From Permianibacter fluminis (GTDB taxonomy: Bacteria > Pseudomonadota > Gammaproteobacteria > Enterobacterales > Permianibacteraceae), in contig NZ_JABMEG010000001.1 of the NCBI RefSeq assembly GCF_013179735.1, forward strand, positions 434,001-498,000: a DNA stretch of 64,000 nt. Direction: 5' to 3'. This document shows positions 1 through 64,000 of this stretch, piece by piece. A program made the position numbers and the translations under genes. Positions within the stretch are counted from its first letter, which is position 1, and each line of letters opens with the position of its first letter. The notes under the pieces are model-generated. The model was not told the origin of the DNA, searched no databases, and was given only the letters and a program-made list of their open reading frames with translations.

Positions 1-737
1 TTCCGAAAACGGTGGAAGACATGTGCGAGCTGCCCGGCATAGGCCGCTCGACCGCCGGTGCGGTGCTGAGCCTCGGCAGCAATATCCGGGCGCCGATTCT
101 CGACGGCAATGTCAAACGGGTGCTGTGCCGCGTGGCCGGCATTCGGTTGTATGACGATCTGCGTCGCAACGAACAAAAGTTGTGGCTACTGGCTGACGAA
201 CTAACACCGACAAAGCGAGTCGCCGATTACAACCAGGCGATGATGGATATCGGCGCCACGGTCTGCACGCGCGGCACGCCGAATTGCGGCGTCTGTCCGT
301 TCAGCCAGTCTTGTGTGGCCGAGGCCGAACAGAATTTCAGCGTCTACCCGGGCAGCAAACCCAGCAAAGTCCTGCCGGAAAAATCGACCCGGATGCTGGT
401 GCTGCTGAACGCGCGCCATGAAGTGCTGTTGCAGCAGCGACCGCCGAGCGGGATCTGGGGCGGGCTCTGGGTGTTGCCGGAAGTGCCGGAGTTGTTGTCA
501 CCGGGCGAGTTCGCCGAACAGTTCGGCCAGGCCACCGATCTGCGTGCGCTTGAGCCGCTGCGACACACCTTCAGCCACTTTCACCTCGATATCCATACAT
601 ACGCGGGGGTGATGCAGGGCGCGAGCTCCCGTATCATGGACGCCCCTTGGCGCTGGCAGCCGATGGTCGAGCTGAAAGCGGTGGGCTTGCCGGCCCCGAT
701 CCAGAAACTGCTGAAACAAATTGCCGCCGGGGCCTGA
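1..737 (+). CDS. mutY: Adenine DNA glycosylase MutY, 5'-truncated by window edge
   Basis: Removes adenine mispaired with 8-oxoguanine or guanine (GO base-excision repair). The reading frame is open to the first base, so the N-terminus lies outside; the GTG at 12 is internal. Visible are the helix-hairpin-helix LPGIGRSTAG, the catalytic Asp in ILDGNVKRVL, and the [4Fe-4S] loop with spacing C-x6-C-x2-C-x5-C (CTRGTPNC..C.....C). The second half (about residues 125-240) is the Nudix-like domain that reads 8-oxoG, with LLQQRPPSGIWGGLW. yggX follows 87 bp downstream, the same order as in E. coli. Identity is secure; only the start is missing. Confidence 0.96.
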   Translation, partial: PKTVEDMCELPGIGRSTAGAVLSLGSNIRAPILDGNVKRVLCRVAGIRLYDDLRRNEQKLWLLADELTPTKRVADYNQAMMDIGATVCTRGTPNCGVCPFSQSCVAEAEQNFSVYPGSKPSKVLPEKSTRMLVLLNARHEVLLQQRPPSGIWGGLWVLPEVPELLSPGEFAEQFGQATDLRALEPLRHTFSHFHLDIHTYAGVMQGASSRIMDAPWRWQPMVELKAVGLPAPIQKLLKQIAAGA

Positions 738-824
738 TTGTTTGCTCCCCCTCATCGCCCTTGCCAAGGAGGGGAGCAACAACTCCACGTTCGCGCTTTT
801 GGCACGCACACTTGAGGTAACCCC

Positions 825-1097
825 ATGTCCCGTACCGTTCACTGCGCCAAACTCGGCAAAGAGGCCGCCGCTCTGGCTCTGCCGCCGTATCCGGGCGCGC
901 TCGGCAAACGCATTTATGAAAGCATCTCGGCCGAGGCCTGGGAGCAGTGGAAAGCCCACCAGACCATGCTGATCAACGAAAAGCGCCTGTCGATGCTGGA
1001 CCCGGCCGCACGCAAGTATCTGGAAGGCGAGATGGAGAAGTTCCTGTTTGGCGGCGATTACGAGAAGCCGGAAGGCTACGTGCCGCCGAGCGCCTGA
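825..1097 (+). CDS. yggX: Probable Fe(2+)-trafficking protein YggX
   Basis: A 90-residue protein of the YggX family, thought to protect Fe-S proteins from oxidative damage. It matches the family in length (about 90 aa) and in layout: N-terminal [17 protein letters not shown] with the conserved Cys, the central [13 protein letters not shown], and C-terminal [16 protein letters not shown]. The ATG is preceded by GAGGT at a normal distance. It lies just downstream of mutY and is probably cotranscribed, which fits a joint oxidative-damage role because MutY itself is an Fe-S enzyme. Confidence 0.96.
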
Positions 1098-1219
1098 GCG
1101 GCCAACTGACCGCCAGCCGACGGGCGCCGGCAGCAGCTGGCGATAGTTTGAGCAATCGCCCGGGACGACCGGCAGCTGCCTTGACTTTGCCGGGCCGGGT
1201 CGGCAATATGCGCGCCCTT

Positions 1220-1295
<76 letters not shown>

Positions 1296-1305
1296 AGAAT
1301 CAAAC

Positions 1306-1335
1306 AAAACGGCTTGTCTTCGGACAGGCCGTTTT
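1306..1335 (+). terminator. Intrinsic terminator of tRNA-Phe
   Basis: Stem of 13 bp (AAAACGGCTTGTC / GACAGGCCGTTTT, one G-T pair) closed by a TTCG tetraloop, ending in TTTTGCTTT. It sits directly after the tRNA. Confidence 0.9.
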
Positions 1336-1511
1336 GCTTTCTGGCCCATACGGGCTGACGCTTTCCGGTTTTGCTGAGAGCGATTTTCCCGCCTGCCCCT
1401 CTGTCGCCAGCTATCTCGGACGCCAGCGCCAGCGATCGCCCGTGAGTTTCGACAGGCCGTTTGCTAAGCTCCGCCTCGCTATGTCGCCGCTGCACTTGTC
1501 CGGTTGTCTTG

Positions 1512-2870
1512 ATGCCTGCTTCTTTACCGCGTTACCTCCGTTGCCCACGCTCCCGTCTGGTTCTGCTCGCGCTGGTGCTGGCCTTTACCAGCGCCTGGCT
1601 GGGTCACCGTGATCTGACGCCTGCCGCGTTCCTGCGGCCGGAAAATGACCGCGGCCCGGTTCACGACGAGCACGCGCTCCCATTCAGCAGTCGCTTTGTT
1701 TCGCACGCAACCGACATGTTCGTCCATGCCGCCTCGGTGACTGCTACGGCCGACAACGGCCTGTTCGCGGTCTGGTTTGGCGGCAGCCGGGAGGGCGCTG
1801 AAGACGTGCGGATTTTCGGCAGCCATTTCGATCGGCACAGCGGGCAATGGTCCGCCGAGCAAGTGGTGATTGATCGCGCCCAGACCGAGCAGGCGCTCGG
1901 CAAGCGCATCCGCAAGCGTGGCAATCCGGTGGTGGGTATGGCGCCGGATGGCAAGCTCTGGTTGTTTTATGTGTCGGTGTCGCTGGGCGGTTGGGCGACG
2001 TCGAACATCAATCTGATGACCTCGACCGATAACGGCCACAGCTGGACAGCGTCACGCCGGCTGATCACCTCACCGTTTTTCAATTTGTCGACGCTGGTGC
2101 GCGGCCGGCCGATCTTTCACGCCGATGGCAGCATCGGTTTGCCGGTCTACCACGAAGCGGCCGGCAAATTTCCGGAATACCTGCGGCTCGACCGTCAGGG
2201 CCATATTCTCGACAAGGTTCGACTCGATTACGGCCGCGACACGCTGCAGCCGTTCCCGGTTGTACTTGACGACAGCAAGGCGATTTTTCTGCTGCGCGAT
2301 GGCACCGATTCGTCGAATCGCCTGCACATCAGCCACACCGCTGATACCGGCATTGCCTGGTCGACCCCGCAGGTGACCACAATGACCAATCCCAATTCTG
2401 CGATCACCGCCGTGCGCTACAGCGACAGCGAAATTCTGGTCGTGCTCAACGATCTGGAATCCGAGCGTTACCGGCTCAGCGCCTACCTGACCGATCACGA
2501 TTTCAGCCAGTGGCAGCGTATTGCCGTGCTCGACGAAGCGCCGGTTGGTGCCGGCAAACCGGTGCCGTTCGCGCAATTCAAGCCGGCCTTGGCAGAACAA
2601 TTCAGCGCAACAGCGGGTGCCGATCACCGTGATTTGCTGGCCGCGTATCTGGCCGGCTGGAGCGATGATGATCGGCGTGGCTGCAAACGCAACGCCTGCG
2701 AATTTCACTATGACTATCCGTACTTAATCCAGACCGATGCCGATCAGTTCGAGCTGGTCTATTCCTGGAACAAAAGCCTGATCAAACATCTGTCGCTGTC
2801 GCGGCGATGGATTGAACAGCAGCGCGCTCAACAGCAACGCCCATCGGTGGCAGCCGAGGTGCAGCCATGA
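1512..2870 (+). CDS. Sialidase-fold (BNR/Asp-box) exported or membrane-anchored protein
   Basis: About 452 aa. It starts with a basic stretch and one hydrophobic segment (LVLLALVLAFTSAWL, about residues 15-30), so the rest is probably periplasmic. The body resembles predicted neuraminidases: a canonical Asp box (STDNGHSW), a degenerate one (ADTGIAWSTP), an early VWFGGSREG (the position where sialidases carry their Arg cluster) and a late YSWNKSLIKHLSL. The substrate is unknown; such proteins are not necessarily true sialidases. An in-frame TTG at 1461 would lengthen it, but the ATG at 1512 puts the hydrophobic segment near the N-terminus. It overlaps the next gene by ATGA, so the pair is translationally coupled. 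Confidence 0.75.
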   Translation: MPASLPRYLRCPRSRLVLLALVLAFTSAWLGHRDLTPAAFLRPENDRGPVHDEHALPFSSRFVSHATDMFVHAASVTATADNGLFAVWFGGSREGAEDVRIFGSHFDRHSGQWSAEQVVIDRAQTEQALGKRIRKRGNPVVGMAPDGKLWLFYVSVSLGGWATSNINLMTSTDNGHSWTASRRLITSPFFNLSTLVRGRPIFHADGSIGLPVYHEAAGKFPEYLRLDRQGHILDKVRLDYGRDTLQPFPVVLDDSKAIFLLRDGTDSSNRLHISHTADTGIAWSTPQVTTMTNPNSAITAVRYSDSEILVVLNDLESERYRLSAYLTDHDFSQWQRIAVLDEAPVGAGKPVPFAQFKPALAEQFSATAGADHRDLLAAYLAGWSDDDRRGCKRNACEFHYDYPYLIQTDADQFELVYSWNKSLIKHLSLSRRWIEQQRAQQQRPSVAAEVQP

Positions 2871-3469
2871 TGCTTGAGCTATACAGCGCACTGACGCTTG
2901 CCTGTTTGCTGTTGTTGCCATTGCCACTGCGCCGCTTGCGCCGGCCTTATCGCCTGTTGATTGCACTGCTGCTGCTGGCGCTGACCCAGCTGCCGATTGA
3001 AGGTGTTGCGTTGGCCGGCCACTGGCGGGCCACGATTGGCGAGCCGGCCATCACCACTGCCTTGTTGTTGCTGATGATGGCCTGGCACAAATTGCACGGT
3101 CATCGGCCGACCATGCCGACCGGCCTGCGCCATTACCTGCCAATCATCGGTGTGCTGGCGCTGGTGTTTTATCCGCTGACCATGGGCGCTTCGCCGCTGG
3201 ATCCGTACCGGCTCGGCTATCAACCACATGGGTTGCTGATGCTGACGCTGCTGGCGGCGTTGTGGTGTTGGTATCAGCGTGAGTTTGTGCCTGCCTTGTT
3301 GCTGGCTGCTGCTACCACGGCGTTCGCGTTTGATCTGCTGAGCTCAACCAATTACTGGGACTATCTGCTCGACCCGATGCTGGGCGTGTTCGGCCTGCTG
3401 GTGTGGCTGCGCCAGGGGCTGCGGAAATGGCGTCGCTATCGGCATCGACGTCAGACCGCTAACGCTTAG
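2867..3469 (+). CDS. Small multi-pass inner-membrane protein
   Basis: 200 aa, with roughly six hydrophobic segments alternating with short basic loops and a basic C-terminus (RKWRRYRHRRQ). There is no family motif I recognise. The start overlaps the stop of the sialidase-fold gene (ATGA), and this tight coupling suggests the two proteins act together, the membrane protein perhaps anchoring or feeding the periplasmic partner. A strong bidirectional-looking terminator follows at 3491. Confidence 0.7.
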   Translation: MMLELYSALTLACLLLLPLPLRRLRRPYRLLIALLLLALTQLPIEGVALAGHWRATIGEPAITTALLLLMMAWHKLHGHRPTMPTGLRHYLPIIGVLALVFYPLTMGASPLDPYRLGYQPHGLLMLTLLAALWCWYQREFVPALLLAAATTAFAFDLLSSTNYWDYLLDPMLGVFGLLVWLRQGLRKWRRYRHRRQTANA

Positions 3470-3490
3470 CGGATTTGCCGAGATGAAATG

Positions 3491-3524
3491 AAAAGGGCGA
3501 TGCCGGAACCGGCATCGCCCTTTT
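3491..3524. terminator. Bidirectional intrinsic terminator between convergent genes
   Basis: A perfect 16-bp stem (AAAAGGGCGATGCCGG / CCGGCATCGCCCTTTT) with a 2-nt centre AA; in practice the top opens to a small loop. T runs occur on both strands. It serves the rightward pair ending at 3469 and possibly the leftward sulfatase gene... which, however, ends upstream at 3671, 147 bp away. Confidence 0.85.
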
Positions 3525-3670
3525 GCTTTCCTTGCGGCTTGCAGGCAAACCGCATCGGCCACGTGCTGTTGTTCTTGAGGTTGCCTTGCCGCGTTTGCCC
3601 TGCCGCGACTGCATTCCCGTGACTGCGTCGCTGCTTATGACTGCAGTGGCGCAATGACAGATTCTCGTGA

Positions 3671-5785
3671 TTACTGCGCTGTTTGTGCCGGTTCCGCCTG
3701 TGCCGGAACCGGCTCGGCTGTTGCAGCGGATTGGTCGAGCGTACCCTGCTTCTGCGATTTGCGGTTCTGGTAGAACTGGTAACGCGCGGTTTCGTATTCG
3801 GCCTTGGTGAATTCACTCAACCAGGCAAACACGTCAGGGTGTTCTTTTGCGACATCGCGCTTCGGATCATCCGAGTGCAGCGCATGCAGCGTGGCATTGC
3901 TGCCATCCCATTTCATTCGCACCAGATAGTCCTTGCTCAAGCCACCCAAGGTCGGCTGGTAACCCTCGGTCAGCAACAAAAAGATGGCCTGCTGCTCCGG
4001 CTTGCGCATCTGGAAATCCTGTCCCAGCGTCGTGTTCAGGTACGGCTCACCGAGCAAGCCGGCCACGGTCGGGAACATGTCAACCAGGCTCATGGGCTCG
4101 TCGATGACGCGCGGCTGCAAATAGCCCGGCGCGTAAATGATGCCCGGCACATGGTGACCATCAAGATTCAGATCTTCGACAAATTTCGGCATGTGCGGAA
4201 TGGTGGTGATGCGGTTGTTGTGATCGCCGTACATCACGAAGATGGTGTTGTCGAGATAACCACCGGCTTTCGCCATTTCAAAGAAGCGGCCAACGCTGTA
4301 ATCCCAGAACCGCACCGCATTGAACTGGGCATTGCTCTCGAAGCCCCACTTGGCCAGCTCGTCATCCGGGGTATCGAGAACCTTGAAGCTTTCCCGGTCT
4401 TCGGGAATGGTAAATGGCTTGTGATTGCCGGCGCTCTGGATGATGGCAAAGAACGGCTGATCGGCGGGCTGTGAACGGAACAGCTTGTCAGCATTCTTGA
4501 ACAGATCCAGATCGGAAATGCCCCAGACATTGACCAGCGGATCTTTCCAGGCATCTTCCTGCAGCATGGTCACGCCATCAACGCTGTTGACAATCAACGC
4601 GCTCATGTTGGCCCAACCGGCATTGCCACCGATCAGATAAAACTTTTTGTGATCCTTGAAATTGTTGACTACGACCCGCTGATCCGGCGTGCGCGGATTG
4701 CGCGTGGCTGAATCTTTTTTCGAGACATCCGGAATACCGGTGATGCTGGCCCAGACCGTTTTCGCGGTACCGGTTACGGGGACATAGAAATGCTGGAACA
4801 TCCAGCCTTCGTGTGCGATGCGATCCAGATTCGGGGTCGGGTTCAGCGGATTGCCCCAGGCACCCAAGCGGCTGGCGCCGAGTGATTCCATCATGATGAA
4901 CACAACGTTCGGCTTGCGGGTGTAGTTCAGCCGATGCGGCTGCGGCGGAATCATCCGATCATAATTCGGTGCGTCCGGGGTCGGTTGATCAACGCCCAGA
5001 TGCGCGATCATGGTCGGGTAGTGCTTTTTCACTTCCGCCAGATCGTAATCATCCTGAGTCTGTTCCGAGGTGTCGTACAGATACAGCACCGGATTGATCC
5101 CGAGCGCCGTCACCGCGCGATCACCGGAGAACGCCGCATCGGCCCAGCGCAACGGCACCGGGTTTTCGTAGTTGATGTTGCTGGCGCGGCCGAGCATGGC
5201 ATGAAAGGTCACTACCACCAGCGCCACGGCGAACGCGATCTTGCTGCCGCGCGCCAACTTGGCATCCGGTCGTGCCAGCAAGCGTTTTTCCAACTGGATG
5301 ACTGCGAGCACGACCAGCGCGGTCAGGGTCAGGTGACCGAGCACAATCCAGATCACCGGATAGCTCTGCCAGACCATTTGCGCCGAGATTGCCGCTTCTT
5401 TGAAGTAGCGGTACACGGTCGAATCAATCCGGATACCAAGATACTGGTAGTGACCAAAATCGATCATGTAAATCAGCAGCACCAGCAACAGCGCCACGAT
5501 CAAATAAATCCGCGCCAGCAAGCGCACTGCGGCCGAAGTGAGCAAATTCCACTTCGGGAAAAAGGCCAGCAGCGCCAGCGGCAGGGTCATCAGGATGGCC
5601 AGTCGCAGATCGAAGCGCAGACCGATGGAAACGGTTTGCCAGACCGTTTCGGCCGGCAAGAACACGGTCTTGTTCACTTCCGAGAAGAACAGGTAGAACG
5701 CGGCCCGGAGTGCCACAAACAACAGGAAGAAAACCGTTACGGTCGCCAGCAGAAACAGCGGGCGACGGGTACGCAACCACGACAT
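3671..5785 (-). CDS. LTA synthase family sulfatase/phosphotransferase
   Basis: 704 aa. The N-terminal ~200 residues hold about five transmembrane helices; the C-terminal part is a periplasmic alkaline-phosphatase-superfamily domain. Metal and nucleophile positions of the LtaS/OpgB type are visible: NVVFIMMESLGASRLG (metal-binding Glu), GTAKTVWASITG (candidate nucleophile Thr), and FVMYGDHNN (Asp-His pair). In Gram-negatives, relatives move phosphoglycerol or phosphoethanolamine onto glucans or lipids; the acceptor here cannot be told. The C-terminal tail is rich in Ala, Pro and Glu (AATAEPVPAQAEPAQ). The start is supported by GAGG upstream on the minus strand. It diverges from metK. Confidence 0.85.
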   Translation of the reverse strand: MSWLRTRRPLFLLATVTVFFLLFVALRAAFYLFFSEVNKTVFLPAETVWQTVSIGLRFDLRLAILMTLPLALLAFFPKWNLLTSAAVRLLARIYLIVALLLVLLIYMIDFGHYQYLGIRIDSTVYRYFKEAAISAQMVWQSYPVIWIVLGHLTLTALVVLAVIQLEKRLLARPDAKLARGSKIAFAVALVVVTFHAMLGRASNINYENPVPLRWADAAFSGDRAVTALGINPVLYLYDTSEQTQDDYDLAEVKKHYPTMIAHLGVDQPTPDAPNYDRMIPPQPHRLNYTRKPNVVFIMMESLGASRLGAWGNPLNPTPNLDRIAHEGWMFQHFYVPVTGTAKTVWASITGIPDVSKKDSATRNPRTPDQRVVVNNFKDHKKFYLIGGNAGWANMSALIVNSVDGVTMLQEDAWKDPLVNVWGISDLDLFKNADKLFRSQPADQPFFAIIQSAGNHKPFTIPEDRESFKVLDTPDDELAKWGFESNAQFNAVRFWDYSVGRFFEMAKAGGYLDNTIFVMYGDHNNRITTIPHMPKFVEDLNLDGHHVPGIIYAPGYLQPRVIDEPMSLVDMFPTVAGLLGEPYLNTTLGQDFQMRKPEQQAIFLLLTEGYQPTLGGLSKDYLVRMKWDGSNATLHALHSDDPKRDVAKEHPDVFAWLSEFTKAEYETARYQFYQNRKSQKQGTLDQSAATAEPVPAQAEPAQTAQ

Positions 5786-5912
5786 GCGAGATATCCTCAG
5801 ATCAGGAGGCCAGAGTCAGACCTTCCGCGGGGCGCTAGTGTTCCACAGCAGCGTTAGACCGGCCAGTCATCTGTATAGGCAGTATTGGCGTAATAGGCAC
5901 AGCGCGGCCCGG

Positions 5913-5941
5913 GTGATTTAGCCATCCAAACGCTGTACAAT
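5913..5941 (+). promoter_or_regulatory. Weak candidate sigma-70 promoter for metK
   Basis: A good -10 (TACAAT, 5936-5941) lies 59 bp before the metK start. At 17 bp upstream only a poor -35 (GTGATT) is seen. No SAM-binding riboswitch fold was recognised in the 215-bp leader. Confidence 0.3.
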
Positions 5942-6000
5942 GCGCGACCACCGCCGCCGGCCCCCGGCCGCGGTCTCCCAATTTTGCTGAGGTTGTACCC

Positions 6001-7194
<1,194 letters not shown>

Positions 7195-7228
7195 AAGCCG
7201 AGCGCGGTAGGGCGACGCTTTTTGCATT

Positions 7229-7253
7229 AACGGCTCCTGACGGAGCCGTTTTT
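7229..7253 (+). terminator. Intrinsic terminator of metK
   Basis: 9-bp perfect stem (AACGGCTCC / GGAGCCGTT) with loop TGAC, followed by TTTGTTTG, 35 bp after the metK stop. Confidence 0.85.
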
Positions 7254-7271
7254 GTTTGTCCGCGCGTCGTA

Positions 7272-7316
7272 GGGCGGGTCAAGCGCAGCGGACCCGCCAA
7301 CTGACAGCACAAAGAT
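7272..7316. repeat. Dispersed GGCGGGTC palindromic repeat, copy 1
   Basis: Inverted arms GGCGGGTC / GACCCGCC enclose AAGCGCAGCG, followed by a conserved tail containing CAGCACAAAGAT. A near-identical copy lies at 52791-52834, 45 kb away, so this is a genome-dispersed element. It sits in the spacer between the metK terminator and the glutaminase gene. Confidence 0.75.
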
Positions 7317-7380
7317 CAGACAGCTCCGCTACGCTTGAGCTGCCCAACAATGGCGGCATCAATCACAGGAAGCGCATCGC

Positions 7381-8292
7381 ATGGACGAGCAACAGCTGCT
7401 GAACGACATTACCCGCAACGTGCAACCGCTATTGGATAAGGGCCGCGTTGCCGATTACATCCCGGCCTTGGCCCGGGTCAATCCGCGCCAATTTGGCATG
7501 GCGCTCGCGACGGTCGAAGGCGAGGTCTGTGGCGCTGGCGATTGGCAAACCCGCTTTTCGGTGCAGAGTGTCGCGAAAACGTTTTCGCTGGCACTGGCAC
7601 TGGCGGCCGATGGCGAGCGGTTGTGGCAACGAGTCGGCCGCGAGCCGTCCGGCAACCCGTTCAACTCACTGGTGCAACTCGAATACGAACAAGGCATTCC
7701 GCGCAACCCGTTCATCAATGCCGGCGCGTTGGTGGTCGTGGATCGCTTGCTGACCCTGACCGGCGACAGCTGGGCCAGTGTGCGCGATTTTCTGCGCAGC
7801 GAAACCGGTAACGATCAGATCGATTTCGACGGCGAGATCGCTAATTCGGAAGCGAGTTATGGTCACCGCAACGCCGCCCTCGCCCACTTCATGGCCAGCT
7901 ACGGCAATCTGGAAAATCCGGTCGGCGACGTGCTGCGCCATTACTTCCAGCAATGCGCGCTCAGCATGAATTGCGCGGAACTGGCCAAAGCCGGACTCTT
8001 TCTCGCCCGTCACGGCATTCGTGCCGATGGCAGTCGGCTGTTGTCACGCAGCGATGCCAAACGGATGAACGCGGTCATGCTCACGTGCGGCACTTATGAT
8101 GCCGCCGGCGAGTTCGCCTACCGCGTCGGCCTGCCCGGCAAGAGCGGCGTCGGTGGTGGCATTCTGGCGATTGTGCCCGGCCGCTACAGCTTGTGTGTCT
8201 GGAGTCCTGGTCTGGACAGCCACGGCAATTCGGTGGCCGGTGTCGAAGCGCTGGATTTGTTTACCACCCGAACCGGGTTGTCGGTGTTCTGA
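7381..8292 (+). CDS. glsA: Glutaminase (serine-dependent beta-lactamase fold)
   Basis: 303 aa, typical length. Hydrolyses glutamine to glutamate and ammonia. The catalytic Ser-x-x-Lys is in FSVQSVAKTF (Ser63, Lys66). Further family blocks are NPFINAGAL, EANSEASYGHRN-like (IANSEASYGHRN) and the C-terminal GLPGKSGVGGGI. A purine-rich AGGAAG lies upstream of the ATG. It is the first gene of a block of unrelated genes sitting between metK and ahcY. Confidence 0.95.
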   Translation: MDEQQLLNDITRNVQPLLDKGRVADYIPALARVNPRQFGMALATVEGEVCGAGDWQTRFSVQSVAKTFSLALALAADGERLWQRVGREPSGNPFNSLVQLEYEQGIPRNPFINAGALVVVDRLLTLTGDSWASVRDFLRSETGNDQIDFDGEIANSEASYGHRNAALAHFMASYGNLENPVGDVLRHYFQQCALSMNCAELAKAGLFLARHGIRADGSRLLSRSDAKRMNAVMLTCGTYDAAGEFAYRVGLPGKSGVGGGILAIVPGRYSLCVWSPGLDSHGNSVAGVEALDLFTTRTGLSVF

Positions 8293-8625
8293 GTGGCCGT
8301 GTTGGCTTCACCTGCTTGATTCGATTGACCGTTGTAGGTCCGAACCGCGCAGCGTTTCGGACGCATGCAGCATCATTCGTCGTGAACTGTCGCGAGTGGC
8401 ACAGCAATGCTTTACCGAAGTGGCTCTTCTCAAAATCGCCGTTGCTGCCAAGATGCAAGACCATACCGAATTCGCTCCGGCGCACGCTATTTGCGTCCTC
8501 TGCATTGCGAGGTAACTGTGTCCCGACAACATCTATCCCGGGCTCCTAATGTCCTGTTACTTAATGGCCGGGGTCGTAATACCGTGTTCATTCTGGTCCT
8601 CAGCAGCCTGTGGAGCACCGCCACC
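8293..8625 (+). other. Intergenic stretch with one small inverted repeat and an alternative gene start
   Basis: No gene is supported here beyond a possible N-terminal extension of the next gene. Inverted repeat GTCCGAA (8338-8344) / TTCGGAC (8356-8362) could form a hairpin. A GTG at 8518, preceded by GCGAGGTAACT, is in frame with the next gene. Confidence 0.5.
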
Positions 8626-9018
8626 ATGTCCGATCAACTCAACGATGATATTGCCCAGCTGATTGCCGTCGACAAGAAAATGCAGCGCGCCTTTGTTGAC
8701 CGCGATATCGCGTCGCTCCAGCAAATCTTCACCGACGACTACACGCTGGTGCTTGCCAGCGGCGCCGAACGCAACAAGCAGGAGGTATTGGCTGAAGTGC
8801 GCGACCCCGCCAATCATTGGGAAATCAACGAAACCAGCCAGTGGCAAGTCAAGGTCTATCGCGATACCGCCATCGTCGTCGCCATGCTGCATCAAAAAGG
8901 CGTAAACGCAGGTCAAGCGTTTGACAGCAACGTCAAGTTCTCCGACACCTACATCCGCGAGAATGGTAGCTGGCGCAATCTTCACGCTCATGCGTCAAAA
9001 GCGGTGGATGTCAAATGA
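8626..9018 (+). CDS. DUF4440/SnoaL-like (NTF2-fold) protein
   Basis: 130 aa from the chosen ATG (GGAG 9 nt upstream). It has the pattern of NTF2-fold DUF4440 proteins: a helix LIAVDKKMQRAFVDRDIASLQQIFTDDY-like opening, then TLVLASGAERNKQEVL, and a C-terminal sheet ending SDTYIRENGSWRNLHAHAS. Function unknown; relatives are small ligand-binding or enzyme-like proteins. An upstream GTG at 8518 with a good ribosome site would add 36 residues including NTVFILVLSSLWSTAT, which resembles a signal peptide, so an exported form is possible. Confidence 0.75.
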   Translation: MSDQLNDDIAQLIAVDKKMQRAFVDRDIASLQQIFTDDYTLVLASGAERNKQEVLAEVRDPANHWEINETSQWQVKVYRDTAIVVAMLHQKGVNAGQAFDSNVKFSDTYIRENGSWRNLHAHASKAVDVK

Positions 9019-9079
9019 GTCTGGCCGCGTGCAATCGGCGGTTTGGCATCAGCGCGACTATTGCGGCATGGGCAATACC

Positions 9080-9532
9080 ATGACAACCGTTCACATTCGC
9101 CGCGCCGGCATTACCGACCTGAAACCACTGGCATCGTTGTTCAACGACTATCTGCTGTTTTACGGCCGGCCGGACAATCTCGCTGGTGCACAGCAATTCC
9201 TTGGCGCGCGCATAACGGTAAACGAATCGGTGATTTTTCTGGCTGAAATCGACGGCCAGATCCAAGGCTTTGTGCAGCTGTATCCCACCTGGTCGTCACT
9301 GTCGCTGGCGCAATCGTTTGTGCTGTACGATCTGTTTGTCGCGCCCGCTCATCGCCGCTCTGGCATCGCCACGCAATTGCTCAACGCCGCTACCGACTAC
9401 GCCATTGGGCAAGGCGCCAGCGGCTTGTCATTGCAAACCCATATCAGCAACCACAAAGCGCAAGCGCTGTATGAGTCGCTAGGTTGGGTACGTGATGTGG
9501 AGTTCTACAGCTACTACTGGAATTTGCCGTGA
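9080..9532 (+). CDS. GNAT family N-acetyltransferase
   Basis: About 150 aa (154 if the ATG at 9068 is used). A single GNAT domain: N-terminal IRRAGITDLKPLASLFNDYL, a central strand FLAEIDGQIQGFVQLYP, the acetyl-CoA loop VAPAHRRSGIATQLL, and C-terminal HISNHKAQALYESLGW. The layout matches small-molecule or amino-acid acetyltransferases, but the substrate cannot be inferred. It lies 61 bp after the DUF4440-like gene on the same strand. Confidence 0.88.
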   Translation: MTTVHIRRAGITDLKPLASLFNDYLLFYGRPDNLAGAQQFLGARITVNESVIFLAEIDGQIQGFVQLYPTWSSLSLAQSFVLYDLFVAPAHRRSGIATQLLNAATDYAIGQGASGLSLQTHISNHKAQALYESLGWVRDVEFYSYYWNLP

Positions 9533-9634
9533 CCCGCCATTTCGAAGTACGCAGCAGACATTGAACAGGTCCGCTGGTCTGCGTCGCGAGCTCGCCCTAC
9601 ACCGGAAACTGGGCCAATTGACATGTTACTTCGC

Positions 9635-10780
9635 TTACAAAGAGGCGGAGAATACGGCCTTGCGCAGTAACCGAAAGGGTAAGTTCTGGCTGGGGTCTGC
9701 GTTGCACATGCAGGCAACCGTGGTCCTACTTGGAACATGAGTCGCCAGGTAAGCCGAGAAGCCGCTGACAAAGCCATTGTGCATGGCGATGACGCCGCCA
9801 GCCTTCGCTGAGCGATCCAGCATGAGTCCGTATCCGTAACTCGTTTCTCCCATGTTGTTATCTTTAGGGTCAAATCTGCCCTCGGTTATCGGGCGACCAT
9901 CCTTGAGCCTGGCCGGTTCAAGAAGGGCTTGGCGCGACTCCGCGGACAAGAAATCACCGTACAGGAGAGCGTAATGCCAGCGACATAGATCATCTGCAGT
10001 CGTTCTGATCGCGCCAGCGCCTCCAGTCTGTTCAATTGCAATGAAATCAGCGTTTGCAAAAGGGGTCCCGTCGACTTCATTTCCGGTATAGCCAGCGGCT
10101 CGACCCTTGACGACCTCGGAGTGATGGTCAAACTCAGTATGAGCGAGCTTCAGCGGCCCAAACAGATGTTGCCTTGCGGCCTCATTCAAGGGTTGCTTTG
10201 TGACCGACTCAATGACGGCACCGAGTAGAATGTAATTTGCGTTGCTGTATAGCCATGACGACCCTGATTGAAAGTCGAATAGCGGATTTTGATCAGAAAT
10301 GATCTTGGCAAGTTCTATTTGTGTGATGGGAAGCTGGGAAAAGCTATCTCCCTGTACTTCATGAACGCCAGCAGTTTGATGAATGAGCTCAAGCAAGGTA
10401 GGAGCGTCCTTTCCCTTGAAGAAGCCAAGATGTTTGTCCAAGCGATCGTTTACAGAAAGTAGGCCTTTATCATGAAGCCTCGCAATTAGCGCTGCTGTGA
10501 ACTGCTTGGTTATGGAGCCTGCACGAAAGATGGTGGATGAGCTAACAACCGTGCCTGTCTCCAGATTGCTTAATCCGTTCATGGCTCCTGCGATAGCTAT
10601 TCCGTCCACCCATACTGAAATTTGGATTCCAGGTGTTGTGAATTCCTTGATGGACTGGTCAGCGATGCTGGAAAGCACGGACGCCAGTGATTGGCCACCC
10701 GATGCGGCCAGAATTGGCAGTGGCAGTGAGCCTGCCAGTAACGATGCCACCGTGCTCTTCAAAAACTTTCGACGGTCCAT
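9635..10780 (-). CDS. Beta-lactamase family serine hydrolase, exported
   Basis: 381 aa. The N-terminus MDRRKFLKSTVASLLAGSLPLPILAAS is a signal peptide with a Tat-like RRKFLK. Class C/DD-peptidase-like motifs are present: GSITKQFTA (SxxK nucleophile block), YSNANY (YxN), and late MHNGFVSGF in the HxG position. Such proteins act as peptidases or esterases on cell-wall or other esters; the substrate is unknown. GGGGAG precedes the ATG. Base composition looks more AT-rich than the flanks, consistent with recent acquisition. It converges on the GNAT gene. Confidence 0.87.
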   Translation of the reverse strand: MDRRKFLKSTVASLLAGSLPLPILAASGGQSLASVLSSIADQSIKEFTTPGIQISVWVDGIAIAGAMNGLSNLETGTVVSSSTIFRAGSITKQFTAALIARLHDKGLLSVNDRLDKHLGFFKGKDAPTLLELIHQTAGVHEVQGDSFSQLPITQIELAKIISDQNPLFDFQSGSSWLYSNANYILLGAVIESVTKQPLNEAARQHLFGPLKLAHTEFDHHSEVVKGRAAGYTGNEVDGTPFANADFIAIEQTGGAGAIRTTADDLCRWHYALLYGDFLSAESRQALLEPARLKDGRPITEGRFDPKDNNMGETSYGYGLMLDRSAKAGGVIAMHNGFVSGFSAYLATHVPSRTTVACMCNADPSQNLPFRLLRKAVFSASL

Positions 10781-10856
10781 TTAACTCCCCAAGATCGTAA
10801 GTTGAGCGGCAAAGCCCAACAACTTCACCATGAAATGGGCCAATGCAATGGGCTTG

Positions 10857-11156
10857 CTACCTCAGCGCCACGCCACAATGCTTGCATTGCTTTCTTGTCC
10901 AGCCACCGCCAGGAAGTTCCAAACAAGCGGGGCAGCGCCAATACTTCTTAAAAAAGACCACGTAAACAATGGTTCCAAGAAGCATCGGAATAAGTGCGGT
11001 CACATAATTCAATCCCAGAAATGAATTGAGATCGGTGAATCCGAGTATCAATCGTGGTGAGATCAATAGAAGCGTTATCGCAGATACAAGCTTGGCCCGC
11101 ACCATCATGGATGCGTATTCTTCCTTCACTTGAGCTGCTGACTTCTCAGTCTCCAT
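10857..11156 (-). CDS. Small membrane protein with C-terminal zinc ribbon
   Basis: 99 aa. Two hydrophobic segments (about residues 22-40 and 50-69) are followed by a cytosolic CPAC...CKHC pair (about residues 75-95) that looks like a zinc ribbon. AAGGA lies upstream of the ATG. There is no family I can name. It is upstream of, and in the same direction as, the serine hydrolase gene (76-bp spacing), with similarly AT-richer codons, so the two may have arrived together. Confidence 0.6.
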   Translation of the reverse strand: METEKSAAQVKEEYASMMVRAKLVSAITLLLISPRLILGFTDLNSFLGLNYVTALIPMLLGTIVYVVFFKKYWRCPACLELPGGGWTRKQCKHCGVALR

Positions 11157-11305
11157 ACTTGTTCCTTCTTTAGGGGCTTGCCTGATTTGTTGGCGTGGAC
11201 CTGGCCCAGCCTATCGAGACCTTTCGGGGCCAGCAAGTTGCCGCTAGTCTCGTTTGCTCCTTCGCCAAATATCAGGGTTGGTTGATAGGAAACACTGTGA
11301 GAGGG

Positions 11306-11334
11306 CTGACCGACCTGCCCGGCTGAGCTACAAT
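11306..11334 (+). promoter_or_regulatory. Sigma-70-like promoter of the SAH riboswitch/ahcY transcript
   Basis: CTGACC (-35, 11306-11311) and TACAAT (-10, 11329-11334) are separated by exactly 17 bp. A start near 11341 would place the whole riboswitch aptamer inside the leader. Confidence 0.6.
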
Positions 11335-11376
11335 TGCCGCCCCGCCAGTGACCTCAGGTCCCCGGCGGTCCTGCCT

Positions 11377-11468
11377 CCCGTTCGAGGGGCGCTGCAACGG
11401 TGGTACATCTTTCCAGATGGACTGGCCGCCAGGCTTGAACGGGGCAACTCGATGCCAACGCTGTCCGG
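11377..11468 (+). promoter_or_regulatory. S-adenosylhomocysteine (SAH) riboswitch
   Basis: The leader of ahcY carries the SAH-aptamer signature: GAGG-GCGCTGCAACGG, later CCAGGCTTGAACG, then a GGCA...TGCC hairpin followed by AACGCT. The P1 stem is explicit: CGTTCGAG (11379-11386) pairs with CTTGAACG (11434-11441), with one G-T. Known SAH riboswitches sit upstream of ahcY and turn expression on when SAH accumulates; that fits here. The region between the aptamer and the gene (11469-11526) ends in GGGAG, the ribosome site. It was not folded computationally. Confidence 0.85.
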
Positions 11469-11526
11469 TATCGGTTTCAACGGCGCCCAAAGTGAACTCA
11501 ACTTGTTAACTTTGGGAGACGTCGCC

Positions 11527-12927
11527 ATGACGAACTTTACCGATTTCCATGTCGCCGACATGAACCTGGCCGCTTTCGGCCGCAAAGAAATCCGCATCGC
11601 CGAAACCGAAATGCCCGGCCTGATGAGCGTGCGGGAAGAGTTTGCCAAGCAACAGCCGCTGAAAGGCGCGCGCATTGCCGGCTCACTGCACATGACCATC
11701 CAGACCGCGGTGCTCATTGAAGCGCTGGTCGCGCTCGGTGCCGAAGTGCGTTGGGCCTCGTGCAATATTTTCTCGACTCAGGATCACGCAGCGGCCGCCA
11801 TCGCCGCTGCCGGCATTCCGGTGTTTGCCTACAAAGGCGAAACGCTGGATGACTACTGGGAATACAGCCACAACATTTTCACTTGGAAGAACGATCAGCA
11901 CGCCAACATGATTCTGGATGACGGCGGCGATGCCACGCTGCTGTTGATGCTCGGTTCGCGTGCCGAGAAAGATCGCAGCGTGATCAGCAGCCCGACCAAC
12001 GACGAAGAAAAGGCGCTGTACGCCTCCATCGCGCGTTACCTCGACAAGGATCCGAGCTGGTATTCCAAGCGTCTGGCCTGCATCAAGGGCGTGACCGAAG
12101 AAACCACCACTGGCGTCAAGCGCCTGTACGATCTGGACCGCAAAGGCGCACTGCCGTTCCCGGCCATCAACGTCAATGACTCGGTGACCAAGTCCAAGTT
12201 CGACAACCTGTACGGTTGCCGCGAATCGCTGGTTGACGCCATCAAGCGCGCGACCGATGTGATGGTTGCCGGCAAGATCGCCGTTGTTGCCGGTTATGGC
12301 GATGTCGGCAAGGGCTCGGCGCAATCGCTGCGCGGTTTGGGCGCAACTGTCTGGATCACCGAAATCGATCCGATCTGCGCACTGCAGGCGGCGATGGAAG
12401 GCTACCGCGTCGTGACCATGGATTACGCCTGTGACAAGGCCGATATCTTCGTCACCGCGACCGGCAATGCCGATGTGATCACTCACGATCACATGGTCAA
12501 GATGCGCAACAACGCCATCGTCTGCAACATCGGTCACTTCGATTCGGAGATCCAGGTCGCGGCGATGAAGCGCTACGAATGGGAAAACATCAAACCGCAA
12601 GTCGATCACATCATTCTGCCGAGTGGCAACCGCATCATTCTGCTGGCTGAAGGCCGTTTGGTTAACCTCGGCTGCGGTACCGGCCACCCGAGTTTTGTGA
12701 TGTCGAACAGCTTCACCAATCAGGTGATGGCGCAAATCGAACTGTGGACGCGCGGCAAGGACTACCAGAACAAGGTCTATGTGTTGCCGAAGCATCTAGA
12801 CGAGAAAGTCGCCCGTCTGCACTTGAAGAAAGTTGGCGCCGAGCTGACCACGCTGACCAAAGCGCAAGCAGAATATCTGGGCCTGAAGCAGGAAGGTCCG
12901 TACAAGCCGGAGCACTATCGTTACTGA
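11527..12927 (+). CDS. ahcY: Adenosylhomocysteinase (SAH hydrolase)
   Basis: 466 aa. Splits SAH into adenosine and homocysteine using tightly bound NAD. It has the N-terminal substrate domain ([16 protein letters not shown]) and the Rossmann motif [20 protein letters not shown], and ends in the canonical KPEHYRY. The ATG at 11527 has GGGAG upstream; in-frame codons extending back to 11254 run through the riboswitch and are not coding. It recycles the product of SAM-dependent methylation, linking it to metK upstream. Confidence 0.98.
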
Positions 12928-12974
12928 GTAACGGTGGCTGGTTCTGTAGAGGATAATTCTGTAATAGGCAGTAG

Positions 12975-13005
12975 AAAAAGAGCCGCAATTGCGGCTCTTT
13001 TTTTT
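12975..13005. terminator. Intrinsic terminator of ahcY
   Basis: Palindrome centred at 12988/12989 (AGAGCCGCAA / TTGCGGCTCT) flanked by A5 and T8, 47 bp after the ahcY stop. The A/T flanks would also let it stop leftward transcription. Confidence 0.9.
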
Positions 13006-13067
13006 GGCTCTGTTTTGATTGATTGAATGTCGACCTGCATCATGGCAATCGGAACCCCTCTGCCCAG

Positions 13068-13090
13068 CCCTCTCCCGCAAGGAGAGAGGG
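13068..13090. repeat. Short C/G-rich hairpin (CCCTCTC / GAGAGGG)
   Basis: A 7-bp stem near the end of the leftward FHA/propeller gene. It is similar in composition to the larger palindromic element at 50071-50190. No T run follows, so it is a repeat rather than a clear terminator. Confidence 0.4.
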
Positions 13091-13098
13091 AGTAAAGG

Positions 13099-15192
13099 CT
13101 ACTGCCCTTGCGCCAACACAATCAGCGTGCCGTCCTGATAACCAATCGCGACATGTTCGGCCGTGCTGGCCACTGTTTGCGGCAATCCTTGGTAAGGCAA
13201 TGCCTGCTGCGTCGACTGTTCCGGCGCCGCCATCGACCAGCTGGTCCAGCCCTGCGCAGTCAGCCAGATCCAAGCTGCGTCGGTTTTGCTGAATAGCCCT
13301 TCGCCGTCGGCACCGGTTTGTTGCCAGCGCTGCTCACCACTGTCGGCGGCAATGCCGATGACGGTGCCATCATCCCGGCGCAGTGCCAGTTGATCGCCAT
13401 GGCTTTGCAGCGCTTGCAGCGTCGCGGCAAACGGCTGCGACCACAGCGGCTCGCCGGCCAGTGAGAAACTCTGCAATTGCCCGGTGGCGGTTTGCACCAG
13501 CAGGCGATCGTTCACCGCCTGCACCGGCTGCACCACCACACCGGCCAGTGGTTGCCGCCACAAGGGTTTGCCATCGATGCCGACAGCAACCAGCTGCGGA
13601 CTGGAATCCACATAATAAATGCGCTCGCCATGCAGCAACGGCGGCGCGGTCATGACCACCGATGGCGGCAGCACCTGACTCCATAGCCAGGCACCGGTCG
13701 CGGCGTTTTCCGCGGCCAGCATCGATTGTCCGGCCACAATGAAATTGCCATCGGGCAACGGCAGCACACTGTGCACGGCGCTGATGCGCGGCGATGACAA
13801 TTCGGCGCTGATTTCACCATCGATGGTGAACACCACGGCGTGACCCGTACTGGTGACGGCGAGCACCCCACCGTCGTTGGCCAGCGGCACAATGTCGGCG
13901 ATCAAACGCGCTTTCAGATCGTGACTTGCCTTGCTGACGCCGGTCTGCAGATCGCGCCAGCTCAGCTTGCCATTGGCATCGGCAACAACGACCGCATTTT
14001 CCAGCAACAGCGGTTTCAACAGCCGGGCATTGCTGGCCACCTGCTGCGTCCAGAGCGCGCGACTGGCTTGTGCTGCAGACGCAGCTGTCGATGTCGGGCG
14101 CGCATTTGCCGGCGTCCGACTGAACCACCACCACGACGCGGCCAGCACGGCGATCAGCAGCAATGCGGCCGTTGCCAACAAGGCGGTCTTGTTGCCGTTG
14201 CCGGCGCTGGCGCTGCGCTGATGGCTGTTTCGGTCTTTGTTGCTCTGATTTGTGTTGCTACTCGCTGCGCCGCTGCCGCCAGTGCTGCTACCGTCGCGGC
14301 GTTTGCTGTCAGCGGTCAGCGTCTTGATCGGTTGCACCCGGCCAGTGACGCGACCAAAACCCACTTTGTCGCCGACCACCAGAACCGCACTTTCGATCCG
14401 CTGATCGTTGATGAAGCTACCGTTGCGGGAACCCGAGTCAACCAGCTGCCAGCCATCGCCCTGCCAGCGGATGATCGCGTGCTGACCGGAGACGCTGCCG
14501 TCGGCGATCACGAAATCATTGTCCGGACCGCGACCGAGTCGCAGGTCCTGCTGGGTCAGCGGCACCATCAGCATGCTGCCATCCGGCAGATTCACTTCCA
14601 GTTCGGCCAGTGGCGTATCTGCGCTGACGGTGGCCAGCGATTGTGTCGAACCAGCTTTACCCGGCGCGCGCGCATTCAACTCGGCAACTGCATCGCGAGT
14701 ATCGAATACGGTGGTGTGCTGGCGCGGCGTGCCGGAAACGGGTCCCGTGTTGGCTGCGGTATTAATTTCAGCGACAGGTGCAGGTGCAGGTGCAGGTGCA
14801 GGTGCAGGTGCAGGTGCAGCAGTCTGACTGGCGGCGATATGTGCGGCCAGTTGCGCTTCGGTGATGGCCGGCCGCAGCACGGTGGCCTGAAAGGTGGGTT
14901 CCGGTGCCTTGATCTGGAACGCCAGGGTATCGAAGCGCAACCAATCGCCATCGTGCAATTCGGTTTCGGCGTCGATGCGGCGATCATTGACGAAGCTGCC
15001 GTTGGCGCTGCCCAGATCGCGCACGTATAACTTGCCGTCACGCAAACTGAGTTCGGCATGACGGCGCGACACATGCGGCGAGCCGAGCACAATATCAACC
15101 TCGGCGGCGCGGCCAAGCACTGCCGTCGCGGTTACTTCAATCGCCGGTTGATCAGCGGCGCTACTTTCCAGGGTCCAGTTCAGGCGGCTCAC
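13099..15192 (-). CDS. Double-FHA, single-pass membrane protein with periplasmic PQQ-type beta-propeller
   Basis: 697 aa, GTG start overlapping the PP2C stop (GTGA). FHA1 about residues 20-95 (GR...SRRH...GSANGSF), a Pro-Ala linker 126-140, FHA2 about 205-285 (GRG...SGQH...GSRNGSF), a Ser/Asn-rich basic stretch 296-334, a transmembrane helix about 336-357, then about 340 residues of repeated WQQTG/W-type blades resembling PQQ/pyrrolo-quinoline-type propellers. Both FHA domains keep the Arg, Ser and His/Asn used to bind phosphothreonine. It probably joins cytosolic phosphopeptide binding to a periplasmic propeller. It is the last gene of the operon cytochrome-barrel-phosphatase-FHA. Confidence 0.85.
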   Translation of the reverse strand: MSRLNWTLESSAADQPAIEVTATAVLGRAAEVDIVLGSPHVSRRHAELSLRDGKLYVRDLGSANGSFVNDRRIDAETELHDGDWLRFDTLAFQIKAPEPTFQATVLRPAITEAQLAAHIAASQTAAPAPAPAPAPAPAPVAEINTAANTGPVSGTPRQHTTVFDTRDAVAELNARAPGKAGSTQSLATVSADTPLAELEVNLPDGSMLMVPLTQQDLRLGRGPDNDFVIADGSVSGQHAIIRWQGDGWQLVDSGSRNGSFINDQRIESAVLVVGDKVGFGRVTGRVQPIKTLTADSKRRDGSSTGGSGAASSNTNQSNKDRNSHQRSASAGNGNKTALLATAALLLIAVLAASWWWFSRTPANARPTSTAASAAQASRALWTQQVASNARLLKPLLLENAVVVADANGKLSWRDLQTGVSKASHDLKARLIADIVPLANDGGVLAVTSTGHAVVFTIDGEISAELSSPRISAVHSVLPLPDGNFIVAGQSMLAAENAATGAWLWSQVLPPSVVMTAPPLLHGERIYYVDSSPQLVAVGIDGKPLWRQPLAGVVVQPVQAVNDRLLVQTATGQLQSFSLAGEPLWSQPFAATLQALQSHGDQLALRRDDGTVIGIAADSGEQRWQQTGADGEGLFSKTDAAWIWLTAQGWTSWSMAAPEQSTQQALPYQGLPQTVASTAEHVAIGYQDGTLIVLAQGQ
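14780..14818 (-). repeat. GGTGCA hexanucleotide tandem repeat coding Pro-Ala
   Basis: About six perfect GGTGCA units on the plus strand, reading Ala-Pro on the minus strand, form the linker between FHA1 and FHA2. A perfect array like this can change length by slippage in whole codon pairs without a frameshift. Confidence 0.9.
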
Positions 15193-16097
15193 TTGTTATT
15201 CTCTTCGTCGCGAAAAAAGGCCAGCGGTTTGCTCAGCAACTTGCCCGCTTTTTCTTTGCTGCTATCCAGCCAGGATTTGTCCGAATCGGCGCCGGCCGAT
15301 GCATCAGCTGCCGCCGGTGCGGTTACGGCGCGGCGCACGGCGGTGACGTCAACCGAGCCGGTGGTGCGCAGCTGCAGTGACTGGGCATCGGTCAGCGCTG
15401 CAACCAGGATCACCGTCACGTTGTCATTGCCACCACGCTCCAGCGCGGCATTGATCAACGGTTGCAGCGCGCCGGTTGCCGGCGAGGCCCGGCGCAGAAT
15501 GGCGGCGATAGCATCGTCGCTGAGTTCGCCATTCAAGCCGTCACTGCACAGCAGCAGGCAATCGCCCGGCTGCAGATCATGATCAACCACGCCAACCTTG
15601 ACATCGGTCGTATGCGCCGAGCCCATGGATTGCAGAATGACATTGCGTTTCGGATGCACGCTGGCTTCGGCCGCGGTGATGGCGCCGCTGTCGAGCAGAT
15701 GCTGGACAAAGGAATGATCGCGGGTCAGCTGACGCAGCACATTGTTTTGCCAGAGATAAGCGCGGCTGTCGCCAACCCAGGCGATCTGGCAATGCGCGTC
15801 GTGAATCTTCAGCGCCACCACGGTCGAGCCCATGCCGGCAGCGCCTTCACCGTTGGCCGCGGCGGTGCGTACGGCGTGATGCGCCTGCTGAACCGCTTCG
15901 GGCAAGGGTTGACCCGCGCCAATTGCGGCGGTGATGGACTCGCAAACGATGCGGCTGGCCACTTCACCCGATTCGTGACCGCCCATGCCATCGGCCAGCA
16001 ACCAAAGTCCGGCCTGCGGCAACGCCAGATAGGCGTCTTCGTTGTGCGGGCGCACGCGACCGGTATGGGTCGCGGCGGCATGGTGCAAGGTGATCAT
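15189..16097 (-). CDS. PP2C-type Ser/Thr protein phosphatase
   Basis: 302 aa. Dephosphorylates Ser/Thr with two metal ions. The metal-binding motifs are intact: RVRPHNEDAYL, LLADGMGGHESGE, AWVGDSRAYL, LLLCSDGLNGELSDD and GGNDNVTVILV. After the catalytic domain (to about residue 240) comes a roughly 60-residue tail, polar and Lys/Ser-rich, ending in FFRDEENNK. It sits between the outer-membrane barrel and the FHA gene and overlaps the latter by 4 bp. The natural reading is that it resets phosphothreonines read by the neighbouring FHA domains; the matching kinase is not in this window. Confidence 0.93.
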   Translation of the reverse strand: MITLHHAAATHTGRVRPHNEDAYLALPQAGLWLLADGMGGHESGEVASRIVCESITAAIGAGQPLPEAVQQAHHAVRTAAANGEGAAGMGSTVVALKIHDAHCQIAWVGDSRAYLWQNNVLRQLTRDHSFVQHLLDSGAITAAEASVHPKRNVILQSMGSAHTTDVKVGVVDHDLQPGDCLLLCSDGLNGELSDDAIAAILRRASPATGALQPLINAALERGGNDNVTVILVAALTDAQSLQLRTTGSVDVTAVRRAVTAPAAADASAGADSDKSWLDSSKEKAGKLLSKPLAFFRDEENNK

Positions 16098-16130
16098 GTC
16101 AGCGCGATCATGTTGTTGAGCACCGCGACA

Positions 16131-17690
16131 TCAGAACTTCATCCGGAGTTCGGCCCGAACCCCGGACAAATCGATGCTGTCGCCGTCTTCCTTTTCTGCC
16201 TGCGCGATCATGGCATCGGCGCGGAAAATCCAGCGCGACAGAAACGGCCGCTGATAGCGCACGCCCAGGCCATATTGGGCGCCGTCGATGCCGCTGTGTT
16301 CGTCATCGTGCCGATCAACCGCCGCGAGTTCGACCACCACTTGCTGATCCAGTGCAAACAGGCTCTCGATGCCGACCGCAATGCCGTAAGTGTTGAAGGC
16401 ACTGTCATTCAGCGTTGGGTAGCCGGTCAGGCCATCGGATTCAAACAGGATACCGACATTGCGCAGCAGGCCCCCGGTACCGGCGCCGCGCGCCAGTGAT
16501 TGCGGCCGATCCAGACCGTAGAACAGATTCAGATACGGAATGAAGGTCGATGGCGAGCTGGTGACAAACGAGTTTTCGATAATGAACAAAGTGCCGTCGG
16601 CGCTGTTGTCAAAACCGATTGGCGCGGTGTCCTGACCCTGGCTGGCGATGATCCGCAGCGAGTTTGACAGCCAGCTGCCATAACGGCGGGTGAACGATAG
16701 CGCAATGCTGTTATAGGACTGATCAAAACCGGCGATGGCGTCGGTGTCGTCTTTGGTGCGGGCGAAACCCAATTCCCAGTAACCGCGATTGGCTTCGACA
16801 AAAGCATTGAAGCCAAACACGCTGACCTTGTCCTGTTGCCGGCTGTTGAACGGAATATTGCCACCCGCCGTGGCGTCGGCCAGCAGCGGACTGTTCCAGT
16901 CGGCACTGCCGCCAAAGAAAGTCAGATCATAATTGGAGATATCGAGCGCCTTGCTGTGGCCGGCCGGCAAGGTGAACACCATGCCGGTGAACGCATCATC
17001 GAGCCAGATGCCGTTGTGGAATTGCAGCGGTACCCGACCGATGGCAAACGGCAGATCCCAACTCTGGGCGTGACCGGTCACGCCCGCGACGATGGCACCG
17101 AGATCGCCTTCAAAAAAGGCGGCGTCGATATTGTGGTCGGTTTCGACCTCCGAAACTTCATCGTCGTCATTCGGCGCCGAGAAGATCGAGCGGGTAAACC
17201 GGCCATCGTCTTCCAGCGGCGTGTAGCTGACGTGGATGCGTTCGGTCGCGGTGATTTGCCAATCCGCTTCCAGATTCAGCCGGGCCGCGACCTGACTCAC
17301 CGCGCCATCGCTGTCGATGGCCGGATCATCAATTTCATTGCGGGCGACGGCCAGTCGGGCATCACCGTACAACAGAAACTGGCTGTTGGTCGGATTGCTG
17401 GCGCCGAGATAATGGCCCGATGCCGAAATCGGACCGGTATCGTAAATCCGGCGGCCCCATTCGATCGGCGGGCGCGGATTGTGATTTTCTTTTTTGTCAC
17501 CGTAGATGCGCCGCTGCTCATCGGCATCGTAGGCATCGCTGTATTTCGGATCGGTTTTGAAATCGCCGCTGTCCGCTTCGGCCGGTTTGGCTTTGGCATC
17601 CATTGCCGGCGCGCTATCCGATGCCAGCGCAACCGGGCTCAAGCACGCAGCAACGCTCAGGGTCAGCAGGAGTGAGGAGATGGTTTTCAT
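16131..17690 (-). CDS. Outer-membrane beta-barrel protein of unknown family
   Basis: 519 aa. A clear signal peptide (MKTISSLLLTLSVAACLSPVALAS) is followed by an acidic/polar stretch, then long alternating strands rich in aromatic residues, ending in ELRMKF with the C-terminal Phe expected of BamA-inserted barrels. No Cys-x2-Cys-His is present, so it carries no c-heme. It starts 11 bp after the pentaheme gene. By position it could be the outer-membrane partner of the cytochromes, as porins are in known metal-oxidising or -reducing systems, but I see no specific similarity to MtrB/PioB. Confidence 0.7.
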   Translation of the reverse strand: MKTISSLLLTLSVAACLSPVALASDSAPAMDAKAKPAEADSGDFKTDPKYSDAYDADEQRRIYGDKKENHNPRPPIEWGRRIYDTGPISASGHYLGASNPTNSQFLLYGDARLAVARNEIDDPAIDSDGAVSQVAARLNLEADWQITATERIHVSYTPLEDDGRFTRSIFSAPNDDDEVSEVETDHNIDAAFFEGDLGAIVAGVTGHAQSWDLPFAIGRVPLQFHNGIWLDDAFTGMVFTLPAGHSKALDISNYDLTFFGGSADWNSPLLADATAGGNIPFNSRQQDKVSVFGFNAFVEANRGYWELGFARTKDDTDAIAGFDQSYNSIALSFTRRYGSWLSNSLRIIASQGQDTAPIGFDNSADGTLFIIENSFVTSSPSTFIPYLNLFYGLDRPQSLARGAGTGGLLRNVGILFESDGLTGYPTLNDSAFNTYGIAVGIESLFALDQQVVVELAAVDRHDDEHSGIDGAQYGLGVRYQRPFLSRWIFRADAMIAQAEKEDGDSIDLSGVRAELRMKF

Positions 17691-17701
17691 TGACGCTGCC
17701 C

Positions 17702-19429
17702 CTATTTCACTTCAAACGAAGCCGAGTAGGCATGCATGTTCAGCATGCCCTCATTCATCGCGCGTTCCATGTCCTGGGTCGCGCCGACAAATCGCATGAA
17801 GTAAATGGGCTCTGCCCGCGATCGCAAGCGCACGGACAGGCGATAAGTGCCGGGTTTCTTGACGAGCTCGCCCGGCACGGTAAAGGCCGCCGTGCGATTG
17901 CCGAGCGGCGGAATGCTGCGCTGTTCCATTCGCACCAGCGGCGGGTGATTCATCACCGTGACCGGCTGCGCTGCCGGCCGCAGGAACGGCAATTGATCGA
18001 TGTCCAGGTTGACCGGCAAATACATTTCCCGCTCGGTGCCTTTGACATTGGTGGTCAGGAATTTGGTTTGCAGATTGAACAGCTGATCATCGTGGGCGAT
18101 GCTGCCGTTGCGCACATCCAGTGAATGCAGATCCGCCATGTCGCCATTGGAATCGACATAACCGGATTCCCAGATTCGCACGCCAGCCGGATTGATCAGC
18201 GCCACGTTCATCCACAGCTCCGGTTGCGCACCGAGCGAACCGGATGGCACGTTGTGGCCGGGATTGATGTTGTTGACCAAATAATTGAATTTCAGATCGG
18301 AGCCGACTTGCAGCGTCGACGGGAAAAACGGTCCGCTCAGACTGAGGCCGTTGTCCATCACCGCCGCCCGTTCCTGCTGCTTGATCGCGAGCTTGCCGAG
18401 GTTTTCCTGAATGATCGCCCAGGCTTCCTCCCGGTCTGCCGGCTCCGCCCAGGCCTCTGGAAATTCGATGTCGATGAGCCCGTCTTCCACCCGCCGCTCA
18501 AACGCCTCCGAGCCCCATTGCGCGCGGAAATCGAAGCCGAGCCAGTCTTCAACCGACCAGCGCTGGGCTTTGCTGTTGTGCGGGAACACGCCCGGATGGG
18601 CAATGGAATAGCCGGGACCATAGAAAGCGTGATTGTGATGCTCGCGCTGCGGTTCGATCGGCTTGCCTTCGATCACCGCCACCGGCCCGGTCTCATAACC
18701 TTCGGCCTTACCCGGCACTTTGCCCATGTGACATTGCTGGCAGCTGATGCCTTGCGCATGCGCCGGCGATGCGCGGTATTGATCCCAGACCACTTCCAGC
18801 TTGATGCCCAGATTGACCGCCACCTGATGACAGCTGGCGCAGAATTCCGAACGCTGCAGTTGCTCCATTGGCACTGCGGCCAGGTGAATGCGTTTGCCTT
18901 TTTCTTCTTTAGCCGTGGCAACTTTGTAGAACTCTTTGTTGCTGATTACATTGGCTAGCTCGGGGCCATTTTTCGCACCATAGACCGGGGCAAAAATTTC
19001 GCCCGGATCGATGCGGCGCTCACCGTTGACCTTGCCGTATTCGGTGCTGACCCGGTGACAAGTCACGCAGGTGACACCTTCACGGCCAACGGCACTGCGC
19101 TTCCACAAATCAATGGCGCGACTTTCACCGAGCGACGAGCCAACGCTGGCATGACAGCGCACACAAAAGCCGCCGAGACTGGGCGCCAGGCCGTTGATGG
19201 TTTGTTCGAATTTGTGAAACATCGGCGAAACAGCCGAATAGGCGTGAGCGGAGCGACTCCACTCCTCGTAATGCTGTTTGTGGCAGCCGGCGCATTGCGT
19301 CGCCGACGGATAGGCACTTTCGCCATACAGTGCCTGATGCGGGTCCGGCTCACTGGCGCCGGCGATGCCGCTGTGCAGGAAAAGCAGCCCTGCGACCAAC
19401 GCAATTGTGCGTCGCAACAAAACGAACAT
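17702..19429 (-). CDS. Pentaheme c-type cytochrome, periplasmic
   Basis: 575 aa. Signal peptide to about residue 25 (LVAGLLFLHSGIAGAS). Five c-heme sites: CAGCH, CVRCH, CVTCH, CASCH and CQQCH, all within the first ~235 residues, in the spacing seen in cytochrome c554-like multiheme proteins. The C-terminal half has no heme sites and looks like a beta-rich domain (NNINPGHNVPSGSLG, with His for possible distal ligation). AAGGAG precedes the ATG. First gene of the leftward operon, so periplasmic redox is its probable entry point. Heme attachment needs the Ccm system, which is not in the window. Confidence 0.92.
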   Translation of the reverse strand: MFVLLRRTIALVAGLLFLHSGIAGASEPDPHQALYGESAYPSATQCAGCHKQHYEEWSRSAHAYSAVSPMFHKFEQTINGLAPSLGGFCVRCHASVGSSLGESRAIDLWKRSAVGREGVTCVTCHRVSTEYGKVNGERRIDPGEIFAPVYGAKNGPELANVISNKEFYKVATAKEEKGKRIHLAAVPMEQLQRSEFCASCHQVAVNLGIKLEVVWDQYRASPAHAQGISCQQCHMGKVPGKAEGYETGPVAVIEGKPIEPQREHHNHAFYGPGYSIAHPGVFPHNSKAQRWSVEDWLGFDFRAQWGSEAFERRVEDGLIDIEFPEAWAEPADREEAWAIIQENLGKLAIKQQERAAVMDNGLSLSGPFFPSTLQVGSDLKFNYLVNNINPGHNVPSGSLGAQPELWMNVALINPAGVRIWESGYVDSNGDMADLHSLDVRNGSIAHDDQLFNLQTKFLTTNVKGTEREMYLPVNLDIDQLPFLRPAAQPVTVMNHPPLVRMEQRSIPPLGNRTAAFTVPGELVKKPGTYRLSVRLRSRAEPIYFMRFVGATQDMERAMNEGMLNMHAYSASFEVK

Positions 19430-19757
19430 GCCTGTTCTCCTTATTGTCCTGCGATTGCCATCGGCACGGCGGTCGTGCCGGACAATCCTGCATGGCCGCA
19501 GCCATCACGCGCGACCCGCCTGCACTTTACCTGCAACCTGCATCGTCAATACAGCGGCTCCAGACAAAATGTAGGCAAGCCGGATAACCGCCTCTATAGT
19601 AGTCGGCAGCGCGCGCCGATGGCAGCCACCGAATTCGGCAACTGTCGGCCGCACCATAACGACCCAGACCGGCTTGGCCATCGCGCTGACTGGCACTTGT
19701 TGCATGCGCTCGTACACGCTGCTGTACGGTTCGCTGGATGGAGATGGATAGCCGCTC
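19430..19757. promoter_or_regulatory. Divergent promoter region of the cytochrome cluster
   Basis: 328 bp between the two operons. For the rightward one, TAGGCA (19572-19577) and TATAGT (19595-19600) are spaced 17 bp, giving a start near 19607 and an approximately 150-nt leader. I saw no clear leftward promoter and no obvious operator palindrome. No gene is supported here. Confidence 0.5.
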
Positions 19758-21641
19758 ATGCGTTCACTGATTGCAAGATCTGCACGTTGCTTGCTGTTGG
19801 CTTTGCCGCTCGTGCTGGCCAGCGCCGCGCAGGCCGCCAGCCCGGCCGACCTGACCGGGCCGAGTCGCTGTATCGAATGCCACGAGACACCGTTCGACGT
19901 CTGGAAAAATACCCATCACTTCAGCAGCGGCGATGCCATGCCCAAAGCCGCCAGCGCCAAAGAGATCGCCGACAAACTCGGCATCAAGCGCATCAAGGAT
20001 CCGGGCAGCCCCTGCGCGCAATGCCATTTCACCGCCGCTGAAATCGAAGGCCGGGTCAAGATTGTTGGTGGCGTCAGTTGCGAAAGCTGTCACGGTCCGG
20101 CCAAGGGCTGGATTGAAATCCACAACGATTTCGGTGGCCCGGCCATCAAGAAAGATCAGGAAAGCAAGGAGCATCGCGAGCAGCGGCTGCGCACAGTCGA
20201 AGCCGCCGGCATGATCCGGCCCGGCCGCATTTACGAATTTGCCCGCAACTGTTTTGGTTGCCATCTGGTGATCAACGAAAACCTGGTCAGCGAGGGCGGT
20301 CACGGCATCGGCAAGGATTTCGATCTGGTTGATCGGATGACCGGTGAAGTGTTGCACGGGCCCAAACCCGACGCCGCTCGCAAACGGCTGATCCGGATCG
20401 CCGGTTATGGTGCCACCGTGGAGATGAGTCTGCGCGGCATTGCCGGCGCCAAGGCGGCCGACTCGGTCTATCTGAAAACCCTGCGCGAACGTCTGGCCAA
20501 TGCCTATGCCTCGCTCAGTGAAATCAACGCCAAGGCGGGCAATCCGGCGCTGCGTGCCGCGCTCGGTGCCGCCAGCGAAAACGCTTTTGATCCGGGCAAT
20601 GCCGCGCTGGCCTCCGGCGCCGACAAGGTCCGGCAACAATTGAACAGCGCGCTGCAATCCCTAGATGGCGGCCAACTGGCCTTTGTCGATGCGCTGTCAC
20701 CGATCCGTGGCGCCAAACTGCCTGCGGTCAGCGCGGGCAAGGCGGTAGCCGCCGCCGACAAGCCGGCCAAACCGGCAGCAGCGACACCCGCATCGACGCC
20801 GGCATCGACATCGACACCGGCATCGATAACAACAGCACCAGTGACAGCAGCACCCGCAGCAGCAACGCCAGCGAAACCCAGTCCGGCGCCAGCCAGTACA
20901 CCCGCAACTGCATCAGTAACCACTCCGGCAAGCGCACAAGCAAGCACGCAAACAAGTACACAAACAACAGCCGCACCGACAACCACGTCGACCACAAAAC
21001 CGGTCAGCAGCAAACCCGCTGCCGAAACGGCGAGTAGCAGCAATAAACCGGCCGCTGCCAGCAACAGCACGGTCAGCGCTCCGGTTACTGCGCCGGTCAC
21101 AGCACCAGCGACGGCTGTCGTGACCAACGCCGGCATCACTGCGACTGCCAGCAACAACACCAACAGCACCAACGTCAACAACAACACGGCCTGGCTGCTG
21201 GTACCGACCCAGCCGGCGCTGTGCCTGACCCGGTCGCCGTGGTGGTTGGGCGAATCGCTGTTGACCCACCTGCCAACACCGGCGCCACGTTGCCTGAGCT
21301 TTGTCGCGCCGATCGCGGACTTCGCCAGTTATGTTTTTGTCGCCGACCCGGCCGGCAAAATCAGCACACTTTGGAGCACGGCCGATTGCGGTGCGGTGCG
21401 GCAAGCACCGGAACAGGAACCGTGGCCGACACTGCAATTGCCGGAACACAGTCAGCAGCTGTGGCTGGTGCAAATCAGCACCGGTCAGCGTCAGCAATTG
21501 ACGGCGAGCCTGGCCCTGACGCCAATGGTGGACTGCTCGCGGGCACAGTCGCTGACCCTCGATGCCAGTACGCTGACGCACAAGCTGGGCGAGTTACAGC
21601 AGAGCGCCGGCGCAGCGCTCCAGGTGTATGTGACGCAATGA
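19758..21641 (+). CDS. Tetraheme cytochrome c (c554-like) with long disordered linker
   Basis: 627 aa. Signal peptide ending near AQA (residues 1-26). Four heme sites: CIECH, CAQCH, CESCH and CFGCH, with extra His residues (NTHHFSS) that could be axial ligands, as in cytochrome c554. Residues about 335-475 are almost only Ala, Pro, Thr, Ser, Asn and Gln, a flexible linker. The last ~150 residues (from LLVPTQPALCLTRSPWW) form a Cys-containing folded domain of unknown kind. A long-reach periplasmic electron shuttle is plausible. First gene of the rightward operon. Confidence 0.88.
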   Translation: MRSLIARSARCLLLALPLVLASAAQAASPADLTGPSRCIECHETPFDVWKNTHHFSSGDAMPKAASAKEIADKLGIKRIKDPGSPCAQCHFTAAEIEGRVKIVGGVSCESCHGPAKGWIEIHNDFGGPAIKKDQESKEHREQRLRTVEAAGMIRPGRIYEFARNCFGCHLVINENLVSEGGHGIGKDFDLVDRMTGEVLHGPKPDAARKRLIRIAGYGATVEMSLRGIAGAKAADSVYLKTLRERLANAYASLSEINAKAGNPALRAALGAASENAFDPGNAALASGADKVRQQLNSALQSLDGGQLAFVDALSPIRGAKLPAVSAGKAVAAADKPAKPAAATPASTPASTSTPASITTAPVTAAPAAATPAKPSPAPASTPATASVTTPASAQASTQTSTQTTAAPTTTSTTKPVSSKPAAETASSSNKPAAASNSTVSAPVTAPVTAPATAVVTNAGITATASNNTNSTNVNNNTAWLLVPTQPALCLTRSPWWLGESLLTHLPTPAPRCLSFVAPIADFASYVFVADPAGKISTLWSTADCGAVRQAPEQEPWPTLQLPEHSQQLWLVQISTGQRQQLTASLALTPMVDCSRAQSLTLDASTLTHKLGELQQSAGAALQVYVTQ

Positions 21642-21663
21642 TCGGCAGCGACAGGTGAGAGCG

Positions 21664-23334
21664 ATGGCGAACTCCGTATCCATAGGCCGCGATGCCAGCA
21701 ACGATATCTGCCTGTCCGAGGCGTTTCTGTCGAGCAAGCATGCCGAGATCACGCTGGAGGATCCGACCAGCCTGAAATTTCGCCTGCGTGATCTCGGTTC
21801 GACCAATGGCACCTTTCTCAATGGCAAGCGCATCACCGAAGCCGAGTTCGAATTGTCCGACACCATCATGTTGGCCAATCGCCGGCTGGCGGTGGACGAG
21901 TTCTTGCCGAAGCTGCTCGGCAGCGTCACCCGCAGCAGCAAAACCGCCGCTGCGAGCCGCAGCAAGCCACAATCGTTTCGCCTGCTGCTGCTGATCGGTG
22001 CGGTGCTGGCCGGCCTTGCCAGTGCCGGCTTGCTGTTGCTGTCCGGCCAGCAGATCAACGGTCAGGCGATCAGTGGCCAGAATCTGATCCTCGCCAGTCT
22101 CGGGATTGCGGTGCTGAGCACCGGCATCATGGTGGTCGGCGACAATCTGCGCCGCACGTTTGTCCGCGCCCGCGCCGAACGCCAGTATCTGGATTTGCGC
22201 CTGCGCGCGCTGGCCGACGAAATCGAACAGAAAACCCAGCGCAAGACCAAACAGACGGAGCACAACAAAGGTTGGGAAGGTTTTCGTAAATTCCAGTTGG
22301 CGCGGCGCACCGACGAAGCCAACGGCATCACCTCGTTTTATCTGGTGCCGCACGATGGCAAGGCGCTGGCGCCTTACGCGCCCGGCCAGTATCTGACGCT
22401 GCGGCTGCAGATTCCCGGTCAACCGAAACCGGTGGTGCGCTGTTACTCGCTGTCCGATTGTTTTCGCGATGGCCATTACCGCATTTCGGTCAAGCGCGCC
22501 CGTGGCAGCAAACCGGGCGAGCCGGATGGTCTGGTCTCCGGTTATCTGCACGAGCAGGCGCAAGTCGGTGAGCTGCTCGACGTCAAGGCGCCGAGCGGTT
22601 CGTTCCATCTCGATGAAAGTTCGTCGCGGCCGGTCGTGCTGTTGGCGGGTGGTGTTGGCATCACGCCGATGCTGGCGATGTTCAACTCCGTGCTGGCCAG
22701 CGGCCGGCGCCGGGAAGTGAAACTGTTTTATGCCGCTCGCGCCGCTGATGAATTTGTCCGGATCAGTGAACTGGCCGAAGCCGATTTGCACAGCGACCAC
22801 ATCAGCGTGCATTTCTTCTGCAGCAGTCCGGATGAGCAGGGTCGGTTGCCGAGGCAATCGGTGCAGTTTGAACGACTCAGTGTCGAGCAGCTGAAAAAGA
22901 TTCTGCCGTCGAACAACTACGAATTTTATTTGTGCGGGCCCGGGCCATTCATGTCGGCGCTGGTCGGCGATTTGCGCAGTTGGGGCGTGCCCGACGGCGA
23001 TATTCATTTCGAGGCCTTCGGTCCGTCCACGGTTGCCACAAAACCGGCAGCCGGCGCCGCCGAACCGGTCGCCACCGCAGCAGTCACCGTGACCTTTGCC
23101 CGCTCCAAGAAAACCATGCGCTGGAGCGCCAGCGACGGCAGCCTGCTGGAAGCTTGTGAACGCAATGGCATCGCGCTCGATTCCGGTTGCCGCGCCGGCA
23201 ACTGCGGCACCTGTCAGGTGGCGCTGGTGTCCGGCAAAGTCAGTTACAGCAGCCAGCATGACGTCACGCCGGAATCCGGCTCCTGTCTGGCCTGCATTGC
23301 CACGCCTGACAGCGATATCACGGTGGATGCCTGA
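21664..23334 (+). CDS. FHA - two-TM - ferredoxin reductase - [2Fe-2S] fusion protein
   Basis: 556 aa from the ATG at 21664 (AGGTGAGA upstream; a GTG at 21655 is possible). FHA domain about residues 4-75 with the phosphothreonine-binding set (GRD, SSKHAE, GSTNGTF). Two transmembrane helices about 107-128 and 141-161 form a hairpin, so both ends are cytosolic. Then a FAD/NAD(P)-binding reductase (RCYSLSD, VSGYLHE, LLAGGVGITPM, FYLCGPGPFM) and a plant-type [2Fe-2S] ferredoxin with C-x4-C-x2-C (CRAGNCGTC) plus a distal Cys. It should take electrons from NAD(P)H at the inner membrane. The FHA fusion implies control by phosphorylation. The stop overlaps the next start (TGATG). Confidence 0.93.
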   Translation: MANSVSIGRDASNDICLSEAFLSSKHAEITLEDPTSLKFRLRDLGSTNGTFLNGKRITEAEFELSDTIMLANRRLAVDEFLPKLLGSVTRSSKTAAASRSKPQSFRLLLLIGAVLAGLASAGLLLLSGQQINGQAISGQNLILASLGIAVLSTGIMVVGDNLRRTFVRARAERQYLDLRLRALADEIEQKTQRKTKQTEHNKGWEGFRKFQLARRTDEANGITSFYLVPHDGKALAPYAPGQYLTLRLQIPGQPKPVVRCYSLSDCFRDGHYRISVKRARGSKPGEPDGLVSGYLHEQAQVGELLDVKAPSGSFHLDESSSRPVVLLAGGVGITPMLAMFNSVLASGRRREVKLFYAARAADEFVRISELAEADLHSDHISVHFFCSSPDEQGRLPRQSVQFERLSVEQLKKILPSNNYEFYLCGPGPFMSALVGDLRSWGVPDGDIHFEAFGPSTVATKPAAGAAEPVATAAVTVTFARSKKTMRWSASDGSLLEACERNGIALDSGCRAGNCGTCQVALVSGKVSYSSQHDVTPESGSCLACIATPDSDITVDA

Positions 23335-25016
23335 TGAGTACACCGCCGTCGGCGCTGCAGGCCAAGCGCGCCTCCATCTGGGATGTGCAATTTGATCCGA
23401 CGATGACGCCCGCGGTGGTGCAGTCGCTGTTGGCAAAACCGCCGTTTGCCGACATGGATCGCAGCGCCTTTCCCGACAACAGTTCGCTGGACGATATTCT
23501 GCTGCACGAATGTGCGCTGCGGACCATCGAACCAGATCAAGTCGTGATCCGCCAAGGTGACTACGGCACCAGCGCCTTTTTTCTGCTGACCGGTCGACTG
23601 GCGGTCTGGGTCAACACCGGCCAGACTCGCGCCCGCAAAAGTGACGAACGCGAACTGTCGTGGTTGACCGCATTGAAGCAAAGTTTTCACAAGCCGGTCG
23701 TGCCGGAAGTGCGCGATGTCGGTAGTCGCAAAGCAGGCACCAGCACCCGCCGCGAAGATGCCGCGCTGTTCATTCAGGATCTGCCCGGCGTCGTGCAGCC
23801 GGATGGCCGCGCCGAGCTGCAGCCCGGTGCGCTGTTTGGCGAAGCCTCGGCGGTGACCCGGACACCGCGCTCGGCCAATATCGTCGCGATGGAACGCAGT
23901 CAGGTGTTGGAGATCACCTGGCAGGGTTTGCGGGCACTGATGCGATTCAGCCCGGCTTTGAAGCAGCACGTCGACAACCGTTTCCGCAAAGACAATCTGT
24001 ATGTGTATCTGCGCTCGCTGCGGGCACTGACCGGCGCTGCCGACACTGTCATCAAACGACTGGCCGATGCCGCGCTGTTCGAACGCCATGGCCGGTTCGA
24101 CTGGCATGTCGATTTCAAACGCGAGACGGCTGCTACCGCCGGCGCCGCCGCCGAACCGGTGATCGTCGAGCAAGGCAGCTATCCGAATGGCATTTATGTC
24201 GTGCGCAGCGGCTTTGTCCGGATCAGCCGGCAATTCAATCACGGTGAACAGACGCTGGCCTACCTTGGCAAAGGCGAATGCTTTGGTTTGCAGGAAGCTT
24301 ATGCGGCCTGGTCATCGAAGACCGGTCAGGCGTTTCGCTTTTCGCTGCGTGCCATTGGCTATGCCGACATCATTCTGCTGCCTACTGCTGCGGTCGAAAA
24401 ATTGCTGTTCGAAACCGGCTTTCAGCCGCCGCCGGCAACAGCGACTGAAACCAAACTGAACGCCGAGCCGCTGGCACTGGCGCCACGGGAAACCGGCTTG
24501 CTTGAATTTCTGGTCGAGAACCGGTTCATCAACGGCACCAAGACCATGCTGGTCAACACCGACCGCTGCACCGGCTGCGACGAATGCATCCGGGCCTGTG
24601 CCGATGCCCACGACGGCAACAGTCGCTTTGTCAGGGAAGGACCGAAATACGAAAACCTGTTGGTCGCCAACGCCTGCATGCATTGCCACGATCCGGTCTG
24701 CATGATCGGCTGCCCGACCGGCGCCATTCAGCGCGAGGCGGATCAGGGTTACGTTCACATTCAGGATGATATCTGCATCGGCTGCGCGACCTGCTCGAAC
24801 AGCTGTCCCTACAACAATATCCGGATGACGACGATCCGCGATCGCAGCGGCGCGATTTATCTGGATGAATCCCGGGCCCCGATTCTGAAAGCCACCAAAT
24901 GCGATTTCTGCATGAACCAGCTGGTCTCACCGGCCTGTCAGAATGCCTGCCCCCATGACGCCCTGGTGCGCATGGATGTCAGCGATAGCGAGCGCTTGAA
25001 AAAATGGCGCAGCTAA
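23334..25016 (+). CDS. Tandem cyclic-nucleotide-binding domain / four-[4Fe-4S] polyferredoxin
   Basis: 560 aa, no signal peptide. Two CNB-like domains (about residues 45-215, with an inserted basic loop, and about 240-380), with LQPGALFGEASAVTRTPRSANIVA in the place of the phosphate-binding cassette of the first. From about residue 405 comes a DmsB/NrfC-like ferredoxin with four cluster motifs: CTGCDECIRAC, CMHCHDPVCMIGC, CIGCATCSNSC and CDFC...CQNAC. Its likely job is to relay electrons between the reductase and a membrane partner. The CNB part may sense cAMP/cGMP or act structurally; the second domain's cassette is degenerate. It overlaps the next gene by 13 bp. Confidence 0.92.
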   Translation: MSTPPSALQAKRASIWDVQFDPTMTPAVVQSLLAKPPFADMDRSAFPDNSSLDDILLHECALRTIEPDQVVIRQGDYGTSAFFLLTGRLAVWVNTGQTRARKSDERELSWLTALKQSFHKPVVPEVRDVGSRKAGTSTRREDAALFIQDLPGVVQPDGRAELQPGALFGEASAVTRTPRSANIVAMERSQVLEITWQGLRALMRFSPALKQHVDNRFRKDNLYVYLRSLRALTGAADTVIKRLADAALFERHGRFDWHVDFKRETAATAGAAAEPVIVEQGSYPNGIYVVRSGFVRISRQFNHGEQTLAYLGKGECFGLQEAYAAWSSKTGQAFRFSLRAIGYADIILLPTAAVEKLLFETGFQPPPATATETKLNAEPLALAPRETGLLEFLVENRFINGTKTMLVNTDRCTGCDECIRACADAHDGNSRFVREGPKYENLLVANACMHCHDPVCMIGCPTGAIQREADQGYVHIQDDICIGCATCSNSCPYNNIRMTTIRDRSGAIYLDESRAPILKATKCDFCMNQLVSPACQNACPHDALVRMDVSDSERLKKWRS

Positions 25017-25825
25017 GTCCGCGTTGGCGCGCCAGAGCGATTAAGTCCGGCCTGACCGCAGCGGCGTTTGCGCTGCTGGTGCTGCTGTGGAAACTGGCGC
25101 CGTCGTTGTCGGCGCAGCGCAATCTGACCGGCTGGGTACTGGCCGGCGCTCTCGTGCTATTGCTCAGCCTGCGGCTGAAACGGCTGCTGCGTCTGCTGCC
25201 ACTGGGCAGCAATTATCACTGGACCCAGTTGCATGTGTATGTCGGCATTTTTGCTCTGGGCGCCTTGCTGTTGCACGGCGAGTTCAGTAGCCGATCCGGG
25301 CCGTTCTGGTGGCTGCTGTTCCTGCTGGTCTGGGCCAGTGTGCTGTCTGGCGTTTTGGTGATCCTCGGCGCCCGCTGGTTGCCGCGCACCACCCGCAATT
25401 TCGACAGCAATGTGTTGTACGAAAAAATCCCCCAGTATCGGGCACTGTGTGCGGACCGCATGGCAGCCTTGTATCAACAAATTGCCGACACCGCCAAATC
25501 GGATCTGGTGTTCCGGCAAACGGCCGGCTGGCTGTTTGCCAAGGTCAACGCCCGCCAGCACACGCTGCTGCATATTGTCGGCAATCGCTTGCCGTTTCAG
25601 GCGGCTGAACAGCGGGTCGAATCGATTCGCCGCTATCTGAATCAAACCGAACAGGATCTGCTCGACGAATTGCTGAGCGTTTATTTGCAGAAAGTCGAAC
25701 TGGATGCTCAGGAAAGCGTGCAATGGCTGTATCGCTTGTTGCTGGTCAGTCACCGCGTACTCACGGTCAGTGCCTTGCTGCCGATCGTGCTGCATGTGCT
25801 GGTGATCTATGCCTATCTGGATTGA
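25004..25825 (+). CDS. Four-to-five-helix membrane protein, probable di-heme cytochrome b
   Basis: 273 aa, overlapping the ferredoxin gene by 13 bp. Hydrophobic segments: about residues 17-32, 42-56, 77-92, 103-122 and 250-270. Two helices carry the same pattern H-x13-H: His77/His91 and His250/His264, which is how b-hemes are ligated in FRD/YedZ-like ferric-reductase membrane domains; His72 is additional. A roughly 120-residue cytosolic insertion lies between them (about 130-245). The natural role is moving electrons across the membrane. No family name is assigned. Confidence 0.75.
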   Translation: MAQLSPRWRARAIKSGLTAAAFALLVLLWKLAPSLSAQRNLTGWVLAGALVLLLSLRLKRLLRLLPLGSNYHWTQLHVYVGIFALGALLLHGEFSSRSGPFWWLLFLLVWASVLSGVLVILGARWLPRTTRNFDSNVLYEKIPQYRALCADRMAALYQQIADTAKSDLVFRQTAGWLFAKVNARQHTLLHIVGNRLPFQAAEQRVESIRRYLNQTEQDLLDELLSVYLQKVELDAQESVQWLYRLLLVSHRVLTVSALLPIVLHVLVIYAYLD

Positions 25826-25828
25826 TAC

Positions 25829-27604
25829 ATGACAGCACCGACTGAAAAGGATCGCGGCGCATTCTGGCGACCTTCGTCGCAGTATCTGTGCGGCCATTTG
25901 CCCTGCGGCAAACCCTGTCAGCAAGGGCCGGACGCGCAAGGCCAGTGTCAGACCAGCACCGAATGCATTCCGGCCAAACGTGGCGCGCGCTGGCATTGCA
26001 CCCGCGCCGCCAGCGCCGGCGGCCCGTGCAGCGACGGCCCGACTCCGCAGGGCAGTTGCGCGCACGGTTTGCCACGCTGCTCGCCGATCCGCAGCCCGCG
26101 TCGGCGCTATCGCCAGATGATCGCCGGTTTGTTCGTGTTGGCGCTCGGCGTGACGCTGCTGATCTTTGCTCTGGCACCGGCGAAAGGTTTGAGTCCGGGC
26201 CCGTTGTCAGCCAAGCACGCTGCTGGCACGGCCGGTTGTGAAAGCTGTCATCAACTGGACGGCAGCGCCAGCGTAATGGCGGTGGTTGCCGGCGCGTTCT
26301 CGCACCACCCCAACGAACAGCAATGCTTCGACTGTCATACCGACAAAGCGTCACCGCATTCGGCGCATGACGGGGCCTTTACCGCGGCGGCAACGGAAAA
26401 TCCATCGGCAACAAAAAACCTGATGTGCCGCGAATGCCACCAGGAACATGACGCACCGTTGTTGCCCGGCCGCAGCAAGCAAATGGCGGTTTGCAATGAT
26501 TGCCACCAGCAGCGCCAGCATGCTTTCCCGGATCACAGCCGTTTTGCCGATTATCCGTATCAGCGGGTCAATCAATTGCGCTTTGATCATCGCAGCCATC
26601 TGGAAAAACATTTCCCGGCCAAGCAGGTCGCCGGTCAGCCGAAGGTGAGTTGCGTCAGTTGTCACAGCGCAACCGATGACGGCCGCTTCATGCAGGTCAA
26701 CCGCTTTGCCGATGCCTGCGCCAGCTGTCACCAGAAGAGCCTGACGGCGGAACCGCTGTTGTTGCTGGCGCTGCCCACGCTGGACCTGCCGGCCTTGCAG
26801 CGCGCCGGTGTCGACACCAGCGGCTGGCCGGAAGAAGGCGATGATGTGGTGTTCGCCAATGCCAGCTTGCTCAGCATTGCCAACCTGAGCGATGGCAAGA
26901 TTCCGGCGCTGCAATTGCTGAATCAGGATGTCAGTGATTTGTCGGCGGCAAGCCCGGCGCAGATCAAACTGGTGGCGCAAGTCAGCAGCGCGATTCGCCG
27001 CAGCCTGCATGCCTTGAATGCGGAAGCCCTGCCTGCGGCGGCTGTGACGGACAATCCAGTTATAGACAAGTCAGATCTCGACAAAAACAAACTGGCGCAA
27101 TTGCGCAGTGCCTTGGCCGAGCTGCCGCAAAAAAATCGCCACTTGAGTGACACGCAACTGGCGGTAACCCCGGAGAGTCACGGCGCCGCGGCACTGACCC
27201 TGCTGTTGCAGCCACGGCCGGATTTGCCAGCCGCCAGTTTTCCAAAACCCTGCAGCAGTTGCCATGCGCCAATGGCAGCGCCCGGTCAGCAAGCGGGCTG
27301 GCAATCACCGCTGCGCTCGGTCAAAGCCGGCAGCACGGTGATCTTTGGCCATCGTCAGCATTTGTTGTCGATGGGTGACAGCGGCTGCCAGAGTTGCCAC
27401 CGCTACAATGAGAGTGATGGCGATAACGAGCCCGGCAGCGACAAGAGCCAGAAAACGCCGACAGCCATGCACTCCTTTGCCACCATTCCGGTCAGCACCT
27501 GCGCCAGCTGTCACGACGGCAAAACCGACGCCGGCAATTGCAGCAGCTGTCACCAATACCACATCGGCACAGCTGCTCCGATCGCAGCGGAGGAAACGCC
27601 TTAA
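25829..27604 (+). CDS. Membrane-anchored decaheme cytochrome c with Cys-rich cytosolic N-terminus
   Basis: 591 aa. Residues 1-95 are cytosolic by the positive-inside rule (SPRRRYRQ precedes the helix) and carry nine Cys (21, 26, 30, 40, 46, 57, 67, 77, 84) with a duplicated motif C-x2-GP-x3-G-x-C (CQQGPDAQGQC and CSDGPTPQGSC). One transmembrane helix about 97-116. The periplasmic remainder has ten CxxCH sites: CESCH, CFDCH, CRECH, CNDCH, CVSCH, CASCH, CSSCH, CQSCH, CASCH and CSSCH, with repeated cytochrome-c3/c7-like spacing. The N-terminal cysteines may bind metal or an Fe-S cluster, which would let one chain bridge the membrane. It is the last gene of the operon. Confidence 0.9.
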   Translation: MTAPTEKDRGAFWRPSSQYLCGHLPCGKPCQQGPDAQGQCQTSTECIPAKRGARWHCTRAASAGGPCSDGPTPQGSCAHGLPRCSPIRSPRRRYRQMIAGLFVLALGVTLLIFALAPAKGLSPGPLSAKHAAGTAGCESCHQLDGSASVMAVVAGAFSHHPNEQQCFDCHTDKASPHSAHDGAFTAAATENPSATKNLMCRECHQEHDAPLLPGRSKQMAVCNDCHQQRQHAFPDHSRFADYPYQRVNQLRFDHRSHLEKHFPAKQVAGQPKVSCVSCHSATDDGRFMQVNRFADACASCHQKSLTAEPLLLLALPTLDLPALQRAGVDTSGWPEEGDDVVFANASLLSIANLSDGKIPALQLLNQDVSDLSAASPAQIKLVAQVSSAIRRSLHALNAEALPAAAVTDNPVIDKSDLDKNKLAQLRSALAELPQKNRHLSDTQLAVTPESHGAAALTLLLQPRPDLPAASFPKPCSSCHAPMAAPGQQAGWQSPLRSVKAGSTVIFGHRQHLLSMGDSGCQSCHRYNESDGDNEPGSDKSQKTPTAMHSFATIPVSTCASCHDGKTDAGNCSSCHQYHIGTAAPIAAEETP

Positions 27605-27640
27605 CAGACGGAGATCTGTCGGTATTGCGTGAAGCCGGCA

Positions 27641-27665
27641 CTGAAGACGCAATGCGCGTCTTCAG
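27641..27665. other. 10-bp perfect hairpin between convergent genes
   Basis: CTGAAGACGC / GCGTCTTCAG with loop AATGC. It overlaps the stop of the leftward methyltransferase gene and lies 37 bp after the decaheme gene. No T run, so its role as a terminator is uncertain. Confidence 0.45.
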
Positions 27666-28420
27666 CTTCGCTGTGCGGATTGCCGCCAGTTGTCGAGCAG
27701 GATCGCGGTCGCAATCCCGGCGTTGAGCGATTCGGCCTGACCATAAGCCGGAATGGTGATGCGATGTGTGACAAGGCCAGCCAATTCGGGCTGGATGCCG
27801 TGCGCCTCGTTGCCAATCACCAGCAGGCCGCCACGCGGCTCGAACGCGGTCCGGTGCACATCGGTGCCATCCAGAAACGCACCGTAACTCGGCCGATCGG
27901 CATGGGCCTGCAGAAACGCCGGCAGCGCCGTGTAATGCACCTGCACGCGCAGGAACGAGCCCATGCTGGCAGCAAGCACTTTCGGGTTGTACAGATCCGC
28001 CGTTTCCGGCGAGCAGATAATTTGCCGAATACCGAACCAGTCCGCCGTTCGGATGATGGTGCCGAGATTGCCCGGGTCGCGGATGTCATCCAGCACCAGC
28101 ACATATTCGCCGTCGCCAAAGCGGATCGGTGCCGGCAACGGAATCTCCAGCACCGCCAGCGCGCTGTCGTTGTGCTCGTAACTGCCCATGTCGGCCAGCT
28201 CTGCTGCCTTCACCGTGATCGCGTCAAGACCGCGCCGGCGCAAACCCGCCGCCAGCTCCGGCAAATACGCCGCGGTGGCGTAAACGCTGTGCAGCGGCCA
28301 GTCACTGGCCAGCACTTCCTGCACGCTCTTGCCGCCTTCCACCACGAACAGCGCATGCTCGCGACGATATTTTTTCTGCTGCAGCGATTTGATCAGCTTG
28401 ACGGTATTGCGGATCAGCAT
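27662..28420 (-). CDS. SpoU/TrmH-type rRNA or tRNA 2'-O-methyltransferase
   Basis: 252 aa. N-terminal RNA-binding part (residues 1-100, REHALFVVEGGKSVQEVL) and C-terminal SPOUT knot with motif 1 LDDIRDPGNLGTIIRTADWFG, motif 2 VIGNEAHGI and motif 3 IPAYGQAESLNAGIATAILL. Methylates a ribose 2'-OH in rRNA or tRNA with SAM; the site is not predictable (RlmB/TsnR-like branch). It may be cotranscribed with the upstream S9 peptidase gene (75 bp). Confidence 0.9.
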   Translation of the reverse strand: MLIRNTVKLIKSLQQKKYRREHALFVVEGGKSVQEVLASDWPLHSVYATAAYLPELAAGLRRRGLDAITVKAAELADMGSYEHNDSALAVLEIPLPAPIRFGDGEYVLVLDDIRDPGNLGTIIRTADWFGIRQIICSPETADLYNPKVLAASMGSFLRVQVHYTALPAFLQAHADRPSYGAFLDGTDVHRTAFEPRGGLLVIGNEAHGIQPELAGLVTHRITIPAYGQAESLNAGIATAILLDNWRQSAQRS

Positions 28421-28495
28421 GGCAACGCTTCAGTCATGGTTGAACTCTCCCAATACACTTCCGTCTGCAGATAGCCGCGACGTTTTAATACTCCA

Positions 28496-30484
28496 TTAAT
28501 GACCAATCTGTTTATCCAGAAAGGCCAATACAGCTTCATAGAATTTGACCCGATTTGCCTCGCTGGCAAAGCCGTGCGCTTCGTCGTCGAACTCAAGATA
28601 CTCGTAGGTTTTCTTGTTGTCTTTTAGCGCAGCAATCAGCCGTTCGACATGCTCAATTGGTACCTGCTCATCGGCGTCACCATGGCTCAGCAACAGCGGC
28701 GCCTTGATCGCGGCCACGTGCTGCACCGGCGAGCGCGCTGCCAGCGATTGCGGATCCGTACCGATCGCCTGCTCCAGATAGTGCCGGCCAATACGGCTGC
28801 GCTGAATATTGCCTTCCTCGTGCATCAAGGACAAATCATAGACGCCCATTGACGCAATGCCGCAGCGATACAGCTCAGGCGTCTTGATCAAACCCCAGAC
28901 ACTGGCATAGCCACCATAACTATGACCCATGATGCAGATGCGGTTGGCATCGGCGATGCCTTGTCCGGCCAACCATTTGGTGGCGTCAGTCAGATCATCC
29001 TGCATGGTCGTGCCCCACTGACCGTAGGCATCAAACCGGAACGATTTGCCATAGCCACCGGAACCACGAAAGTTGACTTGCAACACCGCATAACCGGCAG
29101 CCGCGAGCAACTGCACTTCTGCATCATAACCCCACTTGTCCTGCACGCCATAAGGACCACCGTGGACCAGCAATACCGCCGGCAAGTCTTTCGCCGGTTT
29201 GGCTTTCGGCACCGTCAGCAGGGCCGACAATTGCAGACCGTCACGGGCCTTGATGGTGACCGGCTCCATCGGACTGAGCTGCGCCGATTTCAGCCAGGGT
29301 GCCGCTTCGGCAATTTTGCCTATCGCTTTCTTGTCACTGTCGATCAGATAGAACACTGCGGGCTGAATGTCAGAACCGATTTGCACCACGGCGCGTTTGC
29401 CATCCGCGCTGTAGCCGCTGATAGCAATATTGCTGGTCGGAAAGGTACTGGCCGCCAATTTGAGCACAGCCGCTTCGGGTACCTCGGCGTTCAGCAGATG
29501 CAAACTGGGTTTGCCGGTCACTGCCGTCGAGAAAGCGAATGGCTCGCGACCATCTGCGGTCCAGTAAATCTCGCCAAGATCAACGCGTTCGGCGCGATAC
29601 AGTGTTGTCCGTTCGCCGGTGGCCGGGTCCAGCAAGGCAAGCCCGGTGGTTTCACTGTCGGTGTTGTCTTCGATCAACACCTTCTTGTCGTCACGCTCAA
29701 AGCTGAGCGGTTGCCAAAAGCCCTGATTGCCGCCACGTTGGAACAACTGCTTCCAGTCAGATTCGGCATCGGCGCGATAGAACATTTCGGCGTAACCCTC
29801 TTCCGAGACGTGCTCGGCAAAGCGCACGACCCCGGCATTGTCGATGGTCAGTTCGCTGTCACGGATGTCGATGGTCTCGGCGCCGGTTTGCCGGGCGTTG
29901 TACACATTCAGATAGGTGACCACCGGTTTGACTTCGGTATCACGATCACGAACCCAAGGCTGCTTTTGAATCAGCATGCGTTGCGGGTCATCCGTTTTGA
30001 GTCGCAGTATCTTGAGATTGGCCCAGTCTTCCTGGGCGGCCAGCGCCTTGACCGAGCCACTGCCGGCCTGCGGTCCGAAAATGGTCAGCTGTTTCGAACC
30101 ATCAAAATTGACCGCAACGATGTTGGCATCAGGAACCGACTCCGCCCTGCTGCCACGCTTCTTCTCCGCGCGCAGCAAGATCCGTTCGTCGTTGAACCAT
30201 TGCGCGTCGGCCACGCTGAGGTTGCGCGGAAAGCGCAGCACCGAGGTGATTTTCTTGTTCTTGAGATCAAGGACCCGCAGCTCGGTCTTGTACGGGTAAT
30301 CGGAGTCTTCGGCTTTGACGATCATCGCCAGATAGTCACCGGACGGCGACAGCACCATGTCTTCATACTGCGGTTGCTGGACAAACGGCTTGACATCGAT
30401 TGCCATGACCGCGAGCGGCATAACAGCGACTGCTGCCGTCACCAGCAAACGCGATCCCATATATCGAACCGACTGGGTGAACAT
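28496..30484 (-). CDS. Exported S9 family prolyl-oligopeptidase-type peptidase
   Basis: 662 aa. Signal peptide about residues 1-28 (LLVTAAVAVMPLAVMA). An N-terminal seven-bladed propeller part (about residues 30-380) is followed by an alpha/beta-hydrolase domain with nucleophile GHSYGGYAS, acid HGDADEQVP and His DEAHGF. Cleaves short peptides in the periplasm, of DPP-IV/acylaminoacyl-peptidase type; which one cannot be told. Confidence 0.92.
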   Translation of the reverse strand: MFTQSVRYMGSRLLVTAAVAVMPLAVMAIDVKPFVQQPQYEDMVLSPSGDYLAMIVKAEDSDYPYKTELRVLDLKNKKITSVLRFPRNLSVADAQWFNDERILLRAEKKRGSRAESVPDANIVAVNFDGSKQLTIFGPQAGSGSVKALAAQEDWANLKILRLKTDDPQRMLIQKQPWVRDRDTEVKPVVTYLNVYNARQTGAETIDIRDSELTIDNAGVVRFAEHVSEEGYAEMFYRADAESDWKQLFQRGGNQGFWQPLSFERDDKKVLIEDNTDSETTGLALLDPATGERTTLYRAERVDLGEIYWTADGREPFAFSTAVTGKPSLHLLNAEVPEAAVLKLAASTFPTSNIAISGYSADGKRAVVQIGSDIQPAVFYLIDSDKKAIGKIAEAAPWLKSAQLSPMEPVTIKARDGLQLSALLTVPKAKPAKDLPAVLLVHGGPYGVQDKWGYDAEVQLLAAAGYAVLQVNFRGSGGYGKSFRFDAYGQWGTTMQDDLTDATKWLAGQGIADANRICIMGHSYGGYASVWGLIKTPELYRCGIASMGVYDLSLMHEEGNIQRSRIGRHYLEQAIGTDPQSLAARSPVQHVAAIKAPLLLSHGDADEQVPIEHVERLIAALKDNKKTYEYLEFDDEAHGFASEANRVKFYEAVLAFLDKQIGH

Positions 30485-30837
30485 CTAAACTCCCTTTCAT
30501 TCTTGGTCTTGGCTTGTGTTGCTCGAACGCCGGTCTGATCCGTCCGCCCGCCTATCTGTTTGCACGTCGGCGCGGACATCGATTGTCCCCGGCCGTCGCC
30601 GATATCCGCACGTGTATGGTGTGCTGGTGGTGGCATCGCTGCCCGGCAAACCAGCACGATTGCCAGGAGCAAGTCGGCGGCTCCGAGTCACCCCGGCGGG
30701 GCGGAGCCACGCTTGCTCCGTTGGCAAGCGGACCAACGTTCCAGCCCGCTGCCCCAGTATACGGCCGGCATTATGGCGTGCCCGGCAACGGCCGTCGCTG
30801 CTAGAATGCGTGTTAGCGATTTGTGCTGGACTTTCTC
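30485..30837 (+). promoter_or_regulatory. Divergent intergenic region upstream of bioA
   Basis: 353 bp. A good -10 (TAGAAT, 30802-30807) lies 31 bp before the bioA ATG, but with a weak -35. No BirA operator palindrome was recognised, and no gene is supported here. Confidence 0.35.
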
Positions 30838-32205
30838 ATGCCGGATGTCTCCCCGCCCCGCAACGACGAGCTGATGCAGCGCGATCTGCGCCATCTGTGG
30901 CACCCCTGCACCCAGATGAAAGATCACGAGCGTTATCCGGTGACGCCGATTCGGCGTGCCAGCGGCGTTTATCTGGAAGACTTCGAGGGCCGGCGTTACA
31001 TCGACGCCATCAGTTCCTGGTGGACCAATATCCTCGGTCACTGCAACCCGGACATCAATGCCGCCATCAAGGATCAGCTGGACCAGTTGGAGCATGTGAT
31101 CTTTGCCGGTTTTTCTCACGAGCCGGCAATCGCTCTGGGCGAGAAATTGACCGCACTGACACCGCCGGGACTGACCCGGCTGTTCTTTGGCGACAACGGT
31201 TCCAGTGCGATCGAAATCGCACTGAAGATGAGTTTTCATTTCTGGCTCAACAGTGGCAAGCCCGGCAAGAAGCGGTTCGTCGCGCTGCAAAATGGCTATC
31301 ACGGCGAAACCCTGGGCGCGCTTGCCGTAGGTGATGTGGCGCTGTTCAAAACCACTTATGCCCCGCTGCTGATGGACGCCATCATGGTGCCGTCACCCGA
31401 TTGCTATTACCGCGAACCGGGTGAAAGCTGGGAGGCCTATTCGCGCCGCCAGTTCGCCCACATGGAACGCGTATTGGCAGAAAAGCATGACGAGATTGCC
31501 GGCGTCATTCTGGAACCGCTGGTGCAATGTGCGACCGGCATGCGCATGTATCATCCGGTTTATCTGACGCTGCTGCGCGAAGCCTGCGACAAATACGGCG
31601 TGCATCTGATCGCGGATGAAATCGCTGTTGGCTTTGGTCGCACCGGCACCCTGTTCGCCTGTGAGCAGGCCGGTATCAGTCCGGATTTTCTTTGTTTGTC
31701 GAAAGCCTTGACCGGCGGCTATCTGCCGATGTCGCTGGTGGTGACCAGCGAGACCATTTACGGCGCGTTTTACGACAGTTATGAATCAATGCGCGGGTTC
31801 CTGCATTCGCACAGCTACACCGCCAATCCACTCGCCTGCCGGGCGGCCTGCGCCACCATCGATCTGCTGCAGCAAGGTGACTGGCTGACCCGCAATCGCG
31901 CTACGGCCAAATTGTTCTGGGACGGCGTGGCACCGTTGCAGGATCATCCGCATGTGGCTGAAGTGCGGCAGACCGGCATGATCACCGCCATCGAGTTGGT
32001 CAAGAACAAGCAAACCCGGCAAGCCTTTGCCTGGCAAGAGCGGCGCGGCATGCGCATTTTTGATTACGCACTGAGCCAAGGTGCGTTGCTGCGCCCGATC
32101 GGCGGCGTGGTCTATTTCATGACGCCATACATCATCAGCCCGGAGCAGGTGCAACAACTGGTTCGCATCGCCATCGACGGCATCACGCTGGCCGTTGCTG
32201 ACTGA
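30838..32205 (+). CDS. bioA: Adenosylmethionine--8-amino-7-oxononanoate aminotransferase
   Basis: 455 aa (five more if the GTG at 30823 is used). PLP enzyme of biotin synthesis using SAM as amino donor. Markers: LWHPCTQMKDHE, SSWWTNILGHCNP, ALQNGYHGETLGAL, IADEIAVGFGRTG, and the PLP-Lys block CLSKALTGGYLPMS. Alone here, without bioBFCD, unlike the clustered biotin operon of E. coli. Confidence 0.96.
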   Translation: MPDVSPPRNDELMQRDLRHLWHPCTQMKDHERYPVTPIRRASGVYLEDFEGRRYIDAISSWWTNILGHCNPDINAAIKDQLDQLEHVIFAGFSHEPAIALGEKLTALTPPGLTRLFFGDNGSSAIEIALKMSFHFWLNSGKPGKKRFVALQNGYHGETLGALAVGDVALFKTTYAPLLMDAIMVPSPDCYYREPGESWEAYSRRQFAHMERVLAEKHDEIAGVILEPLVQCATGMRMYHPVYLTLLREACDKYGVHLIADEIAVGFGRTGTLFACEQAGISPDFLCLSKALTGGYLPMSLVVTSETIYGAFYDSYESMRGFLHSHSYTANPLACRAACATIDLLQQGDWLTRNRATAKLFWDGVAPLQDHPHVAEVRQTGMITAIELVKNKQTRQAFAWQERRGMRIFDYALSQGALLRPIGGVVYFMTPYIISPEQVQQLVRIAIDGITLAVAD

Positions 32206-32243
32206 CGCCCACAACACTTCCCACACTGAGACTGACTTTCATA

Positions 32244-33140
32244 ATGCTGAATCGGCTCCGCTTCTGGCGGGAAAAAAATTGGCAGGTCATCGATGCTGAC
32301 ACCTACGCCGCAACCTGGCAGCGCTTTGGCGGCAGCCTGCTGACCCAGCCAGACGTCGTTGCGCGCTTGTCCGCACTCGCCGAAACCGACGTGCGTTATC
32401 TCGGTTGGCAAGACAATGGCGAGTGGGTCGCGGCCATTCCGACCTGGGGCCGCTATCTGGCACTGTCGCGACAAGCGCTCAAACGCATGGGTAAGCCTGG
32501 TCTGTTTGATCTGGGCAATGCCGAAATCATTTTGCCGATGGCGGCCGATGCGCACATTCAGTTGCGTCATAGCTGCAAGTATCTGACGGCAACGCAGGCA
32601 GAACAAATTGCCGGCGCACGCAAGCAGAAAGAAGAATTGACGCTGGCAAAAGATCCCGACGACATGGTGCGCAAAGTGCGTTACAACCTGCGCCGCGAGC
32701 TGCGCCTGCTGGAAGAAGCCGGCGGCGTGATCCGGCCGATGCACGAGCTGACGGCAGCTGAGCAGGCAAAGAGCTATATCGAATTGTTCGAGCGCCGTTG
32801 GGGGTTTGCCGCCGCTGGTCGAGAACGGCTCGCCGAGGTGCTGGCGCTGCTGCGCGAATTCGTGGTCGGCTCGGTGGTTTATCTGCATGAGACGCCGATT
32901 GCAATTCAGTTGCTGTATCGGGTCGAGTCGCCACAGTGGATTTCGGTGGAATACGTCAACGGTGGTGTCGATCCGCAAACCCGCGATTTCAGTCCCGGCA
33001 GCGTGCTGACCTATCTCAATACCCAAGCGGCGTGGGCCGATGCCAAGGCGCTCGGCAAAACCTTGCGCTACTCGTTTGGTCGCGCCGACCGCGAATACAA
33101 GGATCGCTGGTGCAATCGCGTGCCGGTGTATCAGGTGTGA
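32244..33140 (+). CDS. Mig-14-like (GNAT-fold) antimicrobial-peptide-resistance protein
   Basis: 298 aa. It resembles the Mig-14 family by KVRYNLRRELRLLEEAGG, the strand SVVYLHETPIAIQLLY, EYVNGGVDPQTRDFSPGSVL and YSFGRADREYKDRWCNR. Mig-14 of Salmonella and its pseudomonad relatives help survive cationic antimicrobial peptides; the exact chemistry is unsettled. Its stop overlaps the next start (TGATG). First gene of an envelope-modification operon. Confidence 0.8.
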   Translation: MLNRLRFWREKNWQVIDADTYAATWQRFGGSLLTQPDVVARLSALAETDVRYLGWQDNGEWVAAIPTWGRYLALSRQALKRMGKPGLFDLGNAEIILPMAADAHIQLRHSCKYLTATQAEQIAGARKQKEELTLAKDPDDMVRKVRYNLRRELRLLEEAGGVIRPMHELTAAEQAKSYIELFERRWGFAAAGRERLAEVLALLREFVVGSVVYLHETPIAIQLLYRVESPQWISVEYVNGGVDPQTRDFSPGSVLTYLNTQAAWADAKALGKTLRYSFGRADREYKDRWCNRVPVYQV

Positions 33141-34669
33141 TGACCATGAAAGCCGACAAACAGACGCTGCTGCGCCAGCATCGCCAGCGCAAACGGTTTG
33201 CCCTGCTGCTGGCGCTGATTGCACTGATCGCCCTGGCGCTGGCCGGATTGGCCTGGTTGTTGCCGCTGCTGGCGCTGCTCGGCTGGGTTCTGAATGAAGC
33301 GTTTTTTTCCGATCATCTGTTTTACTCGCCGAGCCAGGATTATCGCTACGATTTGCACGCGGCCGTCCGGCTGCCAGTGCAGTTGGCCAATGGTCGCCTG
33401 CACCTGAATGCACCGATTGAACCGGACGTCGATACCTGGCTGCTCGCCATTCAGGTGCGCGGCTCGTGGTTCAGTCGCTGGCGCGATCCGCTGGTGCGGA
33501 TTTACACCGCTGATTCGCAGGGCACGCCAAATCAACAGACTCAAGATGCTCGGTCGGATCAGCAAACGTTCGAGCGCGGCAGTTTTGGCTTGCGCTATCT
33601 CAATCTGTCGGATTTTCGCGCCGAGCTGGCTGCCGGCCAACTGCAACTAAGTGGACTGCATTGCACGTTTGAACAGGACGCCGTGTTGTATGGTTTTCGC
33701 AACGCCGATTACCGCCGCAAGCGCACGCTGATCCTCGCGCCGCATGCCGATGATGCCGAGCTGGCGGCGTTTGGTTTTTATCAGTCGTCCGCCGAGACCA
33801 GCATCGTTACCGTCACGGTCGGCGAACTGGAAGCCGACGCCTATCAAGCGTTTGGCTTGGCACCGGCGCAAGCGGCTGAATTGAAAGCACGGCTCAGGGT
33901 CTGGGACAGTCAGGCCATTCCGCAGTGGGCCGGTATTCCGGCCGAGCGCTGTTTTCAGCTCGGTTATTTCTGTTTGCAATTGCGCGCCATGCAGCAAGCA
34001 CCGGAACAAAGTTTCGGTTCACGGGTGGCACCGCTGCAGGATGTGCGACCGTTTCGTCGGCGCAACAGTCAGCGCCTGCCGGCCGACGCCAACGGCGAGC
34101 CGACCTGGCGCAATCTGGTTGCCGATTTGCGCGCCCTGCTGGAGACGCTGCAGCCGGAAGTGGTCATCACGCCGCATCCAGTCATCGATCCGCACAGCGA
34201 TCATGTCGCCTGCACGGCGGCGCTGAACGAAGCCATTCAGTTGAGCCAGTGGCAACCGCAATACCAGCTGCACTACGCCAACCATCTGCATGACAACGAT
34301 CGCTGGCCGATGGGCAACGCCCACGATGGCGTAACGCTGCCGCCAGCCGTGGCGGCGTTGCCGGTCAGCGGCCTGTGGAGCCTGAGCCTCGACCGCCGCC
34401 AGCAAATCGACAAAGCCATGGCACTGGCGATGATGCATGACCTGCAGCCACGGCTGCCGCTGAAAAAGCGGCTGCGCCGGCTGCTGCAGCGCGGGCTGGC
34501 CGGGCGGCGCTGGCCGGCCTTCGGCGACAGCGAGTTTTTCCGCAAGGCGGTCCGCCGGCATGAGCTGTTTTTTGTCCAGCCGGCGACCGGCACGGCAGAG
34601 ACCGGCACCGCGGCGACGGAAACAACAGCCATTGCAGCAACAACCGCTGCGGAATCAGGCGCGGTTTAA
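33140..34669 (+). CDS. PIG-L family deacetylase, membrane-anchored
   Basis: About 509 aa; the start ATG overlaps the previous stop. A hydrophobic stretch near the N-terminus (about residues 20-50) acts as an anchor; a roughly 150-residue beta-rich part follows, then the LmbE/PIG-L domain with LILAPHADDAELAAFGF (metal-binding His and Asp) and later ITPHPVIDPHSDHVA. Removes acetyl from a GlcNAc-type sugar. The last ~40 residues are Thr/Ala repeats (ETGTAATETTAIAATTAAES). Operon neighbours suggest a lipid A or surface-glycan substrate. Confidence 0.88.
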   Translation: MTMKADKQTLLRQHRQRKRFALLLALIALIALALAGLAWLLPLLALLGWVLNEAFFSDHLFYSPSQDYRYDLHAAVRLPVQLANGRLHLNAPIEPDVDTWLLAIQVRGSWFSRWRDPLVRIYTADSQGTPNQQTQDARSDQQTFERGSFGLRYLNLSDFRAELAAGQLQLSGLHCTFEQDAVLYGFRNADYRRKRTLILAPHADDAELAAFGFYQSSAETSIVTVTVGELEADAYQAFGLAPAQAAELKARLRVWDSQAIPQWAGIPAERCFQLGYFCLQLRAMQQAPEQSFGSRVAPLQDVRPFRRRNSQRLPADANGEPTWRNLVADLRALLETLQPEVVITPHPVIDPHSDHVACTAALNEAIQLSQWQPQYQLHYANHLHDNDRWPMGNAHDGVTLPPAVAALPVSGLWSLSLDRRQQIDKAMALAMMHDLQPRLPLKKRLRRLLQRGLAGRRWPAFGDSEFFRKAVRRHELFFVQPATGTAETGTAATETTAIAATTAAESGAV

Positions 34670-34724
34670 GGTACAGCCAAGAAGCACTTTGCTATCATCG
34701 CCGCGCACTTTGAGGTGACCGTCC

Positions 34725-35429
34725 ATGACCGACAACAACAGCAACAACCCGAACAAACCGGCCGTCCATCTGGCCTTTTCCGACAAATACAGCCACGAGC
34801 ACGCGTCGGACTACCAGAAGAAACACGAAGCCGGCTTTCAGCGCCGCTTCTCCAACTGGCTGGAACAACGGGCCGCGCGCAAAGCCCTCGCCACGGCCGG
34901 CGACCCGAAATCCGTTATCGATTTGCCCTGCGGCGCCGGTCGCTTCTGGGGCCTGTTGGCCGAGAAAGCCGATCGCAAGCTGTACGCGGCCGATTACAGC
35001 CAGGGCATGCTCGACACCTGTCAGCGCGTGCACCCGCCGGCGCTGATGCAGCGGTTTGAATGCAGGCAGGCGTCGGCCTTCGATACCCAATATCCGGATA
35101 GCTTCGTTGACTGCGTGTTTTCGATGCGCTTGATGCACCACGTCGGTCAGAGCAAGGATCGCTTGGTCATGCTGCGCGAGTTCCGTCGCATCTGCCGCGA
35201 AACCGTCATCCTGTCGCTGTGGGTCGATGGCAACATCAAGGCCTGGAAACGCCGTCGGCTCGACGCCAAACGCGCTGCCCAAGGCAAGAATCCGAACAAC
35301 CGTTTCGTCACGCCGGCGGCGCAATTCGAAGCCGAGTGCCGTGAAGCCGGACTGCAGGTGGTCGCCCATTACGATGTGCTGCCGTTCTTCCTGATGTGGC
35401 GCATTTACGTGCTGCGCAAGGTCGGCTGA
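34725..35429 (+). CDS. Class I SAM-dependent methyltransferase
   Basis: 234 aa. Rossmann motif I VIDLPCGAGRFWG, an acidic strand-2 end (LYAADYSQGML) and motif IV VFSMRLMHHV identify a type-11 small-molecule methyltransferase. Substrate unknown. The stop overlaps the next start (TGATG); it lies 55 bp after the deacetylase gene. Confidence 0.88.
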   Translation: MTDNNSNNPNKPAVHLAFSDKYSHEHASDYQKKHEAGFQRRFSNWLEQRAARKALATAGDPKSVIDLPCGAGRFWGLLAEKADRKLYAADYSQGMLDTCQRVHPPALMQRFECRQASAFDTQYPDSFVDCVFSMRLMHHVGQSKDRLVMLREFRRICRETVILSLWVDGNIKAWKRRRLDAKRAAQGKNPNNRFVTPAAQFEAECREAGLQVVAHYDVLPFFLMWRIYVLRKVG

Positions 35430-36154
35430 TGAGCGGGCAACACTGGACGCCGGATGCCAACCATCAGGCCATTCTTGCCCACAACGGCCTGCACAGTTTC
35501 GCTGACGTCTGGGCGCTGAAAGCCGATTGGTTTGAAGCACCGAATGAACGCCGCTCCGGTTGGAGCGGCGCCAGCCGGGTCGAACTGAAAACGCCGGCCG
35601 GCGGCACGCTGGCAGTGTTTCTGAAACGCCAGCAGGACCACGATACCCGCAGCCTGCGCCATCCGTTTGGCCAACCGACCTTCCGGCGCGAATTCGCCAA
35701 CATCGGCAAATTGCAGGCGCTCGGCATTCCCGCCGTGCCGCTGGTCTATTACGGCGAGCAAAAGATCAATGGCCATTCCTGTGCCGCGCTGATGACGGTG
35801 GCGCTTGATGACTTTCAGAGTCTGGATGAATGGTGGCCAGCGCATCCGCAAGCCGAATCCCGCGCTGCCGTGCTGACTGCCATCGCCGATTGGGCGGCGC
35901 AGATTTCCCGGCAACGCTGGCAACACGGCTGCCTGTATGACAAGCACATTTTTGTCCGCAAGCTGGCGCAGGCCGGACAATTCGGCCGTGACGACATCCG
36001 CTTCATTGATCTGGAGAAAATGCGGCGCCGGCTCAGCATCGGTCGCGCGGCCGAGATGAACATCCGGCAACTGCTGCGGCACAGCAGCTGCTGCTCCCCC
36101 GCCGAACACCAGCTGCTTGAAGCAGCGTTTGATCAGCAACTGAAAAAGGCCTGA
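35429..36154 (+). CDS. InaA/WaaP-like lipopolysaccharide kinase family protein
   Basis: About 241 aa. It resembles the InaA branch of Kdo/heptose kinases: N-terminal FLKRQQDHDTRSL, the catalytic-loop-like HGCLYDKHIFV, and FIDLEKMRRRLS. Probably phosphorylates an inner-core sugar at the membrane face. Translationally coupled to the methyltransferase (TGATG). A terminator overlaps its stop. Context: Mig-14-like, deacetylase, methyltransferase, kinase. Confidence 0.8.
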   Translation: MSGQHWTPDANHQAILAHNGLHSFADVWALKADWFEAPNERRSGWSGASRVELKTPAGGTLAVFLKRQQDHDTRSLRHPFGQPTFRREFANIGKLQALGIPAVPLVYYGEQKINGHSCAALMTVALDDFQSLDEWWPAHPQAESRAAVLTAIADWAAQISRQRWQHGCLYDKHIFVRKLAQAGQFGRDDIRFIDLEKMRRRLSIGRAAEMNIRQLLRHSSCCSPAEHQLLEAAFDQQLKKA

Positions 36155-36173
36155 GTGTTCAGGCCTTTTTTTT
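36143..36173 (+). terminator. Intrinsic terminator of the envelope-modification operon
   Basis: AAAAAGGCCTGA / TTCAGGCCTTTTT stem with GTG loop and T8; it overlaps the last codons of the kinase gene. Confidence 0.9.
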
Positions 36174-36285
36174 CGACGCAACGCTGCAACACGATCTCAA
36201 AAGAGCTAACAGCCAGCTCCGCACTGCCACCAATTTTTCCGTTCTGCGCTCGTTCGAAATGCGATGGTGGGCGTGCAACGCGCCA

Positions 36286-36987
36286 TCAATTGTCGGTGGC
36301 CGTGATTCCGCGCGCCAGCAATCGGGTGATGGCGGCATTGATCAGCGCCACCTCGGGCTCGGTTACCGTCTTTCGACTGAACATGAACACCAGCTCGGAC
36401 TCACTGAGCGTCACCGGAAGGATCACCAGCGGAGGCCGTTCGTGCGCCACGACATCGCGGGCGGCGTCTTCGACGATCATCAAAATGCCGTCGGGATTGC
36501 GCAGCAACATGCCGCGCGCCTTGGCCCAATTGTTATACGCCTCGAAGCGATCAACGGCCTGCAACTGCTTTTTGATTTCCGGCCAGTTCTCACCGTAATA
36601 GCCAAAATGCGGACCGATGATGGTGCGCTGCTCGCTGAGCAAATCGGCCATCGATTTTGCCCGAATCTGCCCGGCCAGTTCCTTGTGAGTCACCATGACA
36701 ATTTTCTCGCGGCCGTAGGGCAGAGAAAACCAGGCAAACTCGCTGCGCTCCGGCAACGGCGTCGCGGCACTGACAAAATCAATCTGACCGGTTTTCAGTG
36801 ACCAGAACCGATCCAGCATGCGCTCGGCACGCGGCAAAACCTGCAAGGGACAGCCCGCTTCGGCAAACACCCGGGCGACCCAGATCCGGTCCTGATTGAC
36901 TTCGCGCTCCATGGTTTTGAATTCGCGGCTGCAGTCCGCCTGCACAGGCAGCGCCAACAACAGCAGCAGGCAAATGAAGACACGCAT
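36286..36987 (-). CDS. Periplasmic family-3 solute-binding-like protein
   Basis: About 233 aa from the ATG at 36987. Signal peptide MRVFICLLLLLALPVQADC. The remaining sequence follows the bacterial extracellular solute-binding family 3 pattern (WSLKTGQIDFVSAATPLPERSEF, FGYYGENWPEIKKQL). Cys pair near residues 18 and 46 of the mature region could form a disulfide. No transporter genes nearby, so it may serve a receptor or sensor role. Confidence 0.75.
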   Translation of the reverse strand: MRVFICLLLLLALPVQADCSREFKTMEREVNQDRIWVARVFAEAGCPLQVLPRAERMLDRFWSLKTGQIDFVSAATPLPERSEFAWFSLPYGREKIVMVTHKELAGQIRAKSMADLLSEQRTIIGPHFGYYGENWPEIKKQLQAVDRFEAYNNWAKARGMLLRNPDGILMIVEDAARDVVAHERPPLVILPVTLSESELVFMFSRKTVTEPEVALINAAITRLLARGITATDN

Positions 36988-37244
36988 GGTCGACGCCACT
37001 CCACGTTGCACCCGGCAGCGCTCAGGTCATGGCATTGCACGGCCTGAGCGGATGCGTATCGGGTCACTCGGCTGAGTATAGTCGCGGCGGCGCTGTCACC
37101 AGCGGCGGTGCGATTGGCGCTGAATGGCACGCCGGTGCGGATAGTGGTCGTGAAAATTGCGCTAGCGAGAGTTGGCGCCAACAGGGCTACGCCAACTGAT
37201 AGCGCAGAGCTCAACCGGGCATAGCTGTCGCGGTCGGCACCGTG

Positions 37245-37949
37245 TCAGTCTGACTGGAAGGCCTGCCAGCGACGCTCGAACTGCTCGCTGAATTGCCGTA
37301 TCAGGCCCGGGTCGTTGCTGAGCACGAGATTCTCTTCGTTGACTTCGGCGGCACTGCGGGTCCAGTTATAACTGCCGTTCAGCAACCAGCTGCCATCGAA
37401 CAGCGCAAACTTGTGATGCATGTGCGCTTCGGTCCGATCCACCCGTACCGGCACGCCAGCATCGCGCAAGCGACCGATATCACTGCCGAGATCACATTCC
37501 TTTTCATTGTCGGTCAGCAGCCGGAGCTGCACGCCACGGCGATGCGCCGCTAAAATTTCTGCACTGATCTGATCGTCGGAAATGGTAAAGACGCACAGCT
37601 CGGCGCGCTGCCGAACACTGCGCAGCTGCTGCTGGATGGCAAGGCGACAAGCCGGGCCGGGACTGAAGTAAGCTTGCGATTCGATGGCGACGCCGCTCGG
37701 TGTGCGCGCGACATCGAGCGCGCGCACCACCCCTTCCAGCCATTTGATCAGGCCCTGCTGATTGCCATCGTTGATGCGCTGCCGGACCAGCTCAAAAGCG
37801 CGATTGCGCAACTGGCGCAAGCCGTCTTCCGGTGGCTCGGCCTCGCGCAAGGCCAGCACCAGCAAACGCTTTTCGTCGTCGCTGAGCCGCTCATCGTTCA
37901 GCGTGTCGCTTAGCTGATCGAGCAGATCCGGTAACGCGGGTGCTGACAT
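37245..37949 (-). CDS. Phospholipase D-like HKD protein (single motif)
   Basis: 234 aa, no signal peptide. N-terminal ~75 residues helical and charged, then one PLD domain: VFTISDDQISAEILAAHRRGVQLRLL and the HKD motif HHKFALFD followed by LLNGSYNWT, as in Nuc/PLD6-type dimeric enzymes. May cleave phospholipids or nucleic acids. It starts 12 bp after the DUF885 gene stop and is probably cotranscribed. Confidence 0.88.
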   Translation of the reverse strand: MSAPALPDLLDQLSDTLNDERLSDDEKRLLVLALREAEPPEDGLRQLRNRAFELVRQRINDGNQQGLIKWLEGVVRALDVARTPSGVAIESQAYFSPGPACRLAIQQQLRSVRQRAELCVFTISDDQISAEILAAHRRGVQLRLLTDNEKECDLGSDIGRLRDAGVPVRVDRTEAHMHHKFALFDGSWLLNGSYNWTRSAAEVNEENLVLSNDPGLIRQFSEQFERRWQAFQSD

Positions 37950-37961
37950 GTTTGCCCAAGC

Positions 37962-39809
37962 CTACGCTTGCGGTGTCTGCTGGCTGGCAATCCAGCGATC
38001 CACCTCCTGCTCGAGAACCGACAACGGCACTGAACCGAGCGCCAGCACGTGATCGTGGAAGGCGCGCAGATCAAATTTCTGGCCGAGCGCGGCTTCGGCT
38101 TTCGCGCGCAGTTCGCGGATTTTCAGTTCACCGAGTTTGTAAGCCAGCGCCTGACCCGGCCAGGAAATGTAGCGATCGATTTCGGTGGTGATTTCGTGTT
38201 CGCTGAGCGCGGTATTGTCGCGCATGAAGTTCAGCGCCTGATCGCGACTCCAGCCCTTGGCGTGCATGCCGGTATCGACCACCAGTCGCGCTGCCCGCCA
38301 CATTTCGTACACCAACCGGCCGAACTGTTGATACGGCGTTTCGTAAATGCCCATCTCGACGCCGAGCCGTTCGCTGTACAGACCCCAGCCTTCGCCGTAC
38401 GCCGACAGATACGAATAACGGCGGAACAGCGGCTGCTCGCCTTGCTCGCTGGCGAGCGCATTTTGCAAATGATGGCCGGGCACCGCTTCATGCAGGGTCA
38501 GCGCCGGAATCGCCCACAGCGGCCGCTGATCGAGCAGGCTGGTGTTGACCCAGTAGAAGCCGGCTTGCTTCGGATCATTGCTGCCCGAGTAGCGACCGGT
38601 GGTGTAGGTCGGGGCGATATCGGCCGGCACCGGCGCGACACCGTAAGGCTGGCGCGGCAGCGTGCCGAAATACTGCGGCAATTTGCCGTCGATTTTCTTG
38701 GCGAAGTAGGAGGCTTCGGCGAGCAGTTCATGGCCAGTCTTTGGATAGAACTGCGGATCGGTGCGCAGGAACTGGAGAAAGGCTTTCAGATCGCCAGCGA
38801 AATTGACCTGCTGCCGAATCGCATCCATCTCCGCGCGGATGCGGGCCACTTCGGCCAGACCGGTTTGATGAATGCTGTCCGGGCTGGCATCGAGCGTGGT
38901 GTACTCAAAAATTTCTGCAGCGTAATAAGCGTTGCCATTCGGCAGCTTGCTGGCGGCAATGGTCTTGCGCGCTTTCGGCATGTATTCGCTGCGCATGAAT
39001 TGCAGCAGCTCGCGATAAGCCGGAATCACCTTGTCCTGAATCACGCTGGCAGCACGCGCCCGCAGCGCGGTCTGACTGGCCTCATCAAGCGCGCTCGGCA
39101 ATTGCTTGAACGGCGCGTAGAACGCGCTTTGTTCAGCGCTGTCGACCACGTGCAGGGCAATGCTGGCATCGCGACCGGTCAGCACCACTTGCGGCACACT
39201 CAGGCCTTTCTTGAGACCTTTTCGCATCAGCGCGGTCAGCTGCTGAAACAGCTGCGGCAATTGTTCCAACCGATCCAGATAACGTTCGCAGTTGGCAGCC
39301 GGCTGGCATTGCACGTAATCGCCGCTGCGGGCGTAATCGGCCCAGAACTGGGTGTCGCTGGTGAATGGCATCAGATAGCCACCGAGTTCGTAATCGGCAA
39401 GGCTGTTGCGGGTTTGATCGGCAAAAATACGGTAGTTGACCCGACCGTCACCGGTCAGCTGGTCCGGATTAATCTGTTTGAGCTCGCGCTGAATCTGTTT
39501 GAGAAAATCGATGCGGGTTTGCACCGCCGCATCGCTCCAGTCGCTGAATCGCCGTTCGGCGTCCTGGTCGCCGAGACTGGCGGCCAGCTCCGGAAACTGC
39601 TGCAGCCGGAACGCCCAGTCCTTGTCATAGACCGCCTTGAACGCACGATCTGCAGCGGAGCTGCTGTCGGCTTTCGCTGTTTCTGCGACTGTGCTGGTCG
39701 TGTTTTCTTCCGCTTGCACGGCAGTCAGTGCCGACAGCACGGACAACGCGGCCGCGCTCAGCAGGGCGCTGACCCGACGGGCAGGGAAAACAGTACGGGG
39801 ATCAAACAT
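37962..39809 (-). CDS. Exported DUF885 family zinc-peptidase-like protein
   Basis: About 615 aa from ATG 39809 (two other ATGs lie just upstream). Signal peptide RRVSALLSAAALSVLSALTAVQAEE. The conserved metal motif LHEAVPGHHLQ (HExxxGHH-like) lies about residue 455, with TSLLDQRPLW before it and YGEGWGLYSE after. Full family length. Probably a periplasmic metallopeptidase of unknown substrate. Confidence 0.88.
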   Translation of the reverse strand: MFDPRTVFPARRVSALLSAAALSVLSALTAVQAEENTTSTVAETAKADSSSAADRAFKAVYDKDWAFRLQQFPELAASLGDQDAERRFSDWSDAAVQTRIDFLKQIQRELKQINPDQLTGDGRVNYRIFADQTRNSLADYELGGYLMPFTSDTQFWADYARSGDYVQCQPAANCERYLDRLEQLPQLFQQLTALMRKGLKKGLSVPQVVLTGRDASIALHVVDSAEQSAFYAPFKQLPSALDEASQTALRARAASVIQDKVIPAYRELLQFMRSEYMPKARKTIAASKLPNGNAYYAAEIFEYTTLDASPDSIHQTGLAEVARIRAEMDAIRQQVNFAGDLKAFLQFLRTDPQFYPKTGHELLAEASYFAKKIDGKLPQYFGTLPRQPYGVAPVPADIAPTYTTGRYSGSNDPKQAGFYWVNTSLLDQRPLWAIPALTLHEAVPGHHLQNALASEQGEQPLFRRYSYLSAYGEGWGLYSERLGVEMGIYETPYQQFGRLVYEMWRAARLVVDTGMHAKGWSRDQALNFMRDNTALSEHEITTEIDRYISWPGQALAYKLGELKIRELRAKAEAALGQKFDLRAFHDHVLALGSVPLSVLEQEVDRWIASQQTPQA

Positions 39810-40065
39810 GGCAGGCATCCGGCGAGGAAAGTCGGGTGCCATGGTGCCACAACGGCAGCGCGCGGCAATTGTTTCGACAAACTGTGCTGGCCGTCGCTAT
39901 TGCCAAGCTCGGTCGTCATGCTAGTGTCACGGCCGGTAGCGAAACTACCGCGCGGCGTGACTGGCTCACGACAGCCAAACCGCGATTTGCTGTACCGGTG
40001 TCCTGATCGCCGGTCAGTGTGGCTACGGATTGGCTCCCTTTTAATCAGGTTGGGGAGACCGCATC

Positions 40066-40206
40066 ATGACCGAGCACTTGTCCTGCTCACCGCACCAACT
40101 CGTCCTGAACGCGCTGTTCGATGCCGTGCCATTGGCCTGGCCGGATGCACTCGCGCTACTCGACTGCGCGCTCGACGCGTTGCATGAACTCAGCTTGCTC
40201 GACTGA
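40066..40206 (+). CDS. Small hypothetical protein (46 aa)
   Basis: MTEHLSCSPHQLVLNALFDA..., an ATG preceded by a strong GGGGAG at 8 nt spacing, stop at 40204-40206. Leucine/alanine-rich and acidic, with one or two possible helices. No recognised family. It sits between the DUF885 and dNTPase genes, opposite in direction, so it would be its own transcript. Confidence 0.4.
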   Translation: MTEHLSCSPHQLVLNALFDAVPLAWPDALALLDCALDALHELSLLD

Positions 40207-40251
40207 CCGGCCTGTTCGATTGATCAGCCAGCCCAACTGACCAACACTCGA

Positions 40252-41568
40252 CTAGCGCGCCATGCCACCGATCTGGTGCGCGAGGTAAGTCGCGTATTGG
40301 TCAGTCATTCCGGCGACGTAATCGAGCACACGCATATAGGCGTGATAAAGCGGCTGCTCGCGCGCCGGGGCATTGCCGCCCATCAGATCCAGCACCCGCC
40401 GATAGCGAAAGCTCGGTGACGGCAGACTGTGCTGCTCGTACACCGCGTGACAGAACACATCGAGCAAGGTGCCGATGGTCGAGAACGCGCCGATCTCCAG
40501 TTCCGATTTGCGGGCGTTGCGGAACACTTTTTCGTAGGCCAGTTTTTTTCCCGCGCGGACGCCGGCCGCAACATCACTGTCGCCATCCAGCAACAACTCG
40601 CCGTGATAACTGCCAGCCAGCATGGCGTTCTTGTGCGCCAGAAATGCCTGCAGCGCCGATACCAGCATGCGCTCCATGGCGCGACCACGAAAGGCACTGA
40701 TCCGGCGCCGCGGACTCAGTGAACTATCTTGGGCATATTCGTGCGGCGTTTCCCAGCCGCACAGCTGCAACAGAGTCTGCTCGACATCAGCGTACTGCAG
40801 AATGTTCAGTTCCAGCGCGTCTTCCAGATCCAGAATCGTGTAGCAGATGTCGTCGGCCGCCTCGAGCAGAAAGCACAGCGGATGCCGGCAATACTTGTCG
40901 GTATTTTCCGGCAGCAGCCCGAGTTTTTGCGCCACCTCGTGAAGTTGCTGGCGCTCACTTTGATAACAGCCGAATTTTTCCTTGATGCCGGCGTGCACCG
41001 ATGTCCACGGATATTTCATCAACGCGCCAAGCGTCGGATAAGTCAGCCGCATACCGCCTTCAAACTGGTGGTATTCGGTTTGCGTGACCACCCGGAAACC
41101 GTGCGCGTTGGCTTCGAAGGTACACAGATCATCGCGCTCTTCCGGCGACAGTTCCGCCAGCAAGGCACTGCCACGATGGCGACGAAAGAAATCGCGCACG
41201 GCATATTCGCCGGCATGGCCAAAGGGCGGATGGCCGATGTCATGAGCGAGACAAGCTGCCTGAACAATGGCGCCAAGATCGGCCGGCGTGATCCACGGCG
41301 GCAATTCGTCGGCCATGGCTTCACCCGCCATGATGCCGAGACTGCGGCCGACCGAACCGACTTCGATGCTGTGAGTCAGCCGGGTGTGAATGTGATCATT
41401 GAGCGACAGCGGATGCACCTGGGTCTTGCGCCCGAGCCGGCGAAACGCGCTAGAGAAAACAATGCGATCGTGATCTTTGTGAAAATGCGAGCGGCCCGAT
41501 TCCGGCGTGCCGGTCAACTCATGATGCGAACGATGCGGCGTCAGCAGCTGGGCCCAGTTCATCATCAT
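40252..41568 (-). CDS. dgt: dGTPase/deoxynucleotide triphosphohydrolase-like protein
   Basis: 438 aa. HD-domain dNTPase: SRRLGRKTQV-type opening, RLTHSIEVGSVGRSLG, and the metal-binding CLAHDIGHPPFGHAGE (HD). Cleaves dNTP to deoxynucleoside and triphosphate. Length and motifs match the dGTPase-like type rather than the longer E. coli Dgt. GGAG precedes the first of three Met codons. Confidence 0.93.
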   Translation of the reverse strand: MMMNWAQLLTPHRSHHELTGTPESGRSHFHKDHDRIVFSSAFRRLGRKTQVHPLSLNDHIHTRLTHSIEVGSVGRSLGIMAGEAMADELPPWITPADLGAIVQAACLAHDIGHPPFGHAGEYAVRDFFRRHRGSALLAELSPEERDDLCTFEANAHGFRVVTQTEYHQFEGGMRLTYPTLGALMKYPWTSVHAGIKEKFGCYQSERQQLHEVAQKLGLLPENTDKYCRHPLCFLLEAADDICYTILDLEDALELNILQYADVEQTLLQLCGWETPHEYAQDSSLSPRRRISAFRGRAMERMLVSALQAFLAHKNAMLAGSYHGELLLDGDSDVAAGVRAGKKLAYEKVFRNARKSELEIGAFSTIGTLLDVFCHAVYEQHSLPSPSFRYRRVLDLMGGNAPAREQPLYHAYMRVLDYVAGMTDQYATYLAHQIGGMAR

Positions 41569-41625
41569 CGTTGGTACTCCGGTTGGGGCGACGCGGCAAG
41601 CAGCCGTCCGGGCAAGCTAAGCAGT

Positions 41626-42213
41626 TCAGTTGAGATCCTGCAACAGGCTTTCGGTTTCGGCCAGCTTGCGCCGCTCACGGCGGGCATAACGGCGACAGAT
41701 CAGCATCCAGCCACCGACGATCACGGTGACAAAAATCGCCCCGAAAAACGCCTGCCAACCGTGCGCCTTGGCCGGGTACAGCCAGACCGACAAACCGTTC
41801 CAGAGCCAGCCCAGCACAATGCCGAGCGGACCAAAATAGTCGCCGTAACGGATCACCGTCAGATTGGCTTTGGCCCGGCGGATGCGCAGCGCCAACAAGG
41901 CGTGAACATCGTTCTCGTGCGCGCGCCAGGTGCCACGCCGGGAGCGGATATTGAAGTAGGTCATCACCGGCGCCAGCACGGACCACAACCATGCCCAGAT
42001 CTGCCACAAGGTCGGCAATGGTTTGAACCATTGCCAGTACACCGCCAGTGACCAGATCATCAGCACGACGCCGATTTCGACCGCCATCAGCGCGTACATC
42101 CGCAGCGTGCACCAGCGGGTGCTGCGCTGCAGGGCCGGCAGATTGACCGGCTGCGCCTGCCAGGTGCGCGCCAGCTGTTGCCAATCGTTGCTGTCGGGCA
42201 TGCCGTTGGTCAT
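41626..42213 (-). CDS. Membrane protein coupled to ECF sigma factor
   Basis: 195 aa, about four hydrophobic segments (residues ~40-58, 68-88, 122-142, 155-172) with a basic C-terminus (RRYARRERRKL). Its start overlaps the sigma factor stop (ATGA). By position it could be an anti-sigma or accessory regulator, but its N-terminal ~35 residues lack the usual zinc anti-sigma Cys/His, so this is inference only. Confidence 0.65.
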   Translation of the reverse strand: MTNGMPDSNDWQQLARTWQAQPVNLPALQRSTRWCTLRMYALMAVEIGVVLMIWSLAVYWQWFKPLPTLWQIWAWLWSVLAPVMTYFNIRSRRGTWRAHENDVHALLALRIRRAKANLTVIRYGDYFGPLGIVLGWLWNGLSVWLYPAKAHGWQAFFGAIFVTVIVGGWMLICRRYARRERRKLAETESLLQDLN

Positions 42214-42737
42214 ACCGTGCTCCCCGACGGTTCGGCATCACCGAGCGGCGTCTCGCCAAGCTGGGCCATCAATTGTTTGCGTGCCCGCGACAAGCGCACC
42301 GCGACATTGCCGACCGAGATGCCGATCACGCTGGCGATTTCCTCATGGCTCAAGCCTTCCAGCGCCAGCGTCACCAGTTCGCGTTGCATCAGCGGCAGCG
42401 CCCGCACGGCATCGAGCAGACGCTCGCTTCGCTGTTGCAGGCTGGCTTGCTGTTCCGGATTCGCGCGCTGGTCCGGCAATTCTTCGCTGAGTTCATCACG
42501 GGCCAGCTCACGCTTGTGCTGCAGCACATGATTGACCGCGCGGTTGTGGGCGATGCGCAAGACAAAAGTCTTCAGCGACGACTCGCCGCGAAAACGCGGC
42601 AGTGATTGCCAGATGGCTAGCAGCACGTCCTGGGTCAGCTCGTCGCGCCGGGCCGGATTGCGCTCGAACGCCGCCGCCACCCGCGCGATCGCCGCACCGT
42701 GTTCGCCGACTACCTGTTCAAACGACTGCTCCGCCAC
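42210..42737 (-). CDS. ECF-type RNA polymerase sigma factor
   Basis: About 175 aa from GTG 42737, preceded by AAGGA at 5-nt spacing; a longer form to 42812 would lack a clear ribosome site. Sigma2: FERNPARRDELTQDVLLAIWQSLPRFRGESSLKTFVLRIAHNRA-type region; sigma4: LPLMQRELVTLALEGLSHEEIASVIGISVGNVAVRLSRARK. Directs RNA polymerase to stress or envelope promoters; overlaps the following membrane-protein gene. Confidence 0.93.
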   Translation of the reverse strand: MAEQSFEQVVGEHGAAIARVAAAFERNPARRDELTQDVLLAIWQSLPRFRGESSLKTFVLRIAHNRAVNHVLQHKRELARDELSEELPDQRANPEQQASLQQRSERLLDAVRALPLMQRELVTLALEGLSHEEIASVIGISVGNVAVRLSRARKQLMAQLGETPLGDAEPSGSTV

Positions 42738-42812
42738 GCTGATCCTTGCTGCGCCCCATGCCGAGGAAGGCGGCGATTGTAACGCAGCAAAGACCACGGT
42801 AGCGCCGCTCAT

Positions 42813-42968
42813 TCAGGACCGACGACAGGCGCGCCAATACTGAGTCGCGGCCATCACCAGCAGCGCCAAGCCAATCGGCAGGAATTCCGGCTGGTTGACG
42901 CTGAGCGCGGTGAAGGCCAGCCCAATCACGCCAAACCGACGCTCCGGCATGGCACAGGAAAACTTCAT
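42813..42968 (-). CDS. Small membrane protein (51 aa)
   Basis: Reads MKFSCAMPERRFGVIGLAFTA..., with one or two hydrophobic segments and a basic end (YWRACRRS). GGGAG lies 8 nt before the ATG. It sits between the ABC permease gene (stop at 42987) and the sigma factor gene (GTG at 42737), in the same direction as both. Family unknown; plausible as a short membrane regulator. Confidence 0.5.
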   Translation of the reverse strand: MKFSCAMPERRFGVIGLAFTALSVNQPEFLPIGLALLVMAATQYWRACRRS

Positions 42969-42986
42969 GGCATGGTCTCCCACCGT

Positions 42987-44168
42987 TCACACACCGAGAA
43001 CAAACTTCTCGCTCTTCAACTTCCAGCTGGCAAAGCCAACGCAGATCAACGCCAGCGCCAACGACACGCCGGCCGTGGTCAGAAAAGCAGTTGCCGGCAC
43101 GGCATTGCCCTTGGCCAGTTCCAGCATCAGCGTCTGCTCGGCCAGCACCGGAATGGCGTACATCCAGCTTTGCGTATTCAGATCCAGCATCGGCACCACA
43201 ATCACCGGTATCAGCGGCAACAGCAGCGCGAAGCTGACCGCGGTCTGCGCTTCCTTGAACGACTTCGAGTTCATCGCCAGGGCAATTTCAAATGCCGAGG
43301 CAAACAGGCACAGCGGCAGCGCCGTACCGATCAGCAGCAGCAGGCTCGGCAAACCGAGCCGCCACGACAGACTGATTTCTTCCAGCGGCATCGACTTCAG
43401 GACAAAGTGGCCGACGCTGAGCTCCAGGCCCAAACCGACCGCGCAAATCAGCGCACCGGCCAACCATTTGCCGGCAATCAACTCCAGCGGTTTCACCGGT
43501 TGGGCCAGCAAGATTTCCAGCGATTTGCGCTCGCGCTCACCGGCGGTGGTGTCGATGGCGAGGTTCAGGCAGAAGTAGAAGGTCGCGACAAAAAAGATGC
43601 CGAAGATCGCGCCGATGATTTTGCCCGAACGCGACGCGCTGGTCGCTGTGTCGTATTCCTGCACCTGCACCGGCCGCAGCACTGCCGGCGAGACGCCATG
43701 GGCCAGCAACCGCGCCTGGGCAATGCTGATGCCGTAGCTGTTCAGCACCTGGGTGACACGCTCCAGTTTCGAGCGCTGGTCCGCTGCCGAGTCGGACCAC
43801 AGCTCGATGGTGGCCGGACGCAGATCCTGATAGTCCTTGCTGAACGACTCCGGAATGCGGATCACCGCCGCCTGCTTGCGTTCTTTCAGCAGCGCGGTAA
43901 TCGCCGGCTCGTCCATGTCATCATGATCGAGCACGGTGATGCCTTGCTGCTTCAATTGCTGCATCAGGGTCGGCGCCTGACTGCCGCCGATCACGATCAC
44001 CTCGTTGGTTTCCCGATCAGCCTTGGTGCTTTTGCTGATCACGTTATTCAGCGTCGACCACATGATCAGCGGATAGATGAACACAAACAGCGCCAGCATC
44101 ATCAGCGAGCGTTTGTCGCGCAGGGTGTCGGTGACTTCCTTGCGCCAGATGGTAGTAAAACGACTCAT
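42987..44168 (-). CDS. ABC-2 type permease (NatB-like exporter)
   Basis: 393 aa from ATG 44168, overlapping the ATPase stop (ATGA). One N-terminal transmembrane helix (SLMMLALFVFIYPLIMW), a large periplasmic region (about residues 40-170), then five or so helices ending in a basic tail, as in NatB-type permeases. With NatA (next gene) it forms an exporter; substrate not predictable (Na+ in Bacillus NatAB). Confidence 0.88.
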   Translation of the reverse strand: MSRFTTIWRKEVTDTLRDKRSLMMLALFVFIYPLIMWSTLNNVISKSTKADRETNEVIVIGGSQAPTLMQQLKQQGITVLDHDDMDEPAITALLKERKQAAVIRIPESFSKDYQDLRPATIELWSDSAADQRSKLERVTQVLNSYGISIAQARLLAHGVSPAVLRPVQVQEYDTATSASRSGKIIGAIFGIFFVATFYFCLNLAIDTTAGERERKSLEILLAQPVKPLELIAGKWLAGALICAVGLGLELSVGHFVLKSMPLEEISLSWRLGLPSLLLLIGTALPLCLFASAFEIALAMNSKSFKEAQTAVSFALLLPLIPVIVVPMLDLNTQSWMYAIPVLAEQTLMLELAKGNAVPATAFLTTAGVSLALALICVGFASWKLKSEKFVLGV

Positions 44169-44899
44169 GCCGCGATTCCTTCTTCGGTACCGATCAGGCT
44201 GACAAAGGCATCTTCCAGATTGCTGATGCCGGTTTGTTCGCACAGCGCTTGCGGCGCACCCTGCGCCACCACCTTGCCCTGGGCAATGACGATCACGTCA
44301 TCGCACAGATGGGTCACTTCCTGCATCACGTGCGTCGCCATGATGATGCAGCAACCACGCTCGCGCAGGCTTTGCAGCGCCCGCCGCAGCGCCCGCGTGC
44401 TCATCACATCGAGACCACGGGTCGGTTCATCGAGCAGCAGATTGCGCGGCCGGTGCAGCAGCGCCCGCGCCAGCGCGACTTTCAGCCGCTGACCTTGCGA
44501 GAAGCCGGCGGCGCGGCGGTCGATGATATCGGCCATGCCGAGCAGTTCGACTACATCGGTGGTGCCTGATTCGATATCGCTGCGGCTCATGCCGTGCAAC
44601 TCGCCGAAATAACGCAAATGCTCACGCGTGGTCAGCCGCTCATACAAACCGACCTGATCGGTCAGAATGCCGAGTTTCTTGCGCGCCGCAATCGGATCGC
44701 TGGCCGGATCGATGCCATCGATGCTCACCGTGCCGGTGTCGCGTGCCAGCAAGCCAAACAGCACCCGCAGCGCGGTGGTTTTGCCGGCGCCGTTCGGTCC
44801 GAGCAGGCCGACGATTTGGCCATCGGCGGCGCTGAAGCTGGCGCCATTCAATGCCTGCACCTTGCCAAAGGCTTTGTGCAGATTGTCTACCTTGATCAT
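44165..44899 (-). CDS. ABC transporter ATP-binding protein (NatA-like)
   Basis: 244 aa. Walker A GPNGAGKTT, Q-loop ILTDQVGLYE, signature FSQGQRLKVALARAL, Walker B NLLLDEPTRGLD and H-loop MATHVM. Energises the partner permease, whose start its stop overlaps. AAGGA precedes the ATG. First gene of the NatA-NatB-small protein-sigma-membrane protein run. Confidence 0.95.
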   Translation of the reverse strand: MIKVDNLHKAFGKVQALNGASFSAADGQIVGLLGPNGAGKTTALRVLFGLLARDTGTVSIDGIDPASDPIAARKKLGILTDQVGLYERLTTREHLRYFGELHGMSRSDIESGTTDVVELLGMADIIDRRAAGFSQGQRLKVALARALLHRPRNLLLDEPTRGLDVMSTRALRRALQSLRERGCCIIMATHVMQEVTHLCDDVIVIAQGKVVAQGAPQALCEQTGISNLEDAFVSLIGTEEGIAA

Positions 44900-44988
44900 G
44901 GATATTCCTTAGCTGCACCAATCGGTGACTGGGTCAGCAGGTCGAGTCAGCAAATCAATATCGCAATACGTTTTTAAATCAGCGCGGG

Positions 44989-46443
44989 TTACGGCGCCGG
45001 GCCCGCGACGTTGATCACGAACGGCGGCAGCGGAATATCGTTCAGGCACTGGCCATCGATTTTTTCCGTTGGCGCGTCGAGAAACTCGCGCAACAGTTTG
45101 GGTCCGCAGCCAAGATGGGACACGCCGTGGCCGACGTTGGCGGCCACCAGATGCTGCCCAGCCGACAAGGATTTCAACGCGGTTTCAGCACGGTGCGGCG
45201 GTGTCACCGGATCCAGCGCGCCGGACAGCAACAAGGTCGGTGTTGCCAGCGGCGTCGGCTCGCTGTAAGGAATGGCCGGCACGTTCAGCACGGCGCACCA
45301 GCGCGGCCATTGCTTCAGCTGCAAGCCATGCAGAAACGACGCCGTCTGTTCTGCGGCCAGCACTTCCGGGGTAATCCGCGGCATGTCTTCGGCACAGACC
45401 ACCGACAGGGTCAGGCCAATTGCCATCGAGTCACTGCTCCAGTCGCTGCTGGCATACATCTGGGCAATAAACGGTTTCCAGTTACCGTGACTGCTTTCAG
45501 TGATGAGGAACGGCAAACGCGCGCTCATTTCCGCCGAATACAACATCATCCGGATGGTCTCGCTGAACGACGAATACGGCAGGACAAAACTCAGCGGCTT
45601 GGCTGTGCGCGGATGATTGAATGACAGCGTCACGGCGCCAGCCTCGACGTTGTCAGCCAGCATGCGAAAGTCCGCCCGCAAAGTCGGATAGGTTTTTTCG
45701 CACACCGGGTCCTGCTCGCAGTGGGCAAACGCCGCCTCCAGCGAATGCTGGGCATCGGCGCCCCACTCGCCGAGCAATTGCTCTTTCGGCGCGACGCCAT
45801 CGATGATCAGGGCCCGCACGCGGTCCGGAAACGCGCGTGCATACGCCTGACCCAGCCGGGTGCCGTAGGAACCGCCCCAGACATTCACCTCGGCGTAACC
45901 GAGCGCCTTGCGCACCTCGTCCAGATCACGGGCGGCATTGGCCGTGTTGTAGTGCTGAACCGGCGCCTTCAAATTGCGCAGGCAATTGCTGATCAGCGCT
46001 TCCTGCTCGGCCTCGGTGACGGTTTCGCTGTCGCGCAAATCGTCGCAATCGAGCTTGCCGGACTTGCCAGTTCCGCGTTGATCAATCAACACAATGTCGC
46101 GAGTCGCCCGCACTTTCTTGAACGCCCGATCGAGCAGAAACACGATGCCACTGCCGGCCTGACCCGGACCACCAGCCAGCACAAACAAGGGATCTGCTTT
46201 CGCGGTTTCCCGGAACGCCGGCGCCACCGTGACGTGCAGCGAAATGCTGTCGCCCGCTGGCGCCGCGTAATCGACCGGCACATTGATGCGCACGCAGCGC
46301 AGTGGCTCTTCGTAATTGGGCAGGTGGCAGCTTTCGCCTTGCTTGCTGATCGGCGTGGCAGGCCCATCGGCCTGCGCGGCGCCACTCAGCAATTGCGTAC
46401 CGACCGCAATGATCGGCAACGATATCCTCATCCAGTGTTTCAC
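44989..46443 (-). CDS. Exported alpha/beta hydrolase, TAP-type tripeptidyl aminopeptidase-like
   Basis: 484 aa, GTG start with AAGGAGAG upstream. Signal peptide about residues 1-25. Oxyanion block LAGGPGQAGSG, DQRGTGKSG, nucleophile GGSYGTRLG, then the C-terminal TAP-like part with Asp in LSGALDPVTPP and His in VGHGVSHLGC. Probably a periplasmic peptidase or esterase releasing N-terminal residues. Downstream of the repeat island. Confidence 0.9.
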   Translation of the reverse strand: MKHWMRISLPIIAVGTQLLSGAAQADGPATPISKQGESCHLPNYEEPLRCVRINVPVDYAAPAGDSISLHVTVAPAFRETAKADPLFVLAGGPGQAGSGIVFLLDRAFKKVRATRDIVLIDQRGTGKSGKLDCDDLRDSETVTEAEQEALISNCLRNLKAPVQHYNTANAARDLDEVRKALGYAEVNVWGGSYGTRLGQAYARAFPDRVRALIIDGVAPKEQLLGEWGADAQHSLEAAFAHCEQDPVCEKTYPTLRADFRMLADNVEAGAVTLSFNHPRTAKPLSFVLPYSSFSETIRMMLYSAEMSARLPFLITESSHGNWKPFIAQMYASSDWSSDSMAIGLTLSVVCAEDMPRITPEVLAAEQTASFLHGLQLKQWPRWCAVLNVPAIPYSEPTPLATPTLLLSGALDPVTPPHRAETALKSLSAGQHLVAANVGHGVSHLGCGPKLLREFLDAPTEKIDGQCLNDIPLPPFVINVAGPAP

Positions 46444-46565
46444 TGGGTTCTCTCCTTGCTCTACACGAGGGTGGTGAACGCCGTTTCGGACGTTCTTGTG
46501 CTTACAGTCAGTTGGGTGGCGAATAGCTTACAGAGGTGGTGGTAACAAGTTGTAAATGTGGCGTT

Positions 46566-46657
46566 GCTCCCTCCCCTGCCAGGGGGGTAACGGTGGGAAT
46601 TCAAGTTCGTCACAGTTGACGAACTTGCCACCTTAACGACGCCAACTCTGTTGGCGG
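46566..46657. repeat. Three-hairpin tandem repeat unit, copy 1
   Basis: 92-bp unit with three stems: CCCCT/AGGGG (46573-46585), a two-part stem GGTGG (46592) + CAAGTTCGTC (46602-46611) closed by ACAGTT and matched by GACGAACTTG + CCACC (46618-46632), and CGCCAAC/GTTGGCG (46640-46656). Copy 2 starts 98 bp later. Confidence 0.85.
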
Positions 46658-46663
46658 TTGTTT

Positions 46664-46756
46664 GCTCCTCCCCCTGTGAAGGGGGGTGAAGTCGGGGATT
46701 CATGTTCGTCACAGTTGACGAACATGCCGACTGAACGACGCCAACTCCGTTGGCGG
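46664..46756. repeat. Three-hairpin tandem repeat unit, copy 2
   Basis: Same layout as copy 1: CCCCCT/AGGGGG (46670-46685), AGTCGG + CATGTTCGTC with loop ACAGTT and GACGAACATG + CCGACT (46690-46732), and GCCAAC/GTTGGC (46740-46754). Three base pairs differ from copy 1, each changed on both sides so pairing is kept. Confidence 0.85.
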
Positions 46757-46906
46757 CTGGACGGTCGGGAGGGGGTAATTGCCGCCCGGCTCTTCCCGTC
46801 TATTTCTGCTGCTATTCAGCCGGAAGGATTGCCGGGTCTCGCCCCGGCGGGCGACCTACTTTCGTGGCGCACGAAAGTAGGCAAAGAACATTGCCTGTAT
46901 TCCTCG

Positions 46907-46935
46907 CCGCTAAAACGATGAAACTGTTTTAGCGG
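46907..46935. repeat. Hairpin CCGCTAAAAC / GTTTTAGCGG
   Basis: 10-bp perfect stem with 9-nt loop inside the 720-bp segment. Confidence 0.7.
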
Positions 46936-46964
46936 TTCCCTGCGCTACTCCACTCCAGCTGGGG

Positions 46965-47000
46965 CTTTTCAGACAGCACATCCGTGTGCAGTCTGAAAAG
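46965..47000. repeat. Hairpin CTTTTCAGAC / GTCTGAAAAG
   Basis: 16-bp stem with one mismatch and a TCCG loop, inside the 720-bp segment. Confidence 0.7.
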
Positions 47001-47129
47001 GCTTCGGCGTCCTGCCTCGCCCCTTCGCTGCGCTACGGGCTATTAACCCAGCTTCCATTACGTTGCTCGGCTCGTCAGACGGCGGGAAAGGCAAAGGCAC
47101 GCTGCGCGCCAAAAAAATCAAATCACACC

Positions 47130-47211
47130 TGTCATTCCGGCGAAGGCCGGAATCCAATTTGAATTTGTTTTTTGGAAAACACCATGGATTCCGGCCTTCG
47201 CCGGAATGACA
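47130..47211. repeat. 27-bp perfect inverted repeat element (GTCATTCCGGCGAAGG type)
   Basis: Arms 47130-47156 and 47185-47211 are exact reverse complements with a 28-bp AT-rich centre. Each arm itself contains CCGG palindromes. This GTCATTCCGGCG...-type repeat is widely scattered in proteobacterial genomes, so it is likely one copy of a dispersed family. Confidence 0.85.
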
Positions 47212-47617
47212 GACTGAGATGCATTGCCGAAGCAACTGACTCAGCTAGAAAACGGGGCCCCCATTCGCGCCAGCCGGCGATTCGGTATTAGCGGCCGGGT
47301 GCGCCGGCAGGGATTGCCGGCGCAGTGCTGATAAGGCAGGACGCCGCATCAGCACGTGCCCGAAGCCGATAACGCCGAAGCGACGGGCGGAGCTTCCGAA
47401 GCAACCAAACCGATTCTGGCGCGCTGGGGCGTGTTCTTTTGCCTACTTTTCTTGCACGAGCAAGAAAAGTAGGTCGCCCGCCGGGGCGACGCCGACAGGG
47501 ATGTCGGCGGTAGAGCAATCCAGGAGCAATTGCCGAGACCCGGCAATGTTGCATCATGATAAGCAGCTGATTGAATTGGAAACAAACATTCGCCCGATTA
47601 CGCTGCGCTAATCGGAC

Positions 47618-48592
47618 CTACTTGTCGCTTAAAATGGGGTAGCAAATCTGTTCGCTCAATTTCTGGCACCGGCCAATGTAGAGCAATATCACGCTTGCAG
47701 CTTCAATGCGGTCATACTGCTCCGGGATCAATTCCGAACGATGAATGGCCTGTTCAAAATAGCGTTTGGCCATCGCCGGTTCAAATCGACACAGGTTAGC
47801 TGCCATATCGGCATAGCCGATTGCTGCATCCATGTCGGATTGCTGAGCCAAGAATCGAGCGGTTTCGTCCACGGCGTTCAAAGCGGCATCTTTATCGCCT
47901 AGATTGAACAGCGGGGTAATCCGCTCTGCTTGGGACTTGCCTTGCTGATGAGCATCGGTTAACCGCGACAGCTCGGCATCGCCAGACTTCAGTGCAGCCA
48001 TCACACCTTGTCTGTCCTTGCTCAACGCCGCAATTTCATAGTAAGACCTTGCGCTGAACTCGCCGGAACAGGAGCCGTCAGCCAGCTGCATCGCCCTTTC
48101 AAACCTTCCCAAAGCGGCGTAACTATCGGATAGATTGGAACAGCCGCGTTCCCGCCAGAAGTCTTTGGGCACTGCATTCAGCACAGCTTCGGCCTCTTTC
48201 AGGTATTCGTCAGCCTTGTTATTGGTAGTCGCATACCTGGCCATCTTTGCGTAGGACCGAATTTTGAACGCGGCATTTTCATGCGCTTCTGTCAGGGCCA
48301 ATGCCTGCTGGTCCAATCCCGCTTTGGCCAGAAACTCAACCGCATCCGATCTGACAAGATCGCGCTCATACGGCTCTCGAAAGTCACTCATCAACGCCAA
48401 CGCACGATCCACTTCCTGGTGCGCCAGATATGCCTTTGCTATTCCGGACAGCGCAGCACTTCTGTTCTCTGCGTTTTCGAGGCTCTTTGCCTGTTGCTGG
48501 AAATTGTTTAGTGCTGCCAAATTGCATGAGTCTTTTGCGAAAACAGGCACCGCCATCAGCGCTGTCATCACAATCCATATTGCGTGCCGCAT
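47618..48592 (-). CDS. Exported helical-repeat (TPR-like) protein of unknown function
   Basis: About 324 aa from ATG 48592 (a GTG directly after the pntB stop at 48601 is also possible). Signal peptide WIVMTALMAVPVFAK. The rest is mostly alpha-helical with repeated ALALxxxxE/AxxY patterns (AKAYLAHQEVDRAL, SYAALGRFERAMQL, FLAQQSDMDAAIGY), suggesting degenerate TPRs. Three or four Cys. Lower GC than its neighbours. It is immediately downstream of pntB on the same strand, but its function is unrelated as far as can be seen. Confidence 0.7.
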   Translation of the reverse strand: MRHAIWIVMTALMAVPVFAKDSCNLAALNNFQQQAKSLENAENRSAALSGIAKAYLAHQEVDRALALMSDFREPYERDLVRSDAVEFLAKAGLDQQALALTEAHENAAFKIRSYAKMARYATTNNKADEYLKEAEAVLNAVPKDFWRERGCSNLSDSYAALGRFERAMQLADGSCSGEFSARSYYEIAALSKDRQGVMAALKSGDAELSRLTDAHQQGKSQAERITPLFNLGDKDAALNAVDETARFLAQQSDMDAAIGYADMAANLCRFEPAMAKRYFEQAIHRSELIPEQYDRIEAASVILLYIGRCQKLSEQICYPILSDK

Positions 48593-48601
48593 CAATCGCA
48601 C

Positions 48602-49987
48602 CTATTCACACGCCTTCACCAAATCCTCCACCACCTTCTTCGCATCACCAAACACCATCATCGTCTTGTCCATATAGAACAAGTCATTGTCGAGGCCGGC
48701 ATAACCCGCTGCCATCGAGCGTTTGACCACCAAAATAGTTTTGGCTTTGTGTGCTTCCAGAATTGGCATGCCGTAGATCGGCGATTTCGGATCGTCTTTC
48801 GCCGCCGGATTAACCACGTCGTTGGCGCCGATCACCAGCACCACGTCTGTGTTGGCAAAATCGTTGTTGATCTCTTCCATTTCCAGCACCTGGTCATAGG
48901 GCACGTCGGCTTCGGCGAGCAGTACGTTCATGTGACCGGGCATACGACCGGCGACCGGGTGAATGGCGTAACGAACTTTGACGCCGTGGTGTTCGAGTTT
49001 GCTGGCGAATTCTTGCAGCGCGTGCTGGGCGCGGGCGACGGCCAGACCGTAGCCGGGCACGATCACCACGGTCTCGGCGTTTTTCATCAGGAACACGGCG
49101 TCGTCCGGCGAGCCGCTGCGATAGGTTTTTTCTTTGCCATCGCCAGCATCGGCGGTGCCGGCATCACTGCCAATGCCGCCGAAGATCACGTTGATGAGCG
49201 AGCGGTTCATCGCTTTGCACATGATGTAGGACAGAATCGCGCCGCTGGAACCGACCAGCGAACCGGCGACGATCAGCAGCGAATTGTTCAACGTGAAACC
49301 GATGCCGGCAGCGGCCCAACCCGAATACGAGTTCAGCATCGACACCACCACCGGCATGTCGGCGCCGCCGATGGGGATGATCAGCAAATAACCCAACATC
49401 AGCGCGACCGCCAACATCACATAGAACGCGGTGTGCGATTCATTGACGAAGAACAGCACGCCACCAACCAGCATGACGATGGCTAGGGTCAGGTTCAGCA
49501 GATGCTGGCCGCCGAAACGAATGGCTTTGCTGGAGAAGCGGCCGGACAGTTTGCCGAACGCGACGATGGAAGCGGTGAAGGTAATGGCACCAATGAAAGC
49601 GCCAACGAACAGCTCGAAGCGGTGCACGCCTTCCATGTGATTGTCGGGCTTCAGAATGGCGGCAACGGCGATCAGCACAGCGGCCAGACCAATCAGAGAG
49701 TGCATCGCCGCGACCAGCTGTGGCATTGCGGTCATTTCGACCTTTTTCGCCAGCACGGTGCCAACGCCACCACCGATCAGTATCATCACCAGCGTCAGCA
49801 CGTAGCCGCTGCTGTTGGTCAGTTCTTTCATCAGGAAGAAGGTGGTGGCAATGGCGAGCGCCATGCCGATCATGCCGAAGCTGTTGCCGCGCCGGGCTGT
49901 CTCCGGATGCGACAAACCCTTCAGACTCAGGATAAACAGCACTGACGAGATCAGATAGGACAGTGCAATCAGGTTGTAGTTGACCAT
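48602..49987 (-). CDS. pntB: NAD(P) transhydrogenase subunit beta
   Basis: 461 aa. Proton-driven hydride transfer from NADH to NADP+. The N-terminal ~270 residues have about eight transmembrane helices; the C-terminal NADP domain has VIVPGYGLAVARAQH, YAIHPVAGRMPGHMNVLLAEA and VIGANDVVNPAA. AAGGAAAC precedes the ATG. Third gene of the pnt operon, separated from pntAB by a palindromic repeat. Confidence 0.96.
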   Translation of the reverse strand: MVNYNLIALSYLISSVLFILSLKGLSHPETARRGNSFGMIGMALAIATTFFLMKELTNSSGYVLTLVMILIGGGVGTVLAKKVEMTAMPQLVAAMHSLIGLAAVLIAVAAILKPDNHMEGVHRFELFVGAFIGAITFTASIVAFGKLSGRFSSKAIRFGGQHLLNLTLAIVMLVGGVLFFVNESHTAFYVMLAVALMLGYLLIIPIGGADMPVVVSMLNSYSGWAAAGIGFTLNNSLLIVAGSLVGSSGAILSYIMCKAMNRSLINVIFGGIGSDAGTADAGDGKEKTYRSGSPDDAVFLMKNAETVVIVPGYGLAVARAQHALQEFASKLEHHGVKVRYAIHPVAGRMPGHMNVLLAEADVPYDQVLEMEEINNDFANTDVVLVIGANDVVNPAAKDDPKSPIYGMPILEAHKAKTILVVKRSMAAGYAGLDNDLFYMDKTMMVFGDAKKVVEDLVKACE

Positions 49988-50070
49988 GGTGTTTCCTTGC
50001 GTTCTGGTCTGTCGTTGTTGTTGTCAGTAGTTCGCCGGTACAGCGGATTTTTCGGTCTGCTCATGCGGCT

Positions 50071-50190
50071 GGTTCACCCTCTCCCTAACCCTCCCCCACC
50101 AAGGGGGAGGGGATCGAACGGAGCGTACCGAACGAGTGGGCATTTCGCCCCTCTCCCTCGACGGGAGAGGGGTTGGGGAGAGGGTGAACC
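50071..50190. repeat. Palindromic repeat element inside the pnt operon
   Basis: 21-bp inverted arms (GGTTCACCCTCTCCC.. at 50071-50091; ..GGGAGAGGGTGAACC ending 50190, one-base offsets) enclose two further hairpins: CTCCCCC/GGGGGAG (50091-50109) and CCCCTCTCCC/GGGAGAGGGG (50148-50172). It fills most of the pntAB-pntB gap. Confidence 0.8.
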
Positions 50191-50211
50191 CGCCCGACAA
50201 ACGAAAATGCT

Positions 50212-50505
50212 TCAGCCTTTCCGCTCTTTCTTCTTGAACATTTCCAGCATCCGTTTGGTCACCAGAAAACCGCCGAAAATATTGACGCTGGCAAGGCCCA
50301 CGGCCAGCGCGCCGACGATGCTGTCCGGCGCCACGGCGTTGAAACCGATTTGCAGCATGGCGCCGACAATGACAATCGAGGAAATGGCGTTGGTGACCGA
50401 CATCAGCGGAGTATGCAGCGCCGGTGTAACGGTCCAGACCACGTGATAGCCGACAAAAATCGCCAGCACGAAAATGGTCAGGTTCATGATCAGTGGATCG
50501 GCCAT
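50212..50505 (-). CDS. pntAB: NAD(P) transhydrogenase alpha subunit, membrane part
   Basis: 97 aa. Three transmembrane helices ([41 protein letters not shown]) with [19 protein letters not shown] as in the alpha-2 subunit of split transhydrogenases. AAGGAG precedes the ATG. It lies between pntAA and pntB. Confidence 0.94.
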
Positions 50506-50601
50506 GGTGACGATCTCCTTTTGTTTTTCCCCTGCCCTGCCTGCGGTGCAGGCTGGGAGGGCGTGGAAGCGCAGAACGCTCAGTTATCGGAATGACTGAA
50601 T

Positions 50602-51705
50602 TTATTTGGCAGCAAACAACACCTGACCCTCGCGCACAATCAGCGACGCCTTGATGATTTCGTCGTCGCTGTTGATGCTGAAACTGCCATCCTTGCCGAA
50701 CATCGGACTCAAGAAGTTCAGCAGGTTACGCGCGTACAGCGCCGAGGCATCGGCGGCCAGTTGCGACGGCAGATTGGTGTAGCCGATGACGGTGACGCCG
50801 TTGAGATTGACCACCTGATCGGCGACTGAGCCTTCGACGTTACCGCCGGCTTCGGTGGCCAGATCGACAATCACTGAACCGGGTTTCATCGCGGCCACGG
50901 TGGGCGCATGAATCAGCCGTGGTGCCGGCCGACCGGGAATGAGCGCGGTGCTGATCACGATGTCGGCTTGCTGTGCCCGCTCGTGCACCAGCTCACCCTG
51001 TTTGCGTTTGTAATCGTCGGACATTTCCTTGGCGTAACCACCGGCGGCATCGCCCGCTTCACCGGGTACTTCGACGAACTTGGCGCCGAGCGATTCGACC
51101 TGTTCTTTCGCGGCCGTGCGGACATCAAACGCCTCGACCACAGCGCCGAGGCGTTTGGCGGTGGCAATGGCCTGCAAGCCGGCAACACCGGCGCCGAGGA
51201 TCAGCACACGCGCCGCTTTGACGGTGCCAGCCGCGGTCATCAGCATCGGGAAATAACGCGGGTAATGGTTGGCCGCCATCAACACTGCCTTGTAGCCTGC
51301 GATGTTGGCCTGCGACGACAGCACGTCCATGCTTTGGGCGCGGGTGATGCGGGGCAGCAATTCCATGGCAAACAGCGTGATGCCCGCCTGCGCGTACTGT
51401 CCCAGCAGGTTATTACGATACGGATTGCACAGCGCCAGCACGGCGCTGCCAGCTTTGAGCTGACCGAGCTCGGCCTCGCTGGGTGCCCGCACCTTCAGCA
51501 CCAGCTCGCCGGCAAAGGCCTCGGCGGCGTTGACGATGCTGGCACCGGCCGCGCTATAGGCGGCATCGGTGACGCCGGCGGCAACGCCAGCACCGCTCTG
51601 TACCGCGACGCTGTGGCCAAGGCTCACGTACTTCTTGATGGTATCGGGGGTGGCGGCGACGCGCAGTTCGCCAGGCAGGGTTTCGGCGGGAATGCTTATT
51701 TTCAT
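50602..51705 (-). CDS. pntAA: NAD(P) transhydrogenase alpha subunit, soluble part
   Basis: 367 aa from ATG 51705 (MKISIPAETLPGELRVA); codons further upstream are not supported. The NAD-binding Rossmann domain VLILGAGVAGLQAIATAKRLGA and KQGELVHERAQQADIVISTALIPG are typical. As in Rhodospirillum, the alpha chain is split, with the membrane part coded separately as pntAB. First gene of the operon, divergent from rsmE. Confidence 0.95.
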   Translation of the reverse strand: MKISIPAETLPGELRVAATPDTIKKYVSLGHSVAVQSGAGVAAGVTDAAYSAAGASIVNAAEAFAGELVLKVRAPSEAELGQLKAGSAVLALCNPYRNNLLGQYAQAGITLFAMELLPRITRAQSMDVLSSQANIAGYKAVLMAANHYPRYFPMLMTAAGTVKAARVLILGAGVAGLQAIATAKRLGAVVEAFDVRTAAKEQVESLGAKFVEVPGEAGDAAGGYAKEMSDDYKRKQGELVHERAQQADIVISTALIPGRPAPRLIHAPTVAAMKPGSVIVDLATEAGGNVEGSVADQVVNLNGVTVIGYTNLPSQLAADASALYARNLLNFLSPMFGKDGSFSINSDDEIIKASLIVREGQVLFAAK

Positions 51706-51991
51706 CTGGTTTTTCCCTAGAAGCGTGGTCGCCGTGCTGACTGCATGTCCCGTACGGCGTTTGTTCCCTGATGCGATCCGGCTCTGCATGGCCCGGGTCC
51801 GCATGATGTTGGCCACCGCTCCGGCAGCAAAGCCAGAATCAGAACCAACATCAGGCCCTGGCGATGACGCTGACTGCCTGGGCCTTCTGTCCGGTATCCT
51901 ATGGGGCTTGCCGGCCTCGGTCAAACCGGCCGGACAATTTGATCCAAACTTTCGCCCGGGGGAAGTTCCCCCTTTTTATAAAGTGATTCTC

Positions 51992-52723
51992 ATGCGCACG
52001 ATTCGCGTCTTTGTTGCCGAGCCTTTGAGCATCGGCGTTACCGTCGCTCTGGCGGAGCAGGCAGCCGGCCATGTCAGCCGGGTGTTGCGGCTGAAAGAAG
52101 GCGATGCGCTGCAATTGTTCAATGGCGATGGCAGCCAGTACGACGCCGTGCTGACCCAGTGCGACAAGAAAGCCGTGCGCGCGCGCGTCGATGCGGCAAC
52201 GACAGTCAATCGCGAATCGCCGCTGGCAATCACCTTGATGCAGGGCATTTCGCGTGGCGAGCGCATGGATTACACGGTGCAGAAAGCGGTCGAGCTGGGC
52301 GTCAGCCGCATTGAGCCGGTGATCAGCGAGCGCTGCGGCGTTTCGGTCGATGCCGATCGCTGGGAAAAAAAGCGCGAGCACTGGCAACGCGTTGCCGAAA
52401 GCGCCTGCGAGCAGAGCGGCCGCAATGTGGTGCCTCAAATCGCCACCGTGCGCCGGCTGGATATCGCGCTCAGTGAATTGGCCGCCGGCAATTTGCGGCT
52501 GATGCTGGATCCGGAAGGTCAGCACAACCTGCGCGATCTGCCGCTGCAAACGGCGGTGGTCTTGCTGGCCGGTCCGGAAGGTGGCCTAGGCGAAATGGAC
52601 ATGAAATACGCCCGCGCTGCCAAATTTTCCGGCCTGCGTCTGGGCCCGCGCATTCTGCGCACCGAGACGGCGGCGATGGCGGCCTTGGCCGGCTTGCAAG
52701 TGTTGGCCGGCGATTTTTGCTGA
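51992..52723 (+). CDS. rsmE: 16S rRNA m3U1498 methyltransferase RsmE
   Basis: 243 aa from ATG 51992. SPOUT methyltransferase: N-terminal PUA-like part (HVSRVLRLKEGDALQLFNGDG), QGISRGERMDYTVQKAVELGV, and the C-terminal knot with LLAGPEGGLGEMDM and GLRLGPRILRTETAAMAAL. Adds a methyl to U1498 of 16S rRNA using SAM. Confidence 0.96.
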   Translation: MRTIRVFVAEPLSIGVTVALAEQAAGHVSRVLRLKEGDALQLFNGDGSQYDAVLTQCDKKAVRARVDAATTVNRESPLAITLMQGISRGERMDYTVQKAVELGVSRIEPVISERCGVSVDADRWEKKREHWQRVAESACEQSGRNVVPQIATVRRLDIALSELAAGNLRLMLDPEGQHNLRDLPLQTAVVLLAGPEGGLGEMDMKYARAAKFSGLRLGPRILRTETAAMAALAGLQVLAGDFC

Positions 52724-52790
52724 GCAACTAAAGCCGCTTTTTAGTTGCAACGAAACTGACTGATGACGACGAAGCCAGCGCTTGCCGGTG

Positions 52791-52834
52791 GGGCGGGTCA
52801 AGCGCAACGGACCCGCCAAACACAGCACAAAGAT
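52791..52834. repeat. Dispersed GGCGGGTC palindromic repeat, copy 2
   Basis: Same arms and tail as 7272-7316 with two or three substitutions (AAGCGCAACG in the loop; tail CACAGCACAAAGAT). Confidence 0.75.
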
Positions 52835-52900
52835 GTGTAGCGGCGACAATCCGGGAAAAGTATTGCCGCGAAGAATACGGTTGCCATCATCGAACCATCT

Positions 52901-52966
52901 TGTGGGAGCGGCTTTAGCTGCGAAAACGATGTATCTGCCAACTGTCGCGGCTAAAGCCGCGCCCAC
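52901..52966. repeat. REP-like inverted pair (GTGGGAGCGGCTTTAGC type)
   Basis: TGTGGGAGCGGCTTTAGCTGC at the left and GCGGCTAAAGCCGCGCCCAC at the right, 21-nt loop. This motif closely resembles the REP elements known from pseudomonad genomes. Confidence 0.75.
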
Positions 52967-53007
52967 CGAAAAGATATGCACGGGATCAATCGCAGGCGAC
53001 CACGGCT

Positions 53008-53706
53008 ATGACTTATCACTCGATTGTCGTACTGACCGGTGCCGGCATTTCGGCCGAGTCCGGTATCCGCACGTTTCGCGCGGCCGATGGTCTGTGGGAA
53101 GACCATCGCATTGAGGATGTCGCGTCACCGGAAGGTTTCGCCCGCAACCCGGCGTTGGTGCAGCGTTTTTACAATGAACGCCGACGCAAGCTGTTTGACC
53201 CTGCCGTGCAACCGAATGCCGCGCACCTTGCCCTGGCCGAATTCGAGCGGCGCTTCCACGGCGATTTTTTGCTGGTCACGCAGAATGTCGATGACTTGCA
53301 TGACCGCGCCGGCAGCAAGCAGCTGATTCACATGCATGGCGAGCTACTCAAAATGCGCTGCAGCATGAGCCAGCAGATCTTTTCCATCAACACCGATCTG
53401 GATGGCGAGCGGCGCTGCGATTGCTGCGCGCTCAAAGGCACCTTGCGCCCGCACATCGTCTGGTTTGGTGAAGTGCCGTTGGAGATGGAGCGGATTGGCG
53501 CTGCGCTGGCGCGCTGCGATTTATTTGTCAGCATCGGCACCAGCGGCAATGTCTATCCGGCCGCCGGGTTCGTCGAGGCGGCGCGCACCGCGGGTGCGCA
53601 TAGCGTGGAATTGAATCTGGAACCGTCGCAGCAGCGCAGCCGCTTTACCGAAGCGCGGCATGGCATGGCGAGTGCGCTGGTGCCGGCATTTTTTGCCGAG
53701 CTCTAG
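53008..53706 (+). CDS. cobB: NAD-dependent protein deacylase CobB-type (sirtuin)
   Basis: 232 aa. Sirtuin blocks [32 protein letters not shown] and [14 protein letters not shown], plus Cys residues for the structural zinc (KMRCSMS...RRCDCC). Tyr55 and Arg58 (FYNERRRKL) match the Y-x2-R that lets class III sirtuins also remove succinyl groups. Removes acyl groups from lysines using NAD+. Confidence 0.94.
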
Positions 53707-53765
53707 CAGCGCTCAGTGGCGCGAACGCGCGGCGCAGCAATTGCCGCTATCGGCGTGCCGGCTAT

Positions 53766-54020
53766 TCACTGACGCTCGTCAAACGGATGAAATGGCTCGT
53801 CGCGGTCTTGTCGCTCGGCTTTATCAAACCGGTATTCGATCACGGCGCCGAGGACATCGGCCATGACTTCCGCTTGCCAGCAATCCTCACCGGGGCACGT
53901 GGGCGCACCGGCAACGGTTGGCAGACGCCCGTTGCGATCGCTCAGATCATGGTTGACCGATTGACTGACACAAGCGTTTAACAGAACGAGCACGACACTC
54001 GCGCAAAACAAACGACGCAT
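53766..54020 (-). CDS. Small lipoprotein
   Basis: 84 aa. Lipobox LNAC after a short signal (LFCASVVLVLLNAC), so probably lipidated at Cys17. The mature part has a CPGEDC motif (possible disulfide or metal site) and ends acidic (DRDEPFHPFDERQ). GGAAG precedes the ATG. No family recognised. Confidence 0.7.
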   Translation of the reverse strand: MRRLFCASVVLVLLNACVSQSVNHDLSDRNGRLPTVAGAPTCPGEDCWQAEVMADVLGAVIEYRFDKAERQDRDEPFHPFDERQ

Positions 54021-54041
54021 GATGGCTTCCGGCGCAAAACA

Positions 54042-54068
54042 AAACGGCCGGCATGATGCAGGCCGTTT
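54042..54068 (-). terminator. Intrinsic terminator of the chp operon
   Basis: Stem AAACGGCC/GGCCGTTT with an 11-nt loop; on the minus strand it is followed by TTTTGTTTTG, 31 bp after the chpC stop. Confidence 0.8.
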
Positions 54069-54098
54069 GCTGAATGGGCGCTGTCTGCGCGTCAGCGC

Positions 54099-54578
54099 TC
54101 AGCTCATTTTTTCCGGACGGTAGACCAGCGTCTCACGTGCCAGGTCTTCCAGCTTGTCCAGATCCGGAATTTGAATCGTTTGCCCGGCCATGAATGCACG
54201 AGCCTTGGTGACCGAACCGCCGCCTTCGACCGGTTGCAACAGACCGGGCATGACCCGGGTCAGCCGCGGAATGCCGCCCACGACGATGGCGACGTTCGGC
54301 ACATCAGCGCTGCCATTGGCGGTGTTCAGAATCGCCAGTCGCGACAAGCGGGTCAGTTGCGGCAATTCACCGCCATCGATCGCTTCCATTGCCATCAGCG
54401 GGACGTGACGGCCACGCCATTGCAGATAACCGAGCAACCATTGCGGCGCGCCTTGCAGCGGCTTGTCGACGTTACCGAAGTACGGCACGACCTCGGCCAC
54501 GGCGATGTTGGGCAGCAACACGCTGTCACCGGCCGCCGGCATCAGCAGCGAATAAATTTCATTGGCACGAACTTCCAT
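54099..54578 (-). CDS. chpC: CheW-like protein ChpC
   Basis: 159 aa. A single CheW/SH3-like domain (VLLPNIAVAEVVPY, LLGYLQWRGRHVPLM, RLAILNTANG) with the CheW-type GRxVPL. GAGGTAAG precedes the ATG. Couples receptors to the ChpA kinase in the pilus chemosensory pathway. Last gene of the operon. Confidence 0.88.
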   Translation of the reverse strand: MEVRANEIYSLLMPAAGDSVLLPNIAVAEVVPYFGNVDKPLQGAPQWLLGYLQWRGRHVPLMAMEAIDGGELPQLTRLSRLAILNTANGSADVPNVAIVVGGIPRLTRVMPGLLQPVEGGGSVTKARAFMAGQTIQIPDLDKLEDLARETLVYRPEKMS

Positions 54579-54614
54579 GGCTTACCTCGTTGGCGTGGCG
54601 CCCTTGTGAATAGA

Positions 54615-57101
54615 CTACGCCAGATTTTTGCTGTCGGCAGATTGACGATAACGCGCCATCAAGCGGGTGGCGAGTTGTTCCGGTGTCGCCCGTTGATGAG
54701 CAAGACCGGCCTGATGAATGGCATCCGGCATGACGCTACTGGCGCAGCTTTCCGCTTCCTGCACCCAGATCTGGCCCTGACCATCGCGAATCGCCCGGGC
54801 GCCGTCAACGCCATCCTCGCCCATGCCGCTGAACACGATGGCATGGACCTGACCCGGATACGCGGCGGCGACATCGCTGAGGACATCGTCAATGCAGGGT
54901 GAATACGGCGGCGTCCAGCTCTTGCCGCTGTGCACGATCTGACCGGCATCGAGAAAGCGCAGCCGCTTTTCAATCGGCGCCAGCAACAGCGAACCCGGCT
55001 CGATGAGACCCGGACGCGCCAGCACCTGCACCGCGTAAAACGGATTGGCCTGTTCGAGAATTTTGCCGAGCACCGGCAGGAAATGGGCATCGATATGCTG
55101 GGCCAGCAAAAAGCAAATCGGCAATGGCTGATCGAGTGCGGTGAAGAAACGTTTCAGTGCCGCCGGACCACCGAGTGAAGCGCCGAGCACCCAAAGATCA
55201 CAGGGCAATGCTGGCGGCATATCGGTAACCGCTTCGAATTCGCTGGCGTTGGCACTGGCGACGCTTTCCAGCATCGGCACATCAAAATCAGCGTGTGGTT
55301 CCAACTCATCGGCCGCCGGTTCAAAATCAACCGCCTCAAATTCCATGTCCGCCATATGGGCCGGTGTCAGCGTCGGCACCGGCTCGACATAACTGCCGGC
55401 CGCCGGCATCGGCTTGTGCCCGGCCGCATCAGATTCCGGCGCTGCCTTGCTCTCGGTGGCTTTTATCGTTGGCTTTGCATGTGCTGCCGCAGCGCTGCCC
55501 GGCACCACTGCCAGCGGTCGCGCCGGTTCACGCATCGGCCCGCTCGCGGGCTGCGGCTGAATCGGCGCGAAATCGGCGGTGTCTGCTTCGATTGCCAACT
55601 GCTGCGCGCCGCGCTCGGCTGCCGGCGCCGGAAAGGTCGGCCAATCATGTTTTTCTGGCGGCGAAACCACCGGCTCCAGCGCGGTAATATCGAGCGTTAC
55701 ATTGCTGCCGGCTTTGGCTTCTGGTGTTTTCTGTTCCGGTGTTTTCTGTTCTGGTGCTTTCGGTTCGGCTGTTTTCTGATCTGCGACTTTCTGTTCGCTT
55801 GGTTTTGTTGCCGGTGTCGAAATAGATACCGTGGTTTGCGTACTGGCAACGGCCGCTTGGCTCGCCGCGAGCGCTTTTTCCGGCACCGCTGTCGTACTGG
55901 CCGGCACCACAGACGTATTGGCTGGCGCAGTGGGCGCGCTCAGCGGTGCTGGCGCCAGTTTGCTGGCGACCGGGGTCGCTGTCGGGGTTGCCGTTGATGC
56001 GGTTGTCGCTGTCGCCGGTGCGGTCACTTTTGCTGGCGTTGCCGGCACTGCATGTGCGGTACTTGCGGCGGCATTTGCAACAGTGCTCGCGGCTATGTTC
56101 GCAACTGCGGGCGCCATCTTCGGCGCTGAATCAGCCGCTGAGATTGGTGTTGACGCAGCCGGTGTAACCGGCGCCGCTTCGGTGAGCGCTGCAGGTGCGG
56201 CTTTGCCGAGATTCGCCGCTGCCTGTTGCTTGATTTTCGCGGCCCGTTCCTTGGCGGCTGCGACCGGATCCAGCGGTTTGGCGGCGCTGTCGGCAGTGGC
56301 CACCGGCGTTGCCGTACTCGCAGGCTTTTCGGCAGGTGTTTTTGTGGTCTGCTCTGCAGCCTTTTCGCTGATCTTTTCGGCGGCTTTTTCTGTGGTTTTT
56401 TCCACCGCTTTCTCGACCGGCTTTTCTGCTGGTGCGGTCGCCGCAGTGGGGGCCGGCTTCGGTGGTGCAGGTGGTGCTTTCGCAGTCGCGGCCGGAGTGA
56501 AAATGAAATCGTCCTGCGCGGCAGGCAGCGGCAAACTGTCGTCCAGATCCGGCAACACCTCCTGCTGCTTGGTCGGAGTCTGCAGCAACTGCTCGAGCTC
56601 TTCGATTTCCTGCAACAGATCCGGATCCAGCGCGGCTGGCGCGGGTGTCAGTTCATCGGAAGGTTTGCTCTCGGACTTCTTTTGCGCGCTGGCCGGAAAC
56701 GCGATGTGCACGGTCTCGCCGCTGCGGCTGGCAGCGGCCGCCGGCGCGCTGGCAACTGGCGGCAGGCCGGGAACATCGGCAACCAGCTCGAACATCCGAC
56801 TGATCAGATTGCGACACCAGTAATCGAGGTGCTGCTGGCTTTCAATGGCCTGGTGTTCGTTGAAGAAAATCGGTACCGAGGAGCGGTCCATCAACTCGTC
56901 GAGTTGATCGTGCCAGTGGTTGTCATCGAGATCGAGCAGCCAGACATCCAGATCGGTGGCGGCGATATGCGCATCGGTCAGATCTTTTGGCAGCAAGGCA
57001 TGCACCACTTGCATGCCTTGCTCGGCGAGCAGTCGCAGCAATTTACTGCTGCTGTCGTCGCCGCTGCCAATCAATCCGATCCGCAATGCCTGGCTTTTCA
57101 C
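54615..57101 (-). CDS. chpB: ChpB-type methylesterase with very long low-complexity linker
   Basis: 828 aa, GTG start. Residues ~1-105 form a receiver-like fold without the usual Asp acceptor pattern. About residues 130-620 are Ala/Pro/Lys/Glu/Thr-rich (VEKAVEKTTEKAAEKISEKA, EQKTPEQKTPEAK). The CheB catalytic domain follows with Ser642 (GASLGG), His669 (QHID) and Asp763 (GMGEDG). Removes methyl groups from receptor glutamates. The linker is far longer than in standard CheB (about 350 aa total). Confidence 0.9.
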   Translation of the reverse strand: MKSQALRIGLIGSGDDSSSKLLRLLAEQGMQVVHALLPKDLTDAHIAATDLDVWLLDLDDNHWHDQLDELMDRSSVPIFFNEHQAIESQQHLDYWCRNLISRMFELVADVPGLPPVASAPAAAASRSGETVHIAFPASAQKKSESKPSDELTPAPAALDPDLLQEIEELEQLLQTPTKQQEVLPDLDDSLPLPAAQDDFIFTPAATAKAPPAPPKPAPTAATAPAEKPVEKAVEKTTEKAAEKISEKAAEQTTKTPAEKPASTATPVATADSAAKPLDPVAAAKERAAKIKQQAAANLGKAAPAALTEAAPVTPAASTPISAADSAPKMAPAVANIAASTVANAAASTAHAVPATPAKVTAPATATTASTATPTATPVASKLAPAPLSAPTAPANTSVVPASTTAVPEKALAASQAAVASTQTTVSISTPATKPSEQKVADQKTAEPKAPEQKTPEQKTPEAKAGSNVTLDITALEPVVSPPEKHDWPTFPAPAAERGAQQLAIEADTADFAPIQPQPASGPMREPARPLAVVPGSAAAAHAKPTIKATESKAAPESDAAGHKPMPAAGSYVEPVPTLTPAHMADMEFEAVDFEPAADELEPHADFDVPMLESVASANASEFEAVTDMPPALPCDLWVLGASLGGPAALKRFFTALDQPLPICFLLAQHIDAHFLPVLGKILEQANPFYAVQVLARPGLIEPGSLLLAPIEKRLRFLDAGQIVHSGKSWTPPYSPCIDDVLSDVAAAYPGQVHAIVFSGMGEDGVDGARAIRDGQGQIWVQEAESCASSVMPDAIHQAGLAHQRATPEQLATRLMARYRQSADSKNLA

Positions 57102-57111
57102 TGCCGCTTAC

Positions 57112-60100
57112 TCAACTGCGAGCGTCGAGCAGTTGCGACATGGTGTTGAGCAATTCAACCTCGTTGAACGGCTTGCCCAGGTAGCGGTTGACCCCGATTT
57201 CCTCAGCGCGGGCCCGGTGTTTGTCGCCGGTGCGCGAGGTGATCATGATAATCGGCACATCTTTCAGGCGATCATCGTGACGGACGATACCGGCCAGTTC
57301 GAAGCCATCCATGCGAGGCATTTCGACGTCGAGCAGCATGATGTCCGGTTTGTGATCGTGCAGCACGTTGACCGCATCGACGCCGTCTTTGGCGGTGAGC
57401 ACGCGGTAGTTGTGCCGTTCGAGCAGACGCGCGGTAACTTTGCGCACGGTAATCGAATCGTCGACCACCAGTGCCAGCGGCAAGGTGTCGTCGACGACTT
57501 CGACCACTTCGTCGGCGGCCTGAATCGCATCGGCGCGGCGTAGCAGCGCCGGCAAATCGAGAATCAGCACGACCCGGCCGTCGCCCAGAATGGTGGCGCC
57601 GGACAGACCGGAAATGGTCGACAGCAGCGAGCCGACCGACTTCACAACGATTTCGCGCGAACCGAGCAATTCATCAACCTGCAGCGCAATCGGATGTTCA
57701 GAACCGTGCAGCAACAGTACCGGCAGCGGTTTGAACACGCCTTCGAAGCGCGGCGTCCGGTTGTGATCGATCAGGGTGCCGAGATAGCGCATCCGGTACG
57801 GCTGGCCGGCGTATTCATAACGTACCGACTCGTCACCGTAATAGGTTTGCAGCTCGTACGGCGAGACCCGGACGATACCTTCGATGTTGGCCAGTGGAAT
57901 CGAGTAAATGTCGTCGCCAACCTGCACCATCAACGCCTGGTTGACCGACACGGTAAACGGCAGCCGCACGGTGAAGCGCGAGCCTTTGCCGGTTTCCGAA
58001 TCGATGTCGATGCGGCCGCCCAGCTCCTTGATTTCCGACGCCACCACGTCCATGCCGACGCCACGGCCGGAAATCTGGGTGACTTGCTCAGCCGTCGAGA
58101 AACCGGCTTCGAGAATCAGCAGCATCAGTTCGTGATCGGTCAGCTGCGATTGCTCGGTGATGAGACCGCGTTCGATCGCTTTGCGTTTGACCGCACCAAG
58201 ATTGATGCCGGCGCCGTCGTCGGCGATTTCGACCACGACTTCGCCGCCTTCGCGCAGCAGGCGAATCTTGATCCGGCCGGTCGCCGGCTTGCCATTGGCG
58301 ACCCGTTTTTCTGGCCGCTCGATACCGTGGTCGATGGCGTTACGGATCATGTGTTCGAGCGGCGCAACCATCCGCTCCAACACGGTGCGATCCATTTCAC
58401 CGTCGGCGTGAATGGCGATCTCAACGCCCTTGCCGAGCTCCTCACCAATCTGCCGGACCATCCGCTTCAGTCGCGGTACCACCGACGAGAACGGCACCAT
58501 GCGCGTGCGCATCAAGCCGTCCTGCAGTTCCGAGTTGACCCGGCCCTGTTGCAGCAGCAGCGTTTCCGAATCGGACGCCAGGTTGTCGAGCGCTTCTTTC
58601 AGGTTCAGCAAGTCACCGGCGGATTCCGACAGCAAACGTGTTTGTTCCTGCTGACGGGTGTAGCGGTCGAACTCGAGCGGATCGAATTCTTCGTATTCCT
58701 GACCGACCGCTTCCTTACGGTGTTGAATCTGCGCTTCGTTTTCAATTTCCATGACCCGCAGCTGTTCGCGCAAACGGGCAACGGTCTGTTCCATTTCGTG
58801 CAAGTTTTGCCGCAGCACGACGAATTGCTGTTCGAGTCGGCCACGGAAAATCGAGGTTTCGCCGGCGAGGTTGACCAGCGATTCGAGCGCATTCGCTTGC
58901 ACCCGGACAAACTCGCCTTGCTGCGCTGCCGGTCGGGCCGGTTCGACGGGCTGTTTTTCCTTGGCCGGGAACGGCACCACGCGACCCGGTTCGCTGACCG
59001 GTGCACCGACGGCGGGCTGCTGCGGCGTCGAAACGACAGGCACGGCTGGCGTTGTCGGGGCACCGGCAGGCGTGCTTGCCGGAACGCGAGTGGGCGCGCT
59101 GACCGGTGCTTGCACACCGGCGTACGGATCCTGGCCGGCAATGGCGATTTGCAACCGGCGCCAATAGGCGCTCGGATGCGTTTGGGTGCGATCATTGCGC
59201 ACCTCGGTCACCAGATCCGCTAACCGATCGCGCGCTTCCTGCGCGACCCGGATGAACACCGGCGAACTCTGCATGCGACCGTCGGTGATCGCCTCGAACA
59301 GGTTTTCCAGTTCGTGTGACAAGTCGCCGATTTCTTTCAAATCGGACAACCGGGCGCCGCCTTTGAGCGTGTGCAAATGGCGCTGCAAAATCGCGACCGA
59401 CCCGATGTCATCCGGATTGGTCAGCCAGGCAGCCAGTGTTTCGTCGATGCTGTCGAGAATTTCGTCCGCTTCTTCGAGGAAGATTTGCAGAATTTCTTCG
59501 CCGTCTTCATCGATGGTAATAGCTTGTGGTGCGTCAGTCTCGTCGTAGGCAGGCAGCGCCAGACCCGGGGTGAACAAATCGGCTGCGCGCGCGCCAGTGA
59601 AGGAGTTGTCTTCAAAGCGGCCTTCGCTGACCACGTCGGCGGTCGGCGTCTGATACACCGGCTCGTCATGAACCGGCGATTCTGCAACCGCTTCTGAGAT
59701 CGGCTCGACCACAGCGGCGGGTACGTCGAATGCCGGTGCATCGAGCATCGGTTCGGCGACCGCGTCAAAACTGATTTCTTCCGGTTCGTTTGCGACCGGT
59801 GCCGGCGTCTCTTCGCGCGGCAGCTCACGCAGCGTGAATCCGGCGGCGACTTCAACAGCCGCAGGGCTAGTGCCGGTCCAGGCATCAAGCGCGGCCAGCA
59901 AATCACTGGGCACTTGCACACTTTGATCGGCGGCAATGCGATCGAGTTGATCGAACAAGGCACCCTGACCACGATGGGCCAGTTGGAAGAATGCAGCATC
60001 GCGGCTATCGGCGATTGCCGCACGTTGATAGAGACCGGCAAGGGCTTGCGCCAATTGCGCCACCAGCGGCAACCGCGACGTCTCGGATGCTTGCTTCAGC

Positions 60101-63100
60101 GCCGACATCAGCTCGACCAAGGTGTGACCGGCCTGACCGCTGTCAGCTTGCTGCTGCCAGCCGTTCAGCGCCATGTCGGCATCGGATACCAAATCCATCG
60201 CTTCACTGAGGAACAAGCTCAGCAGTTCCGGATCGCGCTCGTTGGCATTGGCCGTTGCGCTCGGTTCCTGCAATTCCAGCGCTTCGATACGCGCCGCCAA
60301 CGCCAGCAAAGGCACGGCGTCCGGCAATTGACCAGCCTGCAACGCCGGCAAGGCTTGCGCCAATGCGGTTTTGCCGTCGGCCAGCAAGGCCAGATAATCG
60401 CTGGGCACATTGGCATCGCGGTTTTGCAATTCGCGCGCCTGCTTTTCCAGCGGCGAAATCACGGCTGCGATGCTGTCGAGCTGCGCCATGCGCGCACTGC
60501 CTTTGAGCGTGTGCAGCGCGCGGATCAGTTCATCACTGACTTTCGGCGAGAACGGCGACAAGGCCATGTCAGCCAAATAGCTGTCGATCGCGTCGAGATG
60601 GCCGCCGGCTTCACCAGCAAAAATATCGTAGAGCGTGTTGTCGGGTTCTTCTTCGACACTCGCGGTTGGCAACCCGGCGCTGGCTTCGCCAGCAAGCTCG
60701 GCCATCGGCTCGAATTCACCAGCGGCCAAATCGGTCAATTCGGCGGCGCCCGGTTCTTCCAGGGCAGGCTCTTCCAGGCTCAGCACCGGCAAGGCGTCGT
60801 CGCTGAACTCGATGGTCTCGACCAGTTCGCCAAAACTGCTGTCTTCGGTGGCGGCCGGTTCGCTGCCAGTTTCGATTGCAGGTAGTTCGGCAACCGGCAG
60901 CTCGGCAACCAGCTCTTCGGCGCCATCGAAACTGTATTCGGGTTCGACGCTGAAGCCTGATGCTTCTGCCACCGGCTCGACCGTAGCAACCGGTTCGGCA
61001 ACGATCGGTTCTTCAACTTGCGCGACCGGCAATTCGGCAATCGTTTCGTCGTGTGACGGTTCGCTTGGCGCAACCGGTGCCGGTGCCGTAACAGGCGTCG
61101 GTGCAGGCGCGGGGGCTGCAGTCATAGACTCGCCGCGTGACAACGCGTCGGCGCGCGCCATCAATGCTTCCGGCCGTATGGTCGGCTCGCTTTGCAGCGT
61201 AAACGCTTCGCGTAGCGCCGGGATGACGACCTGCGAGGCCTCGCGCACTACTGCAAGCAATTCGCGGGTGACCGGCACGGTGTTGTCGAGCACGCGATTG
61301 AGCATGTTCTCGATCGACCAGGCCATTTCGCCGAGCAATTTCGCGCCAACCAAGCGGCCCGAACCTTTCAGCGTATGGAACGCGCGGCGAATGGTAATCA
61401 GCGAATCTTTGTCGTCTTCGTTCTCAGCCCAGCGTGGCAACAGCTCATTGATGGTGGCCAGCTGCTCGCCGGCTTCTTCGATGAAAATCTCGATCACTTC
61501 CTGATCGATCATGTCGCTGTCGGTCGCCGCAAATGACGGTGCGGGCGTTGGTGCGGGTGCGGGCGCCGAAACCGGCGCTGGCGCCGGCGCGACCGGTGAT
61601 GGTGCGGCGGCAGAAGCTGCCGGTGTCGGCGCACGCGCCAGTTCGGCATCGATAATGCCGGTCGCTTCGCGCGCAGCCGCCAGTACCGACTCCAGACCTT
61701 GGCCACCGGCTTCTTGCAGCGATTCGAGGAAGTATTCGACCGAGGTCAGCACATCGGCGAGCGCATCCAGCACGCCGGCATTGGGCACCCCTTGGGCGCC
61801 CAGTACGCGTGTCGCCAGAAACTGCTGACAGCTGCCAATCATTTGCGCGGCATCAGGCAAGCCGATGATGCCTAGACCGCCCTGCACTTCGACCAGCAGC
61901 GTCGGCACGCCTTCGAGCAGACGATGGTCCCAGCTCGATGCCATGAAATCGATGATGCTGTCTTTGCACTTCTGCAAATTGCCGCGGCATTCGTTGATCA
62001 GCACATCGCGAGCAGCGTCGAATTGCGCTTCGGCGGCAATTTCTTCGTCGTTACCTGCCGCTGGTGCATGCGAATCGGCGTCTTCTGCCGCCATCGCCGC
62101 CGCGTTGGCGGCGACCGAAGTCAGGTTGGCTTCAACAAACAACAGCGCGCCCGCGATGTCCATGACGTGGGCATCGGTCGGTGCCTGACCGGAGTCGGCC
62201 AATTTCTGCAGCGCATTGACTTGCTGGCGCACGGAATCACGCGGCACACCGAGGCCGAGCATCCCGAGCGTGTCGGCAATCTGGCGCAGGGTCGGCAGCA
62301 GGTTCAACAGATCCTGCGGGCTGCGGGTTTTGCTGCGAACAAACAAATCGAGGCCGTCTTTGACGCCGGCCAAATCTTCGTTCAATGCTTGGAGGACGGT
62401 GCGGATGGCGCCGGCATCGGAGCCGGTCATGCGTTGCCGTTCAGTTTCCAGATCGCTGGCGGTCGGCAGTGCAGAACGCAGATCGTAAGCGCTCTGCAGT
62501 TCCTTGATGCGATCGGTTTCGCGCTGGGCACAAGCAACGTAATAGAGCAAGTTTTTCAGCAGCTCGGCCGGCGGCTCGTGCTGCAACACAAAGCTACCTT
62601 CTTCACCGAGTTGCTTCAGGTATTTGTCAATCTGACCGAGCAGCGCATGCACCGAGGCATTTTTGTACACATCATTTTCGGCGATCGATTCGATAAAGCC
62701 GCCAGCCACCCACCACAGCGTGGCAATGGGCGTATTGGTGCAGCCGCATTCCAGCCGCTCCACCACCTTGACCAGCCGCTGCAGGCTTTCTTTGACGTCC
62801 TGATTGCGCAGCACGCCGAGCAGGCCGCGCTGGTAATGGTGGCGCAGTTTTTTGGCAAACTCTTTGTAGTCGTCGCTGTTCTGCGGCTGATCCGGCAGCG
62901 GTTGCCGCAGCGGCGTTTTCACGCCGAGCAAAGTCGGAGTGAAAATTGCGCTTTCGCTGAGCAGGGTTTCGCCGCGCGAGGCGCGCAGATCATTAAGCAG
63001 CGGCAGCAGGACCACCGGCAAATCGCGTTGTCCGGCCTGCACCCGTTCCAGATAGGTCGGCAATTGCAGGATGGTGCCCATCAGCACTTCCTGCGCCCGC

Positions 63101-63357
63101 GGCGGATTCTTTACTTTGCCTTCGGCAATCGCTTCGGCCAGATATTCCATTTCTTCGGCGAACAGGGCCGCGCCGTAAAACTCCAGCATTTGCAGGGTAC
63201 CGCGCACCTGGTGCAGGGCACTGCTGCAGAAACGAATCTGGGTACTGTCGTCGGCATTTTCGGCGAACGCTTCCAGCGCCTGACGCGCCTGGTCCAGCGT
63301 TTTATTGACTTCTTCGCGCACCCATTTGAGGGCGAGCTGATCATAATTATCGGCCAT
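57112..63357 (-). CDS. chpA: ChpA-type hybrid histidine kinase
   Basis: 2081 aa. Several Hpt-like segments: a weak N-terminal one (ALHQVRGTLQML, residue ~50) and three canonical sites (FHTLKGSGRL ~660, LHTLKGSARM ~960, LHTLKGGARL ~1290), separated by Pro/Ala/Val-rich linkers. Then CheA dimerisation, ATPase (N-box HMIRNAIDHGIE, G1 EIADDGAGINL, G2 GRGVGMDVV), a CheW-like domain and a C-terminal receiver (1961-2081) with Asp2010 in LLDVEMP. Shorter than the 2472-aa P. aeruginosa ChpA, which has more Hpt sites. It likely controls twitching pili through PilG/PilH-type regulators outside the window. Confidence 0.95.
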   Translation of the reverse strand: MADNYDQLALKWVREEVNKTLDQARQALEAFAENADDSTQIRFCSSALHQVRGTLQMLEFYGAALFAEEMEYLAEAIAEGKVKNPPRAQEVLMGTILQLPTYLERVQAGQRDLPVVLLPLLNDLRASRGETLLSESAIFTPTLLGVKTPLRQPLPDQPQNSDDYKEFAKKLRHHYQRGLLGVLRNQDVKESLQRLVKVVERLECGCTNTPIATLWWVAGGFIESIAENDVYKNASVHALLGQIDKYLKQLGEEGSFVLQHEPPAELLKNLLYYVACAQRETDRIKELQSAYDLRSALPTASDLETERQRMTGSDAGAIRTVLQALNEDLAGVKDGLDLFVRSKTRSPQDLLNLLPTLRQIADTLGMLGLGVPRDSVRQQVNALQKLADSGQAPTDAHVMDIAGALLFVEANLTSVAANAAAMAAEDADSHAPAAGNDEEIAAEAQFDAARDVLINECRGNLQKCKDSIIDFMASSWDHRLLEGVPTLLVEVQGGLGIIGLPDAAQMIGSCQQFLATRVLGAQGVPNAGVLDALADVLTSVEYFLESLQEAGGQGLESVLAAAREATGIIDAELARAPTPAASAAAPSPVAPAPAPVSAPAPAPTPAPSFAATDSDMIDQEVIEIFIEEAGEQLATINELLPRWAENEDDKDSLITIRRAFHTLKGSGRLVGAKLLGEMAWSIENMLNRVLDNTVPVTRELLAVVREASQVVIPALREAFTLQSEPTIRPEALMARADALSRGESMTAAPAPAPTPVTAPAPVAPSEPSHDETIAELPVAQVEEPIVAEPVATVEPVAEASGFSVEPEYSFDGAEELVAELPVAELPAIETGSEPAATEDSSFGELVETIEFSDDALPVLSLEEPALEEPGAAELTDLAAGEFEPMAELAGEASAGLPTASVEEEPDNTLYDIFAGEAGGHLDAIDSYLADMALSPFSPKVSDELIRALHTLKGSARMAQLDSIAAVISPLEKQARELQNRDANVPSDYLALLADGKTALAQALPALQAGQLPDAVPLLALAARIEALELQEPSATANANERDPELLSLFLSEAMDLVSDADMALNGWQQQADSGQAGHTLVELMSALKQASETSRLPLVAQLAQALAGLYQRAAIADSRDAAFFQLAHRGQGALFDQLDRIAADQSVQVPSDLLAALDAWTGTSPAAVEVAAGFTLRELPREETPAPVANEPEEISFDAVAEPMLDAPAFDVPAAVVEPISEAVAESPVHDEPVYQTPTADVVSEGRFEDNSFTGARAADLFTPGLALPAYDETDAPQAITIDEDGEEILQIFLEEADEILDSIDETLAAWLTNPDDIGSVAILQRHLHTLKGGARLSDLKEIGDLSHELENLFEAITDGRMQSSPVFIRVAQEARDRLADLVTEVRNDRTQTHPSAYWRRLQIAIAGQDPYAGVQAPVSAPTRVPASTPAGAPTTPAVPVVSTPQQPAVGAPVSEPGRVVPFPAKEKQPVEPARPAAQQGEFVRVQANALESLVNLAGETSIFRGRLEQQFVVLRQNLHEMEQTVARLREQLRVMEIENEAQIQHRKEAVGQEYEEFDPLEFDRYTRQQEQTRLLSESAGDLLNLKEALDNLASDSETLLLQQGRVNSELQDGLMRTRMVPFSSVVPRLKRMVRQIGEELGKGVEIAIHADGEMDRTVLERMVAPLEHMIRNAIDHGIERPEKRVANGKPATGRIKIRLLREGGEVVVEIADDGAGINLGAVKRKAIERGLITEQSQLTDHELMLLILEAGFSTAEQVTQISGRGVGMDVVASEIKELGGRIDIDSETGKGSRFTVRLPFTVSVNQALMVQVGDDIYSIPLANIEGIVRVSPYELQTYYGDESVRYEYAGQPYRMRYLGTLIDHNRTPRFEGVFKPLPVLLLHGSEHPIALQVDELLGSREIVVKSVGSLLSTISGLSGATILGDGRVVLILDLPALLRRADAIQAADEVVEVVDDTLPLALVVDDSITVRKVTARLLERHNYRVLTAKDGVDAVNVLHDHKPDIMLLDVEMPRMDGFELAGIVRHDDRLKDVPIIMITSRTGDKHRARAEEIGVNRYLGKPFNEVELLNTMSQLLDARS

Positions 63358-63359
63358 GC

Positions 63360-64000
63360 CTACTCCGCTTGCGGGTTGCTACCGCGATGGCTGAATGCCA
63401 GACACTGCTTGTTTTGAATTCGGGTCAACGCCGGATGGTGCCAACGCAGCACTTCACCGGGAGCCAGCACCAACATGCCACCTGGCCGCAGATGCTCAAC
63501 CAATTGATTGAGCAAATCGCGCCGGCGCTCGGGCTGGAAATAAATCAGCAGGTTCTGGCAATAAATAATGTCGAATAACTGGTTCGGTGCGTGCCGCAGG
63601 TCGTGAACGTTGCCTTGGACAAAACAGGTGCGCTGGCGAACCGCCGGCATCACTTGGTAGTAGTCGTCACCAACGGCCTGAAAATAGCGCTCACGCTGCT
63701 CGTCGCTCAGACCGATCAAGCGGCGCAGGTGATAAATGCCTTCGCGCGCACTGGCCAGCGCGGGATAACTGATGTCGGTGCCGGTGACGCCGTAATAGAA
63801 CGGCCCGGTTTCGTCCTGCAACTCGTGCAGCGCCAGCGCCAGACTGTAGACCTCTTCCCCGGTCGAACAGCCGACACTCCAGGCCTGAATGCTGCGCTTT
63901 TGTTGCTCGCCATTCTGCTTGAGCAGATTGCGAACATAGCTGCGCACCAACTCGAACGATTCTTCGTGGCGGAAGAAACGGGTTTCATGCACGGTCAGCA
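63360..64000 (-). CDS. pilK: CheR/PilK methyltransferase, 5'-truncated by window edge
   Basis: At least 213 codons; the frame runs off the right end, since LTVHETRFFRHEESFE is an internal CheR sequence, so the GTG at 63992 is not its start. CheR blocks: VWSVGCSTGEEVYSLAL-type (AWSVGCSTGEEVYSLAL), FDIIYCQNLLIYFQPERR and LRPGGMLVLAPGEVL. Methylates pilus chemoreceptor glutamates with SAM. The C-terminal PilK-specific parts are not all visible. Confidence 0.9.
   Translation of the reverse strand, partial: LTVHETRFFRHEESFELVRSYVRNLLKQNGEQQKRSIQAWSVGCSTGEEVYSLALALHELQDETGPFYYGVTGTDISYPALASAREGIYHLRRLIGLSDEQRERYFQAVGDDYYQVMPAVRQRTCFVQGNVHDLRHAPNQLFDIIYCQNLLIYFQPERRRDLLNQLVEHLRPGGMLVLAPGEVLRWHHPALTRIQNKQCLAFSHRGSNPQAE

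Follow-up and report, generated by a model that had tools for sequence, protein, structure and literature searches.

We have identified, in a 64,000-nucleotide stretch of the Permianibacter fluminis genome (hereafter the window), a 556 amino acid protein in which an FHA domain is joined through a transmembrane (TM) hairpin to a FAD/NAD(P)H reductase and a C-terminal [2Fe-2S] domain (positions 21664–23334, plus strand). The fusion is real, and no second case turned up in the collections searched. The larger finding is the cassette of multihaem electron-transfer genes in which the FHA-reductase is housed, which is conserved in other genomes and apparently undescribed.

Domain order of the fusion protein

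The protein is encoded by a single, uninterrupted reading frame. Its ATG at 21664 is preceded by the RBS-like sequence AGGTGAG, and its stop codon (23332–23334) overlaps the ATG of the next gene (TGATG). Pfam matches, all four above the curated cut-offs, place FHA at residues 5–68 (2e-17), FAD_binding_6 at 220–315 (4.9e-9), NAD_binding_1 at 326–432 (4.5e-12) and Fer2 at 489–548 (2.1e-12). The one-chain order of FHA, two helices, FAD/NAD reductase and [2Fe-2S] domain proposed in a first-pass annotation is borne out by Pfam, helix prediction and AlphaFold. Its suggestion that this order is unusual also held up, in that no FHA-bearing orthologue or other full-length example was present among 99 relatives, 72,556 plasmid records or the 34 cassette reductases described below.

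The reductase with its plant-type ferredoxin (22279–23331, plus strand) carries the motifs RCYS, GGVGITP, CGP and CX4CX2CX26C. These correspond to the FAD motif RxYS (R259, Y261 and S262), the NAD motifs GGxGxTP (G329–P335) and CGP (C424–P426), and the [2Fe-2S] ligands C509, C514, C517 and C544 (CX4CX2CXnC), which are invariant in 12 aligned reductases. The reductase part is nearest to flavohaemoproteins and, when the ferredoxin is included, to phthalate dioxygenase reductase. With the FNR-type enzymes of these two groups (3ozu, 1cqx, 2pia) it has the FAD and NAD modules and all three nucleotide-binding motifs in common, and the C-terminal [2Fe-2S] domain is as in 2pia. It differs from them in being membrane-anchored without a globin or oxygenase partner, in its N-terminal FHA domain and in belonging to a multihaem cassette.

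The FHA domain (residues 1–80; 21664–21903, plus strand) scores 63.8 bits against PF00498 (cut-off 20.7) and barely passes PF16697 (33.6 bits, cut-off 33.2). Its site motifs are G8 R9, S23 K25 H26 (SxxH) and S46 T47 N48 G49 (SxNG). As the first-pass annotation had claimed, the phosphothreonine-binding residues are retained: R9, S23, T47 and N48 match the canonical contacts. S24 occupies a position that is an asparagine in Rad53. In the AlphaFold model the block-mean pLDDT over residues 1–70 is 88–98, and Foldseek superposes the model on GarA/OdhI (E about 3e-8; rmsd 1.1–1.3 Å to the closest GarA chains), a fit that is partly by construction since an FHA-domain alignment was the input for the model. 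GarA and OdhI share the FHA fold and the phosphothreonine-site residues with the window FHA but are soluble inhibitors of separate enzymes, whereas the window FHA belongs to the same chain as a membrane reductase and is shorter at its N-terminus.

The domain begins 7 residues ahead of the GR motif, where the 27 other domains in an FHA-only alignment have about 20 residues more, and its match to solved FHA domains begins well inside their chains. Strands 1 and 2 are therefore missing from what would otherwise be a complete 11-strand β sandwich. They are not hidden by a wrongly assigned start, because the open frame (566 amino acids) extends no more than ten codons beyond the ATG on its 5' side. 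The coding composition resembles that of the neighbours, with a GC3 of 0.775 compared with 0.724 for the reductase portion. The FHA domain is probably functional though truncated.

Two hydrophobic helices (residues 107–125 and 141–159; hairpin at 21967–22143, plus strand) separate the FHA domain from the reductase, and AlphaFold models them as helices 103–130 and 138–204. The linker ahead of them (residues 86–101, GSVTRSSKTAAASRSK) is rich in threonine, serine and basic residues, and the stretch 83–100 is modelled with pLDDT < 50.

The conduit cassette in the window and in other genomes

The FHA-reductase gene lies in a dense plus-strand operon (19758–27604) in which it follows a C554-type tetrahaem cytochrome gene (19758–21641) and precedes those for a cNMP-binding ferredoxin (23334–25016), a 273 amino acid membrane protein (25004–25825) and an inner-membrane decahaem cytochrome (25829–27604). 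The tetrahaem cytochrome has an Ala/Thr/Pro-rich extension of about 310 residues with a C-terminal domain (20703–21638) that is absent from its homologues. The ferredoxin has 16 invariant cysteines, for which four [4Fe-4S] clusters are expected. The membrane protein is a predicted dihaem cytochrome b. Its four histidines (H77, H91, H250 and H264) are conserved without exception across 34 aligned tetra-His proteins, including those of the Sphingobium and G612 conduits discussed below, and within each pair they are spaced by 14 residues, on two predicted helices. Histidine pairs 14 apart on two helices are the usual arrangement in bis-His dihaem cytochromes b. The protein belongs to no Pfam family, neither fold nor sequence comparison with the PDB gave a convincing match, and it probably represents an undescribed dihaem cytochrome b family. 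The decahaem protein consists of a Cys-rich N-terminus, a TM segment and ten CXXCH motifs. Its N-terminus (25829–26200) holds a doubled Cys-rich motif (CG..G..C..GP..G.C) that is without a Pfam match and also starts many of the cassette homologues.

A divergent minus-strand operon (19429–13099) encodes a pentahaem C554-type cytochrome (17702–19429; closest cassette orthologues about 60–66% identical), an adjoining predicted outer-membrane β-barrel with no Pfam family (16131–17690), a PP2C (Stp1-like) phosphatase (15189–16097) and an FHA-FHA-TM-PQQ/BamB-like β-propeller protein (13099–15192). The gaps are about 11, 33 and −4 bp, the last being the overlap of the propeller gene with that for PP2C. 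Both genes run co-directionally with those for the pentahaem cytochrome and the outer-membrane protein. There is no kinase gene among the cassette genes annotated in the window. An anti-phage reading was rejected, as PADLOC matches were limited to the generic cNMP-binding and PP2C parts. Elsewhere in the window (54615–63992) are chemotaxis-like genes for a 2081 amino acid CheA with four Hpt domains, CheB and CheR.

A seven-gene conduit cassette comprising the tetrahaem and pentahaem C554 cytochromes, outer-membrane protein, reductase, cNMP-ferredoxin, tetra-His membrane protein and inner-membrane decahaem cytochrome is also found in 39 further Pseudomonadota genomes. These were located by cNMP-ferredoxin searches of 395 genomes of the order, 369 of the class, 398 of the phylum and 385 of another class, plus one named contig (L026, from the MAG Rhizobium sp. 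Q54, whose cassette matches G890/L103). The order of the genes varies and some cassettes are without the pentahaem cytochrome and outer-membrane protein; otherwise the members recur where the contig allows. The window is of this kind, with the reductase, cNMP-ferredoxin, tetra-His protein, decahaem and tetrahaem C554 cytochromes together. The close relatives G001 (same genus) and G002 (same family) are without the cassette.

The reductases of the other cassettes (34 copies in 33 genomes, about 420–464 amino acids as called) typically have a single-TM N-terminus without other domains, from which the window protein departs in having an FHA domain and two helices. FHA was present on none of the 34, whichever of the four samples the cassette came from, and scanning the 39 genomes with an FHA profile likewise detected no cassette reductase with FHA. 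In 20 of the 39 there was no FHA match anywhere, so the conduit does not need FHA. The FHA domain on the window reductase thus looks like a lineage-specific graft. In a rooted reductase tree the window protein is basal, on a long branch; this may be a long-branch artefact, and the gain of FHA is therefore unreadable from this tree. The window cNMP-ferredoxin is likewise on a long branch in its own tree, and the pentahaem cytochrome is sister to that of G819 (SH-aLRT 87).

In most of the homologous cassette reductases the N-terminus has a single TM helix with basic residues after it, which points to an N-out/C-in topology with the reductase in the cytoplasm. This means that an FHA domain added at the N-terminus could be cytoplasmic only with a second helix, as in the window protein. 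The extra helix would keep FHA and reductase both in the cytoplasm, and we take the two-helix solution to suggest a graft adapted to function.

Known conduits resemble the cassette in part. The porin-cytochrome conduits Mtr/Mto, PCC3 and Uet, as described in PMC10734462, share with it an entry point for electrons at the inner membrane, multihaem cytochromes in the periplasm and an outer-membrane protein. The cassette differs in having an NAD(P)H reductase of its own and a cNMP-ferredoxin. It is not of the Mtr/DmsE type: the window outer-membrane protein matches neither Pfam nor the MtrB model, and the window cytochromes score 23.5–26.7 bits against the DmsE-family model TIGR03508 (cut-off 192.2). 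A parallel conduit on Sphingobium plasmid pMSHV (L027) and in G612 (L128) has, like the window, a cNMP-Fer4 protein, a tetra-His protein, a TM decahaem cytochrome and a cytoplasmic FHA-like domain. However, there the FHA-like domain is on the decahaem cytochrome and its site is degenerate (no SxxH and no SxNG; PF16697 matches), and the reductase is of the pyridine-nucleotide-disulphide type, fused to the ferredoxin. In G612 two conduits stand side by side, the cassette (L068) and the Sphingobium-type set; the latter comprises the FHA-decahaem protein, a pyridine-nucleotide reductase-cNMP-Fer4 fusion, the tetra-His protein and a 1280 amino acid ten-haem LVIVD-repeat protein. Our search of the open-access literature for FHA signalling on a redox conduit found no study and one related entry, a ten-haem ‘Forkhead-associated protein’ present in 27 genomes in a Gallionellaceae pangenome table (PMC10734462). 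By its name and haem count, this cluster (403) is probably of the FHA-decahaem conduit type.

A possible role for phosphorylation

An FHA profile scan of the genome found seven FHA domains in six genes, and there are four Hanks-type kinases. The 14.5 kb cluster contains two of these six genes where about 0.02 would be expected (P about 2e-4), a post hoc estimate that assumes random scatter. The cassette of G819 has an FHA gene on either side. Immediately downstream of the G819 reductase is an FHA gene (L127:8683–9684, minus strand) whose N-terminal part had been read by eye as a degenerate nucleotide cyclase, a reading that found no Pfam support. Taken with the parallel conduits, the conduits considered here show three arrangements of FHA: on the reductase, on the decahaem cytochrome and as separate neighbouring genes.

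The window protein is probably the NAD(P)H-facing enzyme that feeds electrons into a membrane-spanning haem chain. Electrons would pass from NAD(P)H through FAD and [2Fe-2S] to the cNMP-binding 4×[4Fe-4S] ferredoxin, then cross the inner membrane via the dihaem cytochrome b to reach the decahaem cytochrome, and finally the C554 cytochromes and outer-membrane protein, or take the reverse direction throughout. The histidine pairs, the 16 invariant cysteines and the TM-anchored decahaem make it plausible that NAD(P)H is linked in this way across the inner membrane. We infer this path, as we do the topology, the phospho-dependence and the identity of the partner protein. The FHA domain would have been grafted onto the reductase N-terminus together with the additional TM helix, leaving both domains facing the cytoplasm, and would most likely dock a protein phosphorylated on threonine by a Hanks-type kinase. 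Docking would recruit or switch the reductase, and the neighbouring PP2C would reverse the mark.

Phosphorylation control of this kind is the best explanation of the fusion, with a probability that we put at roughly one half. The presence of FHA on the window reductase and its absence from 34 relatives suggests that phosphorylation controls the electron pathway here, and support comes from the PP2C and FHA-FHA genes in the divergent operon, the four Hanks-type kinases and the FHA genes flanking the G819 cassette. The absence of the N-terminal strands and the FHA-less homologues weaken the proposal of the first-pass annotation that reductase activity may depend on a phosphorylated partner. Since the fusion occurs in one genome only, selection on the FHA site is without evolutionary support, and this counts against phospho-control, as do the lack of a kinase among the annotated cassette genes and the 20 cassette genomes in which FHA went unmatched. 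More tentatively, the conduit may be doubly gated from the cytoplasm. A second messenger would act through the cNMP sites of the ferredoxin, and Hanks-type Ser/Thr phosphorylation through the reductase FHA, PP2C and the FHA-FHA-propeller protein, the last two encoded in cis.

Next after phospho-regulation, and rather doubtful, is phosphorylation-independent scaffolding, in which the FHA domain would be an assembly or clustering module tying the reductase to other subunits in the cytoplasm or membrane, as do the FHA-like domains of the T3SS ring protein YscD/PrgH. In both parallel conduits the cytoplasmic end of the decahaem bears a degenerate FHA-like domain, which would fit such a role, as would the narrow margin by which the window FHA passes PF16697, but the binding residues of the window FHA are intact, unlike those of scaffold versions, and a PP2C is encoded in the neighbouring operon. 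The fusion might instead be a recent, largely neutral accident that left a truncated FHA fragment without a role. Its restriction to one genome, the lost strands and the long branch of the reductase all favour this; nevertheless we consider it unlikely, given an intact reading frame of neighbour-like composition, the retention of every ligand residue, a confidently predicted fold and an extra TM helix that preserves the topology of the reductase. Self-inhibition of the OdhI/GarA type, with FHA binding a phosphothreonine in its own linker and thereby switching the attached reductase, seems less probable still. GarA and OdhI are the closest solved FHA domains and the linker is Thr/Ser/basic-rich and modelled with low confidence, but a single sequence offers no support from phosphosite conservation and the linker may be of the wrong length for intramolecular binding.

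In conclusion, the fusion is a concrete test object for the idea that protein phosphorylation governs how electrons move between NAD(P)H and the haems of a multihaem chain. If the doubly gated reading were true, the exchange of electrons that links NAD(P)H to acceptors in the periplasm or outside the cell would be under phospho-control. Apart from the FHA domain, the cassette merits description in its own right, as it recurs in at least 39 further genomes and includes a cNMP-ferredoxin and a predicted dihaem cytochrome b that is so far unannotated.

Follow-up and report, generated by a model that had tools for sequence, protein, structure and literature searches.

Positions 25004–25825 (plus strand) of the window, i.e. 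the 64,000-nt stretch of the Permianibacter fluminis genome analysed here (GCF_013179735.1; NZ_JABMEG010000001.1, positions 434,001–498,000 of the forward strand), encode a predicted di-heme cytochrome b of 273 amino acids with five transmembrane (TM) helices. Judged from its sequence, this protein is the inner membrane protein (IMP) of a PCC4-type gene cluster, and it probably carries two stacked b-hemes and provides the trans-inner-membrane link of the PCC4 conduit. Electron routes into and out of cells are mostly known from Shewanella and Geobacter, and to our knowledge post-translational control of such trans-envelope current is hardly known. Clusters of this type are thought to connect cell metabolism to the outside, and the added value of the present locus lies in its signalling parts. 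PCC4 was described as comprising a porin, three periplasmic cytochromes (with 4, 5, and 10 hemes), a conserved IMP, and other redox proteins (PMC5566968). The family was published in 2017 and is experimentally uncharacterised; the presence of signalling domains on its electron-entry proteins and the unusual cytochrome b member seem to be new.

The coordinates of the cytochrome b ORF are exact, and the two H-x13-H pairs noticed in the first-pass annotation, His77/His91 (codons at 25232–25234 and 25274–25276) and His250/His264 (25751–25753 and 25793–25795), were found as described, the members of each pair lying 14 residues apart in hydrophobic helices. Two such pairs occurred in 0.8% of shuffled versions of the sequence. 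Conservation provides far stronger evidence: in an alignment of 90 sequences (the window protein included; relatives 18–30% identical), all four His and the exact 14-residue spacing are kept in 90/90, so that the question raised in that annotation of whether the four are invariant among homologues can be answered in the affirmative. They constitute four of the seven invariant columns (G43, W73, H77, H91, G116, H250, and H264), and other positions in the two helices are occupied by His in two sequences at most. The protein is clearly homologous to the other 89. His190 was also considered as a heme ligand and was rejected; although invariant in the first 15 sequences, it is missing from many members of the larger alignment. 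The invariant His residues open a direct mutational test.

Hydropathy, the helices predicted by AlphaFold2 (AF2), and loop charges are in agreement with five TM helices. Loops 1–16 and 58–73 and a large insertion between TM4 and TM5 are net positive throughout the family, and loops 31–41 and 92–103 are neutral to negative; according to the positive-inside rule, the insertion, loop 2, and the N-terminus would face the cytosol and the C-terminus would lie in the periplasm. This places His77 and His250 near the predicted cytosolic surface, and His91 together with His264 near the periplasmic one. Because a step of 14 residues corresponds to approximately four helical turns, each H-x13-H pair should reside on one helix face. 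The heme nearer the cytosol would be coordinated by His77 and His250, and the heme nearer the periplasm by His91 and His264. The AF2 model built on the 90-sequence alignment (mean pLDDT, 90.1; pTM, 0.81) contains helices at residues 70–91, 139–163, 168–182, 187–191, 196–209, and 214–271, with TM5 forming part of the single long helix 214–271, which runs from the insertion into the membrane. Taken together with the operon structure described below, the invariance, spacing, and topology strongly support the di-heme cytochrome b predicted in the first-pass annotation. The helical insertion (residues 124–244; 25373–25735, plus strand) is about 120 amino acids long and apparently cytosolic, as had been proposed, and is a plausible candidate docking site for a ferredoxin-type partner, given its location, the 13-nt overlap of the cytochrome b start with the gene for a protein carrying four [4Fe-4S] clusters, and the adjacency of these two genes in nearly all loci examined. 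The adjoining gene also supports the proposal that the partner is an iron-sulfur protein.

The first-pass annotation regarded the gene as lacking an obvious family name. This holds for Pfam and NCBIfam, in which no family scored above cut-off, but not for the literature, where the protein corresponds to the PCC4 IMP (PMC5566968). Neither the ferric reductase-like TM domain (PF01794) nor prokaryotic cytochrome b561 (PF01292) was matched by the window protein at the Pfam gathering score, and weak matches of family members to b-heme families, which favour the heme reading, were distributed among DUF4405 (39/90), Ni_hydr_CYTB (25/90), and Ferric_reduct (10/90). The ferric reductase/NOX TM domain resembles the system in having HX13H on two helices and a chain that includes an FAD/NAD(P)H reductase module, but the reductase is a separate protein in the window cluster and the Pfam matches to PF01794 are weak and restricted to 10 relatives. 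Cytochrome b561/Ni-hydrogenase cytochrome b (PF01292) and DUF4405 are likewise b-heme-type membrane proteins with several helices, whereas the window protein contains a large insertion on the cytosolic side ahead of its last helix. When profiles were compared with the relatives' b561 and ferric-reductase proteins, no similarity was found, the small size of these sets being perhaps limiting. PDB sequence searches also yielded nothing, and two AF2 models submitted to Foldseek and VIA-align retrieved no significant match; the top rows were helical bundles of soluble sensors, which are not believable as relatives. The cytochrome b561 structure 4o7g could be aligned to the model with an rmsd of 2.8 over 125 residues (Z, 7.1), a match too weak to count as proof.

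For the PCC4 IMP, He et al. (2017) described five TM helices, with SGXXG on TM4 and one WX3HX13H motif each on TM3 and TM5, and interpreted it as a protein with two b-hemes that is possibly quinone-reactive (PMC5566968). The window protein shares the five TM helices, both HX13H motifs, the SG on TM4, and WX3H on TM3 (W73), but reads LX3H on TM5 and SGVLV on TM4. The former is due to L246 in place of a Trp found in 88/90 sequences, the only other exception being that of locus L023, and the latter to V119, which replaces the final Gly of SGXXG; this Gly is kept in 89/90, with the window protein as the sole exception. Like PCC4, the window contains a porin, cytochromes c with 4, 5, and 10 hemes, the IMP, and Fe-S and redox genes, and its Fe-S gene (pfam13247 type) lies upstream of the IMP gene, as in Subgroup II. 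A redox gene is linked to the tetraheme gene in both cases (separated by 13 nt in the window), but it follows the tetraheme gene here and precedes it in PCC4. The window cluster further differs in that its reductase carries an FHA domain and its porin operon includes genes for the PP2C and double-FHA proteins, and in keeping the Fe-S protein although the porin and pentaheme genes are on the opposite strand. According to He et al., the PCC3 IMP contains the same two WX3HX13H motifs and SGXXG but shows no significant overall sequence similarity, and PCC3, unlike the present cluster, includes multiheme cytochromes that are extracellular and others that are large and periplasmic (PMC5566968). Cyclic-nucleotide and FHA domains are never mentioned in the main text of that paper (PMC5566968). 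The papers searched contained no experiment on a PCC4, whether on its heme, its spectrum, or its activity, and the only later use of the name among them was one comparison in a 2026 metagenome paper.

The PCC4 gene set of the window spans 16131–27604 and is arranged in two divergent operons. The plus-strand operon consists of genes for a tetraheme cytochrome c, the reductase, the Fe-S protein, cytochrome b, and a decaheme cytochrome c, which are separated by 13, −1, −13, and 3 nt, respectively. The tetraheme protein (19758–21641) belongs to the c554 family (PF13435, 6e-13) and has CxxCH at 38, 86, 108, and 165; a long Ala/Thr/Pro/Ser-rich linker and a C-terminal domain without assignment are encoded at 20700–21641, and most of its relatives are about 200–300 amino acids shorter. 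The reductase (21655–23334) combines a canonical FHA domain (21676–21867; Pfam FHA, 2e-17), two TM helices, an FAD/NAD(P)H reductase (FAD_binding_6 and NAD_binding_1), and a [2Fe-2S] domain (Fer2), with the motifs RCYS, GGVGIT, CGP, and CX4CX2C all present. The cytosolic Fe-S protein (23334–25016) contains a cyclic-nucleotide-binding domain (cNMP_binding, 1e-28) and four predicted [4Fe-4S] clusters (Fer4_7; Fer4_11, PF13247, 3.8e-8). Among 13 sequences of this protein, all 16 Cys are invariant (13/13), as are G169, E170, R176, and R179 in the region of the phosphate-binding cassette. The decaheme protein (25829–27604; 10 CxxCH) has one TM anchor, preceded by an N-terminal Cys-rich domain (25862–26110) in which eight Cys are conserved in about 80 of 85 relatives. 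This domain, which showed no Pfam match, comprises two similar repeats (C-x2-GP-x3-G-x-C...C-x-P), is cytosolic by topology, and could bind metal or Fe-S.

The minus-strand operon consists of genes for a pentaheme cytochrome c (17702–19429), a porin-like protein (16131–17690), a PP2C-type Ser/Thr phosphatase (15189–16097; PF13672, 1e-11), and a protein with two FHA domains, a TM helix, and a beta-propeller (13099–15192; PF00498, 5e-40 in two stretches; PQQ_2, 7e-16), separated by 11, 33, and −4 nt, respectively. The pentaheme protein contains five CxxCH motifs, and its orthologues in other clusters are 40–62% identical. The porin-like protein (519 amino acids) has a signal peptide and a C-terminal Phe; it matched no Pfam family, relatives of ≤41% identity are encoded beside the pentaheme gene, and we infer that it is an outer-membrane beta-barrel.

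Cytochrome b homologues were found in other families by genome searches (25–31% identity), and 80 named loci were reached via the neighbouring Fe-S protein, the gene of which adjoins the cytochrome b gene in nearly all of them; a first scan of genome contigs with a single cytochrome b sequence gave no match. PCC4-type cores are distributed among Planctomycetota, Verrucomicrobiota, Nitrospinota, SAR324, and several Proteobacteria. Among the 33 loci with full flanks, cytochrome b and the decaheme gene were present in all (33/33 each), the reductase in 32, and the tetraheme gene in 30. The porin and pentaheme genes were found together in 17, and neither lay within 10 kb at the remaining 16; the connection to the outside may therefore not be general.

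The residues, their invariance, the linkage of the genes, and their domain content are observed, whereas heme occupancy, the contacts between partners, and the order of transfer are inferred in the electron path that we consider most likely. Electrons would pass from NAD(P)H via FAD to the [2Fe-2S] cluster of the membrane-tethered reductase, from there to the four-cluster Fe-S protein, and then to the cytosolic and on to the periplasmic heme b of cytochrome b. The membrane-anchored decaheme cytochrome would accept them and deliver them to the tetraheme cytochrome, from which they would leave through the pentaheme cytochrome in the outer-membrane porin. We lean towards outward flow or reversible redox balancing in Pe. 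fluminis, since the NAD(P)H site of the reductase is intact, RuBisCO was not found in this genome, and the PCC4 cluster of the window contains no quinone-specific gene. The absence of RuBisCO also weakens the case for lithoautotrophic use in this species.

In the rival model of He et al., the cytochrome b exchanges electrons with the quinone pool: an external donor such as Fe(II) or Mn(II) feeds electrons via the porin and cytochromes c to a quinone-reactive cytochrome b, which reduces quinone, and NAD(P)+ is reduced with electrons diverted by the reductase and the Fe-S protein. This is the published hypothesis for PCC4 (PMC5566968), Fe(II) oxidisers were the organisms in which PCC4 was first detected, and the same cluster occurs in a Mariprofundus genome. 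On the other hand, no quinone-site motif was identified in the window cytochrome b, the constant partners are cytosolic flavin and Fe-S proteins that a plain quinone reductase would not need, NAD+ reduction with Fe(II) electrons would need energy input, and this genome lacks RuBisCO; we give the model something under one chance in three here. A shorter chain, which would run from the inner-membrane core to an acceptor in the periplasm and use the porin/pentaheme pair only as an optional extra, would explain the 16 loci without this pair nearby, but the pair always co-occurs, directly adjoins the core in a divergent operon in the window, and may be encoded elsewhere in other genomes, since the count covers 10-kb flanks; we regard this as unlikely.

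The cyclic-nucleotide and FHA domains, together with the PP2C and double-FHA proteins, most likely gate electron entry. FHA domains were also found in the reductases of four other loci (L043, L044, L046, and L066), three of which (L043, L046, and L066) have a further one at the N-terminal end of the Fe-S protein, and reductases with FHA recur in other phyla; the domain is absent from most loci, and the PP2C neighbour was not found in the others. Its position in the reductase is before the TM helices in the window and L044, between the TM and reductase parts in L043 and L046, and inside the NAD domain in L066, which points to several gains. A single origin of the fusions was rejected: the ML tree of the reductases requires four changes and no bootstrap tree was compatible with one, although the well-supported branches alone force only one FHA change. 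It is conceivable, though we consider it rather doubtful as a whole, that PCC4 operates as a regulated trans-envelope valve, in which cNMP on the Fe-S protein and phospho-Thr read by FHA switch an outward current driven by NAD(P)H through cytochrome b, FHA having joined the reductase several times independently. The phospho-Thr state would then be set by the co-encoded PP2C phosphatase and genomic kinases; four Ser/Thr kinase matches were found in the genome. These domains make the regulation of PCC4 current testable on purified proteins. The linkage of FHA, cNMP, and PP2C domains to cytochrome b could also be read as a transmembrane sensor, in which they detect the heme redox state for signalling rather than bulk current, but electron flow is what the 19 c-hemes, the five predicted Fe-S clusters, and the complete NAD(P)H reductase are suited to, and most loci lack FHA, which makes this reading highly improbable.

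The cytochrome b is absent from another genome of the same genus (complete, on one contig), and a genome of the same family lacks it as well. The same-genus genome does carry the S-adenosylhomocysteine hydrolase gene that forms one flank, but its best match to the other flank is found at a distance of 1.4 Mb. These absences and this flank layout suggest that the cluster was acquired by transfer. At 13055–13098, a segment of about 41 bp that surrounds the inverted repeat CCCTCTCC...GGAGAGAGGG occurs in many copies (88–93% identical) in the two closest genomes and looks like a dispersed palindromic repeat. A PntB gene is located at 48602–49987 (minus strand), far from the cluster; in L102 (Omnitrophota; 8553–9935), a gene for the NAD(P) transhydrogenase beta subunit directly precedes the PCC4 core, hinting at a link of PCC4 to NADPH. 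The L023 cluster (4560–12411) contains no Fe-S protein, has 2Fe-2S at the reductase N-terminus, and resembles PCC4 Subgroup I; like the window, it has the pentaheme/porin pair on the opposite strand and has lost the TM5 Trp. The reductase genes of L084 (8659–11686; a Kiritimatiellae MAG) and L110 (632–3660; a Gammaproteobacteria MAG) are nearly identical (tree distance <0.004), which would reflect either a binning error or a very recent transfer.

Follow-up and report, generated by a model that had tools for sequence, protein, structure and literature searches.

This locus raises the question of what a dense group of cysteines is doing at the N-terminus of a membrane-anchored multiheme cytochrome, and of how electrons might cross the membrane beside it. 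The window, that is, the whole stretch of 64,000 nucleotides of Permianibacter fluminis DNA that was analysed, encodes on its + strand (25829-27604) a protein of 591 residues made up of a cysteine module, a single transmembrane helix and a decaheme c-type cytochrome part that matches the Pfam families Cytochrome_C7 and Cytochrom_c3_2. Its 29 cysteines are accounted for by ten CxxCH motifs, the first starting at C137 and the last at C571, and by an N-terminal cluster of nine (C21, C26, C30, C40, C46, C57, C67, C77 and C84), with none elsewhere. A duplicated C-x2-GP-x3-G-x-C motif lies within the cluster, as CQQGPDAQGQC and CSDGPTPQGSC. Chance clustering was considered and ruled out: with the local frequency of 1.15% cysteine outside the heme motifs as background, 0.74 cysteines are expected in 64 residues, and the probability of at least nine is about 6e-8. 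The first-pass annotation of this DNA had described nine cysteines in residues 21-84 with a duplicated motif, one transmembrane helix and then ten c-heme motifs, and the motif and cysteine counts on this ORF bear out that description.

The same annotation had placed the module on the cytosolic side, and the charge distribution around the helix agrees. The helix (residues 97-115; 26117-26173, + strand) is preceded by PRRRYRQ and has the features of an N-in signal anchor according to its hydropathy, the charge bias in 27 homologues and an AF2 model with a helix at residues 90-115 (block pLDDT 85-98). Net charge over the 15 residues before the helix is +3 to +6 in 26 of the 27 sequences (0 in L029), a basic stretch followed by a near-neutral one of -2 to +2 after the helix. 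No signal peptide was found ahead of the module, and the helix itself contains no heme or metal ligand. Maturation of c-type cytochromes requires the hemes to be on the periplasmic side; because the c hemes are outside and there is a single transmembrane helix, the module is predicted to be cytosolic, with the N-terminus in.

The decaheme protein used alone as a query found no relatives among genome contigs or plasmids, the single sequence being too divergent, and an alignment-based profile was needed to reach them. Homologues were collected with profile searches and by way of the membrane protein that the adjacent gene encodes. Against about 30% identity in the rest of the protein, eight cysteines (C21, C30, C40, C46, C57, C67, C77 and C84) are near-invariant, being kept in 26 or 27 of the 27 aligned homologues; the exception, L051, is a variant with a shortened module that is without four of the eight. 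Conservation of the cysteines in homologues, on which the first-pass annotation had staked its proposal, is thus found for these eight and fails for C26, which is private to the window protein (1/27).

The eight conserved cysteines belong to a four-Cys unit that is present twice. Unit 1 covers residues 19-48 (25883-25972, + strand; C21, C30, C40 and C46, with C26 as an extra) and unit 2 residues 55-86 (25991-26086, + strand; C57, C67, C77 and C84); both were delimited with the 27-homologue alignment and a spacing table of 53 distinct modules, and unit 2 also by its identity to unit 1. Nearly all 53 modules follow the consensus [W/Y/F]-x-C-x(6-9)-C-x2-GP-x3-G-x-C-x(3-7)-C-x-P, in which the middle Cys-Cys spacing of nine is nearly fixed, and the unit in the window reads C-x8-C-x9-C-x5-C. 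Outside the cysteines, units 1 and 2 are 34% identical, compared with 11% for shuffled columns, of which 0 out of 2000 reach 34%. Two units per protein is the commonest state in the 53 modules, and the range is one to three, with a single unit in some Planctomycetota (L083, L085, L086 and L096, the count for L085 having been read directly from its sequence) and three in L049; no lone half site occurs among the readable in-frame modules. The search for the motif in other membrane-anchored cytochromes, which the annotation had called for, thus recovered it in the decaheme homologues, with one to three units in each. Judged by its sequence, the N-terminal cluster is a conserved, so far unnamed repeat domain consisting of two copies of a four-Cys unit.

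Two further observations concern module variants. In some Planctomycetota and Verrucomicrobiota, each of units 1 and 2 carries one extra cysteine. In L031 (G328:C5) and in L107/L108 (G1032:C2) the module and the decaheme are not in one frame, or the module is truncated; a frameshift, an assembly error or a decaying copy may be the cause.

We compared the module with known families and folds. Residues 1-95 of the window protein match nothing in Pfam-A or NCBIfam, no consistent Pfam match covers the module in 19 homologues, and a profile search of PDB sequences returned just a chance ephrin match (E 0.13). For the module AF2 gave a model of moderate quality (pLDDT 72, pTM 0.46), and with this model Foldseek gave 0 matches and VIA none. 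The spacing of the unit includes no CxxC, the pattern of zinc ribbons and of most ferredoxins. Outside the decaheme context, a search for the module in 12 whole genomes with a limit of E <= 10 gave nothing above chance level, and it was likewise not found in the phylum samples; weak matches in G833, G1367 and G1299 (E 5e-4 to 1e-3) were judged to be chance. A literature search, whose coverage was incomplete, with most subscription journals outside it, found no description of the Cys unit or of the operon. A metal site would be the natural reading of invariant four-Cys units in the cytosol.

The decaheme gene is the last of a series of five, in the order c554-type cytochrome, FHA/FAD/NAD(P)/2Fe-2S reductase, cNMP/4Fe-4S protein, 273-residue membrane protein and decaheme, all on the + strand. 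The c554-type multiheme cytochrome (19758-21641, 627 aa; Pfam Cytochrome_C554) has a homologue in nearly every operon; its long, low-complexity tail, rich in Ala, Pro, Ser and Thr, and a further C-terminal segment are absent from the homologues of 330-390 aa. It is followed by a reductase of 559 aa (21655-23334) in which Pfam recognises FHA, FAD, NAD(P) and plant-type [2Fe-2S] domains, and by a protein of 560 aa (23334-25016) in which Pfam, NCBIfam and motif searches identify cNMP-binding domains and a HydN/DmsB/NrfC-like part with four [4Fe-4S] motifs starting at C412, C448, C481 and C523. A divergent c554-like multiheme cytochrome of 575 aa, recognised by Pfam and by homologue loci, lies on the - strand (17702-19429); its homologues often neighbour the operon and have five CxxCH motifs in complete copies.

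The membrane protein (25004-25825, 273 aa) carries two H-x13-H pairs, H77/H91 and H250/H264, whose four histidines are invariant in 28 out of 28 sequences of a first alignment and in 45 out of 45 of a larger set, and which AF2 places in helices 70-91 and 214-271 (mean pLDDT 84). Ferric reductases and other di-heme b proteins have such an arrangement of two pairs in two helices. Among 18 homologues, two match PF01794 (best E 0.35) and nine match cytochrome b561, PF01292 (best E 0.011), in both cases below significance, and a structure search with the model gave generic helical-bundle matches with Z below the level of helical noise. The ligands alone suggest that this is a b-type protein, a predicted di-heme conduit.

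Signalling domains occur within the operon and beside it. In the window the FHA domain is on the reductase; in Verrucomicrobia and some Planctomycetota an FHA-like N-terminus, recognised by eye, is on the cNMP/4Fe-4S protein, as in L043:6140-8152:+, L090:6550-8565:+ and L099:9783-11816:-, which gives the impression that the domain has changed subunits. Several operons adjoin genes for a Cache-Ser/Thr kinase, a Ser/Thr kinase or an adenylate/guanylate cyclase, two of them with an FHA domain (L093:12627-14885 and L049:13184-15019 on the + strand; L090:2519-4282, L091:2994-4736 and L092:2510-4273 on the - strand), and these neighbours match the FHA and cNMP domains inside the operon.

With small changes of order, the operon is present in Magnetococcales, Thalassobaculum, Nisaea, Tistlia, Candidatus Binatia (a short contig that holds the last two genes only), Myxococcota, Planctomycetota, Verrucomicrobia, Opitutia, Holophagae and Lentisphaerales. 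It thus occurs in at least six phyla; the module is present in about 10% of the Planctomycetota sampled and in no fewer than five further phyla. Neither operon nor decaheme was found in any of 58 other genomes of the order of the window organism, one from the same genus included; the single match, in G031 (E 1e-5), proved to be an unrelated flavocytochrome. The operon looks either horizontally acquired by this organism or widely lost among its relatives.

The genomic partners of the module are informative about its role. It occurs in 25 of 246 Planctomycetota genomes, one of the 25 being a weak, chance-level match, and all 24 genomes whose membrane protein is of the close form (E <= 1e-49) have it. 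Distant relatives of the membrane protein without the module also exist, and six such loci were read (L119-L124). In all six the membrane protein has a TM-anchored cytochrome of nine or ten CxxCH motifs beside it, and most keep the cNMP/4Fe-4S protein; within the stretch read, none has either the Cys module or the FNR-type reductase. The reductase is found at 33 of 35 module loci as opposed to 0 of 6 module-less ones (Fisher 6e-6, ancestry ignored). The two module loci without an FNR gene nearby, L091 and L092, break a strict link; whole-genome searches of G847 and G714 found no clear full-length cognate FNR away from the operon, the best matches being partial or distant (E 4.9e-49 over residues 3-259 of 359, and E 2.9e-15, respectively). 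A fusion locus adds to these counts. In L098 the FHA-FAD-NAD-2Fe-2S reductase and the four-His membrane protein form one chain of 877 aa (L098:8758-11391:-), which adjoins a two-unit decaheme (L098:6678-8750:-) in a locus with no cNMP/4Fe-4S gene, physically linking flavoprotein and b protein beside the decaheme; the same genome, G737, also carries a full operon (L099). Because of this fusion and of the locus counts (33, 2 and 0 of 6), we conclude that it is the FNR-type reductase, and not the 4Fe-4S subunit, whose presence the module tracks, a link that is confounded by shared ancestry.

Two of the module-less loci, L120 and L124, have a NuoE/F-type fusion gene (L120:4248-5891, + strand; L124:11015-12682, - strand) and a NuoG-type 2Fe-2S domain on the cNMP protein, so that a complex-I-type NADH input apparently feeds the b-type/decaheme pair there. 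A separate observation is that L125 encodes a protein of 743 aa that combines Fer4, a pyridine-nucleotide oxidoreductase and a ferric-reductase-like TM part (L125:6076-8307:+), adjoining a cytochrome of 687 aa with 23 CxxCH motifs (L125:8304-10367:+).

The first-pass annotation had proposed that the module and the hemes may form a single-polypeptide relay across the membrane, and this part of its reading we reject. The transmembrane helix has no ligand, a four-His protein is encoded next door, and the sister loci retain b protein and decaheme without the module. With no ligand in the one helix of the decaheme, the membrane would most simply be crossed in the b-type subunit, which is the likelier conduit. 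The variation from one to three units also fits a binding domain better than it fits an electron wire of fixed geometry.

Our preferred reading, to which we give an even chance, is that the module is a cytosolic, metal-binding four-Cys repeat on the decaheme of a transmembrane NAD(P)H-linked complex, where it would dock the FNR-type flavoprotein. A single metal centre per unit, either Zn2+ or an Fe-S cluster, would be most likely, and the main job of the module would be to keep the flavoprotein/2Fe-2S subunit under the membrane. We favour a docking domain because the units keep company with the FNR subunit, are absent from the sister loci that are without FNR and differ in number between proteins. 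Electrons would pass from NAD(P)H to FAD, to the 2Fe-2S centre and, where the cNMP protein is present, to its 4Fe-4S clusters, then through the two b hemes of the 273-residue protein to the ten c hemes outside and on to the c554-type cytochromes, or would take this route in reverse. The stretch of the path from NAD(P)H through flavin and Fe-S to the b hemes and the decaheme is backed alike by the L098 fusion, the order of the genes and the sister operons with NuoE/F. The FHA and cNMP domains might gate the complex by phosphorylation and cyclic nucleotides. A bolder version, which we advance tentatively and hold to be less probable, is that the unit represents a small Fe-S or mixed-metal domain of a new class, used in one to three tandem copies and serving as an electron-transfer dock in a signal-gated, undescribed NAD(P)H-multiheme complex.

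The main rival agrees that the units are metal-bound and differs in what they do. Each unit would carry an Fe-S cluster and act as a redox relay, passing electrons from the 2Fe-2S or the 4Fe-4S subunit to the b hemes at the inner face of the membrane. Such a relay is suggested by the invariance of the cytosolic four-Cys units and by the two Fe-S proteins encoded next to them, and there is a published precedent in a cytosolic Cys domain placed ahead of the TM helices on the partner of a redox complex. However, the number of units changes from one to three without any other change in the operon, the sister decaheme/b complexes do without the module, and the unit has no known Fe-S signature, so that we regard the relay as possible but rather doubtful. 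It is less probable still that the units serve as a sensor of redox state or of metal, working as a disulfide switch or through a labile metal to gate the complex, rather than a dock or a relay. The signalling domains elsewhere in the complex and the kinase and cyclase genes nearby would suit a sensor, and the extra cysteines of units 1 and 2 co-occur as partners might (18/2/5/20, Fisher 3e-6, kinship ignored). That pair is nevertheless absent from many homologues, the window protein has just one half of it, and eight core cysteines in whole units of four exceed what a two-Cys switch needs. The last alternative reverses the topology, with the module outside the membrane as a disulfide-rich domain of EGF type. 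The Gly/Pro-loop spacing of the units is, by inspection only, nearer to secreted disulfide-rich domains than to zinc ribbons, but the charge bias around the helix, the required periplasmic position of the c hemes behind one helix and the missing signal peptide all speak for the N-terminus being inside and make this reading very improbable.

The system can be set beside four known ones. RseC, a partner of the Rsx complex, has a cytosolic N-terminal Cys domain that binds [4Fe-4S] in vitro and matters for binding the redox complex (PMC11729352). RseC/RnfF thus resemble the decaheme in having a Cys-rich cytosolic domain ahead of the membrane on a protein that serves a membrane redox complex, but they have three cysteines in CX2CX5C, two TM helices and no hemes, neither the motif nor the helix pair being found in the decaheme, which has tandem C-x8-C-x9-C-x5-C units, one TM helix and ten c hemes. 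NapC, NirT and CymA share with it the single N-terminal TM anchor and the multiheme domain outside, as indicated here by the charge bias and the AF2 helix 90-115; of these, CymA has a short N-terminal TM domain and works as a tetraheme quinol dehydrogenase (PMC6295460). In contrast, the decaheme has ten CxxCH motifs instead of four hemes, no match to PF03264 (NapC/NirT family), a cytosolic Cys domain of 95 residues and a separate b-type subunit. In CbcL, MtrH and MtoC a multiheme c-type domain is likewise combined with b-type transmembrane His ligands, in one quinone-linked polypeptide with about six TM helices and three conserved histidines (PMC6295460). Here the decaheme has one TM helix, the transmembrane protein is a separate gene with four histidines, and the operon includes an NAD(P)H-flavin subunit.

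In the ferric reductase/NADPH oxidase superfamily, a flavin reductase feeds two b hemes held on two H-x13-H helices. The protein at 25004-25825 has that layout, two His pairs with a spacing of 13 in two helices, and the L098 homologue fuses the FRD-like and FNR parts; the differences are that the FNR part comes with 2Fe-2S and FHA, that the b protein matches PF01794 weakly and that the acceptor would be a dedicated decaheme cytochrome. The complex appears to connect NAD(P)H chemistry in the cytosol with multihemes in the periplasm, as proposed here without a quinone step, and, if the electron path is right, it would give multiheme networks an NAD(P)H-linked entry or exit with FHA and cyclic-nucleotide control domains built in. 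The module offers a sequence tag for finding the complex in genomes, and its 95 residues are a small, expressible fragment with a candidate metal site. We conclude that this widespread, undescribed complex probably carries electrons across the membrane, with NAD(P)H at one end and the outer hemes at the other, and that it is built of parts of known kinds in an assembly that differs from those of NapC/CymA and CbcL and contains an unnamed domain.
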